Shown here one piece after another: positions 1 through 64,000 of a stretch of DNA of 64,000 nucleotides. Under the pieces are notes generated by a model. That model searched no databases and was not told the origin of the DNA. It saw only the letters and a program-made list of their open reading frames with translations. The stretch covers positions 6,213,001-6,277,000 of the forward strand of contig NZ_CP150265.1 in NCBI RefSeq assembly GCF_037976325.1, written 5' to 3'. Position 1 is the first letter of the stretch. Every line of letters starts with the position of its first letter. A program made the position numbers and the translations under genes. This DNA comes from Paenibacillus sp. FSL K6-3182 (GTDB lineage Bacteria; Bacillota; Bacilli; Paenibacillales; Paenibacillaceae).

Positions 1-1459
1 TGACGCCTGCACGGAAAGCCCACCAGTCCAAAATCAACGGACCATCTATTCTCGTATTGCCTTGATAATCGAATATGTCCTCTGGCCAACGATGAAGCCG
101 CTTGCCCCTTTCCGCCAAATAAGCCTCAAAGCGGCTTCGTGTCAAAGGACTGAAGTCCGCCGTTTCATTGTCGTATCTGCCCCGGTCCAAAATAATGCCG
201 TCCACCTGATAGCCGGCAATCACTTCCCGGAAAGCTGCCAATTGATGCTCGCGCACCTTCTCATGAAGCGGGTTGGCAAACGCAACCAAGCCCGGAGCCG
301 AGCTGTCTCGCTGCCGTTTGATCACGCCTTCATCTTGATGCTTGTAAACCATTTCCTCCCATTCAGGATGTTCATTTAGAATCGCATATTGACCACGTAC
401 AATAGAGCCTTCTGCAAATACATTCATGGATGCATGAATAGCTAGACCAAGCTGATGCCCCTCCTCTATAAAAATCTGCAGCAAATCCAGCTTTGGATAA
501 GGAGTATCCTGCTTAGCGTTTACCAATTCACTCATGTGGGGACGGCTCGTCAGCGGATTTTTGAAGTAAGAAACGTACCCCTCCACCCCTTTAACGTCAA
601 GCGCAATATCCGTAACGCCTGCATGTTTTGCACGCTCCAGCAGTTTTCTTACAGCGTCCGCAGACTGCAGCTTCCCACTGTTGGCTCTCTGATCTATCCA
701 AAGGATGACCCTCTGCTTCCTCTCAGCACGGCTCTTAGAAAAAATGGCTAAGCTTCGAGCAACTGGGGTTTCGTTCCCCGCTTTGATCTCCACATCAACA
801 AAGTTGACGCCAAGCGCCAGTTTCAGTTTATGGGCAAAAATACCCTGCTCGTCAACCACAGCCTCTTCACCATTAATCGTTAGCGCCGGAAACTCGCCCG
901 CATTGCCGCCGCTCACATTACCGCTAACTGTGGTAACGGTCTGCGTTTCCGTATAAACGGATGGATGATTCAAATAAAGGCTGAATTCATGATCAGCAGC
1001 GCCTGCCAGCCCGTGATGTTCAGTCACCGCACCATCCTTGCGCAGCTTGATACGGTCTCCTTTTCTAAAGCAGGTAGACAAAAAGAAGCGGCTGCTTTCC
1101 GGAGCATACAAAGGATCAAGGGCAACAAGCGCATAACCATCCTCAGGGATGTCTAGTATCGTTGGGCCCGACCAGGCCGGGGCAAAGCCGACAGGCGCTT
1201 CATTAACGACGCGTAAAACCAAGCCGCCTGCTCCCACCTGCACCGCAACGCCATTCTCAGGAACAGTGACCGATTCCCCCCATGCGCTTGTAAACAAGAC
1301 AAGCCACTCTTCGGCCGACGGAATGGTGTTGACAGCCGTTATAGCGTGCCGCTGCCCTTCTAATGTAATCGTAATATCCTCTGGCGCAGCTTCCACTTGG
1401 GCATGGATAGCAAGCATATCAACCTCACTGCCTTTATGCGGCTTAAATGGTTCGTTCAT
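1..1459 (-). CDS. GHL10-type family 10-like glycosylhydrolase (3' end outside window)
   Basis: About 486 codons are visible; the 3' end lies beyond the left edge. The ATG at 1459 follows a GGGGGAAC ribosome binding site. No signal peptide is visible, so the protein may be cytoplasmic. The first ~260 residues look like beta-rich accessory sequence. The rest resembles the glycosyl-hydrolase-like TIM barrel of YngK-type proteins (PF02638/GHL10), with a conserved core 'GYQVDGIILDRGRYDN' in which an Asp ends a beta strand. The SLH-anchored protein at 60725-63094 has a matching core 'YDIDGVVLDWLRFDNY'. It is the last gene of the permease/binding-protein operon starting at 5006, so it may cleave the imported oligosaccharide. 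Substrate unknown. Confidence 0.8.
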   Translation of the reverse strand, partial: MNEPFKPHKGSEVDMLAIHAQVEAAPEDITITLEGQRHAITAVNTIPSAEEWLVLFTSAWGESVTVPENGVAVQVGAGGLVLRVVNEAPVGFAPAWSGPTILDIPEDGYALVALDPLYAPESSRFFLSTCFRKGDRIKLRKDGAVTEHHGLAGAADHEFSLYLNHPSVYTETQTVTTVSGNVSGGNAGEFPALTINGEEAVVDEQGIFAHKLKLALGVNFVDVEIKAGNETPVARSLAIFSKSRAERKQRVILWIDQRANSGKLQSADAVRKLLERAKHAGVTDIALDVKGVEGYVSYFKNPLTSRPHMSELVNAKQDTPYPKLDLLQIFIEEGHQLGLAIHASMNVFAEGSIVRGQYAILNEHPEWEEMVYKHQDEGVIKRQRDSSAPGLVAFANPLHEKVREHQLAAFREVIAGYQVDGIILDRGRYDNETADFSPLTRSRFEAYLAERGKRLHRWPEDIFDYQGNTRIDGPLILDWWAFRAGV

Positions 1460-1569
1460 TTCTGTTCCCCCTCAGTCAATTATGCTAGGCATTTCGCCTG
1501 GGCGACAAAGAGGCACCTGCGATTCGCAGCTGCCCCTTTGCCATCAAGCCTACGTCTATAGGCAAGCCA

Positions 1570-3051
1570 TTATTTTGAAATGGTTTGATACCACTCGTTC
1601 GCTTCCTTGACGGATTCTGCGCCGCCTTCTGCCATCCATTGCGAAAGGAAGGTATCGTAGTTGTCTCTAGATTGCGCTCCTGCGATATACATTAGCACCG
1701 TGTCGTCCAGCAGCTTCGTCAGCTTTTGCTTGTTTTTGGATACCGCATCGATTGGCGGCGCAATCGACATCGGATCAACGACAATATTGCCTTTCGCCGC
1801 GTTTTCCTGAAACGCCTCATAGTAGCTTTGCAGCACAGGGTCCTTCCGAACGCGCGCCTGCCAGTAAGCCGGATAATCATATTCATTAACCCCGGTCATG
1901 TAGGAGCTAGCATTGGTTAAGTCATCATTGAATTTAGGCAGAATGGGATAATATTTGCCATCCTTCACTTCGTGATGAACGCCTTCCTCGCCAATGGCGA
2001 GCTTTATGAAGATATCCTTCTTCAGCTTGGTATCGAGCAGCTTGATCGCATGCTCCTTTTGCTTGGATATCTTCGGTATCGCAATAAACCAAGTAGTTGC
2101 CAGGTTAACGCCAATCGATGATTTGCCATCCTTGCCAACTAAGTATGGAATAATGCCGATTTTGGCTTCAGGGAAGTTTTTGACAAGGGCAGCTTCTGCG
2201 CTAGAAGCACTCCACCAAGCCAGCTTGATCATTGCGGCATTGCCGCTGGAAAACTTCTCAATCGCTTTCGCACTCGTATTGATCGGCATTTCCGAATCCA
2301 GCAGCCCTTCGCTGTACAGCTTGTTCATATAAGTCAAAAATTCCTTCATCTGTGGAAGCTCTGCTTTATGCAGAAGCTTGCCATCCACATCGTTCCAGTC
2401 GTTCAGCACGCCGAATGCTGCTGCAATATCTCCATAGATAGAATCCTTTGAGCCCGTTAATGGAACAATATTTTTGGCCTTCTTGATCGCTTTCAACACC
2501 TCATACAGCTCATCCGGCGTTGTCGGGTTTTTCAAGCTCAGTTCTTCCATCCAATCCTGACGGACAACGAGCTCCTCGCCTACGCTAATGCCAGAGCCCG
2601 TCTCCGGTATAGCATAGATTTTGCCGTCGATCGTAACGCTTTCCCATGAATCTTCCTTAATCGCCGCTTTGATGTTAGGGCCATGGCTTTCGATCAGATC
2701 ATTCAGCGGCTCCAGCGCGCCCGCTGTTGCCAGCTTGTAGAACTGGGCAGAACCCAGCTTCATGATATCGAAGTTTTGCTTGTTCGCAACCATTAGGTTC
2801 AGCTTCTCGTCGGCACTTTCGGCCGGAAGCATTTCATAGGTAACCTTGTAGCCGGTCGCATCTTCTATGTTTTTAGCAACCGGGTCTGCGTTCGGATCGA
2901 ACAGGCTGTACTGCATCAGCATCGTGAGGTTAGGATTGCCTTCGCCATCTCCCCCTGAGCCGCTGCCCGGAGCTGGAGTGGAATTGTTGCCGCATGCGGC
3001 AAGAGCAAGAGCAAATACAAGGACTATGGCCAACCAAGAACCTTTTTTCAT
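1570..3051 (-). CDS. extracellular solute-binding lipoprotein (LplA/YtcQ-type sugar ABC transporter)
   Basis: 493 residues. The N-terminus is a lipoprotein signal: positive MKK, a hydrophobic stretch, then lipobox LAAC with Cys20, followed by a Gly/Ser-rich linker. Spacing to a GGGAGGG ribosome binding site supports the ATG at 3051. Length and motifs (for example 'IPETGSG', 'WWSASSAEAAL', 'GEEGVHHE') fit the family 1 solute-binding proteins that work with LplB/YtcP permeases. It would capture an oligosaccharide at the outer membrane face and deliver it to the permeases at 3156-5006. The ATPase is not encoded here, as is usual for systems sharing an MsmX-like ATPase. Ligand unknown. Confidence 0.92.
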   Translation of the reverse strand: MKKGSWLAIVLVFALALAACGNNSTPAPGSGSGGDGEGNPNLTMLMQYSLFDPNADPVAKNIEDATGYKVTYEMLPAESADEKLNLMVANKQNFDIMKLGSAQFYKLATAGALEPLNDLIESHGPNIKAAIKEDSWESVTIDGKIYAIPETGSGISVGEELVVRQDWMEELSLKNPTTPDELYEVLKAIKKAKNIVPLTGSKDSIYGDIAAAFGVLNDWNDVDGKLLHKAELPQMKEFLTYMNKLYSEGLLDSEMPINTSAKAIEKFSSGNAAMIKLAWWSASSAEAALVKNFPEAKIGIIPYLVGKDGKSSIGVNLATTWFIAIPKISKQKEHAIKLLDTKLKKDIFIKLAIGEEGVHHEVKDGKYYPILPKFNDDLTNASSYMTGVNEYDYPAYWQARVRKDPVLQSYYEAFQENAAKGNIVVDPMSIAPPIDAVSKNKQKLTKLLDDTVLMYIAGAQSRDNYDTFLSQWMAEGGAESVKEANEWYQTISK

Positions 3052-3155
3052 AGAGTACCCTCCCGAATATGTGTTTTAAAGTCAAACTGCATTACCCTTC
3101 CATTGCCCGCTATCATGACAAGCTGACAGCATCACCGCCTTTCATGCCGATAGGT

Positions 3156-4031
3156 TTAACCCTTAACCGAACCTACCAGCACACCTTTGACAAAATATTT
3201 TTGCAAGAACGGATAAACCATCAGGATCGGCAGCGTAGCTAGCAATATTGAAGCTGCCTGAATGGACTGGGGCGTTGTGTTCAGCGCCGCGTCCACGTTA
3301 TCCTTCAAAAACTCGCTGCTGGAGGATACCAACAGTTCCTTCAGATACAGCTGCAGCGGCTTGAAATCCTGATTGGTAATGTAGATCATTGATGTAAAAT
3401 AGTCGTTCCAGAACGCCACCGCGAAAAATAGCGCAATGGTTGCCAGCACAGGAAGCGACAGCGGCAAAACAATGGAGAATAAAATTCGGATGTTGCTTGC
3501 TCCGTCCAGCTTGGCGGACTCCTCCAGCCCGTCCGGCAGCCCTTCAAAGTAATTTTTGATAATCAGCATGTTGAACACGTTGATGGCCGCCGGCAGGAAT
3601 AGAACAGGAAACTGATTAACCAGTCCAAGATTATGCATGAGCAGGTAGGTAGGAATCAGGCCACCGCTGAACAGCATTGTGAAAATAAACATCAGCAGAA
3701 ACCATTTTCTGCCTCGAAGCTGAACGCGAGATAATGGATACGCCGTAATGGTCGTGAGGAACAATCCTAACGCCGTCCCCACAATGGCCAAAAGAATCGA
3801 ATTTTTTAAAGAGTTAAGGAACATGGAATCCTTGAGCACATACATGTACGTTCCGGTCTGAAAGCCAATGGGCAGCAAATTGACCTTGCCGGAGATGACC
3901 GCCGCTTCGCTGCTGAACGATTTGGCGATCAAGTTAACGAAGGGCAGCAGCGTCGTCAGACCTACCAGTATGAAAAATAAATAGTTGCAGAAATTGAACA
4001 GCTTCTCTGAAAACGATGTTTTCACGGTCAC
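3156..4031 (-). CDS. carbohydrate ABC transporter permease (YtcP/CUT1 type)
   Basis: 291 residues with six predicted hydrophobic segments and the cytoplasmic EAA loop ('EESAKLDGASNIRILFSIVL') that contacts the ATPase. The C-terminus 'KYFVKGVLVGSVKG' is the usual end of YtcP-type permeases. The start is GTG at 4031, placed 6 bases after GGGGAG. It lies 18 bases downstream of the LplB-type partner and 104 bases upstream of its binding protein, in the same operon. It forms half of the membrane channel. Substrate unknown. Confidence 0.93.
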   Translation of the reverse strand: MTVKTSFSEKLFNFCNYLFFILVGLTTLLPFVNLIAKSFSSEAAVISGKVNLLPIGFQTGTYMYVLKDSMFLNSLKNSILLAIVGTALGLFLTTITAYPLSRVQLRGRKWFLLMFIFTMLFSGGLIPTYLLMHNLGLVNQFPVLFLPAAINVFNMLIIKNYFEGLPDGLEESAKLDGASNIRILFSIVLPLSLPVLATIALFFAVAFWNDYFTSMIYITNQDFKPLQLYLKELLVSSSSEFLKDNVDAALNTTPQSIQAASILLATLPILMVYPFLQKYFVKGVLVGSVKG

Positions 4032-4049
4032 AGCAATCTCCCCTTTCAG

Positions 4050-5006
4050 TTACCAAATCCCGCGTTGCAGGTATTTGCGGCTAAGCGCGTTGCCCGCCAA
4101 GACGAGCGTGAAGGCAATAACGGATTCAAATACGCCAACAGCAGTAGTGAAGCTGTAGTCCTGATTGCCGAGACCCATTCGGTACACGTAGGTGCCGATG
4201 ACATCTGACACCTTGTATACAGTGGGATTGTACATGACGAGAATTTGCTCTGTGCCAGCCTCCAGAATGCTGCCCAGCCTTAGAATAAACATCAGCAGTA
4301 TAATGGGCGCGATGCCAGGCAGCGTAATGTGCCACAGCTGCTTCATCCGCCCCGCTCCGTCAATCTTGGCCGCTTCGTACAAGCCAGGATCGATCGTGGC
4401 GAAGGCCGCAAGATACACGATGGTACTCCACCCCGTCTCCTTCCAGCCCGCTGAGGTAATCAGAACACCCCGGAACACGCTATTATCCAGGAAAAACGAG
4501 ATCGGCTCCATGCCGATCATACCCATTGCCTTGTTGACCAAACCGCCATTACTGGACAGCATGTCGATAAATAGACCGCTTACGATAACCCAGGACAGAA
4601 AATGCGGCAAATAGATAACGGTCTGAATTGCGCGCTTGAACAGCATCCGCCTGATCTCATTCAACAGCAGGGCAATGAGAATCGGCAGCGGGAACAAGAT
4701 ACCGATCTTCAGAAAACTGATAATAACGGTGTTTTGAAAAACATGCAGAAAATCGGGAGAGTTGAACAGTTTGGCAAAATGCTTCCATCCCACCCACGGG
4801 CTAGCGTCATAGCCATCAAAGATATTGAAATCCTTAAAGGCGATGGTAATGCCATACATCGGGGCATATTTGAAGAGCAAAAGAAACAAAATTCCAGGGA
4901 CAAGAAGTGCATATAAATCCCAATCCCGTTTGACATCGGCAGCAAGCCGTTTGACATAATTGTTTTTAGCCTGGGGCTTCTCCAGTGGTGCCGTTGCGCT
5001 TTTCAT
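4050..5006 (-). CDS. sugar ABC transporter permease (LplB/YteP type)
   Basis: 318 residues. A charged N-terminal tail precedes six hydrophobic segments; the EAA loop is 'EAAKIDGAGRMKQLWHITLP'. The ATG at 5006 follows GAGGGGGAATACG. It is the first gene of the transport operon reading 5006 to below 1. Its promoter region (5042-5104) holds an operator-like sequence also found upstream of the TIM-barrel/FAD-oxidoreductase operon at 15120. It pairs with the YtcP-type permease at 3156-4031. Confidence 0.93.
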   Translation of the reverse strand: MKSATAPLEKPQAKNNYVKRLAADVKRDWDLYALLVPGILFLLLFKYAPMYGITIAFKDFNIFDGYDASPWVGWKHFAKLFNSPDFLHVFQNTVIISFLKIGILFPLPILIALLLNEIRRMLFKRAIQTVIYLPHFLSWVIVSGLFIDMLSSNGGLVNKAMGMIGMEPISFFLDNSVFRGVLITSAGWKETGWSTIVYLAAFATIDPGLYEAAKIDGAGRMKQLWHITLPGIAPIILLMFILRLGSILEAGTEQILVMYNPTVYKVSDVIGTYVYRMGLGNQDYSFTTAVGVFESVIAFTLVLAGNALSRKYLQRGIW

Positions 5007-5041
5007 CGTATTCCCCCTCGATTTGATGCTTTCTACCTAAA

Positions 5042-5104
5042 ATTGTAGTATCCAGCGCTCAGGGTTGGTAGAGTAATGCCATTACTATTTCTGGTACTTT
5101 GATG
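5042..5104 (-). promoter_or_regulatory. promoter with twin operator 1 (copy A)
   Basis: A -10 box TACAAT (reverse strand, 5042-5047) lies exactly 21 bases from a 36-base motif at 5069-5104. The motif matches 15222-15257 at 27 of 36 positions without gaps, and that copy also sits 21 bases from a TACAAT box. Shared blocks are TAGAGTA and TGGTA..TTGATG. TACY half-sites recur 21 bases apart on the transcribed strand, as expected for an AraC-type dimer. Inferred to be bound by the response regulator at 5229-6833. Confidence 0.65.
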
Positions 5105-5138
5105 TTTGATTTCTTCACAAAGGAACGTAATCGGCATT

Positions 5139-5192
5139 AAAAAAGACAAAACCGCTTTCTACAACTGAAAGCGGTTTTGTCTTATATTTTTT
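5139..5192 (-). terminator. rho-independent terminator of the regulator operon
   Basis: Perfect 15-bp stem, 5145-5159 with 5167-5181, and a 7-base loop. It is flanked by six A at 5139-5144 (a U run for reverse transcripts) and by a T-rich run on the other side, so it could work both ways. It separates the response regulator gene from the transport operon. Confidence 0.9.
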
Positions 5193-5228
5193 TTGGTTAT
5201 TGCACGCCAGCATAATTAGGCGCAGCTT

Positions 5229-6833
5229 TCACGCTTTAACTCCGCCTGGGTTGACGCCCCAATATTTGCGGAACACCTTGGTGAAATAGCTCACATCCCG
5301 GTAGCCCACGAGACGAGCGGCATCGTACACCTTGCCCCCATTCTGCAGAACGGATTTGGCCCGTTCCATCTTGCGCTCCAGCACATAGGTTGAAAAAGGT
5401 ACTCCTGTCTCCTGCTTAAACAGCCGGCTCAAGTAAGATGAATTGATAAAAAGGCGGTCTGCTACCGTATGCAGCGTAATATCCTGATCGATTTCCTGAT
5501 TGACGATAGACAGAATGGAGCGGACCACTCCGTTGCTCGTCGTTTTCCGCTGCTGCTGCAGGTAATCGCAGATGCGGCCAGTCAAGCGGACCAGCCAGGC
5601 CCGAATCTGCTCCTTCGTCGCCAGCAGCCTGATGTTCTCGAAATAAATCATATCCTCTCCTGCCACGCACCCAATTCGCCAGCCCTGCTTCTGAATCATA
5701 CGGATATACAGGCTGCTCAAATAAAGGACGGCCTCATGAACCTCTTCTGCCGTCTCCACGGACTCTAGGCTTTTGTCCCACAATCCTTGCAGCGCCTCCA
5801 GCGCCTTGGCCTCGTCAGCGGTTTCCATGGCGATCTCCAGCGCTTTCTCTAATCCTTGCTGTACCTGAACCCCCTGTTCCTTACGGCCAATCTCGCGGTA
5901 AGGAATGGCTATGTCGCAGCCGTATACAATACGTTCCTGCAAGGCACGGCAAGCTTCGGCATACAGCGCACTCATGCTGCCAATCCCTCCGGCCGCAGCG
6001 CAAATGCCTGCGCTTGCTGTCAGACCAAGCGTCTCCCGGGTGCGCGACAGCAATTGAACGACCGATGCCTGTACGCGCAAAGCGCTGTCTCCTGGCTCCT
6101 CCTCGCGCCGCAGCACAAAAACAAGGAGCGTATACCCTTGATGATCAGGGCACACCCAACAGGAGGCGGGCAGCATTTCTCTCGCCAGGCATTGCAATGA
6201 GAAACGCCACATTGGAGCATCCTCCGCGCGAAAGCAGCCATCCCCTTGCGGAAGCGGGTCAATATCCACCACCGCAACTGCGATCCGGTCGGACTCCTCA
6301 AGCTCAATCTGATATTCCGCACCTCTTCGCAGCACCTCGCTATCGTCGTAGTCGCCTGCTGCCCACTGCCGAATAAAACTGCTTTGCAAATGGGGAAGAT
6401 GCTCACGCCACTTTACCTTCAGCTCTGCCTGCTCGCGCCACTGCTCCATCTCGTCTCGCAGCTGCTTTGCCGCTTCCAGTACGGCGCCCAGTATTTCCTC
6501 TTCAGCCGCGGGCTTCAGCAAATACTGGGAAACCCCTAAAGCGATAGCATCCTGAGCGAAGCCAAAGTTGTCATGTCCGCTTAAGATTATCAGTTTCAGC
6601 TGAACGCCGTTGTCTGGATATTCCCTAAGCTTCCTCACCAGTGTCAGCCCATCCATCTCCGGCATCTGGACATCAATCAGCATGATATCGGGTCGCTTCC
6701 GCTCGATCAACGCCAGCGCTTCTACCCCGCTGGCAGCCAGTCCGACGACCTCAATGCCATGCTCCTCCCATGGAATATTATTAGCCAATCCCAACCTAAG
6801 CCGCAGTTCATCCTCAACGATCATTAAATTCAT
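5229..6833 (-). CDS. two-component response regulator, YesN-type (receiver + AraC HTH)
   Basis: 534 residues. Receiver domain at 1-120 with acidic pocket E7/D8, phospho-acceptor D54 in 'LIDVQMPEMDG', S86 and K108 ('YLLKP'). A middle region of ~300 residues of the YesN type follows. The C-terminal ~100 residues carry two AraC helix-turn-helices ('LSRLFKQETGVPFSTYV', 'GYRDVSYFTKVFRKYWG'). The ATG at 6833 is chosen because it overlaps the kinase stop codon (ATGA) and follows GGGGAGCG; an in-frame start 20 codons upstream lacks this support. It is likely the activator of the two operons that share twin operator 1. Confidence 0.93.
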   Translation of the reverse strand: MNLMIVEDELRLRLGLANNIPWEEHGIEVVGLAASGVEALALIERKRPDIMLIDVQMPEMDGLTLVRKLREYPDNGVQLKLIILSGHDNFGFAQDAIALGVSQYLLKPAAEEEILGAVLEAAKQLRDEMEQWREQAELKVKWREHLPHLQSSFIRQWAAGDYDDSEVLRRGAEYQIELEESDRIAVAVVDIDPLPQGDGCFRAEDAPMWRFSLQCLAREMLPASCWVCPDHQGYTLLVFVLRREEEPGDSALRVQASVVQLLSRTRETLGLTASAGICAAAGGIGSMSALYAEACRALQERIVYGCDIAIPYREIGRKEQGVQVQQGLEKALEIAMETADEAKALEALQGLWDKSLESVETAEEVHEAVLYLSSLYIRMIQKQGWRIGCVAGEDMIYFENIRLLATKEQIRAWLVRLTGRICDYLQQQRKTTSNGVVRSILSIVNQEIDQDITLHTVADRLFINSSYLSRLFKQETGVPFSTYVLERKMERAKSVLQNGGKVYDAARLVGYRDVSYFTKVFRKYWGVNPGGVKA

Positions 6834-8701
6834 GCGGATCGCTCCCCTTTTTCCAGAGTATGGTGAGTTACAGCACGAAAACTTTCCTTGCATTGATCCA
6901 GCGGCAGCGAAATGGTGACCGAGGTTCCATGTCCTTGCACACTTTCGACAATCAATTCAGCTTCTTTGCCGTAATAAAGCTTAATGCGAGTCATTACATT
7001 GCGCAGGCCGAACAGGTCACCCGTCTCCTCGTCCTCCAGCGAAAACAGATTCGCTTCGCGCTGTCCCAGCCGCTTCATTTCTTCTTGAATATAGGCTAGT
7101 CGCTGCGAACTCATCCCTGAACCATTATCGCTTACGGTGACCTGAACGGCCTCTCCATCTTTTATTCGGCCGGAAATAACAAGTTTTCCGCCTTCCGTTT
7201 TCCCTTCCATCCCATGCAGGATAGCATTCTCCACAAGCGGCTGCAGCAGCAGCTTCAGAATCGGGATGGGGCGGCAATCCTCCTGAATGTCGTATTCCAC
7301 CTCAAAGCTGTCCAAGTAACGGATTTGCTGAATGCGAATGTAATAATGCAGATGCGACAAGCTTTCGTCAATCGTAAATACATCCTTGCCCTTGTTCAGG
7401 CTTAGACGGAAAAAACGCGACAAATTCAGCACCATCTCGCTAATTTCATCCGCCTCGTAATTTTTAGCTGTCCAGTTAATTGAATCCAGCGTATTATACA
7501 AAAAATGAGGGTTAATCTGGGTTTGCAAAAATTGAAGCTCCGTCTTGGCCAGCCTCAGCTGCTGCTCGTAATGATCTTCAATTAGCCGCTTCTGGTCTAC
7601 GACCATCCGATTAAACGCTTCCGTCAAATAACCCAGCTCGTCGTGCCGTGTATTCTCCAGATGCACATTCATATTTCCCGTACCCAGACGCTTCATGCCC
7701 TTGAACAGCTTATCTACCGGAGAAGCGATACCGATATAAACGAGCCAGGATATGCCCAGCGCCAGAAGGACGCTTACGAAAATAATAGCTAACGTATACA
7801 ATCGAAGCTGATCTGTTTTGGCGTACAGTTCTTTTTTGGGCTGTATCAACGTCAGCCGCCATTTGGAATACTCCGAATCGATAGAAACGGTCATCTCCGC
7901 ATCCGTCGTGCGGGGAAGGCCAGGCATGCCCACGCCCTCCGCAAGCGTATGCTCTGCGCCGTCGAGCTTGCCTGTCCCGGCAATCAATTTGCCGGTATCG
8001 CTGTGCAAATAAATGGTAGCCGAAGGCGATGGGAGCAGCGACTTCATCAGATTGATCAGCTTGCTTTTGTCCACTGTAATAATGACTACATCCGCTCTGC
8101 GATTGTTGTTGTACAAATCCATGGTTCGCAGCAGCGATACGCTATCGGTATTAATTAAGCTGCCGAAGGTCGCGTTGCCGGCAATCGGCTCCTCCGCCAG
8201 CAGATAAGTGATTTCCGTCCCGCTAGTAATGGCGGTATTCTCAAGCCATTGCTGCTGCTCAGGGCTACTCAGCCTTCTCCCTCCATAATTCGTCGAAATC
8301 ATCATATGGGAGGGCTGATGATACAGGGATATTTGCGATACGATATGATTAATAGAGTTTACATTCGACAGCTGCTTCAGCAGCATCGAAAAATCGACGA
8401 TGGAGAGCGGCGACAATTCCGCTCCGTTATCTGCAAGCAGCTTGATAAACACAGGGTCTGTAGCAATCAGCGTCGAAATCTCCTCCACATTTTGCAAAGT
8501 CAAATCAATATAGTCCATAGCTGAATTCAGTACCGTACTGGACCGCTCCACCGCTTGGTCATGCAGAATGCTGCGGGAGCGATCAACGGCAAATAGGCTT
8601 ACCAAGACGAGCGGCAGCAAAATCAACATAAAATAGCAGGTTAGCCGAAACTGGATTTTGCGGGAAAAGCGATCCCGAAACCATTTGACGGGATTTCTCA
8701 T
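6830..8701 (-). CDS. sensor histidine kinase, YesM-type
   Basis: 623 residues. TM1 at ~19-39, an extracellular sensing region to ~300, TM2 at ~301-322, HAMP at ~321-373. The His_kinase domain has H399 in 'QINPHFLYNTLDSINW', and a HATPase_c domain follows with N-box E491-N492 and D525 in 'SDNGSG'. The ATG at 8701 follows GGAGGGGGGAGAT; the longer frame begins inside the upstream gene. The gene starts 3 bases after the binding-protein stop at 8704 and overlaps the regulator by 4 bases. That order suggests a three-gene sensory unit: binding lipoprotein, kinase, regulator. Confidence 0.94.
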   Translation of the reverse strand: MRNPVKWFRDRFSRKIQFRLTCYFMLILLPLVLVSLFAVDRSRSILHDQAVERSSTVLNSAMDYIDLTLQNVEEISTLIATDPVFIKLLADNGAELSPLSIVDFSMLLKQLSNVNSINHIVSQISLYHQPSHMMISTNYGGRRLSSPEQQQWLENTAITSGTEITYLLAEEPIAGNATFGSLINTDSVSLLRTMDLYNNNRRADVVIITVDKSKLINLMKSLLPSPSATIYLHSDTGKLIAGTGKLDGAEHTLAEGVGMPGLPRTTDAEMTVSIDSEYSKWRLTLIQPKKELYAKTDQLRLYTLAIIFVSVLLALGISWLVYIGIASPVDKLFKGMKRLGTGNMNVHLENTRHDELGYLTEAFNRMVVDQKRLIEDHYEQQLRLAKTELQFLQTQINPHFLYNTLDSINWTAKNYEADEISEMVLNLSRFFRLSLNKGKDVFTIDESLSHLHYYIRIQQIRYLDSFEVEYDIQEDCRPIPILKLLLQPLVENAILHGMEGKTEGGKLVISGRIKDGEAVQVTVSDNGSGMSSQRLAYIQEEMKRLGQREANLFSLEDEETGDLFGLRNVMTRIKLYYGKEAELIVESVQGHGTSVTISLPLDQCKESFRAVTHHTLEKGERSA

Positions 8702-8703
8702 GC

Positions 8704-10233
8704 TTATCTCCCCCCTCCGGCGCTCAAGCGGGCTTCGTACCATTGATTAACTTCCGCTGTAACCTCTGCGCCACCCTCGCGGTACCACTCCTCCACAAAG
8801 CTGTCGAACTCATCCAGCGAAACGATGCCCATCACGATTTGTGTAAAAATGCTCTCAAGCTCCTCTAAATGTCCGGCATACTTGCTCATCGCCGGTGTCG
8901 GAATTCCGAAAAATTCGTTTTTTATTAAATTTTGTTCAATCATCTGCAAATTATCGTATAAGTGAAAGTCGCCGAGCGAATCCAACCGAGCCTTAGCCAT
9001 AACAGGATCAATGACATCGACGAGCGACTGGTAGATGCCCCTGTACAAATGCTTGTCATGCTCTACAAAATCGGTGACCATTTTCCCATTTTTCATCGAC
9101 CAAATCTTGCCTTCAAAACCAAGCTTCAACGTCTCCCTGCCCTCTCCCACGATGAAATTAAGCAGCTTTACCACTTCTTCGGGATGTTTCTTACCGACCG
9201 GCACTACGTTGTAACCGCGGATTAAATCCTTGTTATATACGCCGCTGTGCCCCTCAGGTCCGACGGGATACTGAAGCGGAATCCATTCCGCCTTGGGATC
9301 TTTCTTTTTGCTTGCCGCGATGGGTCCGCGCGTATCGTACCAAGTCGCGGAAAACATGCCGACCTTTCCGTTCTCGATTTTTTCGATAAAAGCATTGTTG
9401 CGGTTAAGCGGGAATTCCGGATCAATCAGCCCTTCCCGGTAAAGCTTTGCCAGAAAAGCGAGCGCTTGCTTGGTCTCCGGCAGCGTACTGCCATTAACCA
9501 GCTTTCCATCACGCGCCACCCAAGAATTCAATTGAACACCAAAAGCGCCAAAAAACGGCGCTGTCCGCCCCATGTCCTCGAGCAAAATAAGGCCCATCGT
9601 ATCATTGAGCCCGTTCCGGTCAGGGTCTTCCTTAGCAAAGGCGCGCATGACTTCATAATATTCGTCCAGCGTCTTAGGCGGCTGCAGCCCTAGATTATCG
9701 AGCCAATCCTTCCGCACATACATCAACTCGATGCCCTGCACGTCTGTTAAACTTGGAATGCCGTAAATTTTTCCGTCGTAGCGCATTCGATCCCAAGCCT
9801 CTTCAGGAATAAACTTCTTCAGATCTTGTCCATATTCGTTAATATAGTCGTCAAGCGGCGTAAAAGCCCCTTTTTTGACATATTCGTCAAACCAAACCGG
9901 GTTGAACGTGTGAATGAGATCTGGGAGATTTCCGGAAGCCATAATGACGTTTAGTTTCTCTTCATAAACTTCCTGAGGGGGAATATTGACCCGCAAATCC
10001 AGTCCTGTACGTTCCTTTATATAGTTTATATAAGGATTATCGTTTTCGTCTGAACCATCCGGGAATGTCATGCCCAAATCGTTAATGACCATCGAAATCG
10101 CGACGCGGCTCTGCGATGTGGGCAGCGGCTGGCCAAGCTTCTCCCACTCGCTGCAGCTTGGCACCGTCGCAGCTACCATTAACAACGCTATTATCCGAAC
10201 AATCAAACGACAGTTGAACCTTTTGCGCTCCAT
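8704..10233 (-). CDS. solute-binding lipoprotein co-encoded with the two-component system
   Basis: 509 residues. The ATG at 10233 follows GGAGGGGGAGCT; an ATG 10 codons upstream has no comparable site. A signal peptide ends in a lipobox-like VPSC. The body matches LplA-type sugar-binding proteins ('IPPQEVYEEKLNVIMASGNL', 'GIPSLTDVQGIE'). It has no permease in its own transcript and sits directly upstream of the kinase. It may therefore present a ligand to the kinase sensor domain, or be an alternative binding protein for the permeases at 3156-5006. Family assignment is solid; role is inference. Confidence 0.88.
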   Translation of the reverse strand: MERKRFNCRLIVRIIALLMVAATVPSCSEWEKLGQPLPTSQSRVAISMVINDLGMTFPDGSDENDNPYINYIKERTGLDLRVNIPPQEVYEEKLNVIMASGNLPDLIHTFNPVWFDEYVKKGAFTPLDDYINEYGQDLKKFIPEEAWDRMRYDGKIYGIPSLTDVQGIELMYVRKDWLDNLGLQPPKTLDEYYEVMRAFAKEDPDRNGLNDTMGLILLEDMGRTAPFFGAFGVQLNSWVARDGKLVNGSTLPETKQALAFLAKLYREGLIDPEFPLNRNNAFIEKIENGKVGMFSATWYDTRGPIAASKKKDPKAEWIPLQYPVGPEGHSGVYNKDLIRGYNVVPVGKKHPEEVVKLLNFIVGEGRETLKLGFEGKIWSMKNGKMVTDFVEHDKHLYRGIYQSLVDVIDPVMAKARLDSLGDFHLYDNLQMIEQNLIKNEFFGIPTPAMSKYAGHLEELESIFTQIVMGIVSLDEFDSFVEEWYREGGAEVTAEVNQWYEARLSAGGGR

Positions 10234-10712
10234 AGCTCCCCCTCCATCTTTTCCGGAATGCATCCGGCATTACTCCCTATTCAACTTCTCCTTCAAGCAA
10301 GCGCTAGACTGCGGTACATAACCAGCAAAAGCAGCCTCCTTCCCACCTACTCACTGTTATCCATCTAAATTATGTTAACTATAATAACACGAAATACAAC
10401 TAATAAGAGTATAAAGGCATAATGCATCAGGCCAATCTTCTTTTCATGTCATTAAAGCGAACATACATTAAAGCGGTTGCATAAATAACAAGGTAATACG
10501 GATATCGCTATAGAATATACTTCCTATATTTAGAATAAATAGAAGCGGCTGCCCTTACGGCTATTCGAACTTTGCAGGCTGTTGAGCCCATCCTATTCCA
10601 ATAGCCGCTCCAGCAACCGCTTTACGTCCAATCCAGCAAATGTGAATAAATCTGTTATTTCCATTGTACTTCCAACAAGCGCCCGCTTAAATCTTAGATT
10701 CAATAACTGGGG
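10234..10712. other. intergenic region upstream of the sensory operon
   Basis: About 480 bases without a convincing gene. It holds the ribosome binding site and presumed promoter of the reverse-strand operon starting at 10233. The AT-rich part at ~10370-10420 may contain the promoter, but no -35/-10 pair is convincing. A 24-codon open frame lies at 10593-10664. Interrupted GC-rich inverted repeats around 10542-10610 could end transcription from 10713. The twin operator 1 motif is not present here, so the sensory operon does not appear autoregulated by that site. Confidence 0.5.
10593..10664 (-). CDS. possible 23-residue small protein (unrecognised)
   Basis: Short frame just downstream of the TIM-barrel gene, from ATG at 10664 to TAG at 10593. 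It begins MEITDLFTF and ends RLLERLLE, giving an amphipathic helical look with acidic and basic faces. Only a weak TGGAAG lies 4 bases before the ATG. It may be chance; no family recognised. Confidence 0.15.
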   Translation of the reverse strand: MEITDLFTFAGLDVKRLLERLLE

Positions 10713-11594
10713 CTAGCGGAAACTCTTAATAAATTGAACCGCTTTGCGTATATCGGTCTCCGGCTGATCTCCAACTTCGCGTTCGATCGTCAGATAGCCA
10801 TTATATCCAATCTCCTTTAACGCCGTAAAGTATCTGTCGAAATCAACATTCCCTTCGCCGAGCGGCAGCTCACGGAAAAATTGTCCCGTGCTCACCATCT
10901 CCGCAATTTTGGCATGATCCATCGGCTCATAGCCAAGCGCACCATATACCATGCGAGGATCTACCACCTTGCGGCGTATGCCGTCCTTGACATGGGTGTG
11001 AACGACGTAATCCTTAAGCAGGCGAACCCCTTCCGCTGGATCATCCCCCGTCACCATCACCATATTGGCAGGGTCAAAGTTGACAGATACCCCTCTGCCA
11101 CCTAGCGTATCCAGAAAACCTTTCAGATGGGCCGCCGTCTCAGGGCCGGTCTCGATAGCAAAATAGGCCTTCATGCTATTGGCATATTCATTCAGCTCGC
11201 GGCAAGCCTCCTGCATAACAGCGAACACCTCTCCATCTTGATCCTCCGGCACGATTCCGATATGAGTCGTTACAATGGTCGTGCCGAGGTCCAGCGCCAA
11301 ATCGAGAATCCGCTTTGATTTCTCTACTTTTTCCTCGTTAACGGATTTATCCTGGAAGCCATGGCCACCCAGGTCGCCGCATAACGCGCTGATTTCCAGC
11401 CCTAATGAATCGATATAAGCCTTCAGCTCCCTGCGGGCGGCAGCGCCGAGATTAACCGGGTCCATCTCGCCTGAAACGGCATAGATTTGCACCCCCTCCG
11501 CACCAACCTCCTTCGCCTTCTTCAGCCCTTCCTTAACGCCGACGCCAAAGCTGTCTACAATGACGCCTATGGGATTTCCGATATTTACAGACAT
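10713..11594 (-). CDS. sugar phosphate isomerase/epimerase (xylose-isomerase-like TIM barrel)
   Basis: 293 residues; ATG at 11594 with GGGGAGG upstream. The sequence follows the AP-endonuclease-2/xylose-isomerase-like TIM-barrel fold. Likely metal ligands lie in 'FAIETG', 'VNFDPANM', 'VVHTHVKDG' and the terminal 'YLTIERE'. Enzymes of this family isomerise or epimerise sugars and keto sugars in the cytoplasm, and some cleave 3-keto-glycosides. It is the last of four genes in the operon 15120-10713, 18 bases after a Gfo/Idh/MocA oxidoreductase. Exact reaction unknown. Confidence 0.88.
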   Translation of the reverse strand: MSVNIGNPIGVIVDSFGVGVKEGLKKAKEVGAEGVQIYAVSGEMDPVNLGAAARRELKAYIDSLGLEISALCGDLGGHGFQDKSVNEEKVEKSKRILDLALDLGTTIVTTHIGIVPEDQDGEVFAVMQEACRELNEYANSMKAYFAIETGPETAAHLKGFLDTLGGRGVSVNFDPANMVMVTGDDPAEGVRLLKDYVVHTHVKDGIRRKVVDPRMVYGALGYEPMDHAKIAEMVSTGQFFRELPLGEGNVDFDRYFTALKEIGYNGYLTIEREVGDQPETDIRKAVQFIKSFR

Positions 11595-11612
11595 GCCGAT
11601 TCCACGCCTCCC

Positions 11613-12677
11613 CTAGTCGAAATGGATTTCCTTGCCTAGAGTCGCCGACTCGTACACGCCGCAAAGTATTTTCATGATTTCAACGCCGTCCTGCACTGGA
11701 CTGATCGTGTTTTTCTTCCCTTGGCAAACTTCAACAAAGTAATTTATTTCGTCTTGGAAGCCCTGCACAAATTCGAATGAGAGATTGTCAATTTGTGGCG
11801 TGGCGTTCAGAATCGTGTCATACTTCTCTGTAATTAAAGTCAGCTCTGGCTCCAGCTCGACACCGCCTTTCTCGCCATAGAGCTTTACCGTCAGCTCATC
11901 CTGCTTCGCATGCAGCGTAAAGCTGACATCAACCAGCAGCGACGCCCCGTTCTCAAAGCGTACCAGCGCATTGGCCATGTCCTCAACCGTGTTCAGTGCT
12001 GCATCATAATCGGCTGCCTTGTAGAACTTCAAGTTTTTCACATTGGAGCGGTTGCCTAAACGGTTGTAGGTGTTGCCGCTAATGGATTTAACTTTGGGCT
12101 TGCCCATCAAATACCAGCAAAGATCGATGACGTGAACGCCGATATCGATCAGCGGACCGCCGCCGGAGCGCTCCACATCAGCGAACCAGCCTCCAGGGTT
12201 GCCCAGCTTGCGTATGCATGAAGCTTTGGCGTAATAAATCGGGCCGATTTCACCATTGTCCAAAAATGCTTTTACAATCCGCGTATTGGAGGCATAGCGG
12301 CGGACAAATCCTACCTGCAGCGTCTTGCCGGATTCCTTGACAGCCGCTTCAACCGCTCGTGCCTCCTCCACCGTTTTGCTGAGCGGCTTCTCGCAAAGCA
12401 CATGCTTTCCTGCCTTCAGAGCGGCGATACTGATCTCCGCATGGGTGTTGTTCCAAGTACAGATGCTGACCGCATCAATATCGGGGTTCGCCAGCAGCTC
12501 GTTGTAGTCGGTGTAAACGTTAGGAATGTTATATTTCTCCGCCTTTGCCTTCGCCCGTTCTTCCTTCAAGTCGCAGACAGCGACCAGCACGGCATCCACG
12601 TTTTTGCTGTAGGAGCCAAAGTGCATTTCTGATATGGAGCCAGCTCCGATTACGCCAATTCGAATAGGATTGCTCAT
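11613..12677 (-). CDS. Gfo/Idh/MocA family NAD(P)-dependent oxidoreductase
   Basis: 354 residues. The Rossmann motif 'IGVIGAGSISEMHFGSY' is at the N-terminus, the EKP motif ('HVLCEKPLSKT') is near residue 100, and the C-terminal alpha/beta domain has 'DIGVHVIDLCWYLMG', with His/Asp candidates for catalysis. The ATG at 12677 is preferred over the GTG four codons upstream, because TGAGGTGA lies 8 bases before the ATG and overlaps that GTG. It likely oxidises a hydroxyl of a sugar, glycoside or cyclitol, working with the neighbouring TIM-barrel proteins. A second paralogue lies at 25346-26449 in cluster 2. Confidence 0.9.
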   Translation of the reverse strand: MSNPIRIGVIGAGSISEMHFGSYSKNVDAVLVAVCDLKEERAKAKAEKYNIPNVYTDYNELLANPDIDAVSICTWNNTHAEISIAALKAGKHVLCEKPLSKTVEEARAVEAAVKESGKTLQVGFVRRYASNTRIVKAFLDNGEIGPIYYAKASCIRKLGNPGGWFADVERSGGGPLIDIGVHVIDLCWYLMGKPKVKSISGNTYNRLGNRSNVKNLKFYKAADYDAALNTVEDMANALVRFENGASLLVDVSFTLHAKQDELTVKLYGEKGGVELEPELTLITEKYDTILNATPQIDNLSFEFVQGFQDEINYFVEVCQGKKNTISPVQDGVEIMKILCGVYESATLGKEIHFD

Positions 12678-12707
12678 TGCGATTTTCACCTCATAAGTTA
12701 ATTTAGT

Positions 12708-14282
12708 TTAAACTGCGCGCAGCGAAGGCCATTCCAGCTCGATGCCCTCTGCAGCCAGAAACCTCTGGTAAGCGGCAAGCTCTGTCTCCGAAGAACGGAC
12801 ATCGCTTGGCGACAAGCCGCGATCCAAGCAGAAGCTGGCACAATAGCCCGCTGCCTCGCCAATATTCCATTCCACCGGATGAAGCCGGTAGCAGCCGTTT
12901 GTAATATGAGTGGTTCCGATATTTTTACAAGCAGCAAGCAGATTGTTCACTCTTACCGGGATGAGACTGCCCAAAGGAATCTGGAACGGCAGCGACGATA
13001 TATCTATATAGGGCTGATTTTCCGTGCTGGGATGCAGATCAATGCGGTAACAGCCGATGCCCACTGAATCCGAGAAATATTCCGCACGGCCGTCAGGACG
13101 GCTTTCCGTTGCAACATGCTGCTCCAAAATCGTAAACTCCGCCTTGATTCGGCGCGACTCCCGAACATACGGATACATGGCAAGCCCATCCTCTGTCCCC
13201 ACCACATCGGGACGAAGCCTTAGCCCAGGGTAACCTTTCCCCCCATCCGGGCGAGGAGCCTCTGTCTGCATCCAATAAAGCAGCGACAGGCTGAGCTGCT
13301 TCGCCTCGCTTAAGTGACGCTCCCTATCTTCCGGCTTCACATCGATAATAGAGCCCAGCCAATAATCGTTCTGCGGCCAGTTGACCAGCGAAATAGAACT
13401 GTTGTAAGTCCCTTGAACGTAGTGCTCCTTCTCAGCGATTTGACGATATTTGAACAGCGAAAAAGCGCCTTCGCCAGGGAAAAGACCGTACTGAACCGGC
13501 TGCATCGTTGCCGGCTTGACGCCGGTCCAGCTTAGCAGGCGATCCGGCCAGAAATCCGCCTTGTATTCCTTCCAGAAATCATAGAGCTCTGGCTTTGGAA
13601 TCGTATGATCCTCGCCTTCCAGATAATCGATGGCGAAGCAATAGGTAAAGCCCTGCATATCTTGGGGCAGCGCCTCTCCTTCTACAGCATGAGGCTCCCC
13701 GGTCTCTTCACGTGCTTCCGCACCTGTAACGTATTCAACGCCGGCCAGCGGAAGCAGGTCGCCGCATTCCGTAGCGTCGAGAAAATATGGAGCCTTCAGC
13801 AGCACCGTATTTCCGCTGTCCATGCTTTTAACCGTCACCGAGACGATGGCATCGCCATCGCAATGGGCGTTTACTGGAACATGGCGGCGCAATATCGTCA
13901 GCTGCCCGCTATGTACATAAGGAGCAAGCTGGCGTTCCAAAACGGCAAGAGCGGCGCGTGGCTCGTGACATAAACGGCTGACTGTACCGCCACCTGGGTT
14001 TAGCTGTTCGTTCTCTCGCGCCGCTGTCGTGAGTGGAAAAGCATCCCGGTAATAAGCGCGGATATCCTCGCGAAAGCGGCGATAGCTCCGGGTGCAGCCG
14101 AAGGACTCGATCCAGGGATGCTCGTCAGGCGGAACCGCCTGACTCGTTAATTGACCGCCGATCCAATCCGTCTCCTCGGTCATGATAACGGTTTTGCCCG
14201 ACTTCGCCGCTGCCAGCGCCGCCGCAACTCCTCCCGTGCTTCCTCCTACAACTACGATGTCGGCCATTGCTTCTCGTTCCAT
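12708..14282 (-). CDS. FAD-dependent oxidoreductase (FAD_oxidored, PF12831-like)
   Basis: 524 residues. The dinucleotide-binding motif near the N-terminus is 'VVVGGSTGGVAAALAAAKSG', followed by 'DWIGGQLTSQ'. The C-terminal FAD contact region is 'NNLLAACKNIGTTHITNG'. The ATG at 14282 follows AAAGGAGATAAGCGC; the longer frame starting 15 codons earlier has no such site. No signal peptide. It lies between the first TIM-barrel gene and the Gfo/Idh/MocA gene, so it probably oxidises the same imported sugar derivative or a downstream product. Substrate unknown. Confidence 0.87.
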   Translation of the reverse strand: MEREAMADIVVVGGSTGGVAAALAAAKSGKTVIMTEETDWIGGQLTSQAVPPDEHPWIESFGCTRSYRRFREDIRAYYRDAFPLTTAARENEQLNPGGGTVSRLCHEPRAALAVLERQLAPYVHSGQLTILRRHVPVNAHCDGDAIVSVTVKSMDSGNTVLLKAPYFLDATECGDLLPLAGVEYVTGAEAREETGEPHAVEGEALPQDMQGFTYCFAIDYLEGEDHTIPKPELYDFWKEYKADFWPDRLLSWTGVKPATMQPVQYGLFPGEGAFSLFKYRQIAEKEHYVQGTYNSSISLVNWPQNDYWLGSIIDVKPEDRERHLSEAKQLSLSLLYWMQTEAPRPDGGKGYPGLRLRPDVVGTEDGLAMYPYVRESRRIKAEFTILEQHVATESRPDGRAEYFSDSVGIGCYRIDLHPSTENQPYIDISSLPFQIPLGSLIPVRVNNLLAACKNIGTTHITNGCYRLHPVEWNIGEAAGYCASFCLDRGLSPSDVRSSETELAAYQRFLAAEGIELEWPSLRAV

Positions 14283-14301
14283 GCGCTTATCTCCTTTGGG
14301 G

Positions 14302-15120
14302 TTAAATAATGGTTTCAAAATAGTCATAGCTGCGCCGAATGCCTTCCGCCTCGCTGCCTACACCTTCATATTCAAGAACAAACGCTCCGCGGTATCCATT
14401 CTCCACCAGCTTGTTCACGATTTTCTCCAATTCAACATCGCCGTCTCCTAGGTTGATTCCTTCAAAAGCTTTGCCTCCGAGAGACTTGTAGCGCCCGTCT
14501 TCACGCATTTCAAAATCCTTGAAATGAACATGCGAGACATAGGGGAGCAGCGTCTCAAGCGCGGCTGTCGGATGCTCGTCTACGAGCAGAAAATTGCCTG
14601 TGTCAAACGTGGATCGCAGAGCCGGAGAACCAACCCGATCGATGATCGTTTTGACCTGCTCGCCGCTTCCCGCTAACTTTCCGTGGTTTTCCAAACAGAG
14701 AACCAAGCCATCCTTCTCAGCGACCGCAGCAGCTTCTTTCAGTCCATCCACAATCCAGTCCAGCGCTTCTTCGTAGGTTGCAATGTCGCTAAGGTTACCG
14801 GAGAACACGCGGATGACGTTTGTTCCCAGTATCTTCGCAACAGGGTAGGCATCCGTAATCTCCTTCAGCGCCCCTGCTCTTTCCTCCTCGGTTGCCTTGA
14901 CGAAATCATTGGCTACCGCGTAGCTGGACACCTTGATGCCATTATCTCTCACAAATGCAAGCACGCTTGGCAGTTCCTCCAGAACGTCCTTCCAGAACAC
15001 ATTCAACAGCTCGACATCCTCAATCCCTTCATCCTTGCAAAAGGATAGAAAATCCAGCACCTTCCATCCGTTTTCTCTCACGGTTCTGTGCATGCTCCAC
15101 ATGCTAAGTGACAGCTTCAT
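14302..15120 (-). CDS. sugar phosphate isomerase/epimerase (TIM barrel)
   Basis: 272 residues; the ATG at 15120 follows GGAGGGAG. Longer frames upstream run through the promoter and are rejected. Barrel signatures include 'GLVLCLENHGK', 'STFDTGNFLLVD', 'YVSHVHFKDFE' and terminal 'AFVLEYEG', giving the expected Glu/Asp/His metal ligands. First gene of a four-gene operon (TIM barrel, FAD oxidoreductase, Gfo/Idh/MocA, TIM barrel). Its upstream region carries the second copy of twin operator 1, tying the operon to the two-component system at 5229-8701. Confidence 0.88.
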   Translation of the reverse strand: MKLSLSMWSMHRTVRENGWKVLDFLSFCKDEGIEDVELLNVFWKDVLEELPSVLAFVRDNGIKVSSYAVANDFVKATEEERAGALKEITDAYPVAKILGTNVIRVFSGNLSDIATYEEALDWIVDGLKEAAAVAEKDGLVLCLENHGKLAGSGEQVKTIIDRVGSPALRSTFDTGNFLLVDEHPTAALETLLPYVSHVHFKDFEMREDGRYKSLGGKAFEGINLGDGDVELEKIVNKLVENGYRGAFVLEYEGVGSEAEGIRRSYDYFETII

Positions 15121-15194
15121 TTTGCAACTCCCTCCATGCTCTGTTATGGCCTCGCTTTGTTGAAAGGCAACGCTATTGCTTACTGCGTACCACC

Positions 15195-15257
15195 ATTGTA
15201 AAAGCTGCCATCCGGCATAAATAGAGTAGACCGATGACCATTTTTGGTAACTTGATG
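15195..15257 (-). promoter_or_regulatory. promoter with twin operator 1 (copy B)
   Basis: TACAAT -10 box on the reverse strand (15195-15200), then 21 bases, then the 36-base motif at 15222-15257, matching 5069-5104 at 27 of 36 positions. The spacing is identical in both copies although the surrounding sequence is unrelated. The leader to the ATG at 15120 is about 40 bases longer than in copy A. Confidence 0.65.
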
Positions 15258-15785
15258 CGATTATCTCTCCATTCACTAAAAACAGGATGGCTATAACCTT
15301 CTTTGTAGGGCACGAATGTCTTTCCAGGTTATAAATTGAATGGTTTCATAACTCGTGGATAGCAAATAGGGACGCAAAATGTGTTTGCAGCCTTAATTGT
15401 TCGTAGTCGGCTTGTGCTATCCTGTACTTTTGCAGGCTACGCGCTGGTTTTTTCCGCGCCTGTACACCTATGTTGTATAACGTACATGGTAGATGTCTGA
15501 TTAGGCCTTGATGAAGCTGATAACCATTCACTACAGATCATCCGTGCAATATAGCAACATCTCGATAGGAAAAAATCATAAAATTATTGCAATAGTGCAG
15601 GATAGCTTGGCTAGATTACGATGGTGGGCATATCTCCGGTCGGCAAAACGGCCTGTTGTATGGTCGAGCACTCGAGCAAGGAGTTCCATCTGCTTACTGC
15701 TATTGCGCTGAAGAGTGGCGTCTGCCAATAGGCTCACTTTTACACTGCGAAAGTTGAATAATTTAGATGTTATATAACTAAAATA

Positions 15786-15825
15786 GGGCTGCTCCGAAAG
15801 TAGTTATCTACTTTCGGAGCAGCCC
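15786..15825 (-). terminator. rho-independent terminator of the cluster 2 transport operon
   Basis: Perfect 17-bp stem, 15786-15802 with 15809-15825, and a six-base loop. It is followed on the reverse strand by TATTTTAG. It lies 15 bases past the binding-protein stop codon. Confidence 0.85.
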
Positions 15826-15839
15826 CATTCAGCTTCTGC

Positions 15840-17387
15840 CTATTTTTTAGCTGCCGCCCAAGCGTCCAGCTGTTTTTGTTTCTCTGCGATAATCTTATCT
15901 ATTCCCGCTGCTTTCAGCTGTTTATTGAATTCAGGCAGCTTCGAAACAGGATCGACCGTTCCGGTCTCCAATGCAATTTTGTACTGGTTTTGCACATTCG
16001 TTACTGCCGCAATTTCTGTTTTGACGGCATCTGCATTAAAAGTAAAGCCAAGCGCTTTTGATTTCACGGCGTTTCTATTAAATTCAGCCAGCTGATTCCA
16101 AAGCTCTGGATCATCGCCATTCCAAATGTGTGAAAGCGATTGGTTGCCAAACATCCAGCCCATTTGCAGGTTGTAGCCTGAGTTTGTGGCATCCACGCCT
16201 TGCGGGTAATCAATGACATTGTCGGAAATCTTCACGTAATGTTTGTTCTCAATCCCGTAATCCAGCAGGTTGATGAAGTCTTTATCGGTATACATCATAT
16301 TCAGCAGCATCATCGCTCTCTCAGGGTCCTTCGAGTTTCTTGCAATACTCCACATGATCGATATGATATTAGTCGTCGCTGTTGCCGCAGGTTTGAAATG
16401 TACAGATACCATCTCTTTGCCTGTAGATCTTGATTCCTGCGTCTCAATACCCGGCTTCATATGGGATATGAACGAGAATGCTTTGCCTGATTTCACTAAG
16501 TTATATTGCGTTTCTGTGCTTGTAGCTGCATCCTTGGCAATATAACCTGCTTGATTCCATCTTCTTACTGTGTTCAGCATTTCTGCATATTCTGGCGTCT
16601 CATACATATTAACAACCTTCAGGTTATTGTCATAGCCTGGAAGCACGCCAAAGCCTTCGCCCAAGTTATCAAAGTAGCTAAGAACGTAAATATCGAGAAT
16701 AGATGTTCCATACTTAACTGTCGGAATCATATCCGGTTCATTATCTTTAATTGTTTTGAATACAGCGTCCAAATCATCCAATGATTTAATTGCGGCAGTA
16801 TCAATGTTATATTTTTCAACCAAATCCTTACGCATCGTAATGCCATAATCTGCTGCCAAATCCCTGATGCTTGGTACTGCATATATTTTCCCATCAATTC
16901 TCGTCGCATTTAAGAAAGCCGGATCAAGGGAATCTAGCGCTTCCGTTACCCCTTGTCCTTTATCAGTCAAATATCCGTCAAGCTCAAGCAGCTGCCCTTT
17001 AGCTACATCTTGGCTGTAGGTTCCAAGTCCGCTTACAATCAAATCCACCTGTTCATTACCCGACATCATTAGCGTCTTCTGCTGAGCCCATGCGCCAAAG
17101 CCGATAGGTACCAGCTTTACTGTCGCATTGATTTTTGCTTTTGTCATTTTGTTGATTTCGTCCTGCACCAGCTTTAGATCCTTAGGCTCGCCCCCGACCG
17201 GAAATACCATAACTAGCTCAACAGGCTTAAGCTCCCCGCTGCTGTTGCCGCTTTTTCCTTCTGCTGTTTTCCCGTCGTTGCCTGCATTAGTGCCCTTGTT
17301 GTCTCCATTGCCGCATGCACTGATCACCATTGCGAAAGCTAGTACGATTAAGAGAAGCGTTTTTGCTACAAACTTGTTTTTTCTCAT
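15840..17387 (-). CDS. extracellular solute-binding lipoprotein (family 1, LplA-type)
   Basis: 515 residues. Lipoprotein signal with lipobox ISAC, then a long Gly/Asn/Lys-rich linker. The ATG at 17387 follows GGGAGG. The body has the typical 'GAWAQQKTLMMSG', 'AVPSIRDLAADYG' and 'NQYKIALETGTVDP' blocks. It is the last gene of the operon, after two permeases, and is followed by a strong terminator. It binds an oligosaccharide outside the cell for import through 17471-19366. The GH3 enzyme nearby suggests a beta-linked glycoside as ligand (inference). Confidence 0.92.
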   Translation of the reverse strand: MRKNKFVAKTLLLIVLAFAMVISACGNGDNKGTNAGNDGKTAEGKSGNSSGELKPVELVMVFPVGGEPKDLKLVQDEINKMTKAKINATVKLVPIGFGAWAQQKTLMMSGNEQVDLIVSGLGTYSQDVAKGQLLELDGYLTDKGQGVTEALDSLDPAFLNATRIDGKIYAVPSIRDLAADYGITMRKDLVEKYNIDTAAIKSLDDLDAVFKTIKDNEPDMIPTVKYGTSILDIYVLSYFDNLGEGFGVLPGYDNNLKVVNMYETPEYAEMLNTVRRWNQAGYIAKDAATSTETQYNLVKSGKAFSFISHMKPGIETQESRSTGKEMVSVHFKPAATATTNIISIMWSIARNSKDPERAMMLLNMMYTDKDFINLLDYGIENKHYVKISDNVIDYPQGVDATNSGYNLQMGWMFGNQSLSHIWNGDDPELWNQLAEFNRNAVKSKALGFTFNADAVKTEIAAVTNVQNQYKIALETGTVDPVSKLPEFNKQLKAAGIDKIIAEKQKQLDAWAAAKK

Positions 17388-17470
17388 TGCTGTGACCTCC
17401 CTATTTTTATTTGTGATCCGATTCTATCTATAAATGCATGATTCATGCCGTTATAGCGTCTATGAAAGAT

Positions 17471-18361
17471 TTATCCTTTAACAGCACCAATCGTCAGACC
17501 TTTAACGAAATACTTTTGGAAAAACGGATAGGCGATCAACAGTGGAATGACCCCAATTGCGGCCATTGCCATCCGCATTGGCGCAAGTGGAATATTCGCT
17601 CCAATATCTGCATTACGGCTGCCTGCTTGCGTAGAAGATTGTAAAAACTGTACGTCCAGCAATATCCGATTGAGAAGGTTTTGAAGGCTATAATAATGAC
17701 TATCTGTAAGATAGATTAAGCCATTAAACCAGTCATTCCAATATAAAATGGTGTAAAATAATCCTACTGTAGCAAGCACCGGCGTCGAGAGCGGCAATAC
17801 GATCCGGTAAAATATTTTCCATTCCCTTGCCCCGTCGATGTAGGCGGATTCAATAATCGCTGTCGGAATTGAGCTTGCAAAAAAGGTTCTCATCAATATG
17901 ATAAAAAATCCGTTCATCAAAAGGCCCGGTATAATTAAGGCCAGCATCGTATTTTTTAAATCAAAATAGTTGGTGTATAGCAAGTACGTCGGTACAAGAC
18001 CTCCGTTAAACAACATCGTAAAAAATACATAAAATGCGAGCGTATTGCGAAACGGCATTTCTAGACGCGAAAGCGGATAAGCGACCATCGCAGTAAGCGT
18101 AAGTCCAAGCGTCGTACCAATTATAGTCGTTAAAACCGTAATGCTGTATGCCCTTATAATGTCAGAAGAGCTGTTCCACAAATAGTGGTATGCGGAGAAG
18201 CTTATTTTATCAGGGAAAAACGCATAACCGCTGCGAACAAGCTCCATATCATCGGTAAGGGAGGCGGAGAACAGCAGCCAGAACGGCATGATGCAGAAAA
18301 AAGTGAACACTAGCATAACGATATTAATGATCCATTGATAGAGCTTCCCCGATGCTTGCAT
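17471..18361 (-). CDS. carbohydrate ABC transporter permease (YtcP type)
   Basis: 296 residues with six hydrophobic segments, EAA loop 'ESAYIDGAREWKIFYRIVLP', and the family C-terminus 'KYFVKGLTIGAVKG'. The ATG at 18361 follows AAAGGGAGATGTATT. It starts 15 bases after the LplB-type partner. Cytoplasmic-membrane channel subunit. Confidence 0.93.
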   Translation of the reverse strand: MQASGKLYQWIINIVMLVFTFFCIMPFWLLFSASLTDDMELVRSGYAFFPDKISFSAYHYLWNSSSDIIRAYSITVLTTIIGTTLGLTLTAMVAYPLSRLEMPFRNTLAFYVFFTMLFNGGLVPTYLLYTNYFDLKNTMLALIIPGLLMNGFFIILMRTFFASSIPTAIIESAYIDGAREWKIFYRIVLPLSTPVLATVGLFYTILYWNDWFNGLIYLTDSHYYSLQNLLNRILLDVQFLQSSTQAGSRNADIGANIPLAPMRMAMAAIGVIPLLIAYPFFQKYFVKGLTIGAVKG

Positions 18362-18376
18362 AATACATCTCCCTTT

Positions 18377-19366
18377 CTAAAACAACGCGTTGTCTTTGTT
18401 GTATTTTCGTACGACCGCATTCGATAAAATGACCAAAATGAAACCGACAAATGCTTGGTACAAACCTGCAGCCGAGGACATCCCGATGTCGCCGAGGTTA
18501 ATCAATGCTCGATAAACATAGGTATCAATCGTATTCGTAACTGGCATCAGCGCGCCTGTGTTAAGCGGAACTTGGAAGAATAAGCCGAAATCGGAGTAGA
18601 AAATGCGTCCAATGGCGAGCAAGGTCATAATCGTAATAACCGGCGATACGAGCGGAAGCGTAATCTTCGTAATTTGCTGCCACCGGTTAGCTCCGTCGAT
18701 CGTTGCTGCCTCGTAATACTCATTATCGATGCCGATGATCGCTGCCAAATAAATGATGCACAAATTGCCTACGCCTTTCCACACGCTTACGAGCGTTAAA
18801 ATCCATGGCCAATACTTGGTCTCACTATACCAAGAGATAGGATCAATCCCCATCGTCGGAAGCAAGGTTTTGTTCATGAATCCGTTCTCAACATCGAGGA
18901 AGCCGAGCACCAGATAGCCGACAATAACCATTGAGATTAGAAAGGGAAGCAGGATTAGCGTCTGATACAGCCTTGATAAGAAACGTTTGCGAATTTCATT
19001 AAGCATTATCGCAAGCGCTAATGCAATCCCCGTATTCAGCAGGATAAAGGTAATATTATAAAGCAGCGTATTTCTTGTAATGATGTAAGCGTCCGTTGTT
19101 TTGAACAAATACTCAAAGTTTTTAAAGCCAATCCAGTCACTGCCCATAATTCCTTTGGCAAAATTGATGTCCTTAAATGCGATCACGATTCCGAACATCG
19201 GCAAATAGTTGTTAATCAGCAGGTACAAAAGGCCAGGCAGCGCCATCAGCACGAGGGCACGGTATTTCTTAACCTTTCTCATCTCCGATGCGAATGCTGC
19301 TTTCTTCTTCGTCTTCAATGAGACCTGCTTCATATTGGAGGGTGACGTCTCAGGATTTGCTTGCAC
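18377..19366 (-). CDS. sugar ABC transporter permease (LplB type), GTG start
   Basis: 329 residues from a GTG at 19366, chosen because AAAGGTGG lies 9 bases upstream. The longest frame begins with a TTG at 19426 lacking a site, and the internal ATG at 19333 also lacks one. Six hydrophobic segments; EAA loop 'EAATIDGANRWQQITKITLP'. First gene of the cluster 2 transport operon. An operator-like motif at 19446-19477 lies upstream and is shared with the operon starting at 27341. Confidence 0.9.
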   Translation of the reverse strand: MQANPETSPSNMKQVSLKTKKKAAFASEMRKVKKYRALVLMALPGLLYLLINNYLPMFGIVIAFKDINFAKGIMGSDWIGFKNFEYLFKTTDAYIITRNTLLYNITFILLNTGIALALAIMLNEIRKRFLSRLYQTLILLPFLISMVIVGYLVLGFLDVENGFMNKTLLPTMGIDPISWYSETKYWPWILTLVSVWKGVGNLCIIYLAAIIGIDNEYYEAATIDGANRWQQITKITLPLVSPVITIMTLLAIGRIFYSDFGLFFQVPLNTGALMPVTNTIDTYVYRALINLGDIGMSSAAGLYQAFVGFILVILSNAVVRKYNKDNALF

Positions 19367-19445
19367 GGGTCTCAACCACCTTTGGCTTCGTTTAATATGT
19401 TGCTTAACTAATAGTAGCGCAAACAAAATAGAGCCACTACTAATA

Positions 19446-19477
19446 ATCCGACATCCGACTTTCGAGTTTCCGACATC
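19446..19477 (-). promoter_or_regulatory. twin operator 2 (copy A)
   Basis: Direct repeats ATCCGACATC (19446-19455) and TTCCGACATC (19468-19477) are 22 bases apart. The 27-base core 19446-19472 matches 27425-27451 at 20 of 27 positions. It sits about 80 bases upstream of the first permease gene. Likely target of the response regulator at 19534-21105 (inference). Confidence 0.6.
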
Positions 19478-19490
19478 ATAAACGGGAAAA

Positions 19491-19530
19491 GAAAAATGCC
19501 GTTAGAGGGTCTCTAATCCTCTAACGGCAT
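19491..19530 (-). terminator. rho-independent terminator after the response regulator
   Basis: Perfect 13-bp stem, 19496-19508 with 19518-19530, and a 9-base loop. On the reverse strand it is followed by TTTTCTTTTCCC. It lies just past the regulator stop and separates it from the permease operon. Confidence 0.85.
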
Positions 19531-19533
19531 CGT

Positions 19534-21105
19534 TTATTTGGACGGACAGCCTTTGCGATAATACTGGGGTGTCATCGATACTTCTTTCTTAAACAACGTA
19601 GAAAAATACGAAAAATTCGAGAAGCCAACCGCGAGTGCGACGTTGCTGATCGTAGTATCGGTCCTTGCGAGCAGCTCCTTTGCAAGATTGATTCTTTCTT
19701 TCAAAATATAATCGGATATCGAGAGCCCCGTCTCTTTCTTAAACAGTTTAACGATGTAATCTGGGCTTAACCCAATATAATCGGCGATATATTGTCTGGA
19801 CAGCTCCTCATCGATGTGAAGCGCAATGTAGCGCTTGATCTTCTCGACCACCGTCTCCGTCGAATCCAGCTTTTCCATATGGACGAGCGCCTTCTCAAGC
19901 ACATCCCGCACCCAATTCTGAAGGTTCGTCACGCTTCGTGTCGCTGACAAAATACGCTCTGGCGTCAAATGATCCGAAAAGATTTCATCCGCGCGCAGTC
20001 CCTGCTCATGCAGCGTATGCAGAACCATTTGCAGAAAGCTTTGATAAAATTGCTGCAGCCTTTTGGCGCCTAAGCACTCAATTCGTTTCCATGAATCCAA
20101 AAACTGCTGCGATTCATCGAGTACCTTTTTCTTATTTCCTTGCTTAATGAGCTCCGACCATACATTCATGGGCGGCATTGGAATCTGCGATTCCTTCTTT
20201 ATTGGATCATCGATGAACATCACACAGTCTGCCATATTAACTTGATTCTTTTTAAAAGCGATCAAGCCTTCCACCATATCGCGCACTTCATGGACTTGTG
20301 CCGATTTTCCAATATAGCAGGACACGTGACAATATAAATAATGATTGCTCATCTCAATAAAAGACTGACAGCGCCTTTTGATTTCTTTGCTAAAAAGCTT
20401 GCCATCTTCTGTTTGCATAACATCCTGTGCAAACACAATGAGCATGTAATCAGCGTTCATCCGGACGATTTGTGCACTAGCAGCACGCTGAATAACGACC
20501 TCCTCAAGGGCGTTGTGGAGCGCATACTCCATAATTTGCAGATCACGGGCGGTTAATGATTTCTCCCAATGCTCGATACTGATAAGAACCGGCAGAAATG
20601 TCATAGACCTCGTGTACGGAAGCTTCTGCTTGCCGATAACCTCCAACATTTTATCCTGATTAGACGGAATGGCTTGCTTCAGTACATCCTGCCAAAAACG
20701 CTCAGCCACCATCGTTGCCGATTCCCGCTCCTTCCTGATTTTCTCAATTAGCTTCGTCATTACAAGCTTCAATTCATCATGCGGAACGGGCTTCAACAAA
20801 TACTCGAAGCTGCCAAGCTGAAGAGCTTTTTTCGCATATTGAAAATCAGCGTGACAGGTAAGAAAAACACATTCGGTTTGGGGATACTGTTCACGCACCC
20901 ATTCAAAGAGCTCCAGCCCGCTGCCCTGCGGCATTTCTATATCACAAATCATCATATCAAATGGCTGAAGACTAAATTCCTCCTTCGCTTGCCGAAGATT
21001 ATGTGCGAGAGTGACACTTATAATGCCGAGCTCTCTCCAGTTCACACTCGATTTAATGCCATTTGCGATAAAGATCTCATCATCAACGATTAATAAACGG
21101 TACAT
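19534..21105 (-). CDS. two-component response regulator, YesN-type (receiver + AraC HTH)
   Basis: 523 residues. Receiver at 1-115 with D8/D9, phospho-acceptor D55 ('ICDIEMPQGSG') and K105 ('YLLKP'). The C-terminal AraC domain has 'LSRQYIADYIGLSPDYIVKL' and 'VGFSNFSYFSTLFKKEV'. The ATG at 21105 is preferred, with TGAGGT 7 bases upstream. A GTG two codons earlier (21111) would overlap the kinase stop but has almost no spacing from that site. Co-transcribed with the kinase at 21108-22853. Probably activates the transport operon and the GH3 operon through twin operator 2. Confidence 0.93.
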   Translation of the reverse strand: MYRLLIVDDEIFIANGIKSSVNWRELGIISVTLAHNLRQAKEEFSLQPFDMMICDIEMPQGSGLELFEWVREQYPQTECVFLTCHADFQYAKKALQLGSFEYLLKPVPHDELKLVMTKLIEKIRKERESATMVAERFWQDVLKQAIPSNQDKMLEVIGKQKLPYTRSMTFLPVLISIEHWEKSLTARDLQIMEYALHNALEEVVIQRAASAQIVRMNADYMLIVFAQDVMQTEDGKLFSKEIKRRCQSFIEMSNHYLYCHVSCYIGKSAQVHEVRDMVEGLIAFKKNQVNMADCVMFIDDPIKKESQIPMPPMNVWSELIKQGNKKKVLDESQQFLDSWKRIECLGAKRLQQFYQSFLQMVLHTLHEQGLRADEIFSDHLTPERILSATRSVTNLQNWVRDVLEKALVHMEKLDSTETVVEKIKRYIALHIDEELSRQYIADYIGLSPDYIVKLFKKETGLSISDYILKERINLAKELLARTDTTISNVALAVGFSNFSYFSTLFKKEVSMTPQYYRKGCPSK

Positions 21106-21107
21106 AT

Positions 21108-22853
21108 TCACGACCTCATTTCTTTCGTTAAAGGCATCGTTATTTCAACTGCTGCACCATCTTCGTTATAAAAAGCCATGCTCGCCTTGTCCCCGTATAA
21201 CAGCCGCAATCTGCGTCTTACATTCCAAATGCCAATATGCTCCCCATCTTCATTCATTAAATTAATTTCCTGCTGCAGCTTCTGCAAGACCTCCTCGGAG
21301 AAGCCCCGGCCTGTATCATGAATTTGAATTCGCAGCCTCTCTTCTGGCATCAATTCGCATTTTCCAATCGTTATCGCAATATGAGTCGGCTCATCCGTGT
21401 TAATTGCGTGTTTTATCGTATTCTCGGCAAAGCTCTGGATAATTAACGGAGGAATATAACATTCCCTCAGCTCGCCATCAACAGCGATCTCGTACGTAAA
21501 GCTTCCAGGAAAGCGGAAGGTCTGGATTTTCAAATAGTTTTCACTATGATTTAGCTCATCCTGCAGAAGCACGTAATCCGTCTGGCTGCGGAACATAAAC
21601 CTGAAATAGCGGATCAAGGAGAGGGACAGCTCCTGTATTAATTCGTACTTCTTCTCTTGCGCCAAGTAATATACGATGTTTAAGCTATTCAAAAAGAAGT
21701 GAGGGTTAATCTGCAGCTGCAGCTGTTTCAGCTCTGCTTTCTGATTAATCAATTGCTCCTCATATACGTCAATTTTTAATTGTTGAATATCGCAGACCAT
21801 GCTGTTGAACGTTTCATTCATCATTTCGAATTCATTGGAGGTCGGTTTATTCGGTATTCTTGCCTCCATATAACCTTCTTTGATTTTGCGCATGGCGACA
21901 ATAATTCGATTGATCGGCAGCAGGACCACTTTACGCAGAAAATACAAAGCAATCACTAGAATGAGAATCGAGCCTGTCGCAATAAGCACAATGATTCTTT
22001 GCAGATAAGGAAGCTTCTCCAAAATATTTTGCTCGGGTACGACAGCTACTAATCCAAATTCACCTTTGCCTGACTTTTCGCCCATGACGAGGTAATTGTT
22101 GTCTGCGCCGGAAAGCTGATACGTCTTAGAGATATAGGATAAATCGATTTTATTTTTTTCGAAAAAGTCCTCGTCCTGTAGCGGCCTATTGCTCTCATCA
22201 ACAAGCAGCGACCTGCCTTCCGATCCGAGGTCTAGAAAGTCGAGCGGGTCCATAACTCCGTCCACATTTACCCCTGCCCCAATGTACAGGTTGCCAGCCT
22301 TAATCATATGCAGCAAATAATTTTGTTCTTTCAAATTCAGCACAGACCATTTATCGTACTGATAGCTTTTCATCGCTTGTTCATCGTTCAGAAGCGCAAC
22401 AATTCCTTCCTTGATGAAATCATTGTTGGTATAAGCAGAGCCCGTCAGCTTAGGCGCGAACAACAAATCCTGATTCAAGGGTGAATAAATAAAAAAATAG
22501 TCCAATGCTTTATAATAAGTCGCATTGTCTCTTAACTCTGTAAATAGCCAAATTCGCTGCAAATTGTATAAATCCACATCTGCTTCTGGGAGACTATCGA
22601 GAATATTCAATCCGGATTCTTCCGCAGTAAATTTGAGCATGTAGCTATCTATATCCTCAAGCGTCATGTCAATCAAACCCATGTATAGATTAAGCATATT
22701 GCTGTTGGACTGCGCCACTTGATTACGAACGACATCAATGGAATACAAATTGTTATAAATAAGAAAGGAAACCATCGGAATCATAATAAGCATAAGCCCT
22801 GTTACCAGCTTAAATCGAAGCGAATTAAAGAGAGAACGATTAAGTAATTTCAA
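21108..22853 (-). CDS. sensor histidine kinase, YesM-type
   Basis: 581 residues. TM1 at ~13-34, an extracellular domain of ~250 residues, TM2 at ~287-305, a HAMP-like region to ~360. His_kinase motif has H385 in 'QLQINPHFFLNSLNIVYYL'; the ATPase domain has 'SFAENTIKHA' and 'IHDTGRGFS'. The start is a TTG at 22853, 11 bases after GGGGG; no better start was found. The GH3 gene lies just upstream, with a short hairpin between. Senses an extracellular sugar signal and phosphorylates the adjacent regulator. Confidence 0.92.
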   Translation of the reverse strand: MKLLNRSLFNSLRFKLVTGLMLIMIPMVSFLIYNNLYSIDVVRNQVAQSNSNMLNLYMGLIDMTLEDIDSYMLKFTAEESGLNILDSLPEADVDLYNLQRIWLFTELRDNATYYKALDYFFIYSPLNQDLLFAPKLTGSAYTNNDFIKEGIVALLNDEQAMKSYQYDKWSVLNLKEQNYLLHMIKAGNLYIGAGVNVDGVMDPLDFLDLGSEGRSLLVDESNRPLQDEDFFEKNKIDLSYISKTYQLSGADNNYLVMGEKSGKGEFGLVAVVPEQNILEKLPYLQRIIVLIATGSILILVIALYFLRKVVLLPINRIIVAMRKIKEGYMEARIPNKPTSNEFEMMNETFNSMVCDIQQLKIDVYEEQLINQKAELKQLQLQINPHFFLNSLNIVYYLAQEKKYELIQELSLSLIRYFRFMFRSQTDYVLLQDELNHSENYLKIQTFRFPGSFTYEIAVDGELRECYIPPLIIQSFAENTIKHAINTDEPTHIAITIGKCELMPEERLRIQIHDTGRGFSEEVLQKLQQEINLMNEDGEHIGIWNVRRRLRLLYGDKASMAFYNEDGAAVEITMPLTKEMRS

Positions 22854-22911
22854 GATCTGCTAAGCCCCCATTTGCCTCTTAAATAAAAAATAGAGCTATA
22901 TACAACTATTA

Positions 22912-22931
22912 GCCGGGGATTAATCCCCGGC
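22912..22931 (-). terminator. short GC-rich hairpin after the GH3 gene (weak terminator)
   Basis: Perfect 8-bp GC-rich stem (22912-22919 with 22924-22931) and a TTAA loop. The U run on the reverse strand is poor close to the stem and only appears ~20 bases later, so it may give partial read-through into the kinase gene. Confidence 0.45.
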
Positions 22932-22945
22932 CGCACGTTATCAAA

Positions 22946-25216
22946 CTATTTTTTCTTGCCGTAGCGTTTCGTCCTATCATCCACGATAATCCCGCTCCAG
23001 TTTAAGCCATATGCAAAATCATAGGCGTTCCCCTCGGAATCAACATGTACTTCCATATCGTGTGCAACATCTTCCAGCTGCTCCTCAACGGTCTTCATAT
23101 TAGCAGGCATCTGCATCGGCAGCAGCCCTGAAGGCTCTGCTTCACCTGTAATAATATCTAGAATCGCTTGATCCTGTACCCCAAATGCAGCAATGATTGC
23201 ATCGGCCTCTGCTTCAAATTCTGCAACGATAGAAGGCTTCGATAATTGCAGCGACACAATGACAGGTTTGCCTTTCATAACCTCTTTCGTTCTCAGTACA
23301 GCCTCCAAATCCGAAGCATTTGTGGCCGTTACCGTTTTCCCCTTATAGGAGCGGTTTAACACATCTCTATCATCGCCGGCTATACTAATTTCCCTAGCAT
23401 GCTCTGCGGTATAAGGGGCGTATTGCAAGCTTATCGGAACATAACCGTTTCCACCTGCTTCAGCATCTGCCTTGCTGTATCCGCTGCCGGAATCTGCCCC
23501 CGTAATGAACACCATTGCAAAATCAGCTTTCTCCGGGTCATCCGTTACCTTCAAATATTTCTGTATAACATCCATATTGACGGGATATCCGTCAAATGCA
23601 GCAGTCGGGAATCCGATCCAATTGGTACCTGCTGGTCTGAAGCGTTTAGGAATATAGACCGTCTTCAGTTTCTGTATCGGGAGAACGTTTCCTTTGTTTT
23701 TAAGCAATACGAGTGATTTGAGCTGCGCTTCGTAGCCTGCTGTCATAAATTCAGCATTACCGACAATGCGAGTCGTTTGTTCGGGATCGCAATACGGGTT
23801 CTCGAATAAGCCGACGCGGAACATGTTCTTCAAGAGCCTTACCGCTGACTGCTCAAACCTTGCTCGCATATAAGCTTCACCGTGCTCTGCCACACCGATA
23901 TGGTAAGCTTCAATGACAGGACCCGCATCATTATTTCCACCGAATTGATCTACTCCGGCCATAAGTGCTTTGTAATGACGCTCCGAGACGGTATAACCTT
24001 CCTCAACTCCCCATGCACGTCCTCCTGGAAATAATCGTGTAATATCAGTGCCTTCATCGTCCGTAATTCCCCAGTCCGTGCACACGACACCATCGTAGCC
24101 ATATTTATCACGAAGCAGGTTTCCGATGATGTGAGCGTTGTAAGCATTGCCGACATTCTCGCCATTCACCTGATCTTGATTATAGGAAATCGTATAATAA
24201 GGCATGGTGGCCGATGCTTTCTCCGTCCCTCCTGAGAGCTTGAATGCGCCGTCCAAGAACGGGATCAGATGCTCCTCGAAGTTGTTGCCTGGATATACAG
24301 CAAATTTGCCGTATCCAAAATGAGCATCTCTGCCGCCTTCGCCCGAACCGCCGCCCGGCCAATGCTTGACCATCGCATTTACGCTTCCTGATCCCCAGCC
24401 GTCTGATTGAGACTCTTCTTCAAACGAGGTCTGAAATCCATCGACATAGGCTTTTGCTAAATCGGCTGACAGTCTTGAATCCTCTCCGAACGTGCCGTCG
24501 AAGCGTGACCATCTTGGATCGGTCGCGATATCGATTTGGGGAGAAAGAGCGGTTGCAATGCCAAGCGCCCTGTATTCCTTAGCAGCGATCTTCCCAAACT
24601 GATGAACAAGCTCAGGATCAAAAGCTGCTGCAAGCCCCAGCGTTTCGGGCCACATGGAAATTGCGCCTCCCGCCCCTGCATTATATTCCTTGCTCGCATC
24701 GGACCCATGGCGCGGATCGCTGCTGTTATTCGCCGGGATGCCCAAACCTGTACTTTCGGCCAAGGCTTGTACTTTATTGTTCCAATGAGCAGCAATCTCC
24801 GGACTTTCAACAAAAGTAAGGAGCACATGCCGCAGATGGTCTTGGGTTAAAAACTTTATTTGTTCATCGGATAAATCATGCGGCTTCGCACCGCTCTCCG
24901 AATAAGGCTTGCCATTATAAGAGGCGGTGAAAAAGCCATGTGAAGCTGGAACAGCCTGATGCGCGCTGTACAACATCAAACCGGCGATTTGCTCGATGGA
25001 CATTTTTGAGGCTAAATCCTTTGCTCGCTCTTCTGCCGGCAAGCGCCAGTCCTCGTATTTATCCAGCTTCCCATCCTTATTGAGGTCTTTAAATGCAAAA
25101 CCATCTTCCACTATAATATTTACGCCTGAATTAGCTGAATATCCGAGTGTTGGGCCGCCTTCATTTTTTACATATGTAATCGTTTCCAATTTTGTTTCAG
25201 TCCAATTATCACTCAT
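22946..25216 (-). CDS. glycoside hydrolase family 3 protein (beta-glycosidase)
   Basis: 756 residues. No signal peptide is evident, so probably cytoplasmic. An EF-hand-like calcium loop near residues 44-55 ('DLNKDGKLDKYEDW') is common in this GH3 subgroup. The GH3 N-domain has 'VKHWPGGG' (H285) and the predicted nucleophile D381 in 'GVVCTDWG'. A GH3 C-domain follows, ending without an obvious fibronectin domain. The ATG at 25216 lies 10 bases after AGGAGG; the longer frame starts inside the leader. It is third in the operon TIM barrel, Gfo/Idh/MocA, GH3. Likely hydrolyses imported beta-linked oligosaccharides; specificity unknown. Confidence 0.92.
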   Translation of the reverse strand: MSDNWTETKLETITYVKNEGGPTLGYSANSGVNIIVEDGFAFKDLNKDGKLDKYEDWRLPAEERAKDLASKMSIEQIAGLMLYSAHQAVPASHGFFTASYNGKPYSESGAKPHDLSDEQIKFLTQDHLRHVLLTFVESPEIAAHWNNKVQALAESTGLGIPANNSSDPRHGSDASKEYNAGAGGAISMWPETLGLAAAFDPELVHQFGKIAAKEYRALGIATALSPQIDIATDPRWSRFDGTFGEDSRLSADLAKAYVDGFQTSFEEESQSDGWGSGSVNAMVKHWPGGGSGEGGRDAHFGYGKFAVYPGNNFEEHLIPFLDGAFKLSGGTEKASATMPYYTISYNQDQVNGENVGNAYNAHIIGNLLRDKYGYDGVVCTDWGITDDEGTDITRLFPGGRAWGVEEGYTVSERHYKALMAGVDQFGGNNDAGPVIEAYHIGVAEHGEAYMRARFEQSAVRLLKNMFRVGLFENPYCDPEQTTRIVGNAEFMTAGYEAQLKSLVLLKNKGNVLPIQKLKTVYIPKRFRPAGTNWIGFPTAAFDGYPVNMDVIQKYLKVTDDPEKADFAMVFITGADSGSGYSKADAEAGGNGYVPISLQYAPYTAEHAREISIAGDDRDVLNRSYKGKTVTATNASDLEAVLRTKEVMKGKPVIVSLQLSKPSIVAEFEAEADAIIAAFGVQDQAILDIITGEAEPSGLLPMQMPANMKTVEEQLEDVAHDMEVHVDSEGNAYDFAYGLNWSGIIVDDRTKRYGKKK

Positions 25217-25345
25217 GTCATTACTGCCTCCTAGGACGATTATCATATTCAGACATTAACGTATTCCCTCTCACTAGCGGAAAAACCTTCCCACTGATGG
25301 AAAGGCTCCCTTTTATATTGTTACTCCGTTAAATTAATTGGAACT

Positions 25346-26449
25346 TTATTCAAATTCTACAACTTTGCCCGTTTCAGCTGACTTATAGATCGCCTCTAAA
25401 ATTTGCGTGACCACATAAGCTTGCTCTGGTTTTACGAGAGGCTCGGTATCATTAATAATACTATCCAGCCATTGTCTTGCCTCTTTCACCCCATCATCCT
25501 CAGCCCCTGGACCGAAGTAAGCAATGCCCCCGCTAAAGGAAGGTTTCGTCTCTACAAGCTGTCCGTGTTTGACGCTATTAAAGATGACATCGCTTTTCCC
25601 AAATGTTGAGCTAGCTTTCATTTCTGCTCCGCCTTCTGTCCCGCAAAGCGTAGTCATCGCCTCTTTAGCATCGGTTGTATTTAATATCCATGACGCCTCC
25701 AAGAAAATCGTAGCGCCGTTTTCCATTTTAATAAATCCAAAAGCCGAGTCTTCTACATCATATCTTTCCGGGTCCCATGCACCCATCATATTGCCTTCGA
25801 ACTTATCCGCCATTTTATGATAGACAGAACCACTCACCGATTTCGGCTTATAGTTATCCATGAACCATAATGCCAAGTCCAGCGCATGCGTGCCTAAATC
25901 GATTAACGGTCCGCCGCCCTGCTGCTCTTTATCCAGAAAGACACCCCATGTCGGCACTCCGCGTCTGCGCACAGCATGAGCTTTAGTCATATAAATGTCT
26001 CCTAAATCACCTTCGCGGCATGCCTTATGCAAAATTTGAGAGTCATTTCTAAATCTATTCTGATAGCCAATCGTCAGTTTCTTGCCTGTCCGCTTAGCCG
26101 CATCTACCATTTTTTTGGCTTCAATTGAGTTGATCGCCATTGGCTTCTCACACATGACATGTTTGCCCGCTTCTAGTGCATCAACTGTTATATAAGAATG
26201 CTGCAGGTTCGGTGTTAATACATGAACAACATCAATTGATTCGTCTTCGAGCAGCTTTTTGTAATCGACATAAACTTTAGCGCCCTCGCTTCCAAAATCC
26301 TGAGCTGCCTTTTGCGCTTTCTCTTCAATAACATCACAGAAGGCAACCATTTCACCCATATGTGAAAGCTTGGCTAACGATGGCATATGCTTCTGGTTGG
26401 CGATACCGCCGCAGCCGATGATACCGATCTTAAGTTTTCCTTTGTTCAT
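25346..26449 (-). CDS. Gfo/Idh/MocA family oxidoreductase
   Basis: 367 residues. N-terminal Rossmann motif 'IGIIGCGGIANQKHMPSLAK', then EKP in 'HVMCEKPMAIN', then the substrate-domain motif 'DLGTHALDLALWFMDN'. The ATG at 26449 follows AAGGAGGAGAATGTTCA. It lies 22 bases after the TIM-barrel gene and ~130 bases before the GH3 gene. Gfo/Idh plus TIM barrel plus GH3 suggests oxidation of a glycoside or sugar before or after cleavage. Substrate not determined. Confidence 0.9.
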   Translation of the reverse strand: MNKGKLKIGIIGCGGIANQKHMPSLAKLSHMGEMVAFCDVIEEKAQKAAQDFGSEGAKVYVDYKKLLEDESIDVVHVLTPNLQHSYITVDALEAGKHVMCEKPMAINSIEAKKMVDAAKRTGKKLTIGYQNRFRNDSQILHKACREGDLGDIYMTKAHAVRRRGVPTWGVFLDKEQQGGGPLIDLGTHALDLALWFMDNYKPKSVSGSVYHKMADKFEGNMMGAWDPERYDVEDSAFGFIKMENGATIFLEASWILNTTDAKEAMTTLCGTEGGAEMKASSTFGKSDVIFNSVKHGQLVETKPSFSGGIAYFGPGAEDDGVKEARQWLDSIINDTEPLVKPEQAYVVTQILEAIYKSAETGKVVEFE

Positions 26450-26471
26450 TGAACATTCTCCTCCTTATGGG

Positions 26472-27341
26472 CTATACATATTGTTGAAGCACGGTTAGAT
26501 CCTTGCGAATGCTGCCAAACTTGTCTTCCGACTCGCCCTCATTCTCCACAAGCGCATAACGGACATGCCCCATTGCGCGGATTTGCTCGTACACAGCTGC
26601 AAAATCAAACCTGCCTGTGCCAAGGTCAACGAAGTCTCCAGGGCCAATATGCTTCTGATAGATTTGAAATGGTTCAAGCCCTTCTTCACTGCCTAGCTGC
26701 ATAGCTTCCATAATATTGAGCTGGCCGGATAGGTTTTTGCTTATGTCCTTCTGGTGGACAATATCACAACGATCTCCAAGCTTCTCTAACACATGAATCG
26801 GATCTATTCCTGCACGTACGACCCATGCCATATCGATTTCAAATTTCACATAGGATGGATCTGTATTTTCCAAAATCAAGTCGAACAGCGTTTGATCACC
26901 GACCGCTTTAAACTCATGCGCGTGATTATGCAGATAGAACTTAAACCCGCCATCCTTCATTTTTTTGCCGACACTGTTCATTTGCTCCGCAGCTTTCAGC
27001 GTATCCTCACGATCTTTGATCCACACGGATGGGAGCACGATTCGTTGGCAGCCGATACCCGCGTAATACTTCATAAGCGAATCCCAGTCATGCGAAATCA
27101 ATTCTTGCCCTGGCATCGTGCCTTCATGAACCGCAACTGCATTTAGACCAAGCTCACGAAACTTATCTCGAACCGCTTCCATAGGAATTTCATCGATATA
27201 TCGTGTAAAGGACTTCATATTGAATCCAATAAGCTCAATATTTACATACCCTGCAGCAGCAACCTTCTCCAGCGTTCCAAAGTAATCCTCACCAAGCTCC
27301 CTGTATACGGAAAAAATATTAATGCCTGCTTCAATAGTCAT
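26472..27341 (-). CDS. sugar phosphate isomerase/epimerase (TIM barrel)
   Basis: 289 residues from the ATG at 27341, which has GGGGG 11 bases upstream; an ATG six codons earlier (27359) is possible. Barrel signatures: 'YVNIELIGFN', 'KFYLHNHAHEF', 'YVKFEIDMAWVVRAG', 'DIVHQKDIS' and terminal 'ALVENEGES', supplying His/Glu/Asp metal ligands. First gene of the three-gene GH3 operon. The operator-like motif at 27425-27456 lies ~85 bases upstream. Confidence 0.88.
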   Translation of the reverse strand: MTIEAGINIFSVYRELGEDYFGTLEKVAAAGYVNIELIGFNMKSFTRYIDEIPMEAVRDKFRELGLNAVAVHEGTMPGQELISHDWDSLMKYYAGIGCQRIVLPSVWIKDREDTLKAAEQMNSVGKKMKDGGFKFYLHNHAHEFKAVGDQTLFDLILENTDPSYVKFEIDMAWVVRAGIDPIHVLEKLGDRCDIVHQKDISKNLSGQLNIMEAMQLGSEEGLEPFQIYQKHIGPGDFVDLGTGRFDFAAVYEQIRAMGHVRYALVENEGESEDKFGSIRKDLTVLQQYV

Positions 27342-27424
27342 TCGGCGAAATACCCCCATCTCGATTGGTTGATTGTGTTCTTATTTATTATGATAGAATA
27401 CCGGAGACTTTCTTTCTTTCACGT

Positions 27425-27456
27425 ATCCGTCATTCTATTATTGAATTTCCGCACTG
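27425..27456 (-). promoter_or_regulatory. twin operator 2 (copy B)
   Basis: ATCCG at 27425 and TTCCG at 27447 repeat with 22-base spacing. The 27-base core 27425-27451 matches 19446-19472 at 20 of 27 positions. A CATAAT box on the reverse strand (27387-27392) ends 32 bases from the motif; a weaker TATTAG is at the same offset in copy A. Confidence 0.6.
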
Positions 27457-27502
27457 TGGCTGTCGGAATGAAAGATTTGCCGCCAACTTTTTGGATGAAA
27501 AA

Positions 27503-27556
27503 AGGGACTGACTCAAAAGTAGAATGACCTCCACTTGAAACAGACCCTGTTTTTTT
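27503..27556. terminator. two-way terminator-like hairpin
   Basis: Imperfect stem of about 16 pairs, 27503-27520 with 27533-27548, and a 12-base loop. A poly-A run precedes it and GTTTTTTT follows at 27549-27556. It lies between convergent and divergent regulatory signals with no adjacent gene end, so its transcript is unclear. Confidence 0.55.
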
Positions 27557-27603
27557 GATAGAGCTTAGGCAAAACGATGTCCTTCCCTCATCCTACTTAT
27601 AGC

Positions 27604-27787
27604 TTTCGAACCGAATAACCCTTATTTAAAACATTCATCATGGCTTATATTTGTAACGAACTCTAGAATCGTTATTTCGAGAAAAGTTGCTCATAACCAC
27701 TTATAAAGCATGCAATAACGTTAATAAGGTTCGTTAAAATAAAAGAAAGGACGTTTTCTGCGTAATAAGCATAATACAGTTCGTTAG
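27604..27787. repeat. four degenerate copies of a ~23-base repeat, two per orientation
   Basis: Units resemble TAACGAAC-N4-A-N-CGTTATT: 27604-27626 and 27654-27676 forward, 27714-27736 and 27761-27787 reversed. The two central units agree at 18 of 23 positions and could pair as a long hairpin with a 37-base loop. It resembles small intergenic repeat families; whether it recurs in the genome cannot be seen here. Confidence 0.55.
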
Positions 27788-27858
27788 TGAAATAATCTTG
27801 AGATGTTATGCGCTGGGCGAGCCTATTTATAGCCAACCGCATGTCATTCTTTAATAAT

Positions 27859-27890
27859 AAAAAAAGAAAGCCTCAATGAAACAGGCTTTC
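27859..27890 (-). terminator. rho-independent terminator of the sugar-acid operon
   Basis: 8-bp stem GAAAGCCT/AGGCTTTC (27866-27873 with 27883-27890), followed on the reverse strand by seven U at 27865-27859. It lies 23 bases past the stop of the FAH-family gene. Confidence 0.85.
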
Positions 27891-27912
27891 TCCACTCGCT
27901 GATCTATGCTGT

Positions 27913-28821
27913 TTACTGAACTTCCTCTACAAACCGGTTCGTTAGCGAACCCAGCTTCTCGATTTCGATCGTAACCGTATCGCCAGCCTTCAGCCATACC
28001 CGCTTCTCTTCCGGGTAGCCGAGTACAACACCCTCAGGCGTTCCAGTAAGAATAATATCGCCTGGCGACAATGTCATATGCTGTGAGACATAGCTTACAA
28101 TTTCGTCACAGCTAAAAACCATATCCGAAGTATTGGACTGCTGACGTACTTCACCGTTAACCGTGCAGCCAATGGACAGATTGTTAGGGTCTGCAATTTC
28201 ATCTGCAGTGACCAAATAAGGACCGAGCGGGCTGAACTTGTCCAGTGATTTGCCAAGCAGCCACTGCTGCGTGCGCATTTGCAGATCCCTTGCGGACAAG
28301 TCGTTGACGCAGCAATAACCAAATACATGCTCCAGCGCCTGCTCCTTCTCGACATACTTTGTTTTCTTGCCGATGACGATAACCAGTTCAGCTTCATAAT
28401 CAACCTGACTTGTCACCTTTGTTGGAAGCGGAATATCTTCTCCATGAGCAGCCACGGTGTTATCGAATTTGTTGAACAAAATCGGATACGCAGGAATTGG
28501 AGCGTTGGTCTCATGCGCGTGTTTGCGGTAGTTCAGTCCGATGCAAATAATTTTGCCCGGCTCGGTTACACATGGGCCGAATGTAATATCCTCTTCGCGG
28601 TATAGGGCAGCAGAATATTGTTCTGAAGCTGCGGAGACTTCCTCCACAAACTGACTTAACGCACCAAGCGCATCCGAGCCACCTTCGATCACTTCCATAA
28701 CTGCTGTCGGTACATTCGGCTTATTGTTGATTTTCAGTGCCTCAACAATATCCAAGACGCCATTAGCTAATTTAACTCCTAAATGAGAGCCATTTTCTTT
28801 TTGAATGACAAGCAATTTCAT
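27913..28821 (-). CDS. fumarylacetoacetate hydrolase (FAH) family protein
   Basis: 302 residues; ATG at 28821 after AGAGAGGAAGATAACT. The FAH fold is visible from 'IICIGLNYRKHAHE' on. Metal ligands are expected in 'VDYEAELVIVIGKK' and 'CCVNDLSARDLQ', and a glycine-rich end 'ILTGTPEGV' follows. Family members cleave 2,4-diketo acids or hydrate/decarboxylate keto-enoic acids. Last gene of the operon (split UxaA-type dehydratase, SDR, FAH). That set fits a non-phosphorylative route: a sugar acid is dehydrated to a 2-keto-3-deoxy acid, oxidised to the 2,4-diketo acid, then split to pyruvate plus a hydroxy acid. The pathway is inference. Confidence 0.88.
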   Translation of the reverse strand: MKLLVIQKENGSHLGVKLANGVLDIVEALKINNKPNVPTAVMEVIEGGSDALGALSQFVEEVSAASEQYSAALYREEDITFGPCVTEPGKIICIGLNYRKHAHETNAPIPAYPILFNKFDNTVAAHGEDIPLPTKVTSQVDYEAELVIVIGKKTKYVEKEQALEHVFGYCCVNDLSARDLQMRTQQWLLGKSLDKFSPLGPYLVTADEIADPNNLSIGCTVNGEVRQQSNTSDMVFSCDEIVSYVSQHMTLSPGDIILTGTPEGVVLGYPEEKRVWLKAGDTVTIEIEKLGSLTNRFVEEVQ

Positions 28822-28862
28822 AGTTATCTTCCTCTCTTTTGTGGATGATCCATACTGCAGCG

Positions 28863-29636
28863 TCAGGCATTTTTGCCGAACACAACGCCTCCATCAATAT
28901 AAAGCGGTGAGCCCATCATAAAGCTCGACTCATCGGATGCAAGAAACAGTGCTGCCTTCGCTACATCTTCCGGACGGCCTAATTCATTGCTGAGCTGCCG
29001 TGATTTTAGCGATGCGATGGCAGCCTCTGGGTCCTCGTAAGAAGTGCGTAAATAGTTTTCAACAAACGGCGTCATAATTGTACCCGGCAAAAGTGCATTT
29101 ACACGAATATTGTACTTAGCATAATCTACCTGCATCGATTTGGTAAGTGCCAGTACCGCTCCTTTGGTAGCTGCATAAGACGCGCGGTTTGCAAGACCCA
29201 TCTCTGCAATACAGGAAGACATGTTAATAATCGTGCCGCTCGCTCGTTCCATCATATGAGGCAGGACATACTTGGAAGGCAAGTAAACCCCGCGAATATT
29301 GACCCGGATCACGCGATCCCAGTCATCCGGCTCCACCTCATGAAGCGCCCCTACACCGCTAATGCCGGCATTATTGAACAGGACGTCAATTCGGCCGTGC
29401 GCAGCAAGCGTTTCGCTTACCATGGATTGAACGGAATCTGGATCAGTAACATCCGCATAAACAAACGAAGCCCGCCCCCCTAGGGAGTTGATCTCTTCTA
29501 CCGTTTCATTTCCTTTATCTGCGTTCAGATCGTTAACAACAACAAACGCGCCTTCCTTGGCGAATAGCAGCGCCGAGCTCCTGCCAATGCCTGAACCTGA
29601 ACCGGTAATGAGGACAATCTTATCCGCTAATCTCAT
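28863..29636 (-). CDS. short-chain dehydrogenase/reductase (SDR), classical type
   Basis: 257 residues. Cofactor motif TGSGSGIG at 11-18, D36 after beta-2 (suggesting NAD preference), NNAG at 88-91. Catalytic S140/S141 and Y154-x3-K158 ('YAATK'). The ATG at 29636 follows AGAAGGGAGCTTAGTAT. It lies between the UxaA-type dehydratase and the FAH hydrolase, so a 2-keto-3-deoxy sugar-acid dehydrogenase is the favoured reading. The family itself is certain; the substrate is inferred from context. Confidence 0.9.
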   Translation of the reverse strand: MRLADKIVLITGSGSGIGRSSALLFAKEGAFVVVNDLNADKGNETVEEINSLGGRASFVYADVTDPDSVQSMVSETLAAHGRIDVLFNNAGISGVGALHEVEPDDWDRVIRVNIRGVYLPSKYVLPHMMERASGTIINMSSCIAEMGLANRASYAATKGAVLALTKSMQVDYAKYNIRVNALLPGTIMTPFVENYLRTSYEDPEAAIASLKSRQLSNELGRPEDVAKAALFLASDESSFMMGSPLYIDGGVVFGKNA

Positions 29637-29702
29637 ATACTAAGCTCCCTTCTATATTCGAATTCATGCCCCAAAACTAACCACGTGGCTCACAAAATGT
29701 TT

Positions 29703-30863
29703 CTATAGGCTAGGTCCGATACGGTTAATGCTGAATTCTTGATGGCCCAGCGTTTCTGCCTTCGTCCATTTCCCATCCGCTACATCTATGATTTCTTGCC
29801 ATATTTTCTCTCCTGCCGACTCCAAACTCAGCATGCCGCCCAGCATATCGCTGACGTCGACGTCCATATTATCTTCCATCCGCTCAAACATCCGTTTATT
29901 CCCTGTAATTTTGATAACTGGCACGACTGCTGCCCCCGTTGGCGTTCCTCTCCCCGTCGTAAAACAAACGATATGAACGCCCCCCGCTGCCATGCCCGAT
30001 ACACATTCGATATCATTGCCCGGCGAGTCCATGAAGTAGAGTCCGCCCTCCGGTATTTGTTCTGCGTATTCGATAACTCCTTTAATGGGTGCTTTCCCGC
30101 ATTTGCTAATGCAGCCTAATGATTTCTCTTCAATCGTAGAAAGACCGCCTTCAATATTGCCGGGACTCGGATTGCCGCCCCGCATGTCAGCGCCCATCCG
30201 CTCTACCTCTTTCTCGAAACGGCCGACAATATGATAAAGCATATCCGCTGTTTCCGGCGTGGCACAGCGCTGTGCCAGCACATGCTCGGCGCCGATAATT
30301 TCGGTCGTCTCGCCGATAACGATTGTTCCGCCTGCTGCGATTAAAGAGTCCGCGGCTTCACCAAGTGCCGGATTCGACGACAAGCCGGAAGTGGCATCGG
30401 AGCCGCCGCATTTCACGGCTACCTTGAGCTTTGACAGCGGAACAGGTACTTTCGGCTGACGCTCAAGCTCCTCCATCATTTGTTTGGCTAGTTCCGTTCC
30501 ATGCTGGATCGCTTTCACCGAGCCGCCAACCGACTGGATATCAAATACTTCCACCAGTTTGCCGGTTTTACGAATATCCTCTGCAAGCGCGTAGGGATCC
30601 ACTACCTCACACCCTAGACTGATGATGATCACTCCGCCTACATTTGGATTTTTCCCAGTTCCCGACAGCACCTCGAAAGTACGTTCCTTGTCCGCTCCGA
30701 TCTGGCTGCAGCCATGCTGATGAGGAATGGCCACAGTACCCGGTACTAGCTGCATGATTCGGTTGCAAACCTGATTGGAACAGATGACTGTTGGAATGAT
30801 GAGCAGATGATTGCGGATGCCAATATCTCCGTTCGCTCTTTCGTACCCCATAAATGTGCTCAT
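29703..30863 (-). CDS. UxaA-family hydro-lyase, catalytic (C-terminal) subunit
   Basis: 386 residues covering the large domain of altronate/galactarate dehydratases. Recognisable blocks are 'IIPTVICSNQVCNRI', 'PHQHGCSQIG', 'AVKCGGSDATSGLSSNPALG', 'SLGCISKCGKAPI' and 'MDSPGNDIECVSGMAAGGVH', with the conserved Cys/His residues typical of the metal site. The ATG overlaps the stop of the small SAF-domain gene (ATGA at 30860-30863). Split small-plus-large genes also occur in sulfolactate sulfo-lyase (SuyAB), but the SDR and FAH partners favour a sugar-acid dehydratase. Confidence 0.88.
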   Translation of the reverse strand: MSTFMGYERANGDIGIRNHLLIIPTVICSNQVCNRIMQLVPGTVAIPHQHGCSQIGADKERTFEVLSGTGKNPNVGGVIIISLGCEVVDPYALAEDIRKTGKLVEVFDIQSVGGSVKAIQHGTELAKQMMEELERQPKVPVPLSKLKVAVKCGGSDATSGLSSNPALGEAADSLIAAGGTIVIGETTEIIGAEHVLAQRCATPETADMLYHIVGRFEKEVERMGADMRGGNPSPGNIEGGLSTIEEKSLGCISKCGKAPIKGVIEYAEQIPEGGLYFMDSPGNDIECVSGMAAGGVHIVCFTTGRGTPTGAAVVPVIKITGNKRMFERMEDNMDVDVSDMLGGMLSLESAGEKIWQEIIDVADGKWTKAETLGHQEFSINRIGPSL

Positions 30864-31183
30864 GCTTCCACCTTCCCGGCTATATCGCCTCTGCCGCGTA
30901 TTCCTTCAATATTGTGGACATGAACATGCTGCCCCACCAAAATGGCAATGCTCGCTCGCCCGATGGTTTCGCCGTATTTCCGCACTTCCTGTCCTTCACT
31001 AAGCGCCTTAATCGCCAGTTTATGTCCGAATGGGATAACATCAAGTGCTTTTATTTCATGAATTTGCTCACCATCTCTGTAGCGAATGGTTTCTTCAGCT
31101 TCAACATCACGCAGCGCCATCACAACATGATCTCGGTCATCCATAATTAATGCATCGACGCCATCTGTCATTTGTTGTTTCAT
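30860..31183 (-). CDS. UxaA-family small subunit (SAF domain)
   Basis: 107 residues. The sequence corresponds to the N-terminal SAF domain of altronate dehydratase, with 'VIPFGHKLAIKAL', 'VRKYGETIGRA' and 'GQHVHVHNIEG', normally fused to the large domain. ATG at 31183 after GGAGGAGTGGCTGA. The 4-base overlap with the large subunit implies coupled translation. First gene of the operon, divergent from the AraC regulator. Confidence 0.88.
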   Translation of the reverse strand: MKQQMTDGVDALIMDDRDHVVMALRDVEAEETIRYRDGEQIHEIKALDVIPFGHKLAIKALSEGQEVRKYGETIGRASIAILVGQHVHVHNIEGIRGRGDIAGKVEA

Positions 31184-31314
31184 TCAGCCACTCCTCCATC
31201 TTTTGTTCGTTTATGACTAATCGGTTTACTATCCAATTTTTAATCGTTATCCTTCATAATAATCGAGCATTTAAGATATGAAAATTGCGAGAAAACGCTT
31301 AAATATACCCTATT

Positions 31315-31343
31315 TTGACTATTATTCGGTTAGCCATTACACT
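31315..31343 (+). promoter_or_regulatory. predicted promoter of the AraC regulator gene
   Basis: TTGACT (31315-31320), 17 bases, TACACT (31338-31343), giving a ~50-base leader to the ATG at 31395. Related sequences starting GACTA and containing TCGGTT occur at 31215-31226 and 31317-31330, in the region shared with the divergent operon, and could be regulator sites. A cre-like sequence with mismatches lies at 31290-31303. Confidence 0.45.
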
Positions 31344-31394
31344 AGTACCGAACAGCATATTTTATATCTTCCTCATCAAGGAGGTACCGCCAAA

Positions 31395-32267
31395 ATGAAG
31401 CCGATTCGCAAGCAATTTGATGCTGCTGCTTCTTTTCCATTTGAATTCAGCTATCGTGCGGTAAAGGATTCACATAATGAGCTGCCCAACCACCTGCATG
31501 ATTGGCATGAAATCGTCTATGTCCATTCGGGAAAAGGCGTGTTTTTTATTGATGGCTCCTTCTATGCCATAGAACCCGGTGATTTATTTCTGCTCCCTGG
31601 CAACACCGTCCATCGTGCATTGCCGGATGAAGAAGCTCCGTTGACGGTGAGCGCCATTTATTTTCACGGACGTATCGTGCAATGGGACTCCTTAGGCGAT
31701 ACCTTTTCTTTTGTTCAATGCTTTGAGGAGGCTAACAAGCGGAAGAGCCAGAAGCTCAGTCTGGATACATCCGACCAGCACTTAATAGAAACGATGCTGA
31801 TTCATATTAACGACGAGTTGACGATGGATAAACCAGGACGCCGCCATGCTGCCGTCCTTCATCTGCTTCAGCTGCTGCTTCTGCTGAATCGCCAAATACC
31901 CGCTCCAACAGCCGAACGGAAACATACAGGTGCACCGGAGTGGATGAGGCTAACGCTTCGTACAATCGACGAACATCCTTTTGGTGACGTCAGCTTATCC
32001 ACGCTAACCGCCAAAGCGGCAGTGAATCCATCACATTTTACGCGTGTCTTTAAGCTTCTTACTGGTATGACGCTAACTGAATATGTCACGGCAAAACGGA
32101 TCAGTCACGCCAAGGAACTCCTTCTATCCTCGGATGCACCAATCCATGCGATCGCGAGTGAATGCGGGTTTGAGAGCCTGCCACATTTCCATCGCACATT
32201 CAAAAAACTAACAGGAACGACGCCAGCCGGCTACAAACGCAGCAGCCTATCGTCAGACTTTAAATAG
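31395..32267 (+). CDS. AraC family transcriptional regulator (cupin + AraC HTH)
   Basis: 290 residues from ATG 31395, preceded by AAGGAGG and a 10-base spacer; the longer frame has no site. The N-terminal cupin sensing domain shows 'LPNHLHDWHEIVYVHSGKG' and 'PGDLFLLPGNTVH'. The C-terminus has two helix-turn-helices ('PSHFTRVFKLLTGMTLTEYV', 'CGFESLPHFHRTFKKLTG'). Divergent from the dehydratase/SDR/FAH operon, which it probably controls in response to a sugar acid (inference). Confidence 0.92.
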   Translation: MKPIRKQFDAAASFPFEFSYRAVKDSHNELPNHLHDWHEIVYVHSGKGVFFIDGSFYAIEPGDLFLLPGNTVHRALPDEEAPLTVSAIYFHGRIVQWDSLGDTFSFVQCFEEANKRKSQKLSLDTSDQHLIETMLIHINDELTMDKPGRRHAAVLHLLQLLLLLNRQIPAPTAERKHTGAPEWMRLTLRTIDEHPFGDVSLSTLTAKAAVNPSHFTRVFKLLTGMTLTEYVTAKRISHAKELLLSSDAPIHAIASECGFESLPHFHRTFKKLTGTTPAGYKRSSLSSDFK

Positions 32268-32307
32268 GCGCAGCAGGGACTTCATGTTAAGCAGGTTAGC
32301 GGATGTA

Positions 32308-32364
32308 TTGATAAATCATCGTACTGTTATCTAAATACAGCTTCAGCTCCTATTTGGTACGATG
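32308..32364 (+). promoter_or_regulatory. predicted promoter with dyad upstream of the dioxygenase gene
   Basis: TTGATA (32308-32313), 18 bases, TAAATA (32332-32337). An exact inverted repeat CATCGTAC (32317-32324) and GTACGATG (32357-32364) brackets the -10 and the likely start site, which would suit an operator. No matching site was found elsewhere in the window. Confidence 0.35.
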
Positions 32365-32401
32365 GGTTCAATTGTTGATAACGAATAGGAGGAAATAAAA
32401 C

Positions 32402-33268
32402 ATGACAAGTCCATCTAAATTCGGTAGTTTAACGAATGAACAAATTGATTTTTATAATGAGCAGGGCTATCTTGTGCTTCCAAATCTGCTGTCGGAACAG
32501 GATTTAGCGCCCGCCAAAGAAGCGATGAATAAGAAAGTATCCATGATTGCAGATGAGTTAATGCATGCAGGACTTATTAGCGATAAACTGGAGCATCGGC
32601 CCTTCAAATATAGGCTCGCGGAGTTGTTTGCGGATTTGACCTCAGAGGAATTTCTGAACTACGGTAGAAGCTGGCGTGATAGACTGCCTGGCTACTTCGA
32701 TTTAATGAGCAATCCAAAAATTTTGGACGCTGTGGAATCTTTAATCGGGGGTGAGCTTTTTTCCAATCCGGTCTACAACACAAGACCCAAAATTCCGAAA
32801 GTTGCTGCTGGAGCAGTGCCTTGGCATCAAGATAAATCATATTGGCCCGATGCCAATTCTAATCCTGTCATAACCGTTTGGATTCCTCTTGTCGATGCGA
32901 ACGAAGTTAATGGCTGCTTGCATATCAAGCCTAAGACTCATCGCACAAAGCTATTGGAATGGCATAGCGAAAACCATACAGGTACAGGCTACACGGCGCT
33001 GCATGAAAGCCAGCTGGGGAAAACAAAAACTGTCGTCTTGCCCGTTCCAGCTGGAAGCGCGATTCTATTTAATGACCGTTGTCTGCATATGTCCACCCCC
33101 AATGAATCAGACGAGGTGCGCTGGAGCGTAGATTTGCGATATCAACCAACGGATCAAGATCCCATGCCATCCCATGGCGCAGGTTTTTTAGCAAGAAGCT
33201 ATCTTCACCCAGAAAGAGTGGCCACTCTGGAAGATTGGCTTGCAGAAAAGCCCGAACACAACACATAA
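32402..33268 (+). CDS. phytanoyl-CoA dioxygenase (PhyH) family protein
   Basis: 288 residues; the ATG follows TAGGAGGAAATAAAAC. Fe(II)/2-oxoglutarate oxygenase signature: H142-x-D144 in 'VPWHQDKSYWPD', distal H229 in 'NDRCLHMSTPN', and an Arg at 240 or 246 for 2-oxoglutarate. Such enzymes hydroxylate varied small molecules, and many bacterial members lie in carbohydrate clusters without known substrates. It is monocistronic, with its own promoter and terminator. Family is confident; substrate unknown. Confidence 0.9.
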   Translation: MTSPSKFGSLTNEQIDFYNEQGYLVLPNLLSEQDLAPAKEAMNKKVSMIADELMHAGLISDKLEHRPFKYRLAELFADLTSEEFLNYGRSWRDRLPGYFDLMSNPKILDAVESLIGGELFSNPVYNTRPKIPKVAAGAVPWHQDKSYWPDANSNPVITVWIPLVDANEVNGCLHIKPKTHRTKLLEWHSENHTGTGYTALHESQLGKTKTVVLPVPAGSAILFNDRCLHMSTPNESDEVRWSVDLRYQPTDQDPMPSHGAGFLARSYLHPERVATLEDWLAEKPEHNT

Positions 33269-33294
33269 AATATATGGGAACTTAGCATTTGTTC

Positions 33295-33336
33295 AGCCAG
33301 AAGAGCGAGATATGCTCTTCTGGCTGTTTATTTTAT
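33295..33336 (+). terminator. rho-independent terminator of the dioxygenase gene
   Basis: Perfect 12-bp stem AGCCAGAAGAGC/GCTCTTCTGGCT (33295-33306 with 33314-33325), a 7-base loop, then GTTTATTTTAT. It lies between convergent genes. Confidence 0.85.
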
Positions 33337-33377
33337 AAGCTGCAGAACTTCAGGAATGGCAAAAGCTTCGCCTTATT

Positions 33378-34175
33378 TTAAAGTTGAAGAACTTGGCCTG
33401 CACTAATTTTGATAGGCTCATTGTCAGCACTTATCCAGACGTCGAGCGCAGAAGGATTATGGACAATGCTTCTATCGACTGAGAATCTAAGTCTCTCGAT
33501 TGCTTGCATATAGGCTATGATCTCTGCATTCGTAGCATGCCAGATGGTATCGTTATCCTTTAGCAGCTCCCCCGCTTGATCAATAATTTCCCAGTTATCG
33601 TCATTGTCAAACTCATAGCTATGACCCCAAACATAAAGCAAAGACATTCTACTAAACCATTCCTTAAAGTCTTTGAAAATTTCAACTTGTTCTAGCAATT
33701 GTTTATGATGACATGTTGGATGCCAGCGAAGCGGATCAGCTGGCATATCGAATCTGCCATGGCTGTTCACCGTTCTAGCATATTCAATTCCAAGCGCTGG
33801 AAGCATCGCAACGACTTTGTCATTATAAGTTCCAAATGGATAACTCATTCCACGTACCGGATATTGCACAAGACTCTCCAGCGTCCGCCGATCTTCCAAA
33901 ATTTCATGTGCTACTTGATCTGGTGGAGAGATTTCTAGAAAAGGGTGACTAACCGTGTGCGCAGATACTTCATGGCCTTGAAAGAGCGTTCTAACCTCTT
34001 CCGCTGTAATATATCCCTCGCGCCCAAGAAAACCAGAGTTAAGATGAAAGGTACCTTTGAAACCATACTGATTTAATTTCGCTACGAGCTGTCGGTCTTG
34101 AGTGCGCCCATCATCATAGCTGAAGGTCATAGCCTTCGTTCGTCCTTCTGGAAATAACGTGTACTGAACTTTCAT
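33378..34175 (-). CDS. polysaccharide deacetylase family protein (NodB/CE4-like)
   Basis: 265 residues from the ATG at 34175 (AGAGAGGAC upstream; a GTG directly before the ATG is possible). NodB signature with D21-D22 in 'TFSYDDGRTQDR' and the metal-binding H73-x3-H77 in 'SAHTVSHPF'. No signal peptide, unlike cell-wall CE4 enzymes, so it may deacetylate an imported acetylated oligosaccharide in the cytoplasm. Last gene of the long pectin-type operon that begins at 44146, ~96 bases after the preceding stop. Confidence 0.87.
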   Translation of the reverse strand: MKVQYTLFPEGRTKAMTFSYDDGRTQDRQLVAKLNQYGFKGTFHLNSGFLGREGYITAEEVRTLFQGHEVSAHTVSHPFLEISPPDQVAHEILEDRRTLESLVQYPVRGMSYPFGTYNDKVVAMLPALGIEYARTVNSHGRFDMPADPLRWHPTCHHKQLLEQVEIFKDFKEWFSRMSLLYVWGHSYEFDNDDNWEIIDQAGELLKDNDTIWHATNAEIIAYMQAIERLRFSVDRSIVHNPSALDVWISADNEPIKISAGQVLQL

Positions 34176-34271
34176 CACATTTCGTCCTCTCTTATTCTGT
34201 TTGCTCAGCTGGACTATACACACTGCTAAAAGAAAAACCCATCAGTTCGATGGGTCAAGCTTTGTGGATAA

Positions 34272-35984
34272 TTACAGCATACTAGGCTTCAACTGCAAAG
34301 TAAGCGCTATATCCTCATTATTCCAGCTTGCACTAATAGTTGCAAGCTCTTTTGTACGTTCGATTTGCGGCTTGAAGCTATCAACTCCTTGTCCTATGCA
34401 AAGAGAGAAAAGAAATGCAGCCTCGTTCATTTTTTGAAAATCAATAACCTTCTTTTCACCGGTATAAAGTACAAGGTCGATGCCGAGCAAGTCACCCTCC
34501 CTAGTTACTTCCCAGCTCCAGTCTCTGGCTGCCTCACCTGCACTCTGATCATCAAAGGCTGCAAACCAGCTGCGCAGCAATACCAGCGTCTCCCCTATTC
34601 GCAGGCTAACACTGCCTTTCTCCACTACGGTACTGACCTGATCCAAAGCGCCGCCAATTTCCAGACGGAATCGCAAATCTGACGCTTCGATTGAGCCATG
34701 AATCATATCCAAATTCGGGTGGGTATCACCGCCATTGACGACAAAATTCACTCCAAACAACAGATGGTTCTCCCGCTGCTCCCCATGAAAAATAGCAGAA
34801 CAATAATCATAACCATCGTGCAGCGCACGCAGATGCAAGTAAGTCGCCTCGCCACCATTATCAACATAGGCGAGCAAAGTCCTTGTCTGGTTCCACATAA
34901 TCTCTTTGTTGAAGCTGCCAAGTGTATAGGTCGGCGTCATATAAGTAGTTGCCCACTTCTCTTTACCGTTCCCATTGATCCCGAAGCATTCCCTTATCGT
35001 CCGCTGACCGAGCGCAAGGAAACTTTCTACATATTGCTCTGGACATACAGCGCCGCATTTATACCAATCTTCATAATAAGGAAGTTCATCCTCCGTATAA
35101 AAAGCCAGCTTTCCTTTGGTTGCTAATTGTAGAAAAGCTTTGCTTTGAGGGGTAAGCAGCGTTTTGTAACAACGGCTGTGCGGACCGGACCACTGCCTTG
35201 TACCGGCATGAAAATGATCCGCTACACTTTTCCATGCGATGTTCAGCAAGTCGTTTCCAAGCTGCTTTGCATAATCATTGCTCGTTTCCGTTACAATAGC
35301 AGACAGCTCCAAAATAGCAACATAAGTGTACGTCGGACTATTATATTCTTGGAACGCCTGCCGAGGCATTGTATAGCTATGCAGCTTTTCCAGTCGTTCC
35401 AAACCGTATTTTGCATAATCCTGCCGCTCGAACAATTCACCAGCGATGAGCGTAACGAATGCGCCCATAATCGCAATGTTAGTGTAATGCGGTCCAACAT
35501 TCCGAATGATAATCGCGTCACAGGCATTACAAATAGCTTGTTTCACCGACTGCCGCAGCGTCTCTGGCAGCCTTGCGTCGTGCCTTGAAATGATCAGCAC
35601 AAGCAGCTTGCCGCAAAAGTCAGCCCAGTTCCAATCAGGAGGGGCCATTTGATCAAGCGGCTCCTCATAAAACCAAGACCAGATACCGAACGTATTGCGG
35701 CTCCGATCTGTATCCTGCAAGGAAACGATTTGCTCAATGATATCGAAAGCACGCTGCTCATAATGTTCTTTCCCTGTATCCAGCAGACCCAGCGCATAGC
35801 TGAGCGAACTCCGTGTTGAATGGATAAAATCAGCCTGTTTAATGGTCGTATGATAGCCGGGACTACTGAAGGGTGACCTAAGTAAACGGTTTTCTGAATT
35901 GTACTGGGAGTCTAGGGAATCAATCAGCTCAATCAACTTGTTTCTGTTATTGAATGAATTATTGGAATAGTCCACTATGTTCAT
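34272..35984 (-). CDS. unrecognised protein, possible alpha-toroid carbohydrate-active enzyme
   Basis: 570 residues with no signal peptide. Residues ~1-370 look alpha-helical with Trp/Tyr-rich turns ('GIWSWFYEEPLDQMAPPDWN', 'GPHYTNIAIMGAF', 'EYNSPTYTYVAI'). The C-terminal third looks beta-rich. This pattern recalls (alpha/alpha)-toroid plus beta-sandwich lyases/hydrolases such as the heparinase II/III-like group, but no diagnostic motif is certain. The ATG at 35984 starts one base after the GH105 stop, with GAGG upstream; the GTG four codons earlier is less likely. Position between GH105 and a deacetylase suggests action on an unsaturated or acetylated uronide. Confidence 0.75.
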   Translation of the reverse strand: MNIVDYSNNSFNNRNKLIELIDSLDSQYNSENRLLRSPFSSPGYHTTIKQADFIHSTRSSLSYALGLLDTGKEHYEQRAFDIIEQIVSLQDTDRSRNTFGIWSWFYEEPLDQMAPPDWNWADFCGKLLVLIISRHDARLPETLRQSVKQAICNACDAIIIRNVGPHYTNIAIMGAFVTLIAGELFERQDYAKYGLERLEKLHSYTMPRQAFQEYNSPTYTYVAILELSAIVTETSNDYAKQLGNDLLNIAWKSVADHFHAGTRQWSGPHSRCYKTLLTPQSKAFLQLATKGKLAFYTEDELPYYEDWYKCGAVCPEQYVESFLALGQRTIRECFGINGNGKEKWATTYMTPTYTLGSFNKEIMWNQTRTLLAYVDNGGEATYLHLRALHDGYDYCSAIFHGEQRENHLLFGVNFVVNGGDTHPNLDMIHGSIEASDLRFRLEIGGALDQVSTVVEKGSVSLRIGETLVLLRSWFAAFDDQSAGEAARDWSWEVTREGDLLGIDLVLYTGEKKVIDFQKMNEAAFLFSLCIGQGVDSFKPQIERTKELATISASWNNEDIALTLQLKPSML

Positions 35985-35985
35985 T

Positions 35986-37068
35986 TCATCCCTCACCTGT
36001 AATCAAGTTATCTTCGTTTGCTTGCTCAGAAGTCAGCAAAAGCTTAAATTCTGTCAACAGCTGTAAAGTTAAGCCTTGCCCATAAAGTGTCGGATAGATC
36101 GGAATCTGATTATAAGCGTCCACGGATGGCATAATAGGTGTTCCGCCCGAGACACCTGCAACTTCACCATTAGAATTAATTAGCGACAACACTTCAGATA
36201 GCGTTCGCTCAGCCGGCTCCAGAAATGAGGCGTCAAGCATACCTGTGTTGACCCCTCTGAGAAAACCGCATGCAATTCCAGCACTTGCCGAGGTTTCTTT
36301 ATACGTATCCGTGCGATCCAGCACCGTATGCCACAGCCCGTCTGCAGCCTGACAAGAGCGTAGTGCAGCGGCAAGAGTGGAATATCGTTTATTAAGCTCT
36401 GTTGGTATGGCTGCTAACCCGCTGATTTCACTCACAATCTCGGGTATGCTCATAACGATCCATGCATTGGCGCGAGCCCAACGAACCGCTGATAAGTGGT
36501 TGCCTGCCTCACAGTTCCAGCCGTGAAATAACAATCCCGAATTCGAATCCTGCAGCAGCTGCAAGTGAAGCATGGTCTGCTCTAGTGCCTCCGTAGCCAA
36601 CTGCTTATCACCCGTCGTTCTCGCCAGCCTAGCTAGAAATAAGACAGCCATAAATACCGTATCTGCCCAAACCTGTTCACGGAACTCGACATCCTCCGTA
36701 ACGGTGTGCTCGAAAGCCCGCTCGCGTGTGCGCGGCGCTTCATTCATCATCCACTGTGCAATTTCCTGCGACTTGGCGAGTAGCCAAGCCTCTCCGGAGC
36801 GGCGATATAAGGAAGGAAATACGGCAAAAGGCGCCATTGCATTAATTACTTTCAGAGCATCGCCCTTATGCTTATTCTGCTCTACCCATTTTTCTACGTA
36901 CTGGATCGTTTCTTCTTGCCCTGACTTCTCACCATAATCCAGAATTGAGATGATACCGACACCAGGAACCCAGTCCCACTGATTCATATCCATGCCCCAA
37001 TTTCCCTGATGATCATCGGTCATATAACTGTAGATTTTGCTCATCGCCTCTGCAATCTGCCCTGTCAT
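35986..37068 (-). CDS. GH105-type unsaturated rhamnogalacturonyl/glucuronyl hydrolase (YteR/YesR-like)
   Basis: 360 residues, close to B. subtilis YteR. An (alpha/alpha)6-barrel sequence with 'QWDWVPGVGIISILDYG'. The predicted catalytic D136 is in 'VWADTVFMAVLFLARL', matching the YteR catalytic Asp environment, and 'WARANAWIVMSIPE' follows. No signal peptide, so cytoplasmic as in YteR. Starts one base after the PL22-like stop, after GAGGAGAACTGAT. It removes the 4,5-unsaturated uronic acid left by polysaccharide lyases from imported pectic oligosaccharides. Linkage specificity cannot be read from sequence alone. Confidence 0.88.
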   Translation of the reverse strand: MTGQIAEAMSKIYSYMTDDHQGNWGMDMNQWDWVPGVGIISILDYGEKSGQEETIQYVEKWVEQNKHKGDALKVINAMAPFAVFPSLYRRSGEAWLLAKSQEIAQWMMNEAPRTRERAFEHTVTEDVEFREQVWADTVFMAVLFLARLARTTGDKQLATEALEQTMLHLQLLQDSNSGLLFHGWNCEAGNHLSAVRWARANAWIVMSIPEIVSEISGLAAIPTELNKRYSTLAAALRSCQAADGLWHTVLDRTDTYKETSASAGIACGFLRGVNTGMLDASFLEPAERTLSEVLSLINSNGEVAGVSGGTPIMPSVDAYNQIPIYPTLYGQGLTLQLLTEFKLLLTSEQANEDNLITGEG

Positions 37069-37069
37069 A

Positions 37070-38140
37070 TCAGTTCTCCTCAGTTAATTGATCAATGTCA
37101 ATGATGCCAATCCATAAGTGCTGATCCTCATCTGCAAAAGTAAACGACACCTTTTTACTATCGGGACTGAACATGGGGTGGGGATGTCCGGGATGATCTC
37201 TCCATAGAGGCAGCTCGCACAGCAGCTTGGAGGTTCGCTTCTCCAAATTGATGAGGACGATTTTGCTTATCTTCATTCCCTCTTCAAACGTATCCGCAAC
37301 GGCAAAACGCCCATCTGGACTCGGCGCTACATGCCAGTACCTGTAGTCGCCATTGATAAGTTCATGATCTTTGCCCGTTTTTTCTACCCGATATACTCCT
37401 GTTGGTTTTAGCGGGCTTTGCGGATACTTGACGAAATACAGATACTCCCCATCTGCTGCCCACATCTCGTGCCCCACATATTCCACATGCTCACCTGTAT
37501 CCAGCCGCTGCTGGCGAAAAATATTACGTATCTCACGCGTCGTTGTATCAGCAACGTAGATACGATCTGCAATATGGTCTGTCCTGCCCTCATGGGCAAA
37601 AAAAACAAGCTGATCATAACGAGGATTAATCATCGAATGATTCGCAATAGGGTAGGGCTCTTTAAACCCCGGTGCAGCAACAACAGAGACCTCACCTGTG
37701 AGGACCTCAACAATCCCGACTACCCATTCCTCGCCGTGTTTCCAGTAAGTTCCTATTTTCTTTCCGTCATTTGTGATGGAGAGCGGACCATACACCTCAG
37801 TCCCAACCTCCATTCTGCATATGTTGCGAGACAGCATCGTATGCAGATTAAACTCATAAATCGCAGATCCGACATAATAATAGAAATAATCATTTGACGA
37901 TACAACACCGCATCCCCAGCTGAGGTTTTCTATCATTGTTTCAACCGCACCCGTCTCTATATCAAAAAGAACATAACGCCCTTTAAAGCTCTCATCTATG
38001 TCTGTACAGACCATAATATTGCGGCTGTCTGCCATCCAGGTTTGTGCTGTAAAATAGTTTTGGCCGGTATCCGTACCAGGGTTTCCAACAGCCTGAATAG
38101 CGATATTCGTTAAAGGATCCTTCAACTTGCGAATGATCAT
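37070..38140 (-). CDS. oligogalacturonate lyase-like beta-propeller protein (PL22 type)
   Basis: 356 residues from ATG 38140, with AAGG 7 bases upstream; a TTG 10 codons earlier overlaps the upstream gene and is rejected. The seven-bladed propeller pattern shows repeated 'D.....F' blades. His residues lie where PL22 enzymes bind Mn and substrate: H168 ('IANHSMINP'), H224 ('VGHEMWAADG'), H270 ('YWHVAPSPDG') and 'HPGHPHPMFSPD' (H319/H321). It would cleave oligogalacturonides or related uronides in the cytoplasm, feeding GH105 or uronate catabolism. The family call is good; activity is inferred. Confidence 0.8.
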   Translation of the reverse strand: MIIRKLKDPLTNIAIQAVGNPGTDTGQNYFTAQTWMADSRNIMVCTDIDESFKGRYVLFDIETGAVETMIENLSWGCGVVSSNDYFYYYVGSAIYEFNLHTMLSRNICRMEVGTEVYGPLSITNDGKKIGTYWKHGEEWVVGIVEVLTGEVSVVAAPGFKEPYPIANHSMINPRYDQLVFFAHEGRTDHIADRIYVADTTTREIRNIFRQQRLDTGEHVEYVGHEMWAADGEYLYFVKYPQSPLKPTGVYRVEKTGKDHELINGDYRYWHVAPSPDGRFAVADTFEEGMKISKIVLINLEKRTSKLLCELPLWRDHPGHPHPMFSPDSKKVSFTFADEDQHLWIGIIDIDQLTEEN

Positions 38141-38166
38141 GCTGCACCCTTCCTCTCCTCTATAGT

Positions 38167-40509
38167 TCAAACCTCTCCATCTTGTTCTCTCCGCGCCCGC
38201 TCTCTGAATTCCGTAGGCGTTAGCCCTGTTATTTTCTTGAATAATCTCACAAAGCTATTCACATTTGTATAGCCTACGCCTTCCGCAATATCGCGTATTT
38301 TCTCTTCCGTATCCTTCAGCAGCTGCTTAGCCTTGTTCATGCGCGTCTCCATCAAATAATCGATAAAATTGCATTCCTGCTGTTCTTTAAACAGCTTGCT
38401 GAGATGAGATACGCTCAAATGAAATTCGCTCGCGAGCAAATTAAGCGACAGGTCGCTGCGCATATAATGTTTTTGAATATAGAGCATCACATTGTCAATG
38501 ACATCATTTCGTTCCCTGCTGCTTCGCTTTTCCTTAATTCGTTCGATGAAGCTCGAGAGTGATTGTATCGTAAAGGCCTCAAGATGGTGCAGCTGCTCAT
38601 ACTGGTTCAACATTTCAACCATGTACTGCTCCGGCAAAATCCCCTCGGGGTCAACGCCAATTTCAACAGTGGCTGTCGCGGCCTTCATCAGGCATTGTAC
38701 AATCAGCTGCATAATCATTTCCGGCGGCACGACATGCTCGGTGAACGATTCGAACCATCTGTGTACTTGCAGCTTCATCTTGTCTGTATCTGATACCTTA
38801 ACCGAAGCGACAATCCCATCTGTCATCGCAAATAATCGGTAAAATTGCGGGGATTGCTCACTGAACACATCCTCTTTCGTAATAATTGAATTGCTCCCCA
38901 TTACGAGCTTATAGCTCAGCGCCTCAAGCGATTGCTTATAGGAGCGATGAATTTCGTTCACCGTTTCAACAATATCTCCAATGCCAATCGTAATCGTGCG
39001 GTTAAAATACTCCTGAACGAAATCCTTCATTAAATCAGCTACTGCGACCGCCCGCATCATATGGCGCTGCGGATCATCTTGATCACCGAAGCTCATAATG
39101 ACAGCGCATTTGCCAATGCTCACTTCCACTGCAATGCCGCGGCTCTCTGCATTCATCAGCTCCTCTGCTACATTGCAGAGCGCATAGGCATAAAGCTGCA
39201 AATCCCGCGGCGAAGCAATTTCATGCTTGTTGTCAAATTCAATGCTCATGACGACATAATGCTCTAGATACAAACTAATGCCAAGCATATCCATATAAGG
39301 CTGTAGCACTGCAATATTTTTGCGTTTCTCAGAAAGCAATTCAGTGAGCAGCTGCCATTTGATAAGCGGCTTGCTCTCAATCACCTGCTTATGCAGCTCT
39401 TCCCGATCTTGCAAAATATGCTGTACCGTCGATTCGAAATATTGAAATTCATCCGTGTATTTCCTTGTTGTTCCTTCCTTCGGATGAATTGTCAAATGCC
39501 GAGTCATCGCCTGAATAAAACGATTAACTGGCTTGAAAATCCAGCGGCCTACCATCGCTGCCGATGCCGTCGCCACCACAAACAATACAATGGCAAGAAT
39601 AAGCAGGCCATTGCGAATGGCATAAAGCGGCTTTAGAAACTGCGCTTCTGGCACTACCCGAACAATATTCCATCCCGTATAGTCTGACTTCACATAAAAA
39701 ACGGAGGATGCAGTCCGTTCAACCTGCTCAGAGAAATGGCCGCTCGTTTCCGAGGCATTCAATATTTGGTTAATATACGGAAATTCACTAATGTCCTTGC
39801 CCAGCTTGCTCTGGTCTGCATGCAGCACCACAACGCCTTCACTATCCATAATAAAGGTCTGTCCTTTATCCATCGCAGCCGTATTGCGAATCAAGCCGTA
39901 CAGCAGATCCTCCTTAATATTTACGGCGATCGCACCTTCCCGCGTACCTGACGAATGAATAAGCGGATAAGAGCGTACCAGCGTTACAACATTGCGGTAT
40001 ACCGGATATTGCGAGTGATTAAGCTGTACCTTGCGAGTCGACATCCAATTGAAGTATCCATCATACTGCTGAAATTCTGGAATCCATGAGAAATCCAGCT
40101 TATAATCCTGTTCAGTCAATACATTTCCTGAAACGAGCCGCTGCCTGCCATAGGAATAAAGATCGATGGAAAAGAGATAATCAATACTATTAATCGCATT
40201 CGTAATTAGAGTGGATACGCGGAAAGCATTGTTCTTACTCTCCAAATCGGTCAGCTCATCATTGAAGAACCGTCCCACCTCAGACGTCTTCAGCAGCTGA
40301 ATTGCCGATTTATCAATATGCTTAAGCGACAGCTCCAGCTTCTGATCCAGCTGTCCTAGCAGTTCCATGTTCGTACTGGTCAACTGCCGCTCCAGCTGTC
40401 GGTTGAATACGGAATATGTCAAAAATGCAGAAGAAAAAACGAGGAAGAACAGCAGCATAGATAGTACTGCAACCGCTTTTACAAGCCGCCGATTTTGTAC
40501 GAGCTTCAT
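38167..40509 (-). CDS. membrane-bound AraC-type regulator (YtdP-like)
   Basis: 780 residues. TM1 at ~10-33, a dCache-like extracellular domain (~34-295), TM2 at ~300-322, a long cytoplasmic region with a weak GGDEF-like part, and a C-terminal AraC HTH ('LSVSHLSKLFKEQQECNFID', 'VGYTNVNSFVRLFKKITG'). There is no receiver domain or kinase, so it senses an extracellular ligand and binds DNA in one polypeptide, as in B. subtilis YtdP. It sits between the binding protein and the PL22-like gene in the operon it probably controls. Likely sites are the direct repeats at 44235-44302. Confidence 0.9.
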   Translation of the reverse strand: MKLVQNRRLVKAVAVLSMLLFFLVFSSAFLTYSVFNRQLERQLTSTNMELLGQLDQKLELSLKHIDKSAIQLLKTSEVGRFFNDELTDLESKNNAFRVSTLITNAINSIDYLFSIDLYSYGRQRLVSGNVLTEQDYKLDFSWIPEFQQYDGYFNWMSTRKVQLNHSQYPVYRNVVTLVRSYPLIHSSGTREGAIAVNIKEDLLYGLIRNTAAMDKGQTFIMDSEGVVVLHADQSKLGKDISEFPYINQILNASETSGHFSEQVERTASSVFYVKSDYTGWNIVRVVPEAQFLKPLYAIRNGLLILAIVLFVVATASAAMVGRWIFKPVNRFIQAMTRHLTIHPKEGTTRKYTDEFQYFESTVQHILQDREELHKQVIESKPLIKWQLLTELLSEKRKNIAVLQPYMDMLGISLYLEHYVVMSIEFDNKHEIASPRDLQLYAYALCNVAEELMNAESRGIAVEVSIGKCAVIMSFGDQDDPQRHMMRAVAVADLMKDFVQEYFNRTITIGIGDIVETVNEIHRSYKQSLEALSYKLVMGSNSIITKEDVFSEQSPQFYRLFAMTDGIVASVKVSDTDKMKLQVHRWFESFTEHVVPPEMIMQLIVQCLMKAATATVEIGVDPEGILPEQYMVEMLNQYEQLHHLEAFTIQSLSSFIERIKEKRSSRERNDVIDNVMLYIQKHYMRSDLSLNLLASEFHLSVSHLSKLFKEQQECNFIDYLMETRMNKAKQLLKDTEEKIRDIAEGVGYTNVNSFVRLFKKITGLTPTEFRERARREQDGEV

Positions 40510-40565
40510 TTCTGTTCCTCCTCCATTTTTATCTTATCGCGCAAATGCTTCGAATCTAAAAGAAT

Positions 40566-42179
40566 CTAGAAGCTGGCTTTATTGTCTTCATACCACTTCT
40601 GGGCAATCTCTTCTGCTTTCTCACCGCCAAGGCGTTTCCATTCCTTGCGAATCTGATCCAGTGCCCATTGACCTGTATATTTGTCTCCTTGGGTTACGGC
40701 ATTAGCACGTGTTTCCCTAATGAAGGTATCCAGTGTTGAACGGATTTCATTAATTTCATCAAAGCTTGGCTGATATGGAATATCGCGGCGGAACTCATTT
40801 TTCAACGCAATATCGAGCGATTCCATATCAAGCTTAGCAATGCGCTGTGACAAATCATCGCTGGCCGCTTGAACAAGCAAATTCTCGGCTTTAAAACCGC
40901 TCTCGTCACGCAATACAGCGTATTCCCCTGCATAAATAACTTCTTTTGTAAATTTATCCGGATCAAGACGTTTCGCAACGTCACCTACCATTTCATGATG
41001 GACGCCTTCCTCTCCATTCACGAGTGTGAACCAGCCCTTCTCCAAAATCCAATCCAAATACTCCATAGCGGCCTTCGGATTTTTCATATCCTTATTGAAA
41101 GTGACATAAAATAGCGGCGAAGCCTCCTGATACGTACCATATTTGCCATGCGGAGTAGCAACCGCTTCCAATGGCTCAGGCTTGGCGTCCGGCACATTAA
41201 TGAGTAGATCCTTCGTTAAAATATCGGTATTACCGAGTCCCCATTGCCCCATATAGATTCCAGCTTTACCTGTTGTCCACAACTGGGTTGCACGCTGATT
41301 ATTGCTATCCGTTAAATATTCACGATCAACAAGTCCCAAATCATACAGCTGCTTCTCCAGTTCAATCGTTTCACCAAAACGATCTAGAGTTGCACCATAT
41401 ACCATTTTCCCATCTTCCACATACCATTGATTGTTCATTGCCGCATAGAGAGCAGAGTAAATATCGAATGTCGTATGACCGACTATTGGCGTGCTGTCTG
41501 GGTAGCGTTCTTTCATCGCTTTGGCTACAGCAACAAGCTCTTCAACTGTCGTCGGCCTCTCAAGCTTCAATTCGTCGAGCCAATCCTGTCTTATCCACAT
41601 GCCATGGTTTACAATGCCGGTAATCGCACGTTTCGTCACTGCCGCATAAACTTCTCCATTGAAAGTAATATAGGGCAACAAATCCGGATTTTCTTCCAAA
41701 TACTTTTTGTAGGTCGTGCTGTATTTCTCAATATAATCACCGATCGGTTGAATAACTCCTTGGGTGACCAGCTTGCCAATATATGTCCTGTCGTATTCCC
41801 ACAGCAGGTCCGGCGCTTGTTTCGATGCAATCAATACGTTAAGCGCATCCTGTGCTTGGTTGCGCGGTACAGGTACGATCGTTACATCAATACCCGATTG
41901 CTCACGAATCCATTTTACCCAGCGATTTTCCTCATAGGTACCCTCATCGCTTGACACTGCTCCTCTATCAAACGTGGAAATGCTGACCTTCTTAGGCATC
42001 CCATCATAGGGATCTTTCTCGCCTGTAGAAGACTCGTTGCCAGGTTTGTCAGTGGCCTCGTTCGTTGTATTCGTAGAGCTGCTGTTTTCCCCACTGTTGG
42101 AACACGCCGTTGCCAAGAGTGCCATGATCATAACCAGCATAAGCAACATTTTTCCTTTTTGTATTCTCTTCTGTTTCAT
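40566..42179 (-). CDS. extracellular solute-binding lipoprotein (YtcQ-like)
   Basis: 537 residues from ATG 42179 (GTAGGAGGTCAAGT). The longest frame adds 78 codons that overlap the permease gene and lack a site. Lipoprotein signal with lipobox ATAC, then a Ser/Thr/Asn-rich linker. LplA/YtcQ-type blocks include 'WTTGKAGIYMGQWGLGNTD' and 'GEEGVHHEM'. Third gene of the transport set, after both permeases. Together with GH105 and the PL22-like enzyme, this points to pectin-derived (rhamno)galacturonan oligosaccharides as cargo. Confidence 0.92.
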   Translation of the reverse strand: MKQKRIQKGKMLLMLVMIMALLATACSNSGENSSSTNTTNEATDKPGNESSTGEKDPYDGMPKKVSISTFDRGAVSSDEGTYEENRWVKWIREQSGIDVTIVPVPRNQAQDALNVLIASKQAPDLLWEYDRTYIGKLVTQGVIQPIGDYIEKYSTTYKKYLEENPDLLPYITFNGEVYAAVTKRAITGIVNHGMWIRQDWLDELKLERPTTVEELVAVAKAMKERYPDSTPIVGHTTFDIYSALYAAMNNQWYVEDGKMVYGATLDRFGETIELEKQLYDLGLVDREYLTDSNNQRATQLWTTGKAGIYMGQWGLGNTDILTKDLLINVPDAKPEPLEAVATPHGKYGTYQEASPLFYVTFNKDMKNPKAAMEYLDWILEKGWFTLVNGEEGVHHEMVGDVAKRLDPDKFTKEVIYAGEYAVLRDESGFKAENLLVQAASDDLSQRIAKLDMESLDIALKNEFRRDIPYQPSFDEINEIRSTLDTFIRETRANAVTQGDKYTGQWALDQIRKEWKRLGGEKAEEIAQKWYEDNKASF

Positions 42180-42258
42180 ACTTGACCTCCTACAAAATAA
42201 TTTTTTTATATCAAAATGTGCATTCTTGGCACCCTTGATATTCAGCTCATGCCGTGCA

Positions 42259-43143
42259 TTATCCTTTAATCGAACCAAGCAGCACGCCTTTAATAAAATG
42301 CTTTTGCAAAAATGGATACACACACAGAATCGGCACGATAGCAAATACGACTGCTGCAGCCCGAATGCCTTCCGGCGTAATCGAGATTTGCGACACACCT
42401 TCACCGCTTCCACGCAGCAGTTCTGGACTTACCAAATCGATCATCTGGTACAGCTTCACCATCAATGACACTTTATCCGTACTTCGAATGTAGATTAAGA
42501 CATTCATATAGGAATTCCACCAGCCCACGGCATAAAACAATGTTAATGCAGCGATGACCGGTTTGGAGAGAGGCAATATGATTCGCCATAAAATAGTGAA
42601 ATCACCAGCACCGTCAATCGCAGCGGATTCTTCCATCTCGTCAGGCAGCCCTTCCAGAAACGACTTCATTACAAACATATTGTAAGCGCTTATAAGTGCT
42701 GGCAGCCAAAGTGCCCAATACGTATTGGTAAGTCCAATGCTATTGATTAGCAGAAAATTAGGAATCAATCCGCCGCTGAACAGCATCGTAAATAAAATAG
42801 CCATCAGCATAACATTTCTGCCTTTTAATCTCGCTTTAGAGAGCGGATAGGCAGCAATGATCGTAAAAATCATATTCAACGCGGTGCCGATGACTGTAAT
42901 GATGATGGTGTTCTTCATCGCTACGATTAATTGCCCGTCTTTCAGCAGCTTTAGATAGGCTTCCACATTGAAATCAACCGGCCACATAAAAATTTCCGCC
43001 GCATTGATTGCCCTGCTGCTGCTGAATGATACAGCAATCACGTTAATAAACGGAAATAACGCCATGTAAGCAAGCAGCGCCAGCAAGATGTAGTTAAGCC
43101 AGCGAAATATGACCGAAAAAACGCTTTGTTTTCCAAGCTTCAG
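42259..43143 (-). CDS. carbohydrate ABC transporter permease (YtcP-like), probable CTG start
   Basis: 294 residues if translation starts at the CTG at 43143, which lies 9 bases after AAAGGAG. This frame adds an N-terminal tail and completes TM1, giving the usual length of YtcP-type permeases (291 and 296 residues in the window). No ATG, GTG or TTG occurs in frame between the upstream stop and the TTG at 43086, and that TTG has no ribosome binding site and would cut into TM1. EAA loop 'ESAAIDGAGDFTILWRIILP'; family C-terminus 'KHFIKGVLLGSIKG'. Confidence 0.88.
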   Translation of the reverse strand: MKLGKQSVFSVIFRWLNYILLALLAYMALFPFINVIAVSFSSSRAINAAEIFMWPVDFNVEAYLKLLKDGQLIVAMKNTIIITVIGTALNMIFTIIAAYPLSKARLKGRNVMLMAILFTMLFSGGLIPNFLLINSIGLTNTYWALWLPALISAYNMFVMKSFLEGLPDEMEESAAIDGAGDFTILWRIILPLSKPVIAALTLFYAVGWWNSYMNVLIYIRSTDKVSLMVKLYQMIDLVSPELLRGSGEGVSQISITPEGIRAAAVVFAIVPILCVYPFLQKHFIKGVLLGSIKG

Positions 43144-43165
43144 GTTGCATCACTCCTTTCATCCC

Positions 43166-44146
43166 TTACCACAATCCTCGTTCTCCCAGCGCCTTAATGA
43201 TTCGGTTCACAGATACAATAAGTATGAGCGCAATCAGTGATTGGAATAAGCCTAATGCAGTTGTGTAACTGTACTGCAGGTTGACAATCCCCCTTGTGTA
43301 CACGAAGGTACTGATAACCTCAGCCACACTCGTTACCGCCGGATTCCGCAGTGCATAGACCTGCTCGAAACCAACGTCCATCATTTTGCCTACTTGCAAA
43401 ATAAGAAGAATCGCAATCGTACTGCGAATGCCTGGCAGTGTCACATGCCAGATCTGTCTTATTTTATTGGCGCCGTCAATTTTGGCCGCTTCATACAATG
43501 TTGGATCAATTGAGGCCATCGCAGCTAAGTAAAGAATCGTCCCAAATCCGGCTTCTTTCCAAATGCCCGACACAATGAACGTCACCGGCCACCATAGCTT
43601 ATCTGCCATAAAATAGATTGGCTCTATTCCAAATGCCTGCAATAAATAATTCACTATGCCTGTAGATGGCGATAACAGTGCAATAATGATGCTTCCGAGG
43701 ACAATCCACGAAATAAAATGAGGAATGTACAGCAAGTTTTGCAATGTTCGTTTGTACCACTCCACCCGAACTTCATTGAGCATGATTGCGAGCAGAATCG
43801 GAGCAGGAAACGCAAAGAGCAAGCTGTACAGGTTAAGCAGCAGCGTATTTTTCAATACGATATAAAACTCGCGACTAGCAAACAACTTCTCAAACTGCTG
43901 GAATCCTACCCAAGAGCTTCCCCAAATCCCATCGGATAATCGATAATTTTTGAAAGCAATGATTTCTCCAGCCATCGGTGCGTATTTAAATAGCAATAAA
44001 TAGATGGCTACTGGCACTAGCAGCATATAAAGAAATCGATTGCGTTTTAATTCCTTCCGCATGGATCTTATCCATCTCGAGCCTGCTCCTGCTTTCGGCA
44101 TTTTAGGCATGGGAGCTAGATCCGCTGACTGCGAATGTTGCTTCAA
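43166..44146 (-). CDS. sugar ABC transporter permease (LplB/YteP-like), TTG start
   Basis: 326 residues from the TTG at 44146, which lies 6 bases after AAGGGGG. The ATG eight codons upstream has no ribosome binding site, and the GGGGG site lies inside that longer frame. Six hydrophobic segments; EAA loop 'EAAKIDGANKIRQIWHVTLP'. First gene of a long operon (two permeases, binding protein, YtdP-like regulator, PL22-like, GH105, unknown, deacetylase) ending at 33378. Confidence 0.9.
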   Translation of the reverse strand: MKQHSQSADLAPMPKMPKAGAGSRWIRSMRKELKRNRFLYMLLVPVAIYLLLFKYAPMAGEIIAFKNYRLSDGIWGSSWVGFQQFEKLFASREFYIVLKNTLLLNLYSLLFAFPAPILLAIMLNEVRVEWYKRTLQNLLYIPHFISWIVLGSIIIALLSPSTGIVNYLLQAFGIEPIYFMADKLWWPVTFIVSGIWKEAGFGTILYLAAMASIDPTLYEAAKIDGANKIRQIWHVTLPGIRSTIAILLILQVGKMMDVGFEQVYALRNPAVTSVAEVISTFVYTRGIVNLQYSYTTALGLFQSLIALILIVSVNRIIKALGERGLW

Positions 44147-44234
44147 AGTAATCCCCCTTTCTTTTGGCATGTTATCATTCTGTTCAGCAACGCCTTGCCA
44201 ACTTAACGTAACATGTACAGCTGAATGCGGAAAT

Positions 44235-44302
44235 CTCCACTTTTTGTGCTGCTATTCCTTCACTCTGAAAGCGCACCCTCCATTTTTGTGATGCTATCCC
44301 TT
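44235..44302 (-). promoter_or_regulatory. two ~25-base direct repeats, putative YtdP-type binding sites
   Basis: 44235-44260 and 44278-44302 match at 23 of 26 aligned positions with one gap. They share CTCCA, TTTTTGTG, TGCTAT and CCTT and are 42-43 bases apart, about four helical turns. They lie ~90-155 bases upstream of the first permease. A sequence matching 13 of 14 cre positions lies between them at 44266-44279. Regulator assignment is inference from location. Confidence 0.55.
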
Positions 44303-44449
44303 TTTCATTATCTATCGGCTGAAATCCCTTTATTTACTTGAGATCTGGGATTTCGGAATACAAAGTCGAAGTAAGAGAGGCAAGCTTGTGAAGCGCCTGA
44401 AATTGTTGCCTACAAGGTTTTCATATGAACAACATCTCGCTAATAATAA

Positions 44450-44480
44450 AAAAAGATCACCCGTATTAGGTGATCTTTTT
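44450..44480 (-). terminator. rho-independent terminator of the giant SLH gene
   Basis: 12-bp stem, AAAAAGATCACC (44450-44461) with GGTGATCTTTTT (44469-44480), and a 7-base loop. A/T runs are on both sides, so it can work in both directions. It lies ~85 bases past the SLH gene stop. Confidence 0.85.
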
Positions 44481-44565
44481 GTTTCAACTATAAACGTTGC
44501 CCACATTTTATGATTTGAAAAATTCGCTCGTATTTATTAATCCTTTTATATAGTCGATCACTTCA

Positions 44566-47500
44566 TTAAGACTTACTCAAATGATTAATTATTATTAGAA
44601 TGAACTGTGCTGCCTCTGCTCTCGTAGCATTAGATCTCGGATGGAACATATTATTCCCTTTTCCCTGCACGAGGCCCGCTTCATTTAGTGCTGCCACAGA
44701 AGGCATTGCCCAAATAGGTATGTCCTTGGAGTCCGCAAACTGAGCGTTCAGGTTTGTATCCTTATTCATGTCTAGCGCTCTTGCGACTAGTACGGTCATC
44801 TCCGCACGAGTTATAGGCGCATTCGGAGCAAATAAATCGAGACTGATGCCAGAAACAAAGCCCGCTTTCACAGCGGCTTGCACGCTTGCTGCATACCATG
44901 CATCCTCTTTTACATCCTTAAACATCTGCTCATCCTGAGAGGCTTCGAGGTTTAAAGCACGAACTAAGAGAGAAACAAATTCCGCACGTGTCGTATTGCC
45001 TGAAGGCATGAACATGGAATCATTCACACCGTTCACAATATGCTTAGCCGACAACACTTGAATCGTTCTTGAAGCCCAATGAGTAGTGAGCATATCGCTA
45101 AACGTCTTTTTGAATTCCAAAACTGCATATTTGCTCAAATGCTGAAGTTTAACTGTTAATGTTTTGGCACTGCTGTTTACCTTCCCACCTACATACTCCC
45201 AAACCTTAGTCAGCTCGTTATAGTAGTAAATCCCAAGAAGCTCCTCATCAACACCATTGGCATCATAGGGTAAAGTAATCTCTACACCGCCTTTTGCCCC
45301 TTTAACTTCAACCACGCTGCCGTCTTTCTTTTTTAACTTCATGCTAATTTCATATACCTGACCTGCAATCGTTATTTGTGCAGCTGCATTTAGGGAGGCG
45401 GTCCGAATGTCTCCCGATTCGGTCACTGGCTTAACCTCGACTTCAATTGCTGCCCCTGCCTCATTATTGATCTGCCCTTTCCAAGTAGTAAGCAGTTCTC
45501 GATCAACAGTAACAATTACCGAACCCGCCACTACGGATAAAGGATGATCTCCAATTTGCGCTAATGGAATCGATACGACGGATAGGTTATTGCCTAGCTT
45601 TACTATCGCTTTACCATTTTCTACTGACACTATGCTTCTAGCCGTATTTCCATTGCTTCCGCTAGAACCATTATTACCGCCATTACTGCTGTCTGTTGAA
45701 AAGTCTAATTGATCTAAATATTTGATTTGCCCTTTGGGTTCATTCCCATTAAAGCTCTGAATCCAATTCGGATCCGTAATAATCCAAAGCTTACCATCCC
45801 TAATTCCCCAAGCCTTTCCATCCGCCGAACTATAAAGCACCTGTGTCGTACTTGTCGCATTTGGATTAAGTACCTGTACCATTGTTCCATTCTCCAATAC
45901 CGTAAATTCATTCGTAAAATAGGCATCAATCTCCGGCAACGCTCCCAGGTTTTTACGGTAGCCCATATAGACGGTATTTCGTTTGCCAGCCTTTAGGCTT
46001 CCCTGAGCCATTAAATCTTCGCCGTACAGGGTTGTCGCTGGATCGTCCTCTAAGCTGACGACTAATACATTCGTAGCTATATTAGGATCAAAAGTAGGCA
46101 CAACCCATTTATTATCAAAGGTTTGAAGCGTGGCTCCGCCCCGATAATCATTACCTGGTAGCACGACATTCCGTCTATTCAACATCCACCAAGTCTCGCC
46201 AGCAGGATATACATAATAGACTTCTGGCAGATAGGTTTCAATATGTGCTAGCGAATCAGGAGCTAGAATCGCATCCTTGTATTCTTTGAGCCAATCGAAC
46301 TGGATCGGTTTCGCTGTATAATAAGCGTAAGATTCTTGGCATGATGTAAAGTAATCGCAATTAAAGAGAAAATCATAAATGCCTTTGCTCCCTGCCTCCA
46401 ATACCGAATCAAAATGATTAAACATCGTTTCTTTGTCCGGATAGCCCTTCTCGCCGGATTGATATTTACGTTCCATATTTTCGTCCAGCTGCGTTTCCGT
46501 CGTTAAAAACCATAAGGTTTGTGCCGATTGCTCGATTAGCGAAAAGGTATACCCGGATCGTTCTCTCACCAAGTATTCCGTATCGCCGTAAATTTCTCCC
46601 CCAACGCCCGCGAACCCTCCGGTCTGCTTGTCATTAATAAAGTATTTCCTTGTGGTGCCAGCGTGTTTGAACACGACGGGCACGTCAACGACACTATTTA
46701 TCGCATCTGCAAATTTCATTAAATAATCGTTATAGGAGCCCTCTCTGAAATCGACAAAATCATCCCATAAAATGCCGTGATAAGCATCCGCCGCATACGT
46801 GGAACCCGGGTTACCCTTGTCAACCAAATACAATTGGTTGTTCCACACAGCCGATCCTTCTCCCCGAACTATGGGCACTAAACGCGCCGCCGTTTCATAA
46901 GATTCAACGGGACTGCTCATTTTCCAAGCCTCATTTAGAGCATTCAATGTGGCGTATTTCTGCTTTAACCAATCCACAAATTGAGCACTGTAGATGGGAG
47001 AGTCGAACAGGTAACCCTCGTCGCTGTTGTATATTCCTGATTCGTTCGTAACCGGATCGACAAACAATCTAAAATTGGGGCCCAAGGTCACCTTGCCAAG
47101 CGTGTCTACCATACTATTGATAATTGAATCTCCTGCATCCCAGATATTCCTCAGAGTATGGCCAGAATACTTAACCTTAGGGGTAAAATAAACCGTATAG
47201 GACGCATTATTCGTACTCGGAAGAACAACATCTGCGTGAAGCTCAAGCGTAGCGGAATTCACCTTGCGAATAGCCTCTTCGCCGGATTGAATAACTTCGC
47301 CCGTAGCCGGATTCATGACCACATACAGCGCTGACAAAGCATCCACATAACCTGGAATTTGAAACGTTGGTACCGTTAAGGTCACTTCTCCGCTATCCAC
47401 GATATTCTCTTTCTTTAATACACCCGCTCCTTCATAGGCTCTCGGCATATAAGCAGAAAGGGTCAAACCTTGGGCTCCTTGAACCTGCAGACCGTAAGTA

Positions 47501-49671
47501 AATCCTTCCTGGTCTAAGTAATCCAGCATTTTCTGCCATGCCCATGCCGGAACCTCCATGACAGCCGTGTTGATATACATATCCATTGCGCCATGTGCCT
47601 TCATATATTGCAGTACTTCTACATCCTTATCCCAATTAGCTTTATTGGCTGCAGCATCTGTTTTGGAGTAAAAGAGCAAATAATCCGAAGTAAACATACC
47701 GCCGATCGGCACGAACGGTTTGCCATCCCAAATCATCGTATGCGACTGGTTAGCATACCAGAAATGAGATTGCCCCAGCTTCCCATCGGTAAAAGCACCG
47801 TGCGTTAAGGGCTTGTAATTCGTACTGGACGCAGCGACTGTTACTTCAACTTGCCCTGCTGTCACCTGCTCTGCTTTTAATTTGTGGAGTCCCCATTCCA
47901 CGGTATAGCTGTCGGCTGGCATTCCTTCCGGCAACGTAAAACTAAACTGTGCCTGGGTTTCCACATTGGCTTGGAGGGCCGACGTATTTATAGCACCTAG
48001 CTCGGCAACATACCAAAGCACTTCTCCTTTATAAAAGCTTAGATACCCCGTCGTATCGAAATCTACAGCTTGATTTAGTCGATAAGCAACCGTCCCGGCA
48101 AATGATCTTGTACTTGTATGGGTCGGCTGCAGCTGTAGGTTAAAGATCGTTGCCCCTAACACAGGTACCGCAGTGTTCGCATCTTCTTGTTCAATGTTCA
48201 AATTGCCTACTTTAACCGATTTCTCTCCATTAACTGCATTATCGTAATGACTATCGACAATGCCGGTACGGATTTCATTTTTTCCTTTTGGAGCATTAAA
48301 CGGGACCGTTAACTGGATCGTTTCCGTATGCTCCTCGCCAGCCGCCCAAGATGTTTTATTAAACTCTTTAACCGCTCGTGATACAACTTCTCCCTCATAA
48401 ACTAATTCAACGAAGAAGCTTAAGGTTGCATTGACTCGCGCTATGGCTTTATTCGTAACCGTAACTCCTACTTGCTCTTCACGATTCGCCAACGATTTAT
48501 CTAGCGTGCCTGTTACGTATTCATATTTAACGGCTGCCTTATCAAAAGGTTTAGTTATACCATTCGGCTGCCATCCCCAACCGACAGGTACAACGGCGAT
48601 TGCATCGATACCTTGATTATATAAGCCATCGCTTGCTCCTTGCCTTGGCGTATTGGTTAAAAACGCTAGGTTATGCTGTCCTTTGCTCAGCTCTGCGCTG
48701 CTTAATTTATGCCAGTAGAAGGGCATACCTTCAGCCACAAATATGGAACCCTCCGTCATAACAGGCGGGGTTGCATTGGAACCTTCGTCCAGCTTCCAGC
48801 TCCAAGGGGACATCCAAATGCTTATGCCAGTTGCTAACACCCAGATGTCGTAGCTTCCTGTTTGAGGTATATCCACTTGATACTCCGCAGTTGCCGCGGT
48901 AGCCGGCGTATTGGTTTGAAGCAAGAGATAGGTGCCACCGCTTGCCAGTGAATCAGCCGTTCCATGATAACCTCCCTGTACAGAATCAGTATTTTCTCCT
49001 TCTGTCCATGAGTACCCTTCTTCCACTGGCTGTTCAGGTATAACGGGAGCTGCCGGTTTATTCAAACCATTCGGATGCCATTCCCAGTCAACAGGTACGA
49101 TGGCAATGGCATCGATCCCTTGATTATATAAACTATCGTTTGCCCCTTGCCGAGGAGCGTTCGTTAAAAATGCTAGATTATGCTGTCCTTGAGTCAGTTC
49201 GGTACTATCTAGTTTATGCCAATAAAAGGGCATGCCCTCTGAAACGAAGATCGCCCCTTCCGTAACTACGGGAGGTGCATTATACGAGCCCTCGTCCAGC
49301 TTCCAGCTATACGCAGACATCCAAAGACTCATGCCGGTCGCCAGCACCCATATATCGTAGTTTCCTGTTTCAGGGATATCTACTTCATACTCTGCAGTCG
49401 CAGATGTGCCTGGCGTATTCGTATGCAAGGCGAGGAACTTTCCTCCGCTTGCTTGCGATTCATCGTTCCGATAATATCCCCCTGGAGAAACAGATAAATA
49501 GTCTTCCCCTTCTGTCCACAAGTAAGCGTCTGCCTCTGAGGTACCATCCCTTAAAGTGTTCTCGTCAGATGCTGCCCCATTCGATATAACCGGTAAGCTT
49601 GAAAATAATAAGAGGAAGACAATCGTCCATGTCATCCCCTTTTTTAAAGCTTTAAACCTCTTGCTCCTCAT
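44566..49671 (-). CDS. 1701-residue secreted SLH-anchored GH-A-clan-like enzyme with tandem N-terminal modules
   Basis: Signal peptide ~1-34. Two near-identical ~150-residue beta modules at ~50-199 and ~219-367, probably carbohydrate-binding. Beta-rich linker domains to ~620. A TIM-barrel-like region at ~630-1130 is reminiscent of GH42: 'NSDEGY' with E885 as acid/base candidate, followed by 'FVDWLKQKYATLNALNEAW', and E1059 in 'WFLTTETQ' as nucleophile candidate. A Ser/Gly/Asn linker at ~1327-1343, then three SLH repeats at ~1523-1690 that hold the protein on the cell wall. The catalytic assignment is by local resemblance only; the family may be undescribed. Its promoter shares an operator and a cre-like site with the binding-protein gene at 57004. 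Confidence 0.85.
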   Translation of the reverse strand: MRSKRFKALKKGMTWTIVFLLLFSSLPVISNGAASDENTLRDGTSEADAYLWTEGEDYLSVSPGGYYRNDESQASGGKFLALHTNTPGTSATAEYEVDIPETGNYDIWVLATGMSLWMSAYSWKLDEGSYNAPPVVTEGAIFVSEGMPFYWHKLDSTELTQGQHNLAFLTNAPRQGANDSLYNQGIDAIAIVPVDWEWHPNGLNKPAAPVIPEQPVEEGYSWTEGENTDSVQGGYHGTADSLASGGTYLLLQTNTPATAATAEYQVDIPQTGSYDIWVLATGISIWMSPWSWKLDEGSNATPPVMTEGSIFVAEGMPFYWHKLSSAELSKGQHNLAFLTNTPRQGASDGLYNQGIDAIAVVPVGWGWQPNGITKPFDKAAVKYEYVTGTLDKSLANREEQVGVTVTNKAIARVNATLSFFVELVYEGEVVSRAVKEFNKTSWAAGEEHTETIQLTVPFNAPKGKNEIRTGIVDSHYDNAVNGEKSVKVGNLNIEQEDANTAVPVLGATIFNLQLQPTHTSTRSFAGTVAYRLNQAVDFDTTGYLSFYKGEVLWYVAELGAINTSALQANVETQAQFSFTLPEGMPADSYTVEWGLHKLKAEQVTAGQVEVTVAASSTNYKPLTHGAFTDGKLGQSHFWYANQSHTMIWDGKPFVPIGGMFTSDYLLFYSKTDAAANKANWDKDVEVLQYMKAHGAMDMYINTAVMEVPAWAWQKMLDYLDQEGFTYGLQVQGAQGLTLSAYMPRAYEGAGVLKKENIVDSGEVTLTVPTFQIPGYVDALSALYVVMNPATGEVIQSGEEAIRKVNSATLELHADVVLPSTNNASYTVYFTPKVKYSGHTLRNIWDAGDSIINSMVDTLGKVTLGPNFRLFVDPVTNESGIYNSDEGYLFDSPIYSAQFVDWLKQKYATLNALNEAWKMSSPVESYETAARLVPIVRGEGSAVWNNQLYLVDKGNPGSTYAADAYHGILWDDFVDFREGSYNDYLMKFADAINSVVDVPVVFKHAGTTRKYFINDKQTGGFAGVGGEIYGDTEYLVRERSGYTFSLIEQSAQTLWFLTTETQLDENMERKYQSGEKGYPDKETMFNHFDSVLEAGSKGIYDFLFNCDYFTSCQESYAYYTAKPIQFDWLKEYKDAILAPDSLAHIETYLPEVYYVYPAGETWWMLNRRNVVLPGNDYRGGATLQTFDNKWVVPTFDPNIATNVLVVSLEDDPATTLYGEDLMAQGSLKAGKRNTVYMGYRKNLGALPEIDAYFTNEFTVLENGTMVQVLNPNATSTTQVLYSSADGKAWGIRDGKLWIITDPNWIQSFNGNEPKGQIKYLDQLDFSTDSSNGGNNGSSGSNGNTARSIVSVENGKAIVKLGNNLSVVSIPLAQIGDHPLSVVAGSVIVTVDRELLTTWKGQINNEAGAAIEVEVKPVTESGDIRTASLNAAAQITIAGQVYEISMKLKKKDGSVVEVKGAKGGVEITLPYDANGVDEELLGIYYYNELTKVWEYVGGKVNSSAKTLTVKLQHLSKYAVLEFKKTFSDMLTTHWASRTIQVLSAKHIVNGVNDSMFMPSGNTTRAEFVSLLVRALNLEASQDEQMFKDVKEDAWYAASVQAAVKAGFVSGISLDLFAPNAPITRAEMTVLVARALDMNKDTNLNAQFADSKDIPIWAMPSVAALNEAGLVQGKGNNMFHPRSNATRAEAAQFILIIINHLSKS

Positions 49672-49693
49672 GATTAAAACCCCTCTCCTTATA

Positions 49694-49707
49694 TTAAAGC
49701 GCTTACA
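49694..49707 (-). promoter_or_regulatory. cre-like (CcpA) site upstream of the giant SLH gene
   Basis: Reverse strand TGTAAGCGCTTTAA fits the catabolite-response consensus TGNAANCGNWNNCA except at one end position. It overlaps a predicted -10, TAATGT (49705-49710), that lies 17 bases from TTGACT (49728-49733), so CcpA binding would block the promoter. A cre-like site sits at the same distance (23 bases) from the start at 57004. Confidence 0.6.
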
Positions 49708-49737
49708 TTAATGATGATATGATGTCGAGTCAATACG

Positions 49738-49783
49738 GTAAATGGAGTATTCGAAAGTCGCAGGGGGAATATTTCACATTCGG
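49738..49783 (-). promoter_or_regulatory. twin operator 3 (copy A)
   Basis: A 46-base sequence identical at 37 positions to 57071-57116. Shared blocks are GTAAATGG, GAAAGT, AGGGG and AATATTTCACA. AAAT/GAAT-type half-sites recur 22 bases apart on the transcribed strand. It lies 67 bases from the SLH start and overlaps the last codons of the upstream hydrolase. Confidence 0.7.
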
Positions 49784-50820
49784 AGCGCTTGGCAAAACCA
49801 CTCCATTGCTCTATCGTTTATGTCCAGCTCATGAGCTCCATCAAATACTTCTCTCGACAATCGGTGCATGATATTCAACTGCCCATAAAGCTCAGCTAGT
49901 TTGTCCAGCTCTTTACGCGCATGCGCATAGTGGAACAGTTCATCCTTTTTGCCCACCTCAATATGCAGAAATCGTGGACAAATTAATCCAGCTACTTCTG
50001 CATCTAGAAACGTATTGCCAGCATTAAACCAAGTAAAATCAAACCAATCATACTTAAAGCGATCGTTGAAAAAACACGATGAGTACACTGCCTTAATACG
50101 AGTATCCGCTGCTGCTGTAAAGAGGGTATAAAACCCGCCATAAGATAAACCGATCATACCGACTTGGTCAGCGGCGATATCATTCCGTGATAATAAATAA
50201 TCCAGGCTCCGCTGAATTTTATAGATTTCCACCGCAGCAATCGAGCTGCCTACCTGCTTTAATTGTCTATCGATAGACAGTCTGTCATACGGAGAACCAT
50301 ATTCCCCTTCCTTCCAGAGCAGGAGCTGTGGCGCAAATACAGCGATGCTCCTTTGGAGTACTCTCCGCGTCATATCATGATAGTTCGTGGGACCATATAA
50401 ACCGGAACATAACTCCGGCGTGCCTTCTCCTCCATGCTGTGAGATCACGAGAGGAAAAGGCCCCTCCGACAGCGGCAGAAATAACAGGCCATACGTCGTC
50501 AGACCATATCCCCCTTCAACGATAACCCTATAAATTTTGCTTAAACGATCCTGGGCAACAAATTCAACCCGAGCATTAGGAATGGATGAATCAAGTGCGG
50601 GATCACTCAGCGGCCAACCTAGCATCGCTTTGAATTTCTCTCGATAGGGTTCTAGCTCCGCTTCAAATGCATCTATCGATGAGGTGTCCGGACGAAAGAA
50701 CTCCGCCCGATTCTGATCCCCGGCTGCACGCATACGCTCGATGAAGAGCTCGTATTCAAGCTTTTGTTCCTCACGATACCGGTTGCCGATATTTGGAGCT
50801 TCTACATATAAGTCGTCCAT
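49774..50820 (-). CDS. alpha/beta-hydrolase fold esterase-like protein
   Basis: 348 residues from ATG 50820 (GGGGTGA 8 bases upstream; a GTG four codons earlier is rejected). Serine-hydrolase triad visible: S226 in 'GLSYGG', D293 in 'VGKKDELF', H330 in 'DGAHELD'. The oxyanion region is 'ISQHGGEG'. No signal peptide. The large lid-containing layout resembles acetyl-xylan-esterase/dienelactone-hydrolase-like proteins. It starts 4 bases after the MDR dehydrogenase stop, at the end of the operon from 57004. It may remove acyl groups from an imported glycan. Confidence 0.85.
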   Translation of the reverse strand: MDDLYVEAPNIGNRYREEQKLEYELFIERMRAAGDQNRAEFFRPDTSSIDAFEAELEPYREKFKAMLGWPLSDPALDSSIPNARVEFVAQDRLSKIYRVIVEGGYGLTTYGLLFLPLSEGPFPLVISQHGGEGTPELCSGLYGPTNYHDMTRRVLQRSIAVFAPQLLLWKEGEYGSPYDRLSIDRQLKQVGSSIAAVEIYKIQRSLDYLLSRNDIAADQVGMIGLSYGGFYTLFTAAADTRIKAVYSSCFFNDRFKYDWFDFTWFNAGNTFLDAEVAGLICPRFLHIEVGKKDELFHYAHARKELDKLAELYGQLNIMHRLSREVFDGAHELDINDRAMEWFCQALRM

Positions 50821-50824
50821 AGAA

Positions 50825-51817
50825 TCACTCACCCCAGTTCAAAACCACACCCAAACAGGGTTGATTTTTATCCAGGATGAGCTTCCATGCTTCTACTGCT
50901 TGATCCGCCGGAAACTGATGCGTAATGAGTGTTTCTGTCTGAAGCCAGCCCTCTTCTATCCCGCGAATCGTCTCATTCATTCTTTGATTATCCCAGCCCG
51001 AGGGATTGTGAAGAGTAACTTCCTTCTCCCGTAGAGATTGTATATCAATTCTGCCATCCGTCCCTAGGAACCCCGCTGAAACCAGATGTCCATTATGACG
51101 CAGGTAGGGAAGACATTCGTAGACCGCCGTGAGCGAGCCTACCGTATCAACAATAATGGAGAGATCGGGATACAGCGAAGAAAGCTGCTCGCTTACGTCG
51201 TTCTTGGAAGTGTTCATCGCGACTGCTTTATCCGGAAGCAGCGCTAACCGATTCTCATGTCGACCCAGCACGGTAACCTTTGCCCCCCTGTGGATTAAGG
51301 TTTGAGCTGCCCATTGGCCGACAAGACCGTCGCCAATGACAATGGCCTTATCCCCTTCCTTCACCGGTGGCCGAGAGCCGCAATTATAGCCAACTTGTGT
51401 AAGCACAAGCCCGGCAAACGCCACAGGGCTCATCCCATCTGGAATTTTCCATACTTGGCTAACATCCGTTACTGCAGGGCTGACATGGCCTCCCTCGTTG
51501 AATGCCATCCCCTTTACTTTGCTTACCGTGGCAAATACGCGCTCACCTGCTTGAAAGCCCTCCACCTGATCACCCAACGCTCTAATTTTACCGACCTTTT
51601 GATAGCCGTTGATCTGTGGAAAAGGCAAAGCATCACCTTCTATGTAAGGGACTTCTCCCGCAATTCGCTCACCCTTAAGGAAGGAAGATTCCGTTCCAAT
51701 ACTAATCCAAGAATGCTCCACGTCGATGACGATATCACGACTCTCTAGCTCAGGAACGGTTACCTCTTGATATTCAACCTTGCCTTTATCAACGAATACT
51801 ACACCATAGCCTTTCAT
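50825..51817 (-). CDS. MDR-family dehydrogenase lacking obvious zinc ligands
   Basis: 330 residues. GroES-like N-terminal domain and Rossmann domain with 'AIVIGDGLVGQWAAQTLIHRG'. The usual catalytic Cys and 'GHE' motif are replaced ('WISIGTESSFLKG', 'INGYQKVG'), similar to BchC-like zinc-independent members. It is likely an NAD(P)-dependent sugar or sugar-alcohol dehydrogenase acting in the cytoplasm. Followed by the hydrolase (3-4 bases) and preceded by a second MDR gene 31 bases away. Confidence 0.87.
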   Translation of the reverse strand: MKGYGVVFVDKGKVEYQEVTVPELESRDIVIDVEHSWISIGTESSFLKGERIAGEVPYIEGDALPFPQINGYQKVGKIRALGDQVEGFQAGERVFATVSKVKGMAFNEGGHVSPAVTDVSQVWKIPDGMSPVAFAGLVLTQVGYNCGSRPPVKEGDKAIVIGDGLVGQWAAQTLIHRGAKVTVLGRHENRLALLPDKAVAMNTSKNDVSEQLSSLYPDLSIIVDTVGSLTAVYECLPYLRHNGHLVSAGFLGTDGRIDIQSLREKEVTLHNPSGWDNQRMNETIRGIEEGWLQTETLITHQFPADQAVEAWKLILDKNQPCLGVVLNWGE

Positions 51818-51848
51818 TGCCAGATCCCCTCCGCCTTGTATATTGGAC

Positions 51849-52802
51849 TTAAATATCGAAATCGGTTTGTGGATAAAAATATACCTTAATCGCTTCCTGC
51901 TTATTTAATAAATCAACGGCTTCCTGATACCGATCAAACGTACAATGATGAGTTTGCAAACATTCCATGTTTAATTTCTTATTTCCCACCAGGTCGATTA
52001 GCAGCTCATGATCCCTTGGACCAACATTGCGGTATTTATAAGATTCCAGCTTCATTCCCTTGTACCATAGATGTTCCGGATACTTCACTTCTCCGCGAAG
52101 AACACCAAATATAACGATATGTTCATCTACGTACTCAATCAGATTTTGCACAGAAGCGGCCGCCCCGACACAATCGTAGCCTAAATCGAATTGTTGACCC
52201 TGCAGATCATCGACAAGGCAAGTCTCGCCAAGTCCAAGCTCTCGAACCTGTCGTACTCGCGTTTCATTAATATCTACTCCGATAACACGTGAAGCCCCCC
52301 ATAGGCGCGCCACCTGAATGGCCAGCATTCCCGCAGGTCCAAGACCGGACACGACGATAGATTTACCCCGCAGATCGCCAAATTGCATGATTCCAATTAC
52401 TACACATTTCAATAGTTCAAGCGATACTGCTTGTTTATCAGAGATATGATCTGGCAGTTTGATGAGCTCCTCTTCACGGAAGCATAAATACTGCGCATAA
52501 GCCCCATTACCATCCAAATGCTCAAGGGCAGCCACACGGTCCCCCACATTCAGCGTACGCACGCTTTTTCCCACCGATTTGACTACACCAGCCAGCTCAT
52601 GTCCCGGAAACCCCGGGGGTAATGGGTAATCCGGAGATTCATTATAATTAAACATATTGCGGCCAGCCATCATGTTCATATCCCAGCGAGGACAAGTCGA
52701 CACCAGCCTTATCTCTACCAATACCTGATCATCAAAAGGTACCGGAATTTCATATTCTAAGATGGTATACGTATTCGCTCCTGTAATTTGCAAAGCTTTC
52801 AT
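51849..52802 (-). CDS. zinc-dependent alcohol dehydrogenase (MDR family)
   Basis: 317 residues. Catalytic zinc ligands C37 ('VSTCPRWD') and H68-E69 ('GFPGHELAG'); cofactor motif 'VVSGLGPAGMLAIQVARLWG', with D after beta-2 ('IGVDINE') suggesting NAD. The four-Cys structural zinc lobe appears absent. It is paired with a zinc-less MDR paralogue, which suggests successive oxidation/reduction of one sugar hydroxyl, such as an epimerisation through a keto intermediate (inference). Confidence 0.9.
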   Translation of the reverse strand: MKALQITGANTYTILEYEIPVPFDDQVLVEIRLVSTCPRWDMNMMAGRNMFNYNESPDYPLPPGFPGHELAGVVKSVGKSVRTLNVGDRVAALEHLDGNGAYAQYLCFREEELIKLPDHISDKQAVSLELLKCVVIGIMQFGDLRGKSIVVSGLGPAGMLAIQVARLWGASRVIGVDINETRVRQVRELGLGETCLVDDLQGQQFDLGYDCVGAAASVQNLIEYVDEHIVIFGVLRGEVKYPEHLWYKGMKLESYKYRNVGPRDHELLIDLVGNKKLNMECLQTHHCTFDRYQEAVDLLNKQEAIKVYFYPQTDFDI

Positions 52803-52811
52803 AAGACAGCA

Positions 52812-53822
52812 TCACCCTTCTATTAGATGTTCGAATGCCTGATAATAAAGCCAATGCCCATAATCATTCGGATGATTAATATTGTTGAGCAGAAGGCTCT
52901 CTGGCGTTTTTCCTGCTCGTAATTCTTGTTTCCAAATCTCATTCACATCTGCAACGCCGATATCATATTCCTTCCCTAAGCGACGAAGAACTTCAGCGTA
53001 TCCATCCATCAGCCCACTCGTATATTTCCACAAGGGATTTGGCTCGCAAGGCGTAACAAGCATAATATCTGTTTCACAGCTCCGCATCGTAGATTCTATA
53101 ATCGTTCGAATATTACTCTCGTAAATAGCATAAGGCACAGCTACTTCGCCATCGAAAATATTCTGATCATTCATCCCGTAGCCTATTGTCAGCAAATCCG
53201 GCTTATTAGACACAATATCCTGCTCTATGCGGGCTGCGCCTCCCGTGCTTGTTTCTCCTCCTATTGCTTTATTAACAACACGAAGGTTTCCACCCGAGCT
53301 TATAGCAGATAGCCGATGCGCAAAACGTTGATAAAAAGTATAGCTATCCTCACTTGCCTCTCCGCCTTCGCTAATGCTGTCACCAAAAACCACATAAACA
53401 GCTTCTTGTCCGGCATTAAGCTTTTTCATCGTGTTTTTTAATAAAGGACTAGCCCCTATGCTCAATCCGGCATTTAATTGATGTTGATGTTGCTCCCTCT
53501 CATATTCGTAGTCTATAAATACAGTGAAACTGCGATTACTGTATTCCTCAAACAACTGATGATCGAAGTTCAGGTTTTGAAAGAATACATGGTCAGCCCA
53601 ATCCCGTATGCTGCTTGCCACCGTTCTTGCAATCAGCCCAGTTTCATAATCAACAATAAAATCCTTTCCTTCTTTATAACTAACCGACTCCACATGCTCG
53701 GAATTCGTATGTGTTCTTAAGCTCAAGCTTCCTTTGACGATCGGGTGGAATCGCAGCTGCTGCTGTTCTTGCCCCACAAAAACGAGTGACTCCGCTGTTT
53801 GTTTCACGTTATGCACTGACAT
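52812..53822 (-). CDS. SGNH/GDSL hydrolase (probable carbohydrate esterase)
   Basis: 336 residues. An N-terminal ~130-residue beta-domain precedes the SGNH core. Block I S149 in 'VVFGDSISEGG', block II G189 in 'AIGGETS', block III N218 in 'YGMND', block V H317 in 'NINHPND'. The two-domain layout resembles acetyl esterases acting on oligosaccharides. No signal peptide, so it probably deacylates imported sugar in the cytoplasm. It lies between the permeases and the dehydrogenases of the same operon. Confidence 0.88.
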   Translation of the reverse strand: MSVHNVKQTAESLVFVGQEQQQLRFHPIVKGSLSLRTHTNSEHVESVSYKEGKDFIVDYETGLIARTVASSIRDWADHVFFQNLNFDHQLFEEYSNRSFTVFIDYEYEREQHQHQLNAGLSIGASPLLKNTMKKLNAGQEAVYVVFGDSISEGGEASEDSYTFYQRFAHRLSAISSGGNLRVVNKAIGGETSTGGAARIEQDIVSNKPDLLTIGYGMNDQNIFDGEVAVPYAIYESNIRTIIESTMRSCETDIMLVTPCEPNPLWKYTSGLMDGYAEVLRRLGKEYDIGVADVNEIWKQELRAGKTPESLLLNNINHPNDYGHWLYYQAFEHLIEG

Positions 53823-53844
53823 TTAGCAAACCTCACTCTCCCAT

Positions 53845-54663
53845 TTAACTTTTCACTGCCCCTGCCGTTAAGCCTTCAACGATGTACTTTTGCAAGAATA
53901 GATACAATAGAATGACCGGCACGGATACCATAACCAAGTCAGCAAAAACCAGATTCCAATCCGAGGAATGCTGACCAAAGAAAAAGTATACGGTCAAGCT
54001 TAAGGTGAAGCGGCTCGCCGTATTTAAGAAATAAAACGGGGTAGTGAAGTCATTCCATACCGACATAAATGCTATAATTAGGACGCTGGCGCTTACCGGC
54101 TTCAGCAATGGGAAAATAATCTTCCAAAACAAGCCGTAAGGGCTAACTCCGTCAATCATTGCGGCTTCATCCAATTCTCTTGGAATGCTATGAAAAAAAC
54201 CGATGTATACGTAGGTTAGAAAAGCATAATTCCCAGCAATATAAAGCAAAATCACTCCTAAATAAGTACGAACCAGATGCAAATCAAACATCAGCATATA
54301 CGTCGTAATAATGGAGGAAGGCAATATTAAGCCGGCAATAATAACCGTTTGCAGCAGCCTGCTCACCCGGTTATCTCTCCGTTGAATGAAATAAGCGGAC
54401 AGTGAACAGAAAATAACGATAAAGAATACACTAATGACGGTTAAAATCGTTGTATTCCATAATGCCTGTGGAATCTTGGCATTTACGAACACATCTGAAT
54501 AGTTATGCCATAGGTTCCATTTCGTCGGGAAGGATAATCCTAAATCTGAAGCCTCCGCCTGTGTTTTGAAGGAGTTCACAACGACCAAGTAGATAGGAAT
54601 GGCGATGATACAGCTAATGAACACAGATAGAGCTTCCCATAATGTTTTACGCAATACTCGCAT
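53845..54663 (-). CDS. carbohydrate ABC transporter permease (MalG/UgpE type)
   Basis: 272 residues from ATG 54663, 8 bases after AGAGGG; a GTG three codons earlier overlaps the upstream stop. Six hydrophobic segments; EAA loop 'EAAMIDGVSPYGLFWKIIFP'; C-terminus 'KYIVEGLTAGAVKS'. It pairs with the MalF-type permease directly upstream and belongs to a different permease subgroup from the YtcP/LplB pairs elsewhere in the window. Confidence 0.92.
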   Translation of the reverse strand: MRVLRKTLWEALSVFISCIIAIPIYLVVVNSFKTQAEASDLGLSFPTKWNLWHNYSDVFVNAKIPQALWNTTILTVISVFFIVIFCSLSAYFIQRRDNRVSRLLQTVIIAGLILPSSIITTYMLMFDLHLVRTYLGVILLYIAGNYAFLTYVYIGFFHSIPRELDEAAMIDGVSPYGLFWKIIFPLLKPVSASVLIIAFMSVWNDFTTPFYFLNTASRFTLSLTVYFFFGQHSSDWNLVFADLVMVSVPVILLYLFLQKYIVEGLTAGAVKS

Positions 54664-54668
54664 TCCAC

Positions 54669-55538
54669 TCACCCTCTGTTGTCTTTATTTAGATATTTGT
54701 TCGTTATGGATACAAGGACGAGAATGATCACAAACAATAACAAGCTAGCGGCAGTCGCTTCCCCATTTCTTCCTTGCGAGAAACTTTTGTAGATCATTGT
54801 GTTAATTACGCTAGAAGCATTCCCTGGACCGCCTCCAGTAAGCGCATAAACAATATCGAATACTTTTAATCCGCCAATGAGCGAAATAATAATGTTGGTA
54901 TTCACAACGGGGAGAATCATCGGGAATATAATATGCCTCTTCTGCTCCCAATTTGTTGCTCCGTCAATCTTGGCGGCTTCAATCATCTCTTTCGGAATGG
55001 TCTGAAGTGCTGCCAGAAACAAGATGACCGTTAATCCCGTCCACTTCCATATTTCAACAAAGGAAATGGAATACATCACGATATGGCTATTTGTAAGCCA
55101 TTGTTGGGTTAGAAAACCAAGCTGAAGTTTCTCCAATAACACATTGATAAATCCGCGGCTTGGATGATATAGAGCTGTAAATGCCAGTGATACAGCAATC
55201 GGGCTTAAGATAACGGGAAAGAAAAGGGCAGAGCGCAAGAAGTTTGTCGTTTTTAACTTTTGATTTACAAAGTTAGCTAATATAAATCCAAGTCCGACTT
55301 TACCGACTGTGGTGACCACTGTGAATATAAACGTATTTTTGAATGCAATGGAATTGCTCGAATCATCAAATAGGGAAATGAAATTTTCAAACCCAACGAG
55401 CCGCGTGTAATGAAAGGTAGCGTCTAAATTGGTGAAGGCATAGAAAAAATTAGAAATGGCTGGCCACACGAAAAAGATTAAAAAGATACAAAGACCTGGA
55501 GCTAACATAGAGTACCTGTAGTAATGACGCTTCAGCAT
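54669..55538 (-). CDS. sugar ABC transporter permease (MalF/UgpA type)
   Basis: 289 residues; ATG 55538 after TTGGAGGGCAACTAA. Six hydrophobic segments; EAA loop 'EAAKIDGATNWEQKRHIIFP'; 'ALTGGGPGNAS' typical of CUT1 permeases. It follows the binding-protein gene, with an 89-base gap containing a hairpin plus U run that could lower permease expression relative to the binding protein. Confidence 0.92.
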   Translation of the reverse strand: MLKRHYYRYSMLAPGLCIFLIFFVWPAISNFFYAFTNLDATFHYTRLVGFENFISLFDDSSNSIAFKNTFIFTVVTTVGKVGLGFILANFVNQKLKTTNFLRSALFFPVILSPIAVSLAFTALYHPSRGFINVLLEKLQLGFLTQQWLTNSHIVMYSISFVEIWKWTGLTVILFLAALQTIPKEMIEAAKIDGATNWEQKRHIIFPMILPVVNTNIIISLIGGLKVFDIVYALTGGGPGNASSVINTMIYKSFSQGRNGEATAASLLLFVIILVLVSITNKYLNKDNRG

Positions 55539-55551
55539 TTAGTTGCCCTCC

Positions 55552-55590
55552 AAAAAAGAGAGAGGGTTTCTTTATTTCAGAAACACTCTC
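55552..55590 (-). terminator. intra-operon hairpin (partial terminator) between binding protein and permeases
   Basis: Reverse-strand stem of 11 positions with one mismatch (55560-55570 with 55580-55590), a 9-base loop, then six U after a short CUCUC stretch. It lies just before the permease ribosome binding site, a common arrangement for making more binding protein than channel. Confidence 0.6.
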
Positions 55591-55627
55591 CAAATTTGCT
55601 TTTCCTATCGACTATTTCTAGCAAGCT

Positions 55628-57004
55628 TTACTTGAAGTTTGGATCATCCTTGGCTTTGGCGTTCTTCACTAATTCTTTCTGTTCCGCTTCTTGCACCTGC
55701 TCAGGAGTTTTCGCGCCTGCTACTAAATCCTGAAGGAAGGCTGGATAATCCCCGTAGCCATACGCTGGAATGCCATTGCTAGGATTAACGCCGGTTGGAC
55801 CCGCTTTTCCTTCCTCGCTAAACTTCTGTGCATCCAGCTCGGCAGGTGTCAGAAGTGTATTGGTAACTCCCTTGATGGCTGGTATGCCGCCCTCTGCACC
55901 GAAATAAATATTTTGAGTCTCAACGGATTCAAAGTAGTTGACGAACTTTTGAGCCGCCTCTTGATTGCTTCCTTTCACGACATACATGGCGTTTGGCGGA
56001 TATACTCCTGCAACATCCTTGCCCTCGCCATTGAAAGGAATAAGGAACGCTCCAATATCCTTCGTTTGCTCAGGGTATTTGGCCGCAATATCGGTCATGA
56101 CCCATGTAGCCATTGGATACATAGCTGCATCCCCATTGGCCAATGCTTTCTGTGCATTATCGTAAGTATCCGATAAATAATCTTTGTTAACATACTTCTT
56201 ATTTACAACTTCTTCCAGAAAGGTCATACCCTGTCTTTTGGCATCAAAATTAGCAAATGTAGCTTTATTAGAAAACACTTTGTTTGTTATTTCTTGAAGA
56301 TCAACCTGCGCCGCACCGGACTGATGGGTTGGAATTTGCAAAGTCCAAGCATCTTTGGCGGACAAGTACACCGGCACTTTGCCTGCCTTGCTTATCACTT
56401 CAGAAGCAGCCCAGAACTCATCCATCGTCGTTGGAATTTGCAAGTTCAAGCCCTCAAACACCTTTTTGTTATACAGCATGACAGCCAAATTAGATCCACC
56501 GTAAGGAGCCGCGTAAAAGGTTCCAGCCGAGTCGAATGCACCTGTCCAAACCTTCTTGTCGAAGTTAGCCATCCAAGGCTGATCCTCCTGCGAGACGAAC
56601 TGCTCTTCCGGTTTTCCTAACCCGTAGCCCTCATTCACGCCTCCATAGAAGAACAACAAATCTGGCTTATCGTTTGTTGCAAACCGCGTTTTGATTAAAT
56701 TATCCCCATCTGCACCCTCAGGAAGTTTCTCAATCTCCAAAGTGATTCCGGCTTTCTCTGCAGAGTCCTTCAGAACCGCTTCCATTCCGCCTTTCAACCA
56801 ACTCGTGTGCATAAGTGCCTTTAAAGTAATCTTTTCTATCGGTGCTGATGGTGATGCACTTTCTGTAGTTGGAGCAGCAGTGCTCTCCGATGGCGTATTC
56901 GTTGCATTACCGTTATTCTTCGCTCCTGCACAAGCTGCTAAAACAAGCATGGTAAGAACCATTACCATCCATAACAGCGTTCTCTTTGTGGTGAGACCCC
57001 TCAT
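55628..57004 (-). CDS. extracellular sugar-binding lipoprotein (CUT1 family)
   Basis: 458 residues. The ATG at 57004 is 7 bases after GGAGG; the ATG two codons earlier touches the site. Lipobox LAAC, then a Thr/Ser/Pro/Ala-rich linker. MsmE/CycB-type blocks 'LFFYGGVNEGYGLG' and 'ALANGDAAMYPMATWVMTD'. First gene of the operon binding protein, permeases, SGNH, MDR, MDR, hydrolase. Its promoter has a cre-like site and twin operator 3, shared with the giant SLH enzyme, which probably releases its ligand outside the cell. Confidence 0.92.
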   Translation of the reverse strand: MRGLTTKRTLLWMVMVLTMLVLAACAGAKNNGNATNTPSESTAAPTTESASPSAPIEKITLKALMHTSWLKGGMEAVLKDSAEKAGITLEIEKLPEGADGDNLIKTRFATNDKPDLLFFYGGVNEGYGLGKPEEQFVSQEDQPWMANFDKKVWTGAFDSAGTFYAAPYGGSNLAVMLYNKKVFEGLNLQIPTTMDEFWAASEVISKAGKVPVYLSAKDAWTLQIPTHQSGAAQVDLQEITNKVFSNKATFANFDAKRQGMTFLEEVVNKKYVNKDYLSDTYDNAQKALANGDAAMYPMATWVMTDIAAKYPEQTKDIGAFLIPFNGEGKDVAGVYPPNAMYVVKGSNQEAAQKFVNYFESVETQNIYFGAEGGIPAIKGVTNTLLTPAELDAQKFSEEGKAGPTGVNPSNGIPAYGYGDYPAFLQDLVAGAKTPEQVQEAEQKELVKNAKAKDDPNFK

Positions 57005-57026
57005 GTTCATTCCTCCAAGTTTGTGA

Positions 57027-57040
57027 TGTAAATGCTTACA
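57027..57040 (-). promoter_or_regulatory. cre-like site upstream of the binding-protein gene
   Basis: TGTAAATGCTTACA (forward), a near-perfect palindrome; on the reverse strand TGTAAGCATTTACA matches the cre consensus except for A in place of the central G. It lies 23 bases from the start at 57004, the same offset as the cre-like site of the SLH gene. Confidence 0.5.
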
Positions 57041-57070
57041 AAACCAATGTTATGTTTTTTGCTTCTTATC

Positions 57071-57116
57071 GTAAATGGCGAATTTGAAAGTACTAGGGGA
57101 AATATTTCACACTGGG
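57071..57116 (-). promoter_or_regulatory. twin operator 3 (copy B)
   Basis: 46-base match (37 identical) to 49738-49783. The distance from the cre-like GCTTACA to the operator is 37 bases in both copies, and the distance to the start codon is 67 bases in both. It lies between divergent binding-protein and kinase genes, so it could serve both. The regulator at 59008-60561 is the probable binder. Confidence 0.7.
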
Positions 57117-57161
57117 CAAGGCTGCATTTTTAATGTGTTATACTGAACGGGGAGGTCGTCT

Positions 57162-58967
57162 ATGCTGTCTTTCAAAAATTTACAAACGAAATTATATGTG
57201 ACTTATTCGCTTGTCCTCATCGTCATTGCACTCATTATCAGCACTCCGATGTATGTATATTTGAAAAATAATATTGAAACCAATTTAAAAGAAAATGTGG
57301 ACAAGCTTGTAAGCGGTTACTCCAATGCTCTAGATGTTTATTCCACCATTAATAACAACGTAACCACCCAGCTATATATTAATCGTGACAATTCCAGCTA
57401 TACTGCCGTCCAATATTTAAGCTCTATCGCCTATCTCAAAAATACGAGTCCCACCGAAACGTTACAGTCCGAAAAGGCCATTCAAAACTCCCTTTACTTG
57501 AATGCTGCCGTCTATCAAACGATTCATAGGATTAATTTGTTTACGTCAAAAGGTGATTTCTACTCAACTAACGAAGCTGACGTAGATATTATGCAAACCA
57601 TCCTTGCGAATGATGGATTTAAGAATGTTCAAGCTGCGAAGGGCTCTTCCTTATTGAATTTTTCGGAGAAGGACAGATGGCTATCCCGAGATTCCGAAGC
57701 CGTCTTTTCATTTCTGCGTCAGATCAGCTGGGACTCGCATCCCGTTGGTTTTCTTGAAATCCAATTCAAAGCCTCCGATTTATTGCATGTAGAGGAATTA
57801 GATTCGAAGCAGGATAAACAAATTATGATTGTACAAGCGGGCCAGGTTCTTTATTCGTCTACACCTCCCTCATCCAACAAACTAGCCTCTATCCTTAAGC
57901 TGGTTGGCAATGGGAATGCAGGGAACGGGTTCATGACTAATGAACAGGGAATAGATGATTTTTTCATGTACCAGACCTCTGAGAAAACAGGCATAACGAT
58001 TGTAGCCATTATTCCAAAGTCGCAACTTTTTGCGCCATTGCTCTTATTTCGTAATGTCACGATCATAAGCGTTCTACTCCTTATTGCGATCTCGGTTTTT
58101 GTTTACTTTATTCTCGCCAAAATTTTAACGCATCCTCTTAAAAAGCTAAAAAAAGCGATTGATTCTATTAATTTAGGTGAGACCAATCAAGCCTTTATTG
58201 AAAATAAATTTCATATGGGTGAAATCGAAATTATTAACCGTTCCTTTCTAGCCTTGAACCAGCGTTTACAAGATAGTCTTGAGGAGACTGTTCAATTCCG
58301 AACCTTGCAAATGCAAGCTAAATTCGATGTGCTTCAAGCTCATATCAATCCTCATTTTTTATTTAATATGTTAGGTGTCATTACCGTTTTATCAGATAGA
58401 GGCCAGCAAAAGGCTGTATCGGACACAAGTAGAAAACTTTCTCAATTCTTACGATATTCGATTTCTTCCGGCTCGTCGATCACAACCGTAAGTGAGGAGC
58501 TAGAATTCGCACAGCATTATTTGGATCTATTAAAATCTCGCTATCAACACCGGCTACATTATGATATAGAAGTTCCTGAATGGCTTCTAAATATTCAAAT
58601 TCCCAAATTAATGATTCAGCCTATTATAGAAAACGCCATTCATCATGGTTTATCGGATAGCGATAAGCAATTGAAAATTCAAATTATCGGTAAAATAATC
58701 GGAAATAAGTGGGAGATACGAATCAGTGATAATGGTGTCGGGTTTGACCCTGCTTCTTTGGAAACGTTGAAGCACAACATTCAAGGCTATCTTGAACGCA
58801 TTCAAAATAATCAAACATTAAACGAGCCTATTTCAATTGGAGGAATGGGCCTAGTGAATACGATTGCTAGACTTCAGCTCATGTTCAAGGAGCAATATCA
58901 ATTCTCCTTCGGCAATAACGAGGATTGCGGAGCCTATGTATGTTTCCATGGCTACATCAAACTTTAA
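57162..58967 (+). CDS. sensor histidine kinase, YesM-type
   Basis: 601 residues; ATG after GGGGAGGTCGTCT. TM1 at ~12-33, an extracellular domain to ~295, TM2 at ~298-319, HAMP ~320-375. H398 in 'QAHINPHFLFNMLGVITVL'; ATPase N-box 'PIIENAIHHG' and 'ISDNGVGFDP'. Divergent from the binding-protein operon; the regulator gene starts 40 bases after its stop. It senses a sugar-derived signal outside the cell and phosphorylates that regulator. Confidence 0.94.
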   Translation: MLSFKNLQTKLYVTYSLVLIVIALIISTPMYVYLKNNIETNLKENVDKLVSGYSNALDVYSTINNNVTTQLYINRDNSSYTAVQYLSSIAYLKNTSPTETLQSEKAIQNSLYLNAAVYQTIHRINLFTSKGDFYSTNEADVDIMQTILANDGFKNVQAAKGSSLLNFSEKDRWLSRDSEAVFSFLRQISWDSHPVGFLEIQFKASDLLHVEELDSKQDKQIMIVQAGQVLYSSTPPSSNKLASILKLVGNGNAGNGFMTNEQGIDDFFMYQTSEKTGITIVAIIPKSQLFAPLLLFRNVTIISVLLLIAISVFVYFILAKILTHPLKKLKKAIDSINLGETNQAFIENKFHMGEIEIINRSFLALNQRLQDSLEETVQFRTLQMQAKFDVLQAHINPHFLFNMLGVITVLSDRGQQKAVSDTSRKLSQFLRYSISSGSSITTVSEELEFAQHYLDLLKSRYQHRLHYDIEVPEWLLNIQIPKLMIQPIIENAIHHGLSDSDKQLKIQIIGKIIGNKWEIRISDNGVGFDPASLETLKHNIQGYLERIQNNQTLNEPISIGGMGLVNTIARLQLMFKEQYQFSFGNNEDCGAYVCFHGYIKL

Positions 58968-59007
58968 CATTAGTTCCCTAACGTATCATGTAATGGAGGC
59001 GGCTGCC

Positions 59008-60561
59008 ATGAGGATTATGATTGTTGATGATGAACCCTTCTACATGGATCATCTTAAAGAAGTAATTGAAAACAGCGACTTTAGCAAAAGAGAGCAGACC
59101 CAGATTGTCGCCCAATGTATTAGCGCTAGTCAGGCACTGGAAGCCATACCGACCGTTCAACCCCATTTAATCTTTACCGACATCAAGATGCAGCTCATGA
59201 ACGGGATCGAGTTTGCAGCCATCATTCGGCAAAATTGGCCTCATATCATCGTCGTAATCGTGAGCGGTTACTCTTCCTTTGAATATGCCCGGGATGCCAT
59301 TCGGGCCAATGTGGAGGACTACCTCGTCAAGCCGGTTGATCCTACAATCATTGAACAATTATTAGATAAGACGAATACACGCATTAGCTTGGATACCTAT
59401 CTTCAGCAGCAATCTTTATTAAATGAATTGCTCGAAAACAAGAGTATAGAGGGAAGTATCCAAACCACTTTACATAAGTGCTTTCCATTCTCTAGCTATT
59501 ATGTGTTTTGCTTTAATAAGCCTACATTTTCACAAGATAAAGCTCGTTGTCCCACTCTGACGGAGCAAGAAATCCAAAACAAACTATCTTCGAATCCTTT
59601 ATTGCTAAAGAACGAGAAGGCTTGGATCGTTTCAAGAAATGATTTCAAAAGGGGATTTATTATCCTCGGATTATATCAATGCGGCGACCAGCGGATTAAA
59701 CAACTTGCTGAGGAAATTGTTCTGATGATCGGCGGTTCAGGCAGTCACCCTTCCATCGCCGTTAGCCAAAGCTTTAACGATATTAGACAGTTTCACCAGG
59801 TTGCAAACCATCTTCACGATGAGCTGTACCATCAACTGGTCATTGGACAATCCAAGACAATCTTTTTATCTGAGCAACAACCCGCTTTAGAAAAACTCAA
59901 TCTGCTCCTAAGCAGCATCGATGAGAAGAAAATTGTTATTGCGGTGGATAAAAAGGATTGGAAGCTGTTAAAAAAAATGATCTTCCATTGGTTTGAGCAG
60001 TGGGAAGAGCACTCCTGTCCGAACCTCTATTTACAAAGAAATGGCAAGCAAATGGTTCAATGGTTAGAAAAGCATTTCCGCACATTAGAACCCCTCACAA
60101 GTATTTCAACGGAGAAAGAAATGGAGGAAATCATTAAATCCGCCTACTCCTATTCAAATGCTGCTGAGGATATCTGGAACTTGCTATCGCATATTTTCCG
60201 ATTTGAAGACCATGACCCCGCCAGTAACAAAGGAGTCCGATTAATTGAACAAATCTCCGACTATTTATCCGCAAATTTGAGCGAAACGATTTCAATGACT
60301 CATATTATGGATCGATTTCAAATTTCGAGCACCCATTTAGGAAATCTATTTCGCAAGCATCATGGAGAAACCTTTGTCGAATATTTAACTACTCTCCGCA
60401 TTAACAAAGCGAAGGAGCTCATGCGAATTCATCCAGAGATGCCTCTAAAAGAAATTTCTGAAATTACAGGTTATACAGATCGGCACTATTTCACCAAAGT
60501 ATTTAAGCTCGTTACAGGTAAATCCCCGACAGATTATAAAGATCAGCTCCTTCGGGAATAA
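59008..60561 (+). CDS. two-component response regulator, YesN-type (receiver + AraC HTH)
   Basis: 517 residues from ATG 59008 (GGAGG, 8-base spacer); the longer frame starts inside the kinase gene. Receiver at 1-120 with D7/D8, phospho-acceptor D58 in 'IFTDIKMQLMNG', K108 ('YLVKP'). C-terminal AraC domain has 'FQISSTHLGNLFRKHHGETF' and 'GYTDRHYFTKVFKLVTG'. Likely acts at twin operator 3, controlling the transport/esterase operon and the giant surface enzyme. No good forward terminator follows closely. Confidence 0.93.
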   Translation: MRIMIVDDEPFYMDHLKEVIENSDFSKREQTQIVAQCISASQALEAIPTVQPHLIFTDIKMQLMNGIEFAAIIRQNWPHIIVVIVSGYSSFEYARDAIRANVEDYLVKPVDPTIIEQLLDKTNTRISLDTYLQQQSLLNELLENKSIEGSIQTTLHKCFPFSSYYVFCFNKPTFSQDKARCPTLTEQEIQNKLSSNPLLLKNEKAWIVSRNDFKRGFIILGLYQCGDQRIKQLAEEIVLMIGGSGSHPSIAVSQSFNDIRQFHQVANHLHDELYHQLVIGQSKTIFLSEQQPALEKLNLLLSSIDEKKIVIAVDKKDWKLLKKMIFHWFEQWEEHSCPNLYLQRNGKQMVQWLEKHFRTLEPLTSISTEKEMEEIIKSAYSYSNAAEDIWNLLSHIFRFEDHDPASNKGVRLIEQISDYLSANLSETISMTHIMDRFQISSTHLGNLFRKHHGETFVEYLTTLRINKAKELMRIHPEMPLKEISEITGYTDRHYFTKVFKLVTGKSPTDYKDQLLRE

Positions 60562-60649
60562 GAGTTCGAGATTTAGGGATTATCCTCCTAATCAGATTTT
60601 ATAAGTATTAAGACAGACTAAAGCGCCAGTGTTCCATTTCAAACCTAGA

Positions 60650-60701
60650 AAAAAGAAAAGAACTTCTTACACCCGCTCCCAGCGGAGCGTGTAAGAAGTT
60701 C
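60650..60701 (-). terminator. terminator of the SLH-GHL10 gene
   Basis: 18-bp stem with a two-base bulge, 60660-60679 with 60684-60701, and loop CAGC. It is followed on the reverse strand by CTTTTCTTTTTTC. It lies 23 bases after the stop of the reverse gene; in the forward direction there is no U run. Confidence 0.85.
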
Positions 60702-60724
60702 CGATCTATACAACATGGTTCTTG

Positions 60725-63094
60725 CTACTTTCCTTCATCACCGGCGATCACCTGAACATTAGTGTATACTGCCTTATTATCACTTGTACTAGCTGGATTG
60801 CTTAGTGCCAAGCCGATATAGACATCATCATTCATAAACGTTTCAAAACTGCTGACTACCGTCCAGTCCACTCCATTATTTGAAATTGAACCGGTAAATA
60901 CATTGCCGCTGCGATTCAGCTTAAGCCACAATGGCGGACTACCAGCCATCGTCTGATCGACGGTGCCTCCCCCTTCATTTTCCCGATATTGAAAGGTGGC
61001 TCCATTAACTGGCGTAACCATCATGTCTACATGCTTAGCGTCCACGTCCAGCGTCTCACGAATCATCAAGCCTGCTTTGGCCCACTCACTCATTTCTTCC
61101 ATCACAGTCACTTGCGCTATAATCTCCCCATCCCCATGCCATGGCTTATAAATATAATTTAATAGATCATTATTTCCCCAAATATCGGTTGAACTTCCTG
61201 TTAACGTGAATGTCTCGTCCGCCGCATTATAGGATGCATCGCCAGACTTCAACCCGATATTTCTAGCTTTCCAAGGCTGTGGAAGAACAGCATCATAATC
61301 ATGCTCCACAGGCGGCTCCCAGCCTGCAGTTGGCCAAGCTCTTCTCGCATCGATTGCTTTAAGCACATTCCAATCCCAAGCGCCATAATTAAAGTAAGAG
61401 AGATGTGTAATAGCAGGAAAGTTCTCTCGAATTCCGCCATACACCGCTTGATATTCGTCATCCGTCCAATTGTCATCGAGCGTCGGCACGATCGCTACTC
61501 CAGAACCAACAAGGAACGATGTATCGGATAAAATCCCGTTCTCGTCATAAACCCATTCCTCATCAAATCCCCAATCATCGAAATAAGCCATCGGAGCGAC
61601 AAAATTTACTGCATCCTTGAACTTCGCAGCATTCTGGCCAACCTCAACGAATTCAGGAGGCAAAATGAAAACGCCCAGCTCCATACCCGCTTTAATCTGG
61701 TCGATATCCTCACGAACATCCTGCACATAGCCGCCGATTTGATCCGTTCTCCATTCATTCCATTCATTCCTGCGAGTAGAATCTTCATCAAAGTTAATAT
61801 CCAGCGGCGAATATCCGTATATGCTCTCGTACAGGTTAACCGTGTAGCTGCTTACATCCATATTGTAATTATCGAATCTCAACCAATCGAGAACTACGCC
61901 ATCTATATCATAATTGCTTACGACCTCTTCAATAATCGAGCGCTCATAAGCTTGAACATCGGGATGGATCGGGTTGACGAAATACTCGCTGCCATTCGAT
62001 CCAGTATAAGGAACTGCATTACCATCTACTAAAGCGTGCATCTGCCAGCTAGGATCCTTATGAAAGGCTGCCTGATCATGGAACTGAGGAATCCATGCAC
62101 GAACCTCGATACCCTTCTGATGCGCCTGCGTAATCACTTGCGAAAGAGCATCAAAGCTCTCATAGCCATCGGCTATAGGGGCGATCGCACTGTTGTAGAA
62201 TACATGGCCTGAAGGCACTTCATCGTCTTCGTCCTGCTTGACACTCATATTAATGATATCCACATTGTTCTTAACGGCTTGCTCAACAAAGTCCGCTACA
62301 TCACTTGCACTCCGAAACTGGTTAACCGTTCGTACCGTAATCTCGGTTTTGAACGGCGTGTTCTCTTCTTCAACTGGCGAGGTTACTCCCCCGTTGCCGT
62401 TCCCTCCATTATTGACGCCGCTATTGCCGTTTCCACCAACATTCCCGTTTTCCGGTTTGATGGGAAGTTGGCTTAATTTAACTTGCAGCGAACGGTCCAG
62501 GATAACCACCAGCTCCGCACGTGTCAATGGATTCAAAGGCTTAAATGTGTTTGCAGAATTATAGCCGCGCATTATACCTTGAATGACCACATTACTAATA
62601 GCTTCCTTGGCCCATTCAGCAAATTGTTCACTATCCGAAAACTCCATCATCGCTGCTGTTTTATCCACTTGCAATTGAAGCAGCCGACTTATAACTACAG
62701 CCGCTTGCTGCCTTGTAATGAACTCTCGCGGCGCGAATTTCTTTGCACTCTTGCCGCTGATATAACCCGCTGCGACAGCCTTTGCAACATCTTGATAAAA
62801 CCAACTATGCTTAGGCACATCCTGGAAGGTCAGCTCCGATTCATTCGTGAATTGAAAGGATCGATTAACAAGCGCCACAAATTCGGCTCTCGTTAAAAGC
62901 TGATCCGGCTGAATTGAACCATCCCCGTAGCCTTTCAACCAACCCTTATCCATCCATTCTGTTAATTCCTTATTAGCCCAATGATCGACAATATCCCGTT
63001 CCGATTCTGCCTCCGCTGCAAAGCTAAATGAAGTGAATAACATACTAAAGATGAGCATTAATGCAGCGATCCTATATGATTTCAAATGACTCAT
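60725..63094 (-). CDS. SLH-anchored GHL10 glycosylhydrolase-like protein with C-terminal beta-sandwich domain
   Basis: 789 residues. Signal peptide ~1-27. Three SLH repeats at ~31-75, ~90-133 and ~150-200. An Asn/Gly-rich linker at ~217-237. A GHL10/PF02638 TIM barrel at ~250-590 with 'YDIDGVVLDWLRFDNY' (D398, D403, D408) and 'NFVAPMAYFDDWG'. The C-terminal ~180 residues resemble DUF1349/concanavalin-type domains ('WAKAGLMIRE', 'DDVYIGLALSNP'). ATG 63094 after AGGGGGGCCGGAGC. Surface-displayed and possibly a glycan hydrolase; the catalytic barrel is related to that of the edge gene at 1-1459. It follows a binding-protein gene by 44 bases. Confidence 0.88.
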   Translation of the reverse strand: MSHLKSYRIAALMLIFSMLFTSFSFAAEAESERDIVDHWANKELTEWMDKGWLKGYGDGSIQPDQLLTRAEFVALVNRSFQFTNESELTFQDVPKHSWFYQDVAKAVAAGYISGKSAKKFAPREFITRQQAAVVISRLLQLQVDKTAAMMEFSDSEQFAEWAKEAISNVVIQGIMRGYNSANTFKPLNPLTRAELVVILDRSLQVKLSQLPIKPENGNVGGNGNSGVNNGGNGNGGVTSPVEEENTPFKTEITVRTVNQFRSASDVADFVEQAVKNNVDIINMSVKQDEDDEVPSGHVFYNSAIAPIADGYESFDALSQVITQAHQKGIEVRAWIPQFHDQAAFHKDPSWQMHALVDGNAVPYTGSNGSEYFVNPIHPDVQAYERSIIEEVVSNYDIDGVVLDWLRFDNYNMDVSSYTVNLYESIYGYSPLDINFDEDSTRRNEWNEWRTDQIGGYVQDVREDIDQIKAGMELGVFILPPEFVEVGQNAAKFKDAVNFVAPMAYFDDWGFDEEWVYDENGILSDTSFLVGSGVAIVPTLDDNWTDDEYQAVYGGIRENFPAITHLSYFNYGAWDWNVLKAIDARRAWPTAGWEPPVEHDYDAVLPQPWKARNIGLKSGDASYNAADETFTLTGSSTDIWGNNDLLNYIYKPWHGDGEIIAQVTVMEEMSEWAKAGLMIRETLDVDAKHVDMMVTPVNGATFQYRENEGGGTVDQTMAGSPPLWLKLNRSGNVFTGSISNNGVDWTVVSSFETFMNDDVYIGLALSNPASTSDNKAVYTNVQVIAGDEGK

Positions 63095-63138
63095 GCTCCG
63101 GCCCCCCTATTGTAGATCTGGGTTACACCTTGCTCCAC

Positions 63139-64000
63139 TCAATATTCGGCATTAATTTTCTTAACATTCGCCTGCCATTTCTCCGTTTTAAATTCGAGCA
63201 GCCGCTCCAGCCCTGCTTTTTCTGCGTCATTTGCTGTTTTCTCTAAGATGGATGCGACCTCATCATCAGATTTAGCAAACACCATATTCGCAAAGGCTAC
63301 TGTGAAAATATCAGATATCTGCTGTGAGATAATGCCGAGCTCTGAATCAGGCAGCGGATCCACATTGACGAATTCGGTAATGTCCTTCGATGTCGCCCAA
63401 GTGACAGAGCTTTGCGCTATCGTCTCCCATGATCTTAGCTTCTCCGACAAGGCCATCTCCAAGCTTACCTTGGCTTTATCGATAAAGGTCGTGTTGCCCG
63501 CCCAGTTGAAATCTTCGAATTTTCTCATCGTTTCCGACCGCTTATTGACGTCCCCATTTTTATAGTTTTCATTCGGAATTGGCGATCCATCCTCATTTTG
63601 CTCATCCCAATAAAGGCCTTGCGGTCCGAAGAATAGAACCTTCTGTCCTTCAGGCCCTGTAAGCCAGTCATAATAAGCGAAGATTGCTTCGGGATCCTTG
63701 GCTTCGGTCGTAATTACGTTGACATTCCATCCTAAGCTCTCGAATCCACTCACAAAAATATTCTTTTTGTCCAATCCAGCTTTATGAATCGGCCAAATAA
63801 TTTCGTATCCACCGTCTGGTTTGACCTTAGTCAATTCACGATGCCCTTCTGCTCCGTAAGTTGTAATATTCGATTCGATCATAACAGCCACTCGGCCAGT
63901 GTTTACTTTTTCTTTGACTGCATCCTGGGTTTGTGTAATAGCATCTTGGGTAATCAGTCTCTCTCGGAATAGCTTGCTAATATACTTCATCGTTTCCTGA
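63139..64000 (-). CDS. extracellular solute-binding protein, C-terminal part (5' end outside window)
   Basis: About 287 codons are visible; the frame stays open to the right edge, so the start and signal peptide lie outside. LplA-type features include 'FAYYDWLTGPEGQKVLFFG', 'GLYWDEQNEDGSPIPNENY' and a Lys/Glu-rich end, 'WQANVKKINAEY'. It is probably the binding protein of another LplB/YtcP-type importer encoded to the right, with the SLH-GHL10 enzyme as the next gene of the operon. Confidence 0.88.
   Translation of the reverse strand, partial: QETMKYISKLFRERLITQDAITQTQDAVKEKVNTGRVAVMIESNITTYGAEGHRELTKVKPDGGYEIIWPIHKAGLDKKNIFVSGFESLGWNVNVITTEAKDPEAIFAYYDWLTGPEGQKVLFFGPQGLYWDEQNEDGSPIPNENYKNGDVNKRSETMRKFEDFNWAGNTTFIDKAKVSLEMALSEKLRSWETIAQSSVTWATSKDITEFVNVDPLPDSELGIISQQISDIFTVAFANMVFAKSDDEVASILEKTANDAEKAGLERLLEFKTEKWQANVKKINAEY

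Follow-up and report, generated by a model that had tools for sequence, protein, structure and literature searches.

Among the closest described systems is the xylan system of Paenibacillus sp. JDR-2, which comprises the SLH-anchored Xyn10A1 and an aldouronate-utilization cluster (PMC4765114). The likeness to the locus analyzed here is that the gene for an SLH surface enzyme lies apart from a cluster of ABC transporter and regulator genes, with which it is coordinately regulated in JDR-2, and that cre elements are predicted. JDR-2, which has 77 genes for SLH proteins, differs in that its enzyme is a GH10 xylanase with a recognized catalytic domain and a known substrate (PMC4765114), whereas the surface protein here is a candidate GH42-like enzyme. 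The terms "AraC" and "response regulator" do not occur in the main text of that paper, which thus names no shared activator site; here, a predicted shared site has been identified.

Regulators of the type considered below are also known from other hosts. In the distant host Caldicellulosiruptor bescii, the AraC-type two-component regulators AviRS, MosSQ, and BxgRS include local kinase/regulator pairs beside a CUT1 transporter, and tandem sites for such regulators in front of promoters are interpreted as sites of activation (PMC8579813). A transporter and the secreted enzyme celD, encoded in one gene cluster, are predicted targets of AviRS, and AraC-type two-component control of a transporter together with a secreted enzyme is therefore known already as a prediction (PMC8579813). 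The likeness to C. bescii considered here is one of arrangement, and "SLH" does not occur in the main text of that report. The XydS/R system of Clostridium cellulolyticum likewise has a response regulator with a receiver and an AraC-type domain, and the effector domain of this protein binds in front of two loci that lie apart; the targets are genes for CBM6 proteins rather than an enzyme and a transporter, and the regulator reportedly does not control its own genes (PMC3572039). Our literature search, which saw its sources in part, found no description of the present cluster.

The window analyzed here is a 64,000-nucleotide stretch of the genome of Paenibacillus sp. FSL K6-3182. The reading that we favor, with a probability of about 0.83, is that a YesMN-type two-component system encoded in it activates two promoters, thereby coupling a surface enzyme to the uptake of its product.

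Two similar sites in corresponding promoter positions

The original prediction held that a twin 46-base operator links the gene for a giant surface protein to a binding-protein operon. The first copy lies on the minus strand at 49738..49783, upstream of the SLH protein gene, where it overlaps the last 10 bases of an open reading frame at 49774-50832; the second, also on the minus strand, lies at 57071..57116, between the binding-protein gene and a divergent kinase gene. Read on that strand (49783-49738 versus 57116-57071), the two are identical at 37 of 46 positions, and this likeness, together with conservation in relatives, is the basis on which both are assigned. None of 2,000 dinucleotide-shuffled pairs of 200-bp promoters reached 37 identities, the maximum being 30, and the next best ungapped matches on both strands of the window had 26/46 (first copy) and 25/46 (second copy). 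The half-sites were also said to repeat every 22 bases. For the half-site TnnRAATWnnYCC, shifting the profile against itself by 22 bases gave 0.57 over the best 12 columns and shifting it by 19 bases gave 0.59, so that the 22-base repeat is no more than suggestive.

At each promoter, the operator supplies the −35 box with its inner end; a 17-base spacer, a −10 box, and a cre-like element come next. The SLH gene promoter (49714..49742, minus strand) reads TTTACC, 17 bases, TATCAT, and that of the transporter operon (57047..57075, minus strand) reads TTTACG, 17 bases, TAACAT. In 9 of 10 aligned promoters, the −35 box is separated by 17 bases from a −10-like hexamer, and a cre-like element lies 29 to 30 bases beyond the site. 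A consensus promoter scan returned 16 promoter-like sites against a mean of 15.9 in shuffled sequence, showing no excess, and the transporter operon promoter was absent from its list; the −35/−10 assignment accordingly rests on the cross-species spacing. On the plus strand, an extended −10 element of the kinase gene, TGTTATACT (57136..57144), lies beside the outer end of the second operator, and TGNTATACTG was found 26 bases from the operator CACAC in 5 of 5 sequences compared.

The cre-like elements, TGTAAGCGCTTTAA (49694..49707, minus strand) in the SLH gene promoter and TGTAAGCATTTACA (57027..57040, minus strand) in that of the transporter operon, are taken by us to be candidate CcpA sites; a genome search with the SLH-type pattern gave 2 places, which does not establish use by CcpA. 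Both operators do stand 67 bases from the start codons at 49671 and 57004, and both cre-like 14-mers begin 23 bases from these starts, as had been claimed. The binding-protein start used here is the second ATG (57004), which is better spaced from GGAGG than the 57010 given by the open reading frame tool. The equal spacing of GCTTACA to the operator also holds at both promoters, but the "37-base gap" attributed to it is a start-to-start distance, and the sequence between the two elements measures 30 bases at either promoter.

The adjoining two-component system as candidate binder

The kinase gene that diverges from the transporter operon encodes a YesM-type sensor histidine kinase (57162..58967, plus strand; PF06580 His_kinase, 7.7e-22), and it is followed by a YesN-type response regulator with a receiver and an AraC-type helix-turn-helix domain (59008..60561, plus strand; Response_reg, 1.7e-21; HTH_18, 1e-18). 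The pair adjoins the sugar ABC transporter operon, and its regulator is the proposed binder of both operators. Among 394 genomes of the family, the operator was found in 5, representing four species, and the same 5 hold an ortholog of the 59008-60561 regulator, which supports the original choice of this protein as the likely binder. Four genomes with binding-protein relatives at 52 to 58% identity (G018, G026, G032, and G047) have neither the regulator nor the operator. Part of this co-occurrence is inheritance as a block, operator and regulator being in one cluster.

Both sites might instead serve a different, unlinked regulator, with the linked two-component system controlling something else. 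The genome holds many regulators related to 59008-60561, as seen from the 275 first-look candidates returned with this protein as the query, and this favors such a possibility; the shared presence of operator and 59008 ortholog in the same genomes speaks against it, and we consider it unlikely. Only one further candidate was examined, the AraC-type regulator encoded at 38167-40509; it had no match at E ≤ 1e-100 in 3 of the 4 other operator-bearing genomes and was rejected as the common activator.

Gene order around the surface protein and the importer

The importer consists of a sugar-binding protein (SBP_bac_1; 55628..57004), a permease whose best NCBIfam match is UgpA-like (54669..55538), and a GlcU/MalG-like permease (53845..54672), all on the minus strand. 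The best PDB match of the binding protein was the chitin-oligosaccharide protein NagB2 (3.5e-13), which was dropped as a pointer to the substrate since other sugar-binding proteins score nearly as well. Between the importer and the SLH gene (44566..49671, minus strand) lies a variable cassette (49774..53822, minus strand) encoding a GDSL esterase-like protein, two zinc dehydrogenases, and an alpha/beta hydrolase; in P. baekrokdamisoli this position is occupied by a GH38 gene, and in Cohnella abietis by a DUF6259 gene.

The SLH gene comes immediately after the binding-protein and permease genes in six related loci, which makes it plausible that the SLH enzyme releases the sugar imported by the 57004 operon, as originally proposed. 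A competing partner for the SLH protein would be the transporter directly downstream (40566-44170), which lies beside the 38167 AraC-type regulator. The SLH gene does adjoin that cluster, and in one related locus (L039), permeases of that type have an SLH paralog of 36% identity nearby. The downstream neighbors of the SLH gene are, however, different in P. baekrokdamisoli, whereas transporter genes of the 57004 type stand beside the SLH gene or upstream in its cluster in 10 loci, six contiguous and four with a cassette between, and the downstream pairing is correspondingly improbable.

Conservation and divergence of the two copies

In both P. baekrokdamisoli and C. abietis, the operator pair precedes the same two genes, although the intervening genes differ, and the sites share their position relative to the −35 box, all of which supports the prediction of one activator site used twice. 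Relative to the pattern, the first copy has 1 mismatch in P. baekrokdamisoli and 4 in C. abietis, and the second has 2 and 1, respectively, and 2 in Cohnella WQ 127256. An exception that speaks against the favored reading is the other copy in Cohnella WQ 127256: it precedes an AraC-PhyH pair instead of an SLH gene, carries 2 inserted bases ahead of the −10 region, and has no cre-like element.

Conservation also bears on whether recombination copied a promoter module that has since persisted by chance, without a common activator. The two copies in Cohnella WQ 127256 have the same 40-base core and seem to stem from a recent duplication, and the core of the SLH copy in P. baekrokdamisoli is equally near both window copies (35/40 to each), as such an account would have it. 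Against this, 25 of the 40 core columns do not vary at all and in 5 others 9 of 10 sequences agree, and some of these conserved columns lie outside the −35 box. Moreover, in the three species with both copies, two core positions and the cre-like element consistently distinguish SLH-type from transporter-type copies; the split is therefore probably old, and unconstrained copies would have drifted. We judge chance retention to be very unlikely.

The sites appear to diverge quickly, since 8 of ten related loci (203 kb) gave no match to the promoter profile. The profile found two places in all, each immediately ahead of a homologous binding-protein gene; one of the two positive loci (L081) had been chosen because an earlier profile search had found it. 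The multi-genome profile search scored the best 150 candidates per genome. A partial match in P. baekrokdamisoli (38 bases, 18 bits) led nowhere.

The genome scan with a matrix that the original prediction called for gave two strong sites and no clear third copy. With the ten-promoter profile on the 7.56-Mb genome (best 150 of 5,316 candidates scored), the two window sites scored 96.6 and 90.8 bits and the next place 14.7 bits; both sites are in the training set, so that only the score gap below them is informative. A pattern allowing up to 3 mismatches matched the genome 2 times, and the reversed control pattern 0 times. With two copies in these genome scans, both in promoters, a dispersed repeat is ruled out for practical purposes.

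The surface protein and a proposed mechanism

The SLH surface protein has 1,701 amino acids with three Pfam SLH stretches and may be a divergent GH42-like enzyme, the candidate region being at about residues 620 to 1340. The protein itself had no GH42 match at E ≤ 0.001, and the family cut-off was not reached. Of five homologs scanned, P0015 was above the cut-off (24.9 versus 21 bits), P0007 and P0016 matched below it, and P0008 and P0009 did not match. For a profile of its homologs, the best value against PDB beta-galactosidases was 3.5e-5, with matches confined to short stretches, and hhalign against neighboring GH42 proteins gave 25.7% probability over only 32 columns; a PDB search with the SLH protein returned S-layer entries together with a single beta-galactosidase (E = 0.26). 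The whole protein as a query had matches in 51 of 51 genomes searched, mostly via its SLH end, and only matches to the catalytic region were used. N876-E877, E1026, and E1059 are invariant in 15 alignment rows and might represent the Asn-Glu acid/base and the second catalytic glutamate.

Joint activation by the YesMN-type system would proceed as follows. The membrane kinase (57162-58967) would sense an extracellular glycan fragment, and the phosphorylated YesN/AraC-type regulator would bind both sites, its inner half-site overlapping the −35 box and recruiting RNA polymerase at both promoters. The binding-protein/permease operon and the giant SLH-anchored protein gene would then be activated; the two are very probably switched on together, judging from the sequence comparisons. 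A cre-like site lies shortly after each −10 box, and through it carbon catabolite repression could veto both. The surface protein, which may be a glycosidase of the GH42-like kind, would free an oligosaccharide for import by the ABC transporter, and the second operator would keep the SLH gene coregulated despite the species-variable cassette that separates it from the transporter. More speculatively, the operator-promoter module might be a conserved plug-in, one switch for a surface glycosidase, an importer, and a swappable cassette (GH38, DUF6259, or esterase/dehydrogenases), and the 1,700- to 2,060-residue SLH proteins might be founding members of an uncharacterized GH42-like glycosidase family whose substrate is a glycan containing galactose, rhamnose, or mannose, a combined proposal that we hold only tentatively.

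Significance

Matching the surface enzymes of Paenibacillus to its importers is difficult, as dozens of each may be present per genome. A private site that is present twice and kept with its regulator would pair one surface protein with one transporter and name a candidate sensor for them. The diverging YesN-type regulators and their diverging sites also form a small natural series, which may be useful for working out the rules by which regulator residues read bases.

A duplicated operator at two promoters

On the minus strand, two sites of 46 bases, at 49738-49783 (copy 1) and 57071-57116 (copy 2), are identical at 37 of 46 positions, which confirms the original observation. On both strands, nothing else in the window matches copy 1 at more than 26/46 or copy 2 at more than 25/46, and the maximum across 2,000 shuffles of both 200-base promoters was 30/46. 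The genome is a single contig of 7,559,925 bases, in which a search at three mismatches or fewer returned two sites, both the known copies, and none for the reversed control pattern. A scan of the genome with a profile of ten promoters gave 96.6 and 90.8 bits for the copies and 14.7 bits for the third-best place; 150 of 5,316 first-look candidates were scored, and, both window sites being training members of the profile, the informative part is the score gap beneath them.

Copy 1 precedes the gene starting at 49671 (44566-49671, minus strand), encoding a 1,701-residue protein whose sole Pfam match above the cut-off is SLH. Copy 2 precedes the 57004 operon, which encodes a sugar-binding protein, two permeases, a GDSL esterase-like protein, two zinc dehydrogenases, and an alpha/beta hydrolase. 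The binding protein has two in-frame ATGs, at 57004 and 57010, the latter picked by the ORF tool; ribosome-site spacing favors 57004. Relative to strain FSL A5-0031, labelled as the same species, most of the binding-protein gene is only 74 to 78% identical in DNA, in bins 55750-56500 (window 55750-56750), and the flanking bins are mostly 92 to 100% identical, so that an allele replacement in this ligand-binding protein probably separates the two strains. Divergent from the operon are genes for a YesM-type kinase (57162-58967) and a receiver-AraC response regulator (59008-60561). Just beyond the latter, at 60725-63094, another SLH protein is encoded, this one carrying a GHL10-type glycosidase domain.

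In both promoters, the -35 box TTTAC(C/G) is supplied by CATTTAC at the inner end of the operator, and 17 bases separate it from the -10 (TATCAT for the SLH gene, TAACAT for the binding-protein gene). A cre-like 14-mer, the kind of site at which CcpA would act, stands 30 bases beyond each operator; the 37-base gap originally given between GCTTACA and the operator is actually the start-to-start distance. In nine of ten aligned promoters (four species), a -10-like hexamer follows at 17 bases and a cre-like element at 29 to 30 bases. The tenth, before an AraC-PhyH gene pair in Cohnella WQ 127256, has a 2-base insertion, and its cre-like element is absent. Across the ten, 25 columns of a 40-base core never vary, and in another 5 nine promoters agree.

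Conservation of the paired sites

Both cores are unaltered in FSL A5-0031. In Paenibacillus baekrokdamisoli, whose locus proteins are 67 to 89% identical to those of the window, sites precede the binding-protein gene (2 mismatches) and the SLH gene (1 mismatch) and are the genome's only ones at three mismatches or fewer; a single GH38 gene occupies the interval between transporter and SLH genes. Cohnella abietis keeps both sites (1 and 4 mismatches), with a DUF6259 gene between. The operator locus of Cohnella WQ 127256 lacks the SLH gene; there, one of the sites stands before the binding-protein gene and the other, with an identical core, before the inserted AraC-PhyH pair adjoining the kinase gene. 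This AraC-type regulator and PhyH-type gene, with their own operator core, lie between the kinase and binding-protein genes at L064:15001-16913.

Three species have both copies, and in these two core positions and the cre-like element consistently tell SLH-type from transporter-type sites, so the duplication probably predates the species. Identity over the whole core gives no clean split: the SLH copy of P. baekrokdamisoli matches each window copy at 35/40, and the Cohnella WQ 127256 copies have bases in common with both types.

The likely regulator

The operator pattern (three mismatches or fewer) occurs in 5 of 394 family genomes, the reversed control giving 0 among the matches listed, and the regulator encoded at 59008 has a match (E ≤ 1e-110, 67 to 100% identity) in the same five. 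This co-occurrence supports the original assignment of that regulator to the sites. The five are not five independent events, since two belong to a single species and the operator is linked to the regulator gene. Against mere linkage, four genomes (G018, G026, G032, and G047; 60 searched) hold binding-protein relatives at 52 to 58% identity, and in these neither the regulator (E ≤ 1e-110) nor the operator (three mismatches or fewer) was found; in aligned loci, regulators neighboring such relatives are 28 to 37% identical overall. We regard the 59008 regulator as the likely controller of both sites. The window's second AraC-type regulator (38167-40509) was set aside, since three of the four other operator-bearing genomes gave no match to it at E ≤ 1e-100.

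The kinase gene has an extended -10, TGNTATACTG (TGTTATACT), at 57136-57144; in each of the five sequences compared, it lies 26 bases from the outer CACAC of the operator. Cohnella WQ 127256 retains an operator beside the kinase gene despite two genes separating that gene from the binding-protein gene. The fixed spacing and this retention suggest that the site may act on the kinase gene as well, with possible autoregulation.

Applied to the four other operator-bearing genomes, the promoter profile gave an extra match in Cohnella WQ 127256 (29.3 bits, E = 4.2e-6), immediately ahead of another binding-protein gene, which has a kinase and a regulator of its own (the three 50, 40, and 34% identical, respectively, to those of the window); this diverged layout lies at L081:3365-3480. 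Among ten related loci (203 kb, L081 included), the profile found two places, in L081 (E = 1.3e-7) and before the L017 binding-protein gene (E = 8e-4), and had no match in the other eight. The layout is thus common to at least some sister systems, with the site sequence drifting; by eye, the remaining loci also appear to have an upstream block and ATTT ahead of promoter-like spacing.

The surface protein and its probable transporter

The catalytic region of the SLH protein may be GH42-like. A distant homolog, P0015, scores above the Pfam GH42 cut-off, a 15-sequence profile matched beta-galactosidase chains in the PDB over short stretches at 3.5e-5 and weaker, and three glutamates, E877 (preceded by Asn), E1026, and E1059, do not vary among the 15 sequences. 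Against this reading, the window protein itself has no GH42 match, nor do homologs P0008 and P0009, P0007 and P0016 fall under the cut-off, and hhalign with neighboring GH42 proteins gave 25.7%.

A homolog of 2,043 to 2,062 residues immediately follows the binding protein and two permeases in six loci, from P. sinopodophylli, P. luteus, P. paridis, G032, a second P. baekrokdamisoli locus, and Cohnella WQ 127256. In five other loci with related binding proteins (L015, L016, L017, L064, and L081), the 14 to 20 kb covered showed no homolog of the main part of the putative enzyme. All six contiguous loci (L012 as query) contain a GH42 gene, GH78 genes occur in L012, L014, L038, and L046, and GH38 is present in P. 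baekrokdamisoli and L015; from these neighbors, galactose and rhamnose (GH42, GH78) are possible substrate sugars, but so is mannose (GH38). In G032, a 36% identical paralog (L039:10833-15926) lies near permeases resembling those directly downstream of the window SLH gene.

Relation to known systems

In the xylan system of Paenibacillus JDR-2, a transporter cluster is coupled with an SLH xylanase gene that lies at a distance from it (PMC4765114). In C. bescii, AviRS is the predicted controller of both a transporter and a secreted enzyme, and AraC-type two-component systems have tandem-repeat sites, which for three of five lie upstream of promoters (PMC8579813). The effector domain of XydR binds ahead of two separate loci (PMC3572039). 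The original interpretation, one activator site used twice to join a surface enzyme to sugar import, is supported as far as sequence goes, with catalysis by the SLH protein putative. The SLH gene and the 57004 operon are very likely co-regulated and the putative enzyme is probably coupled to the transporter. The system would join the JDR-2, AviRS, and XydR kind, with a regulon of two promoters.
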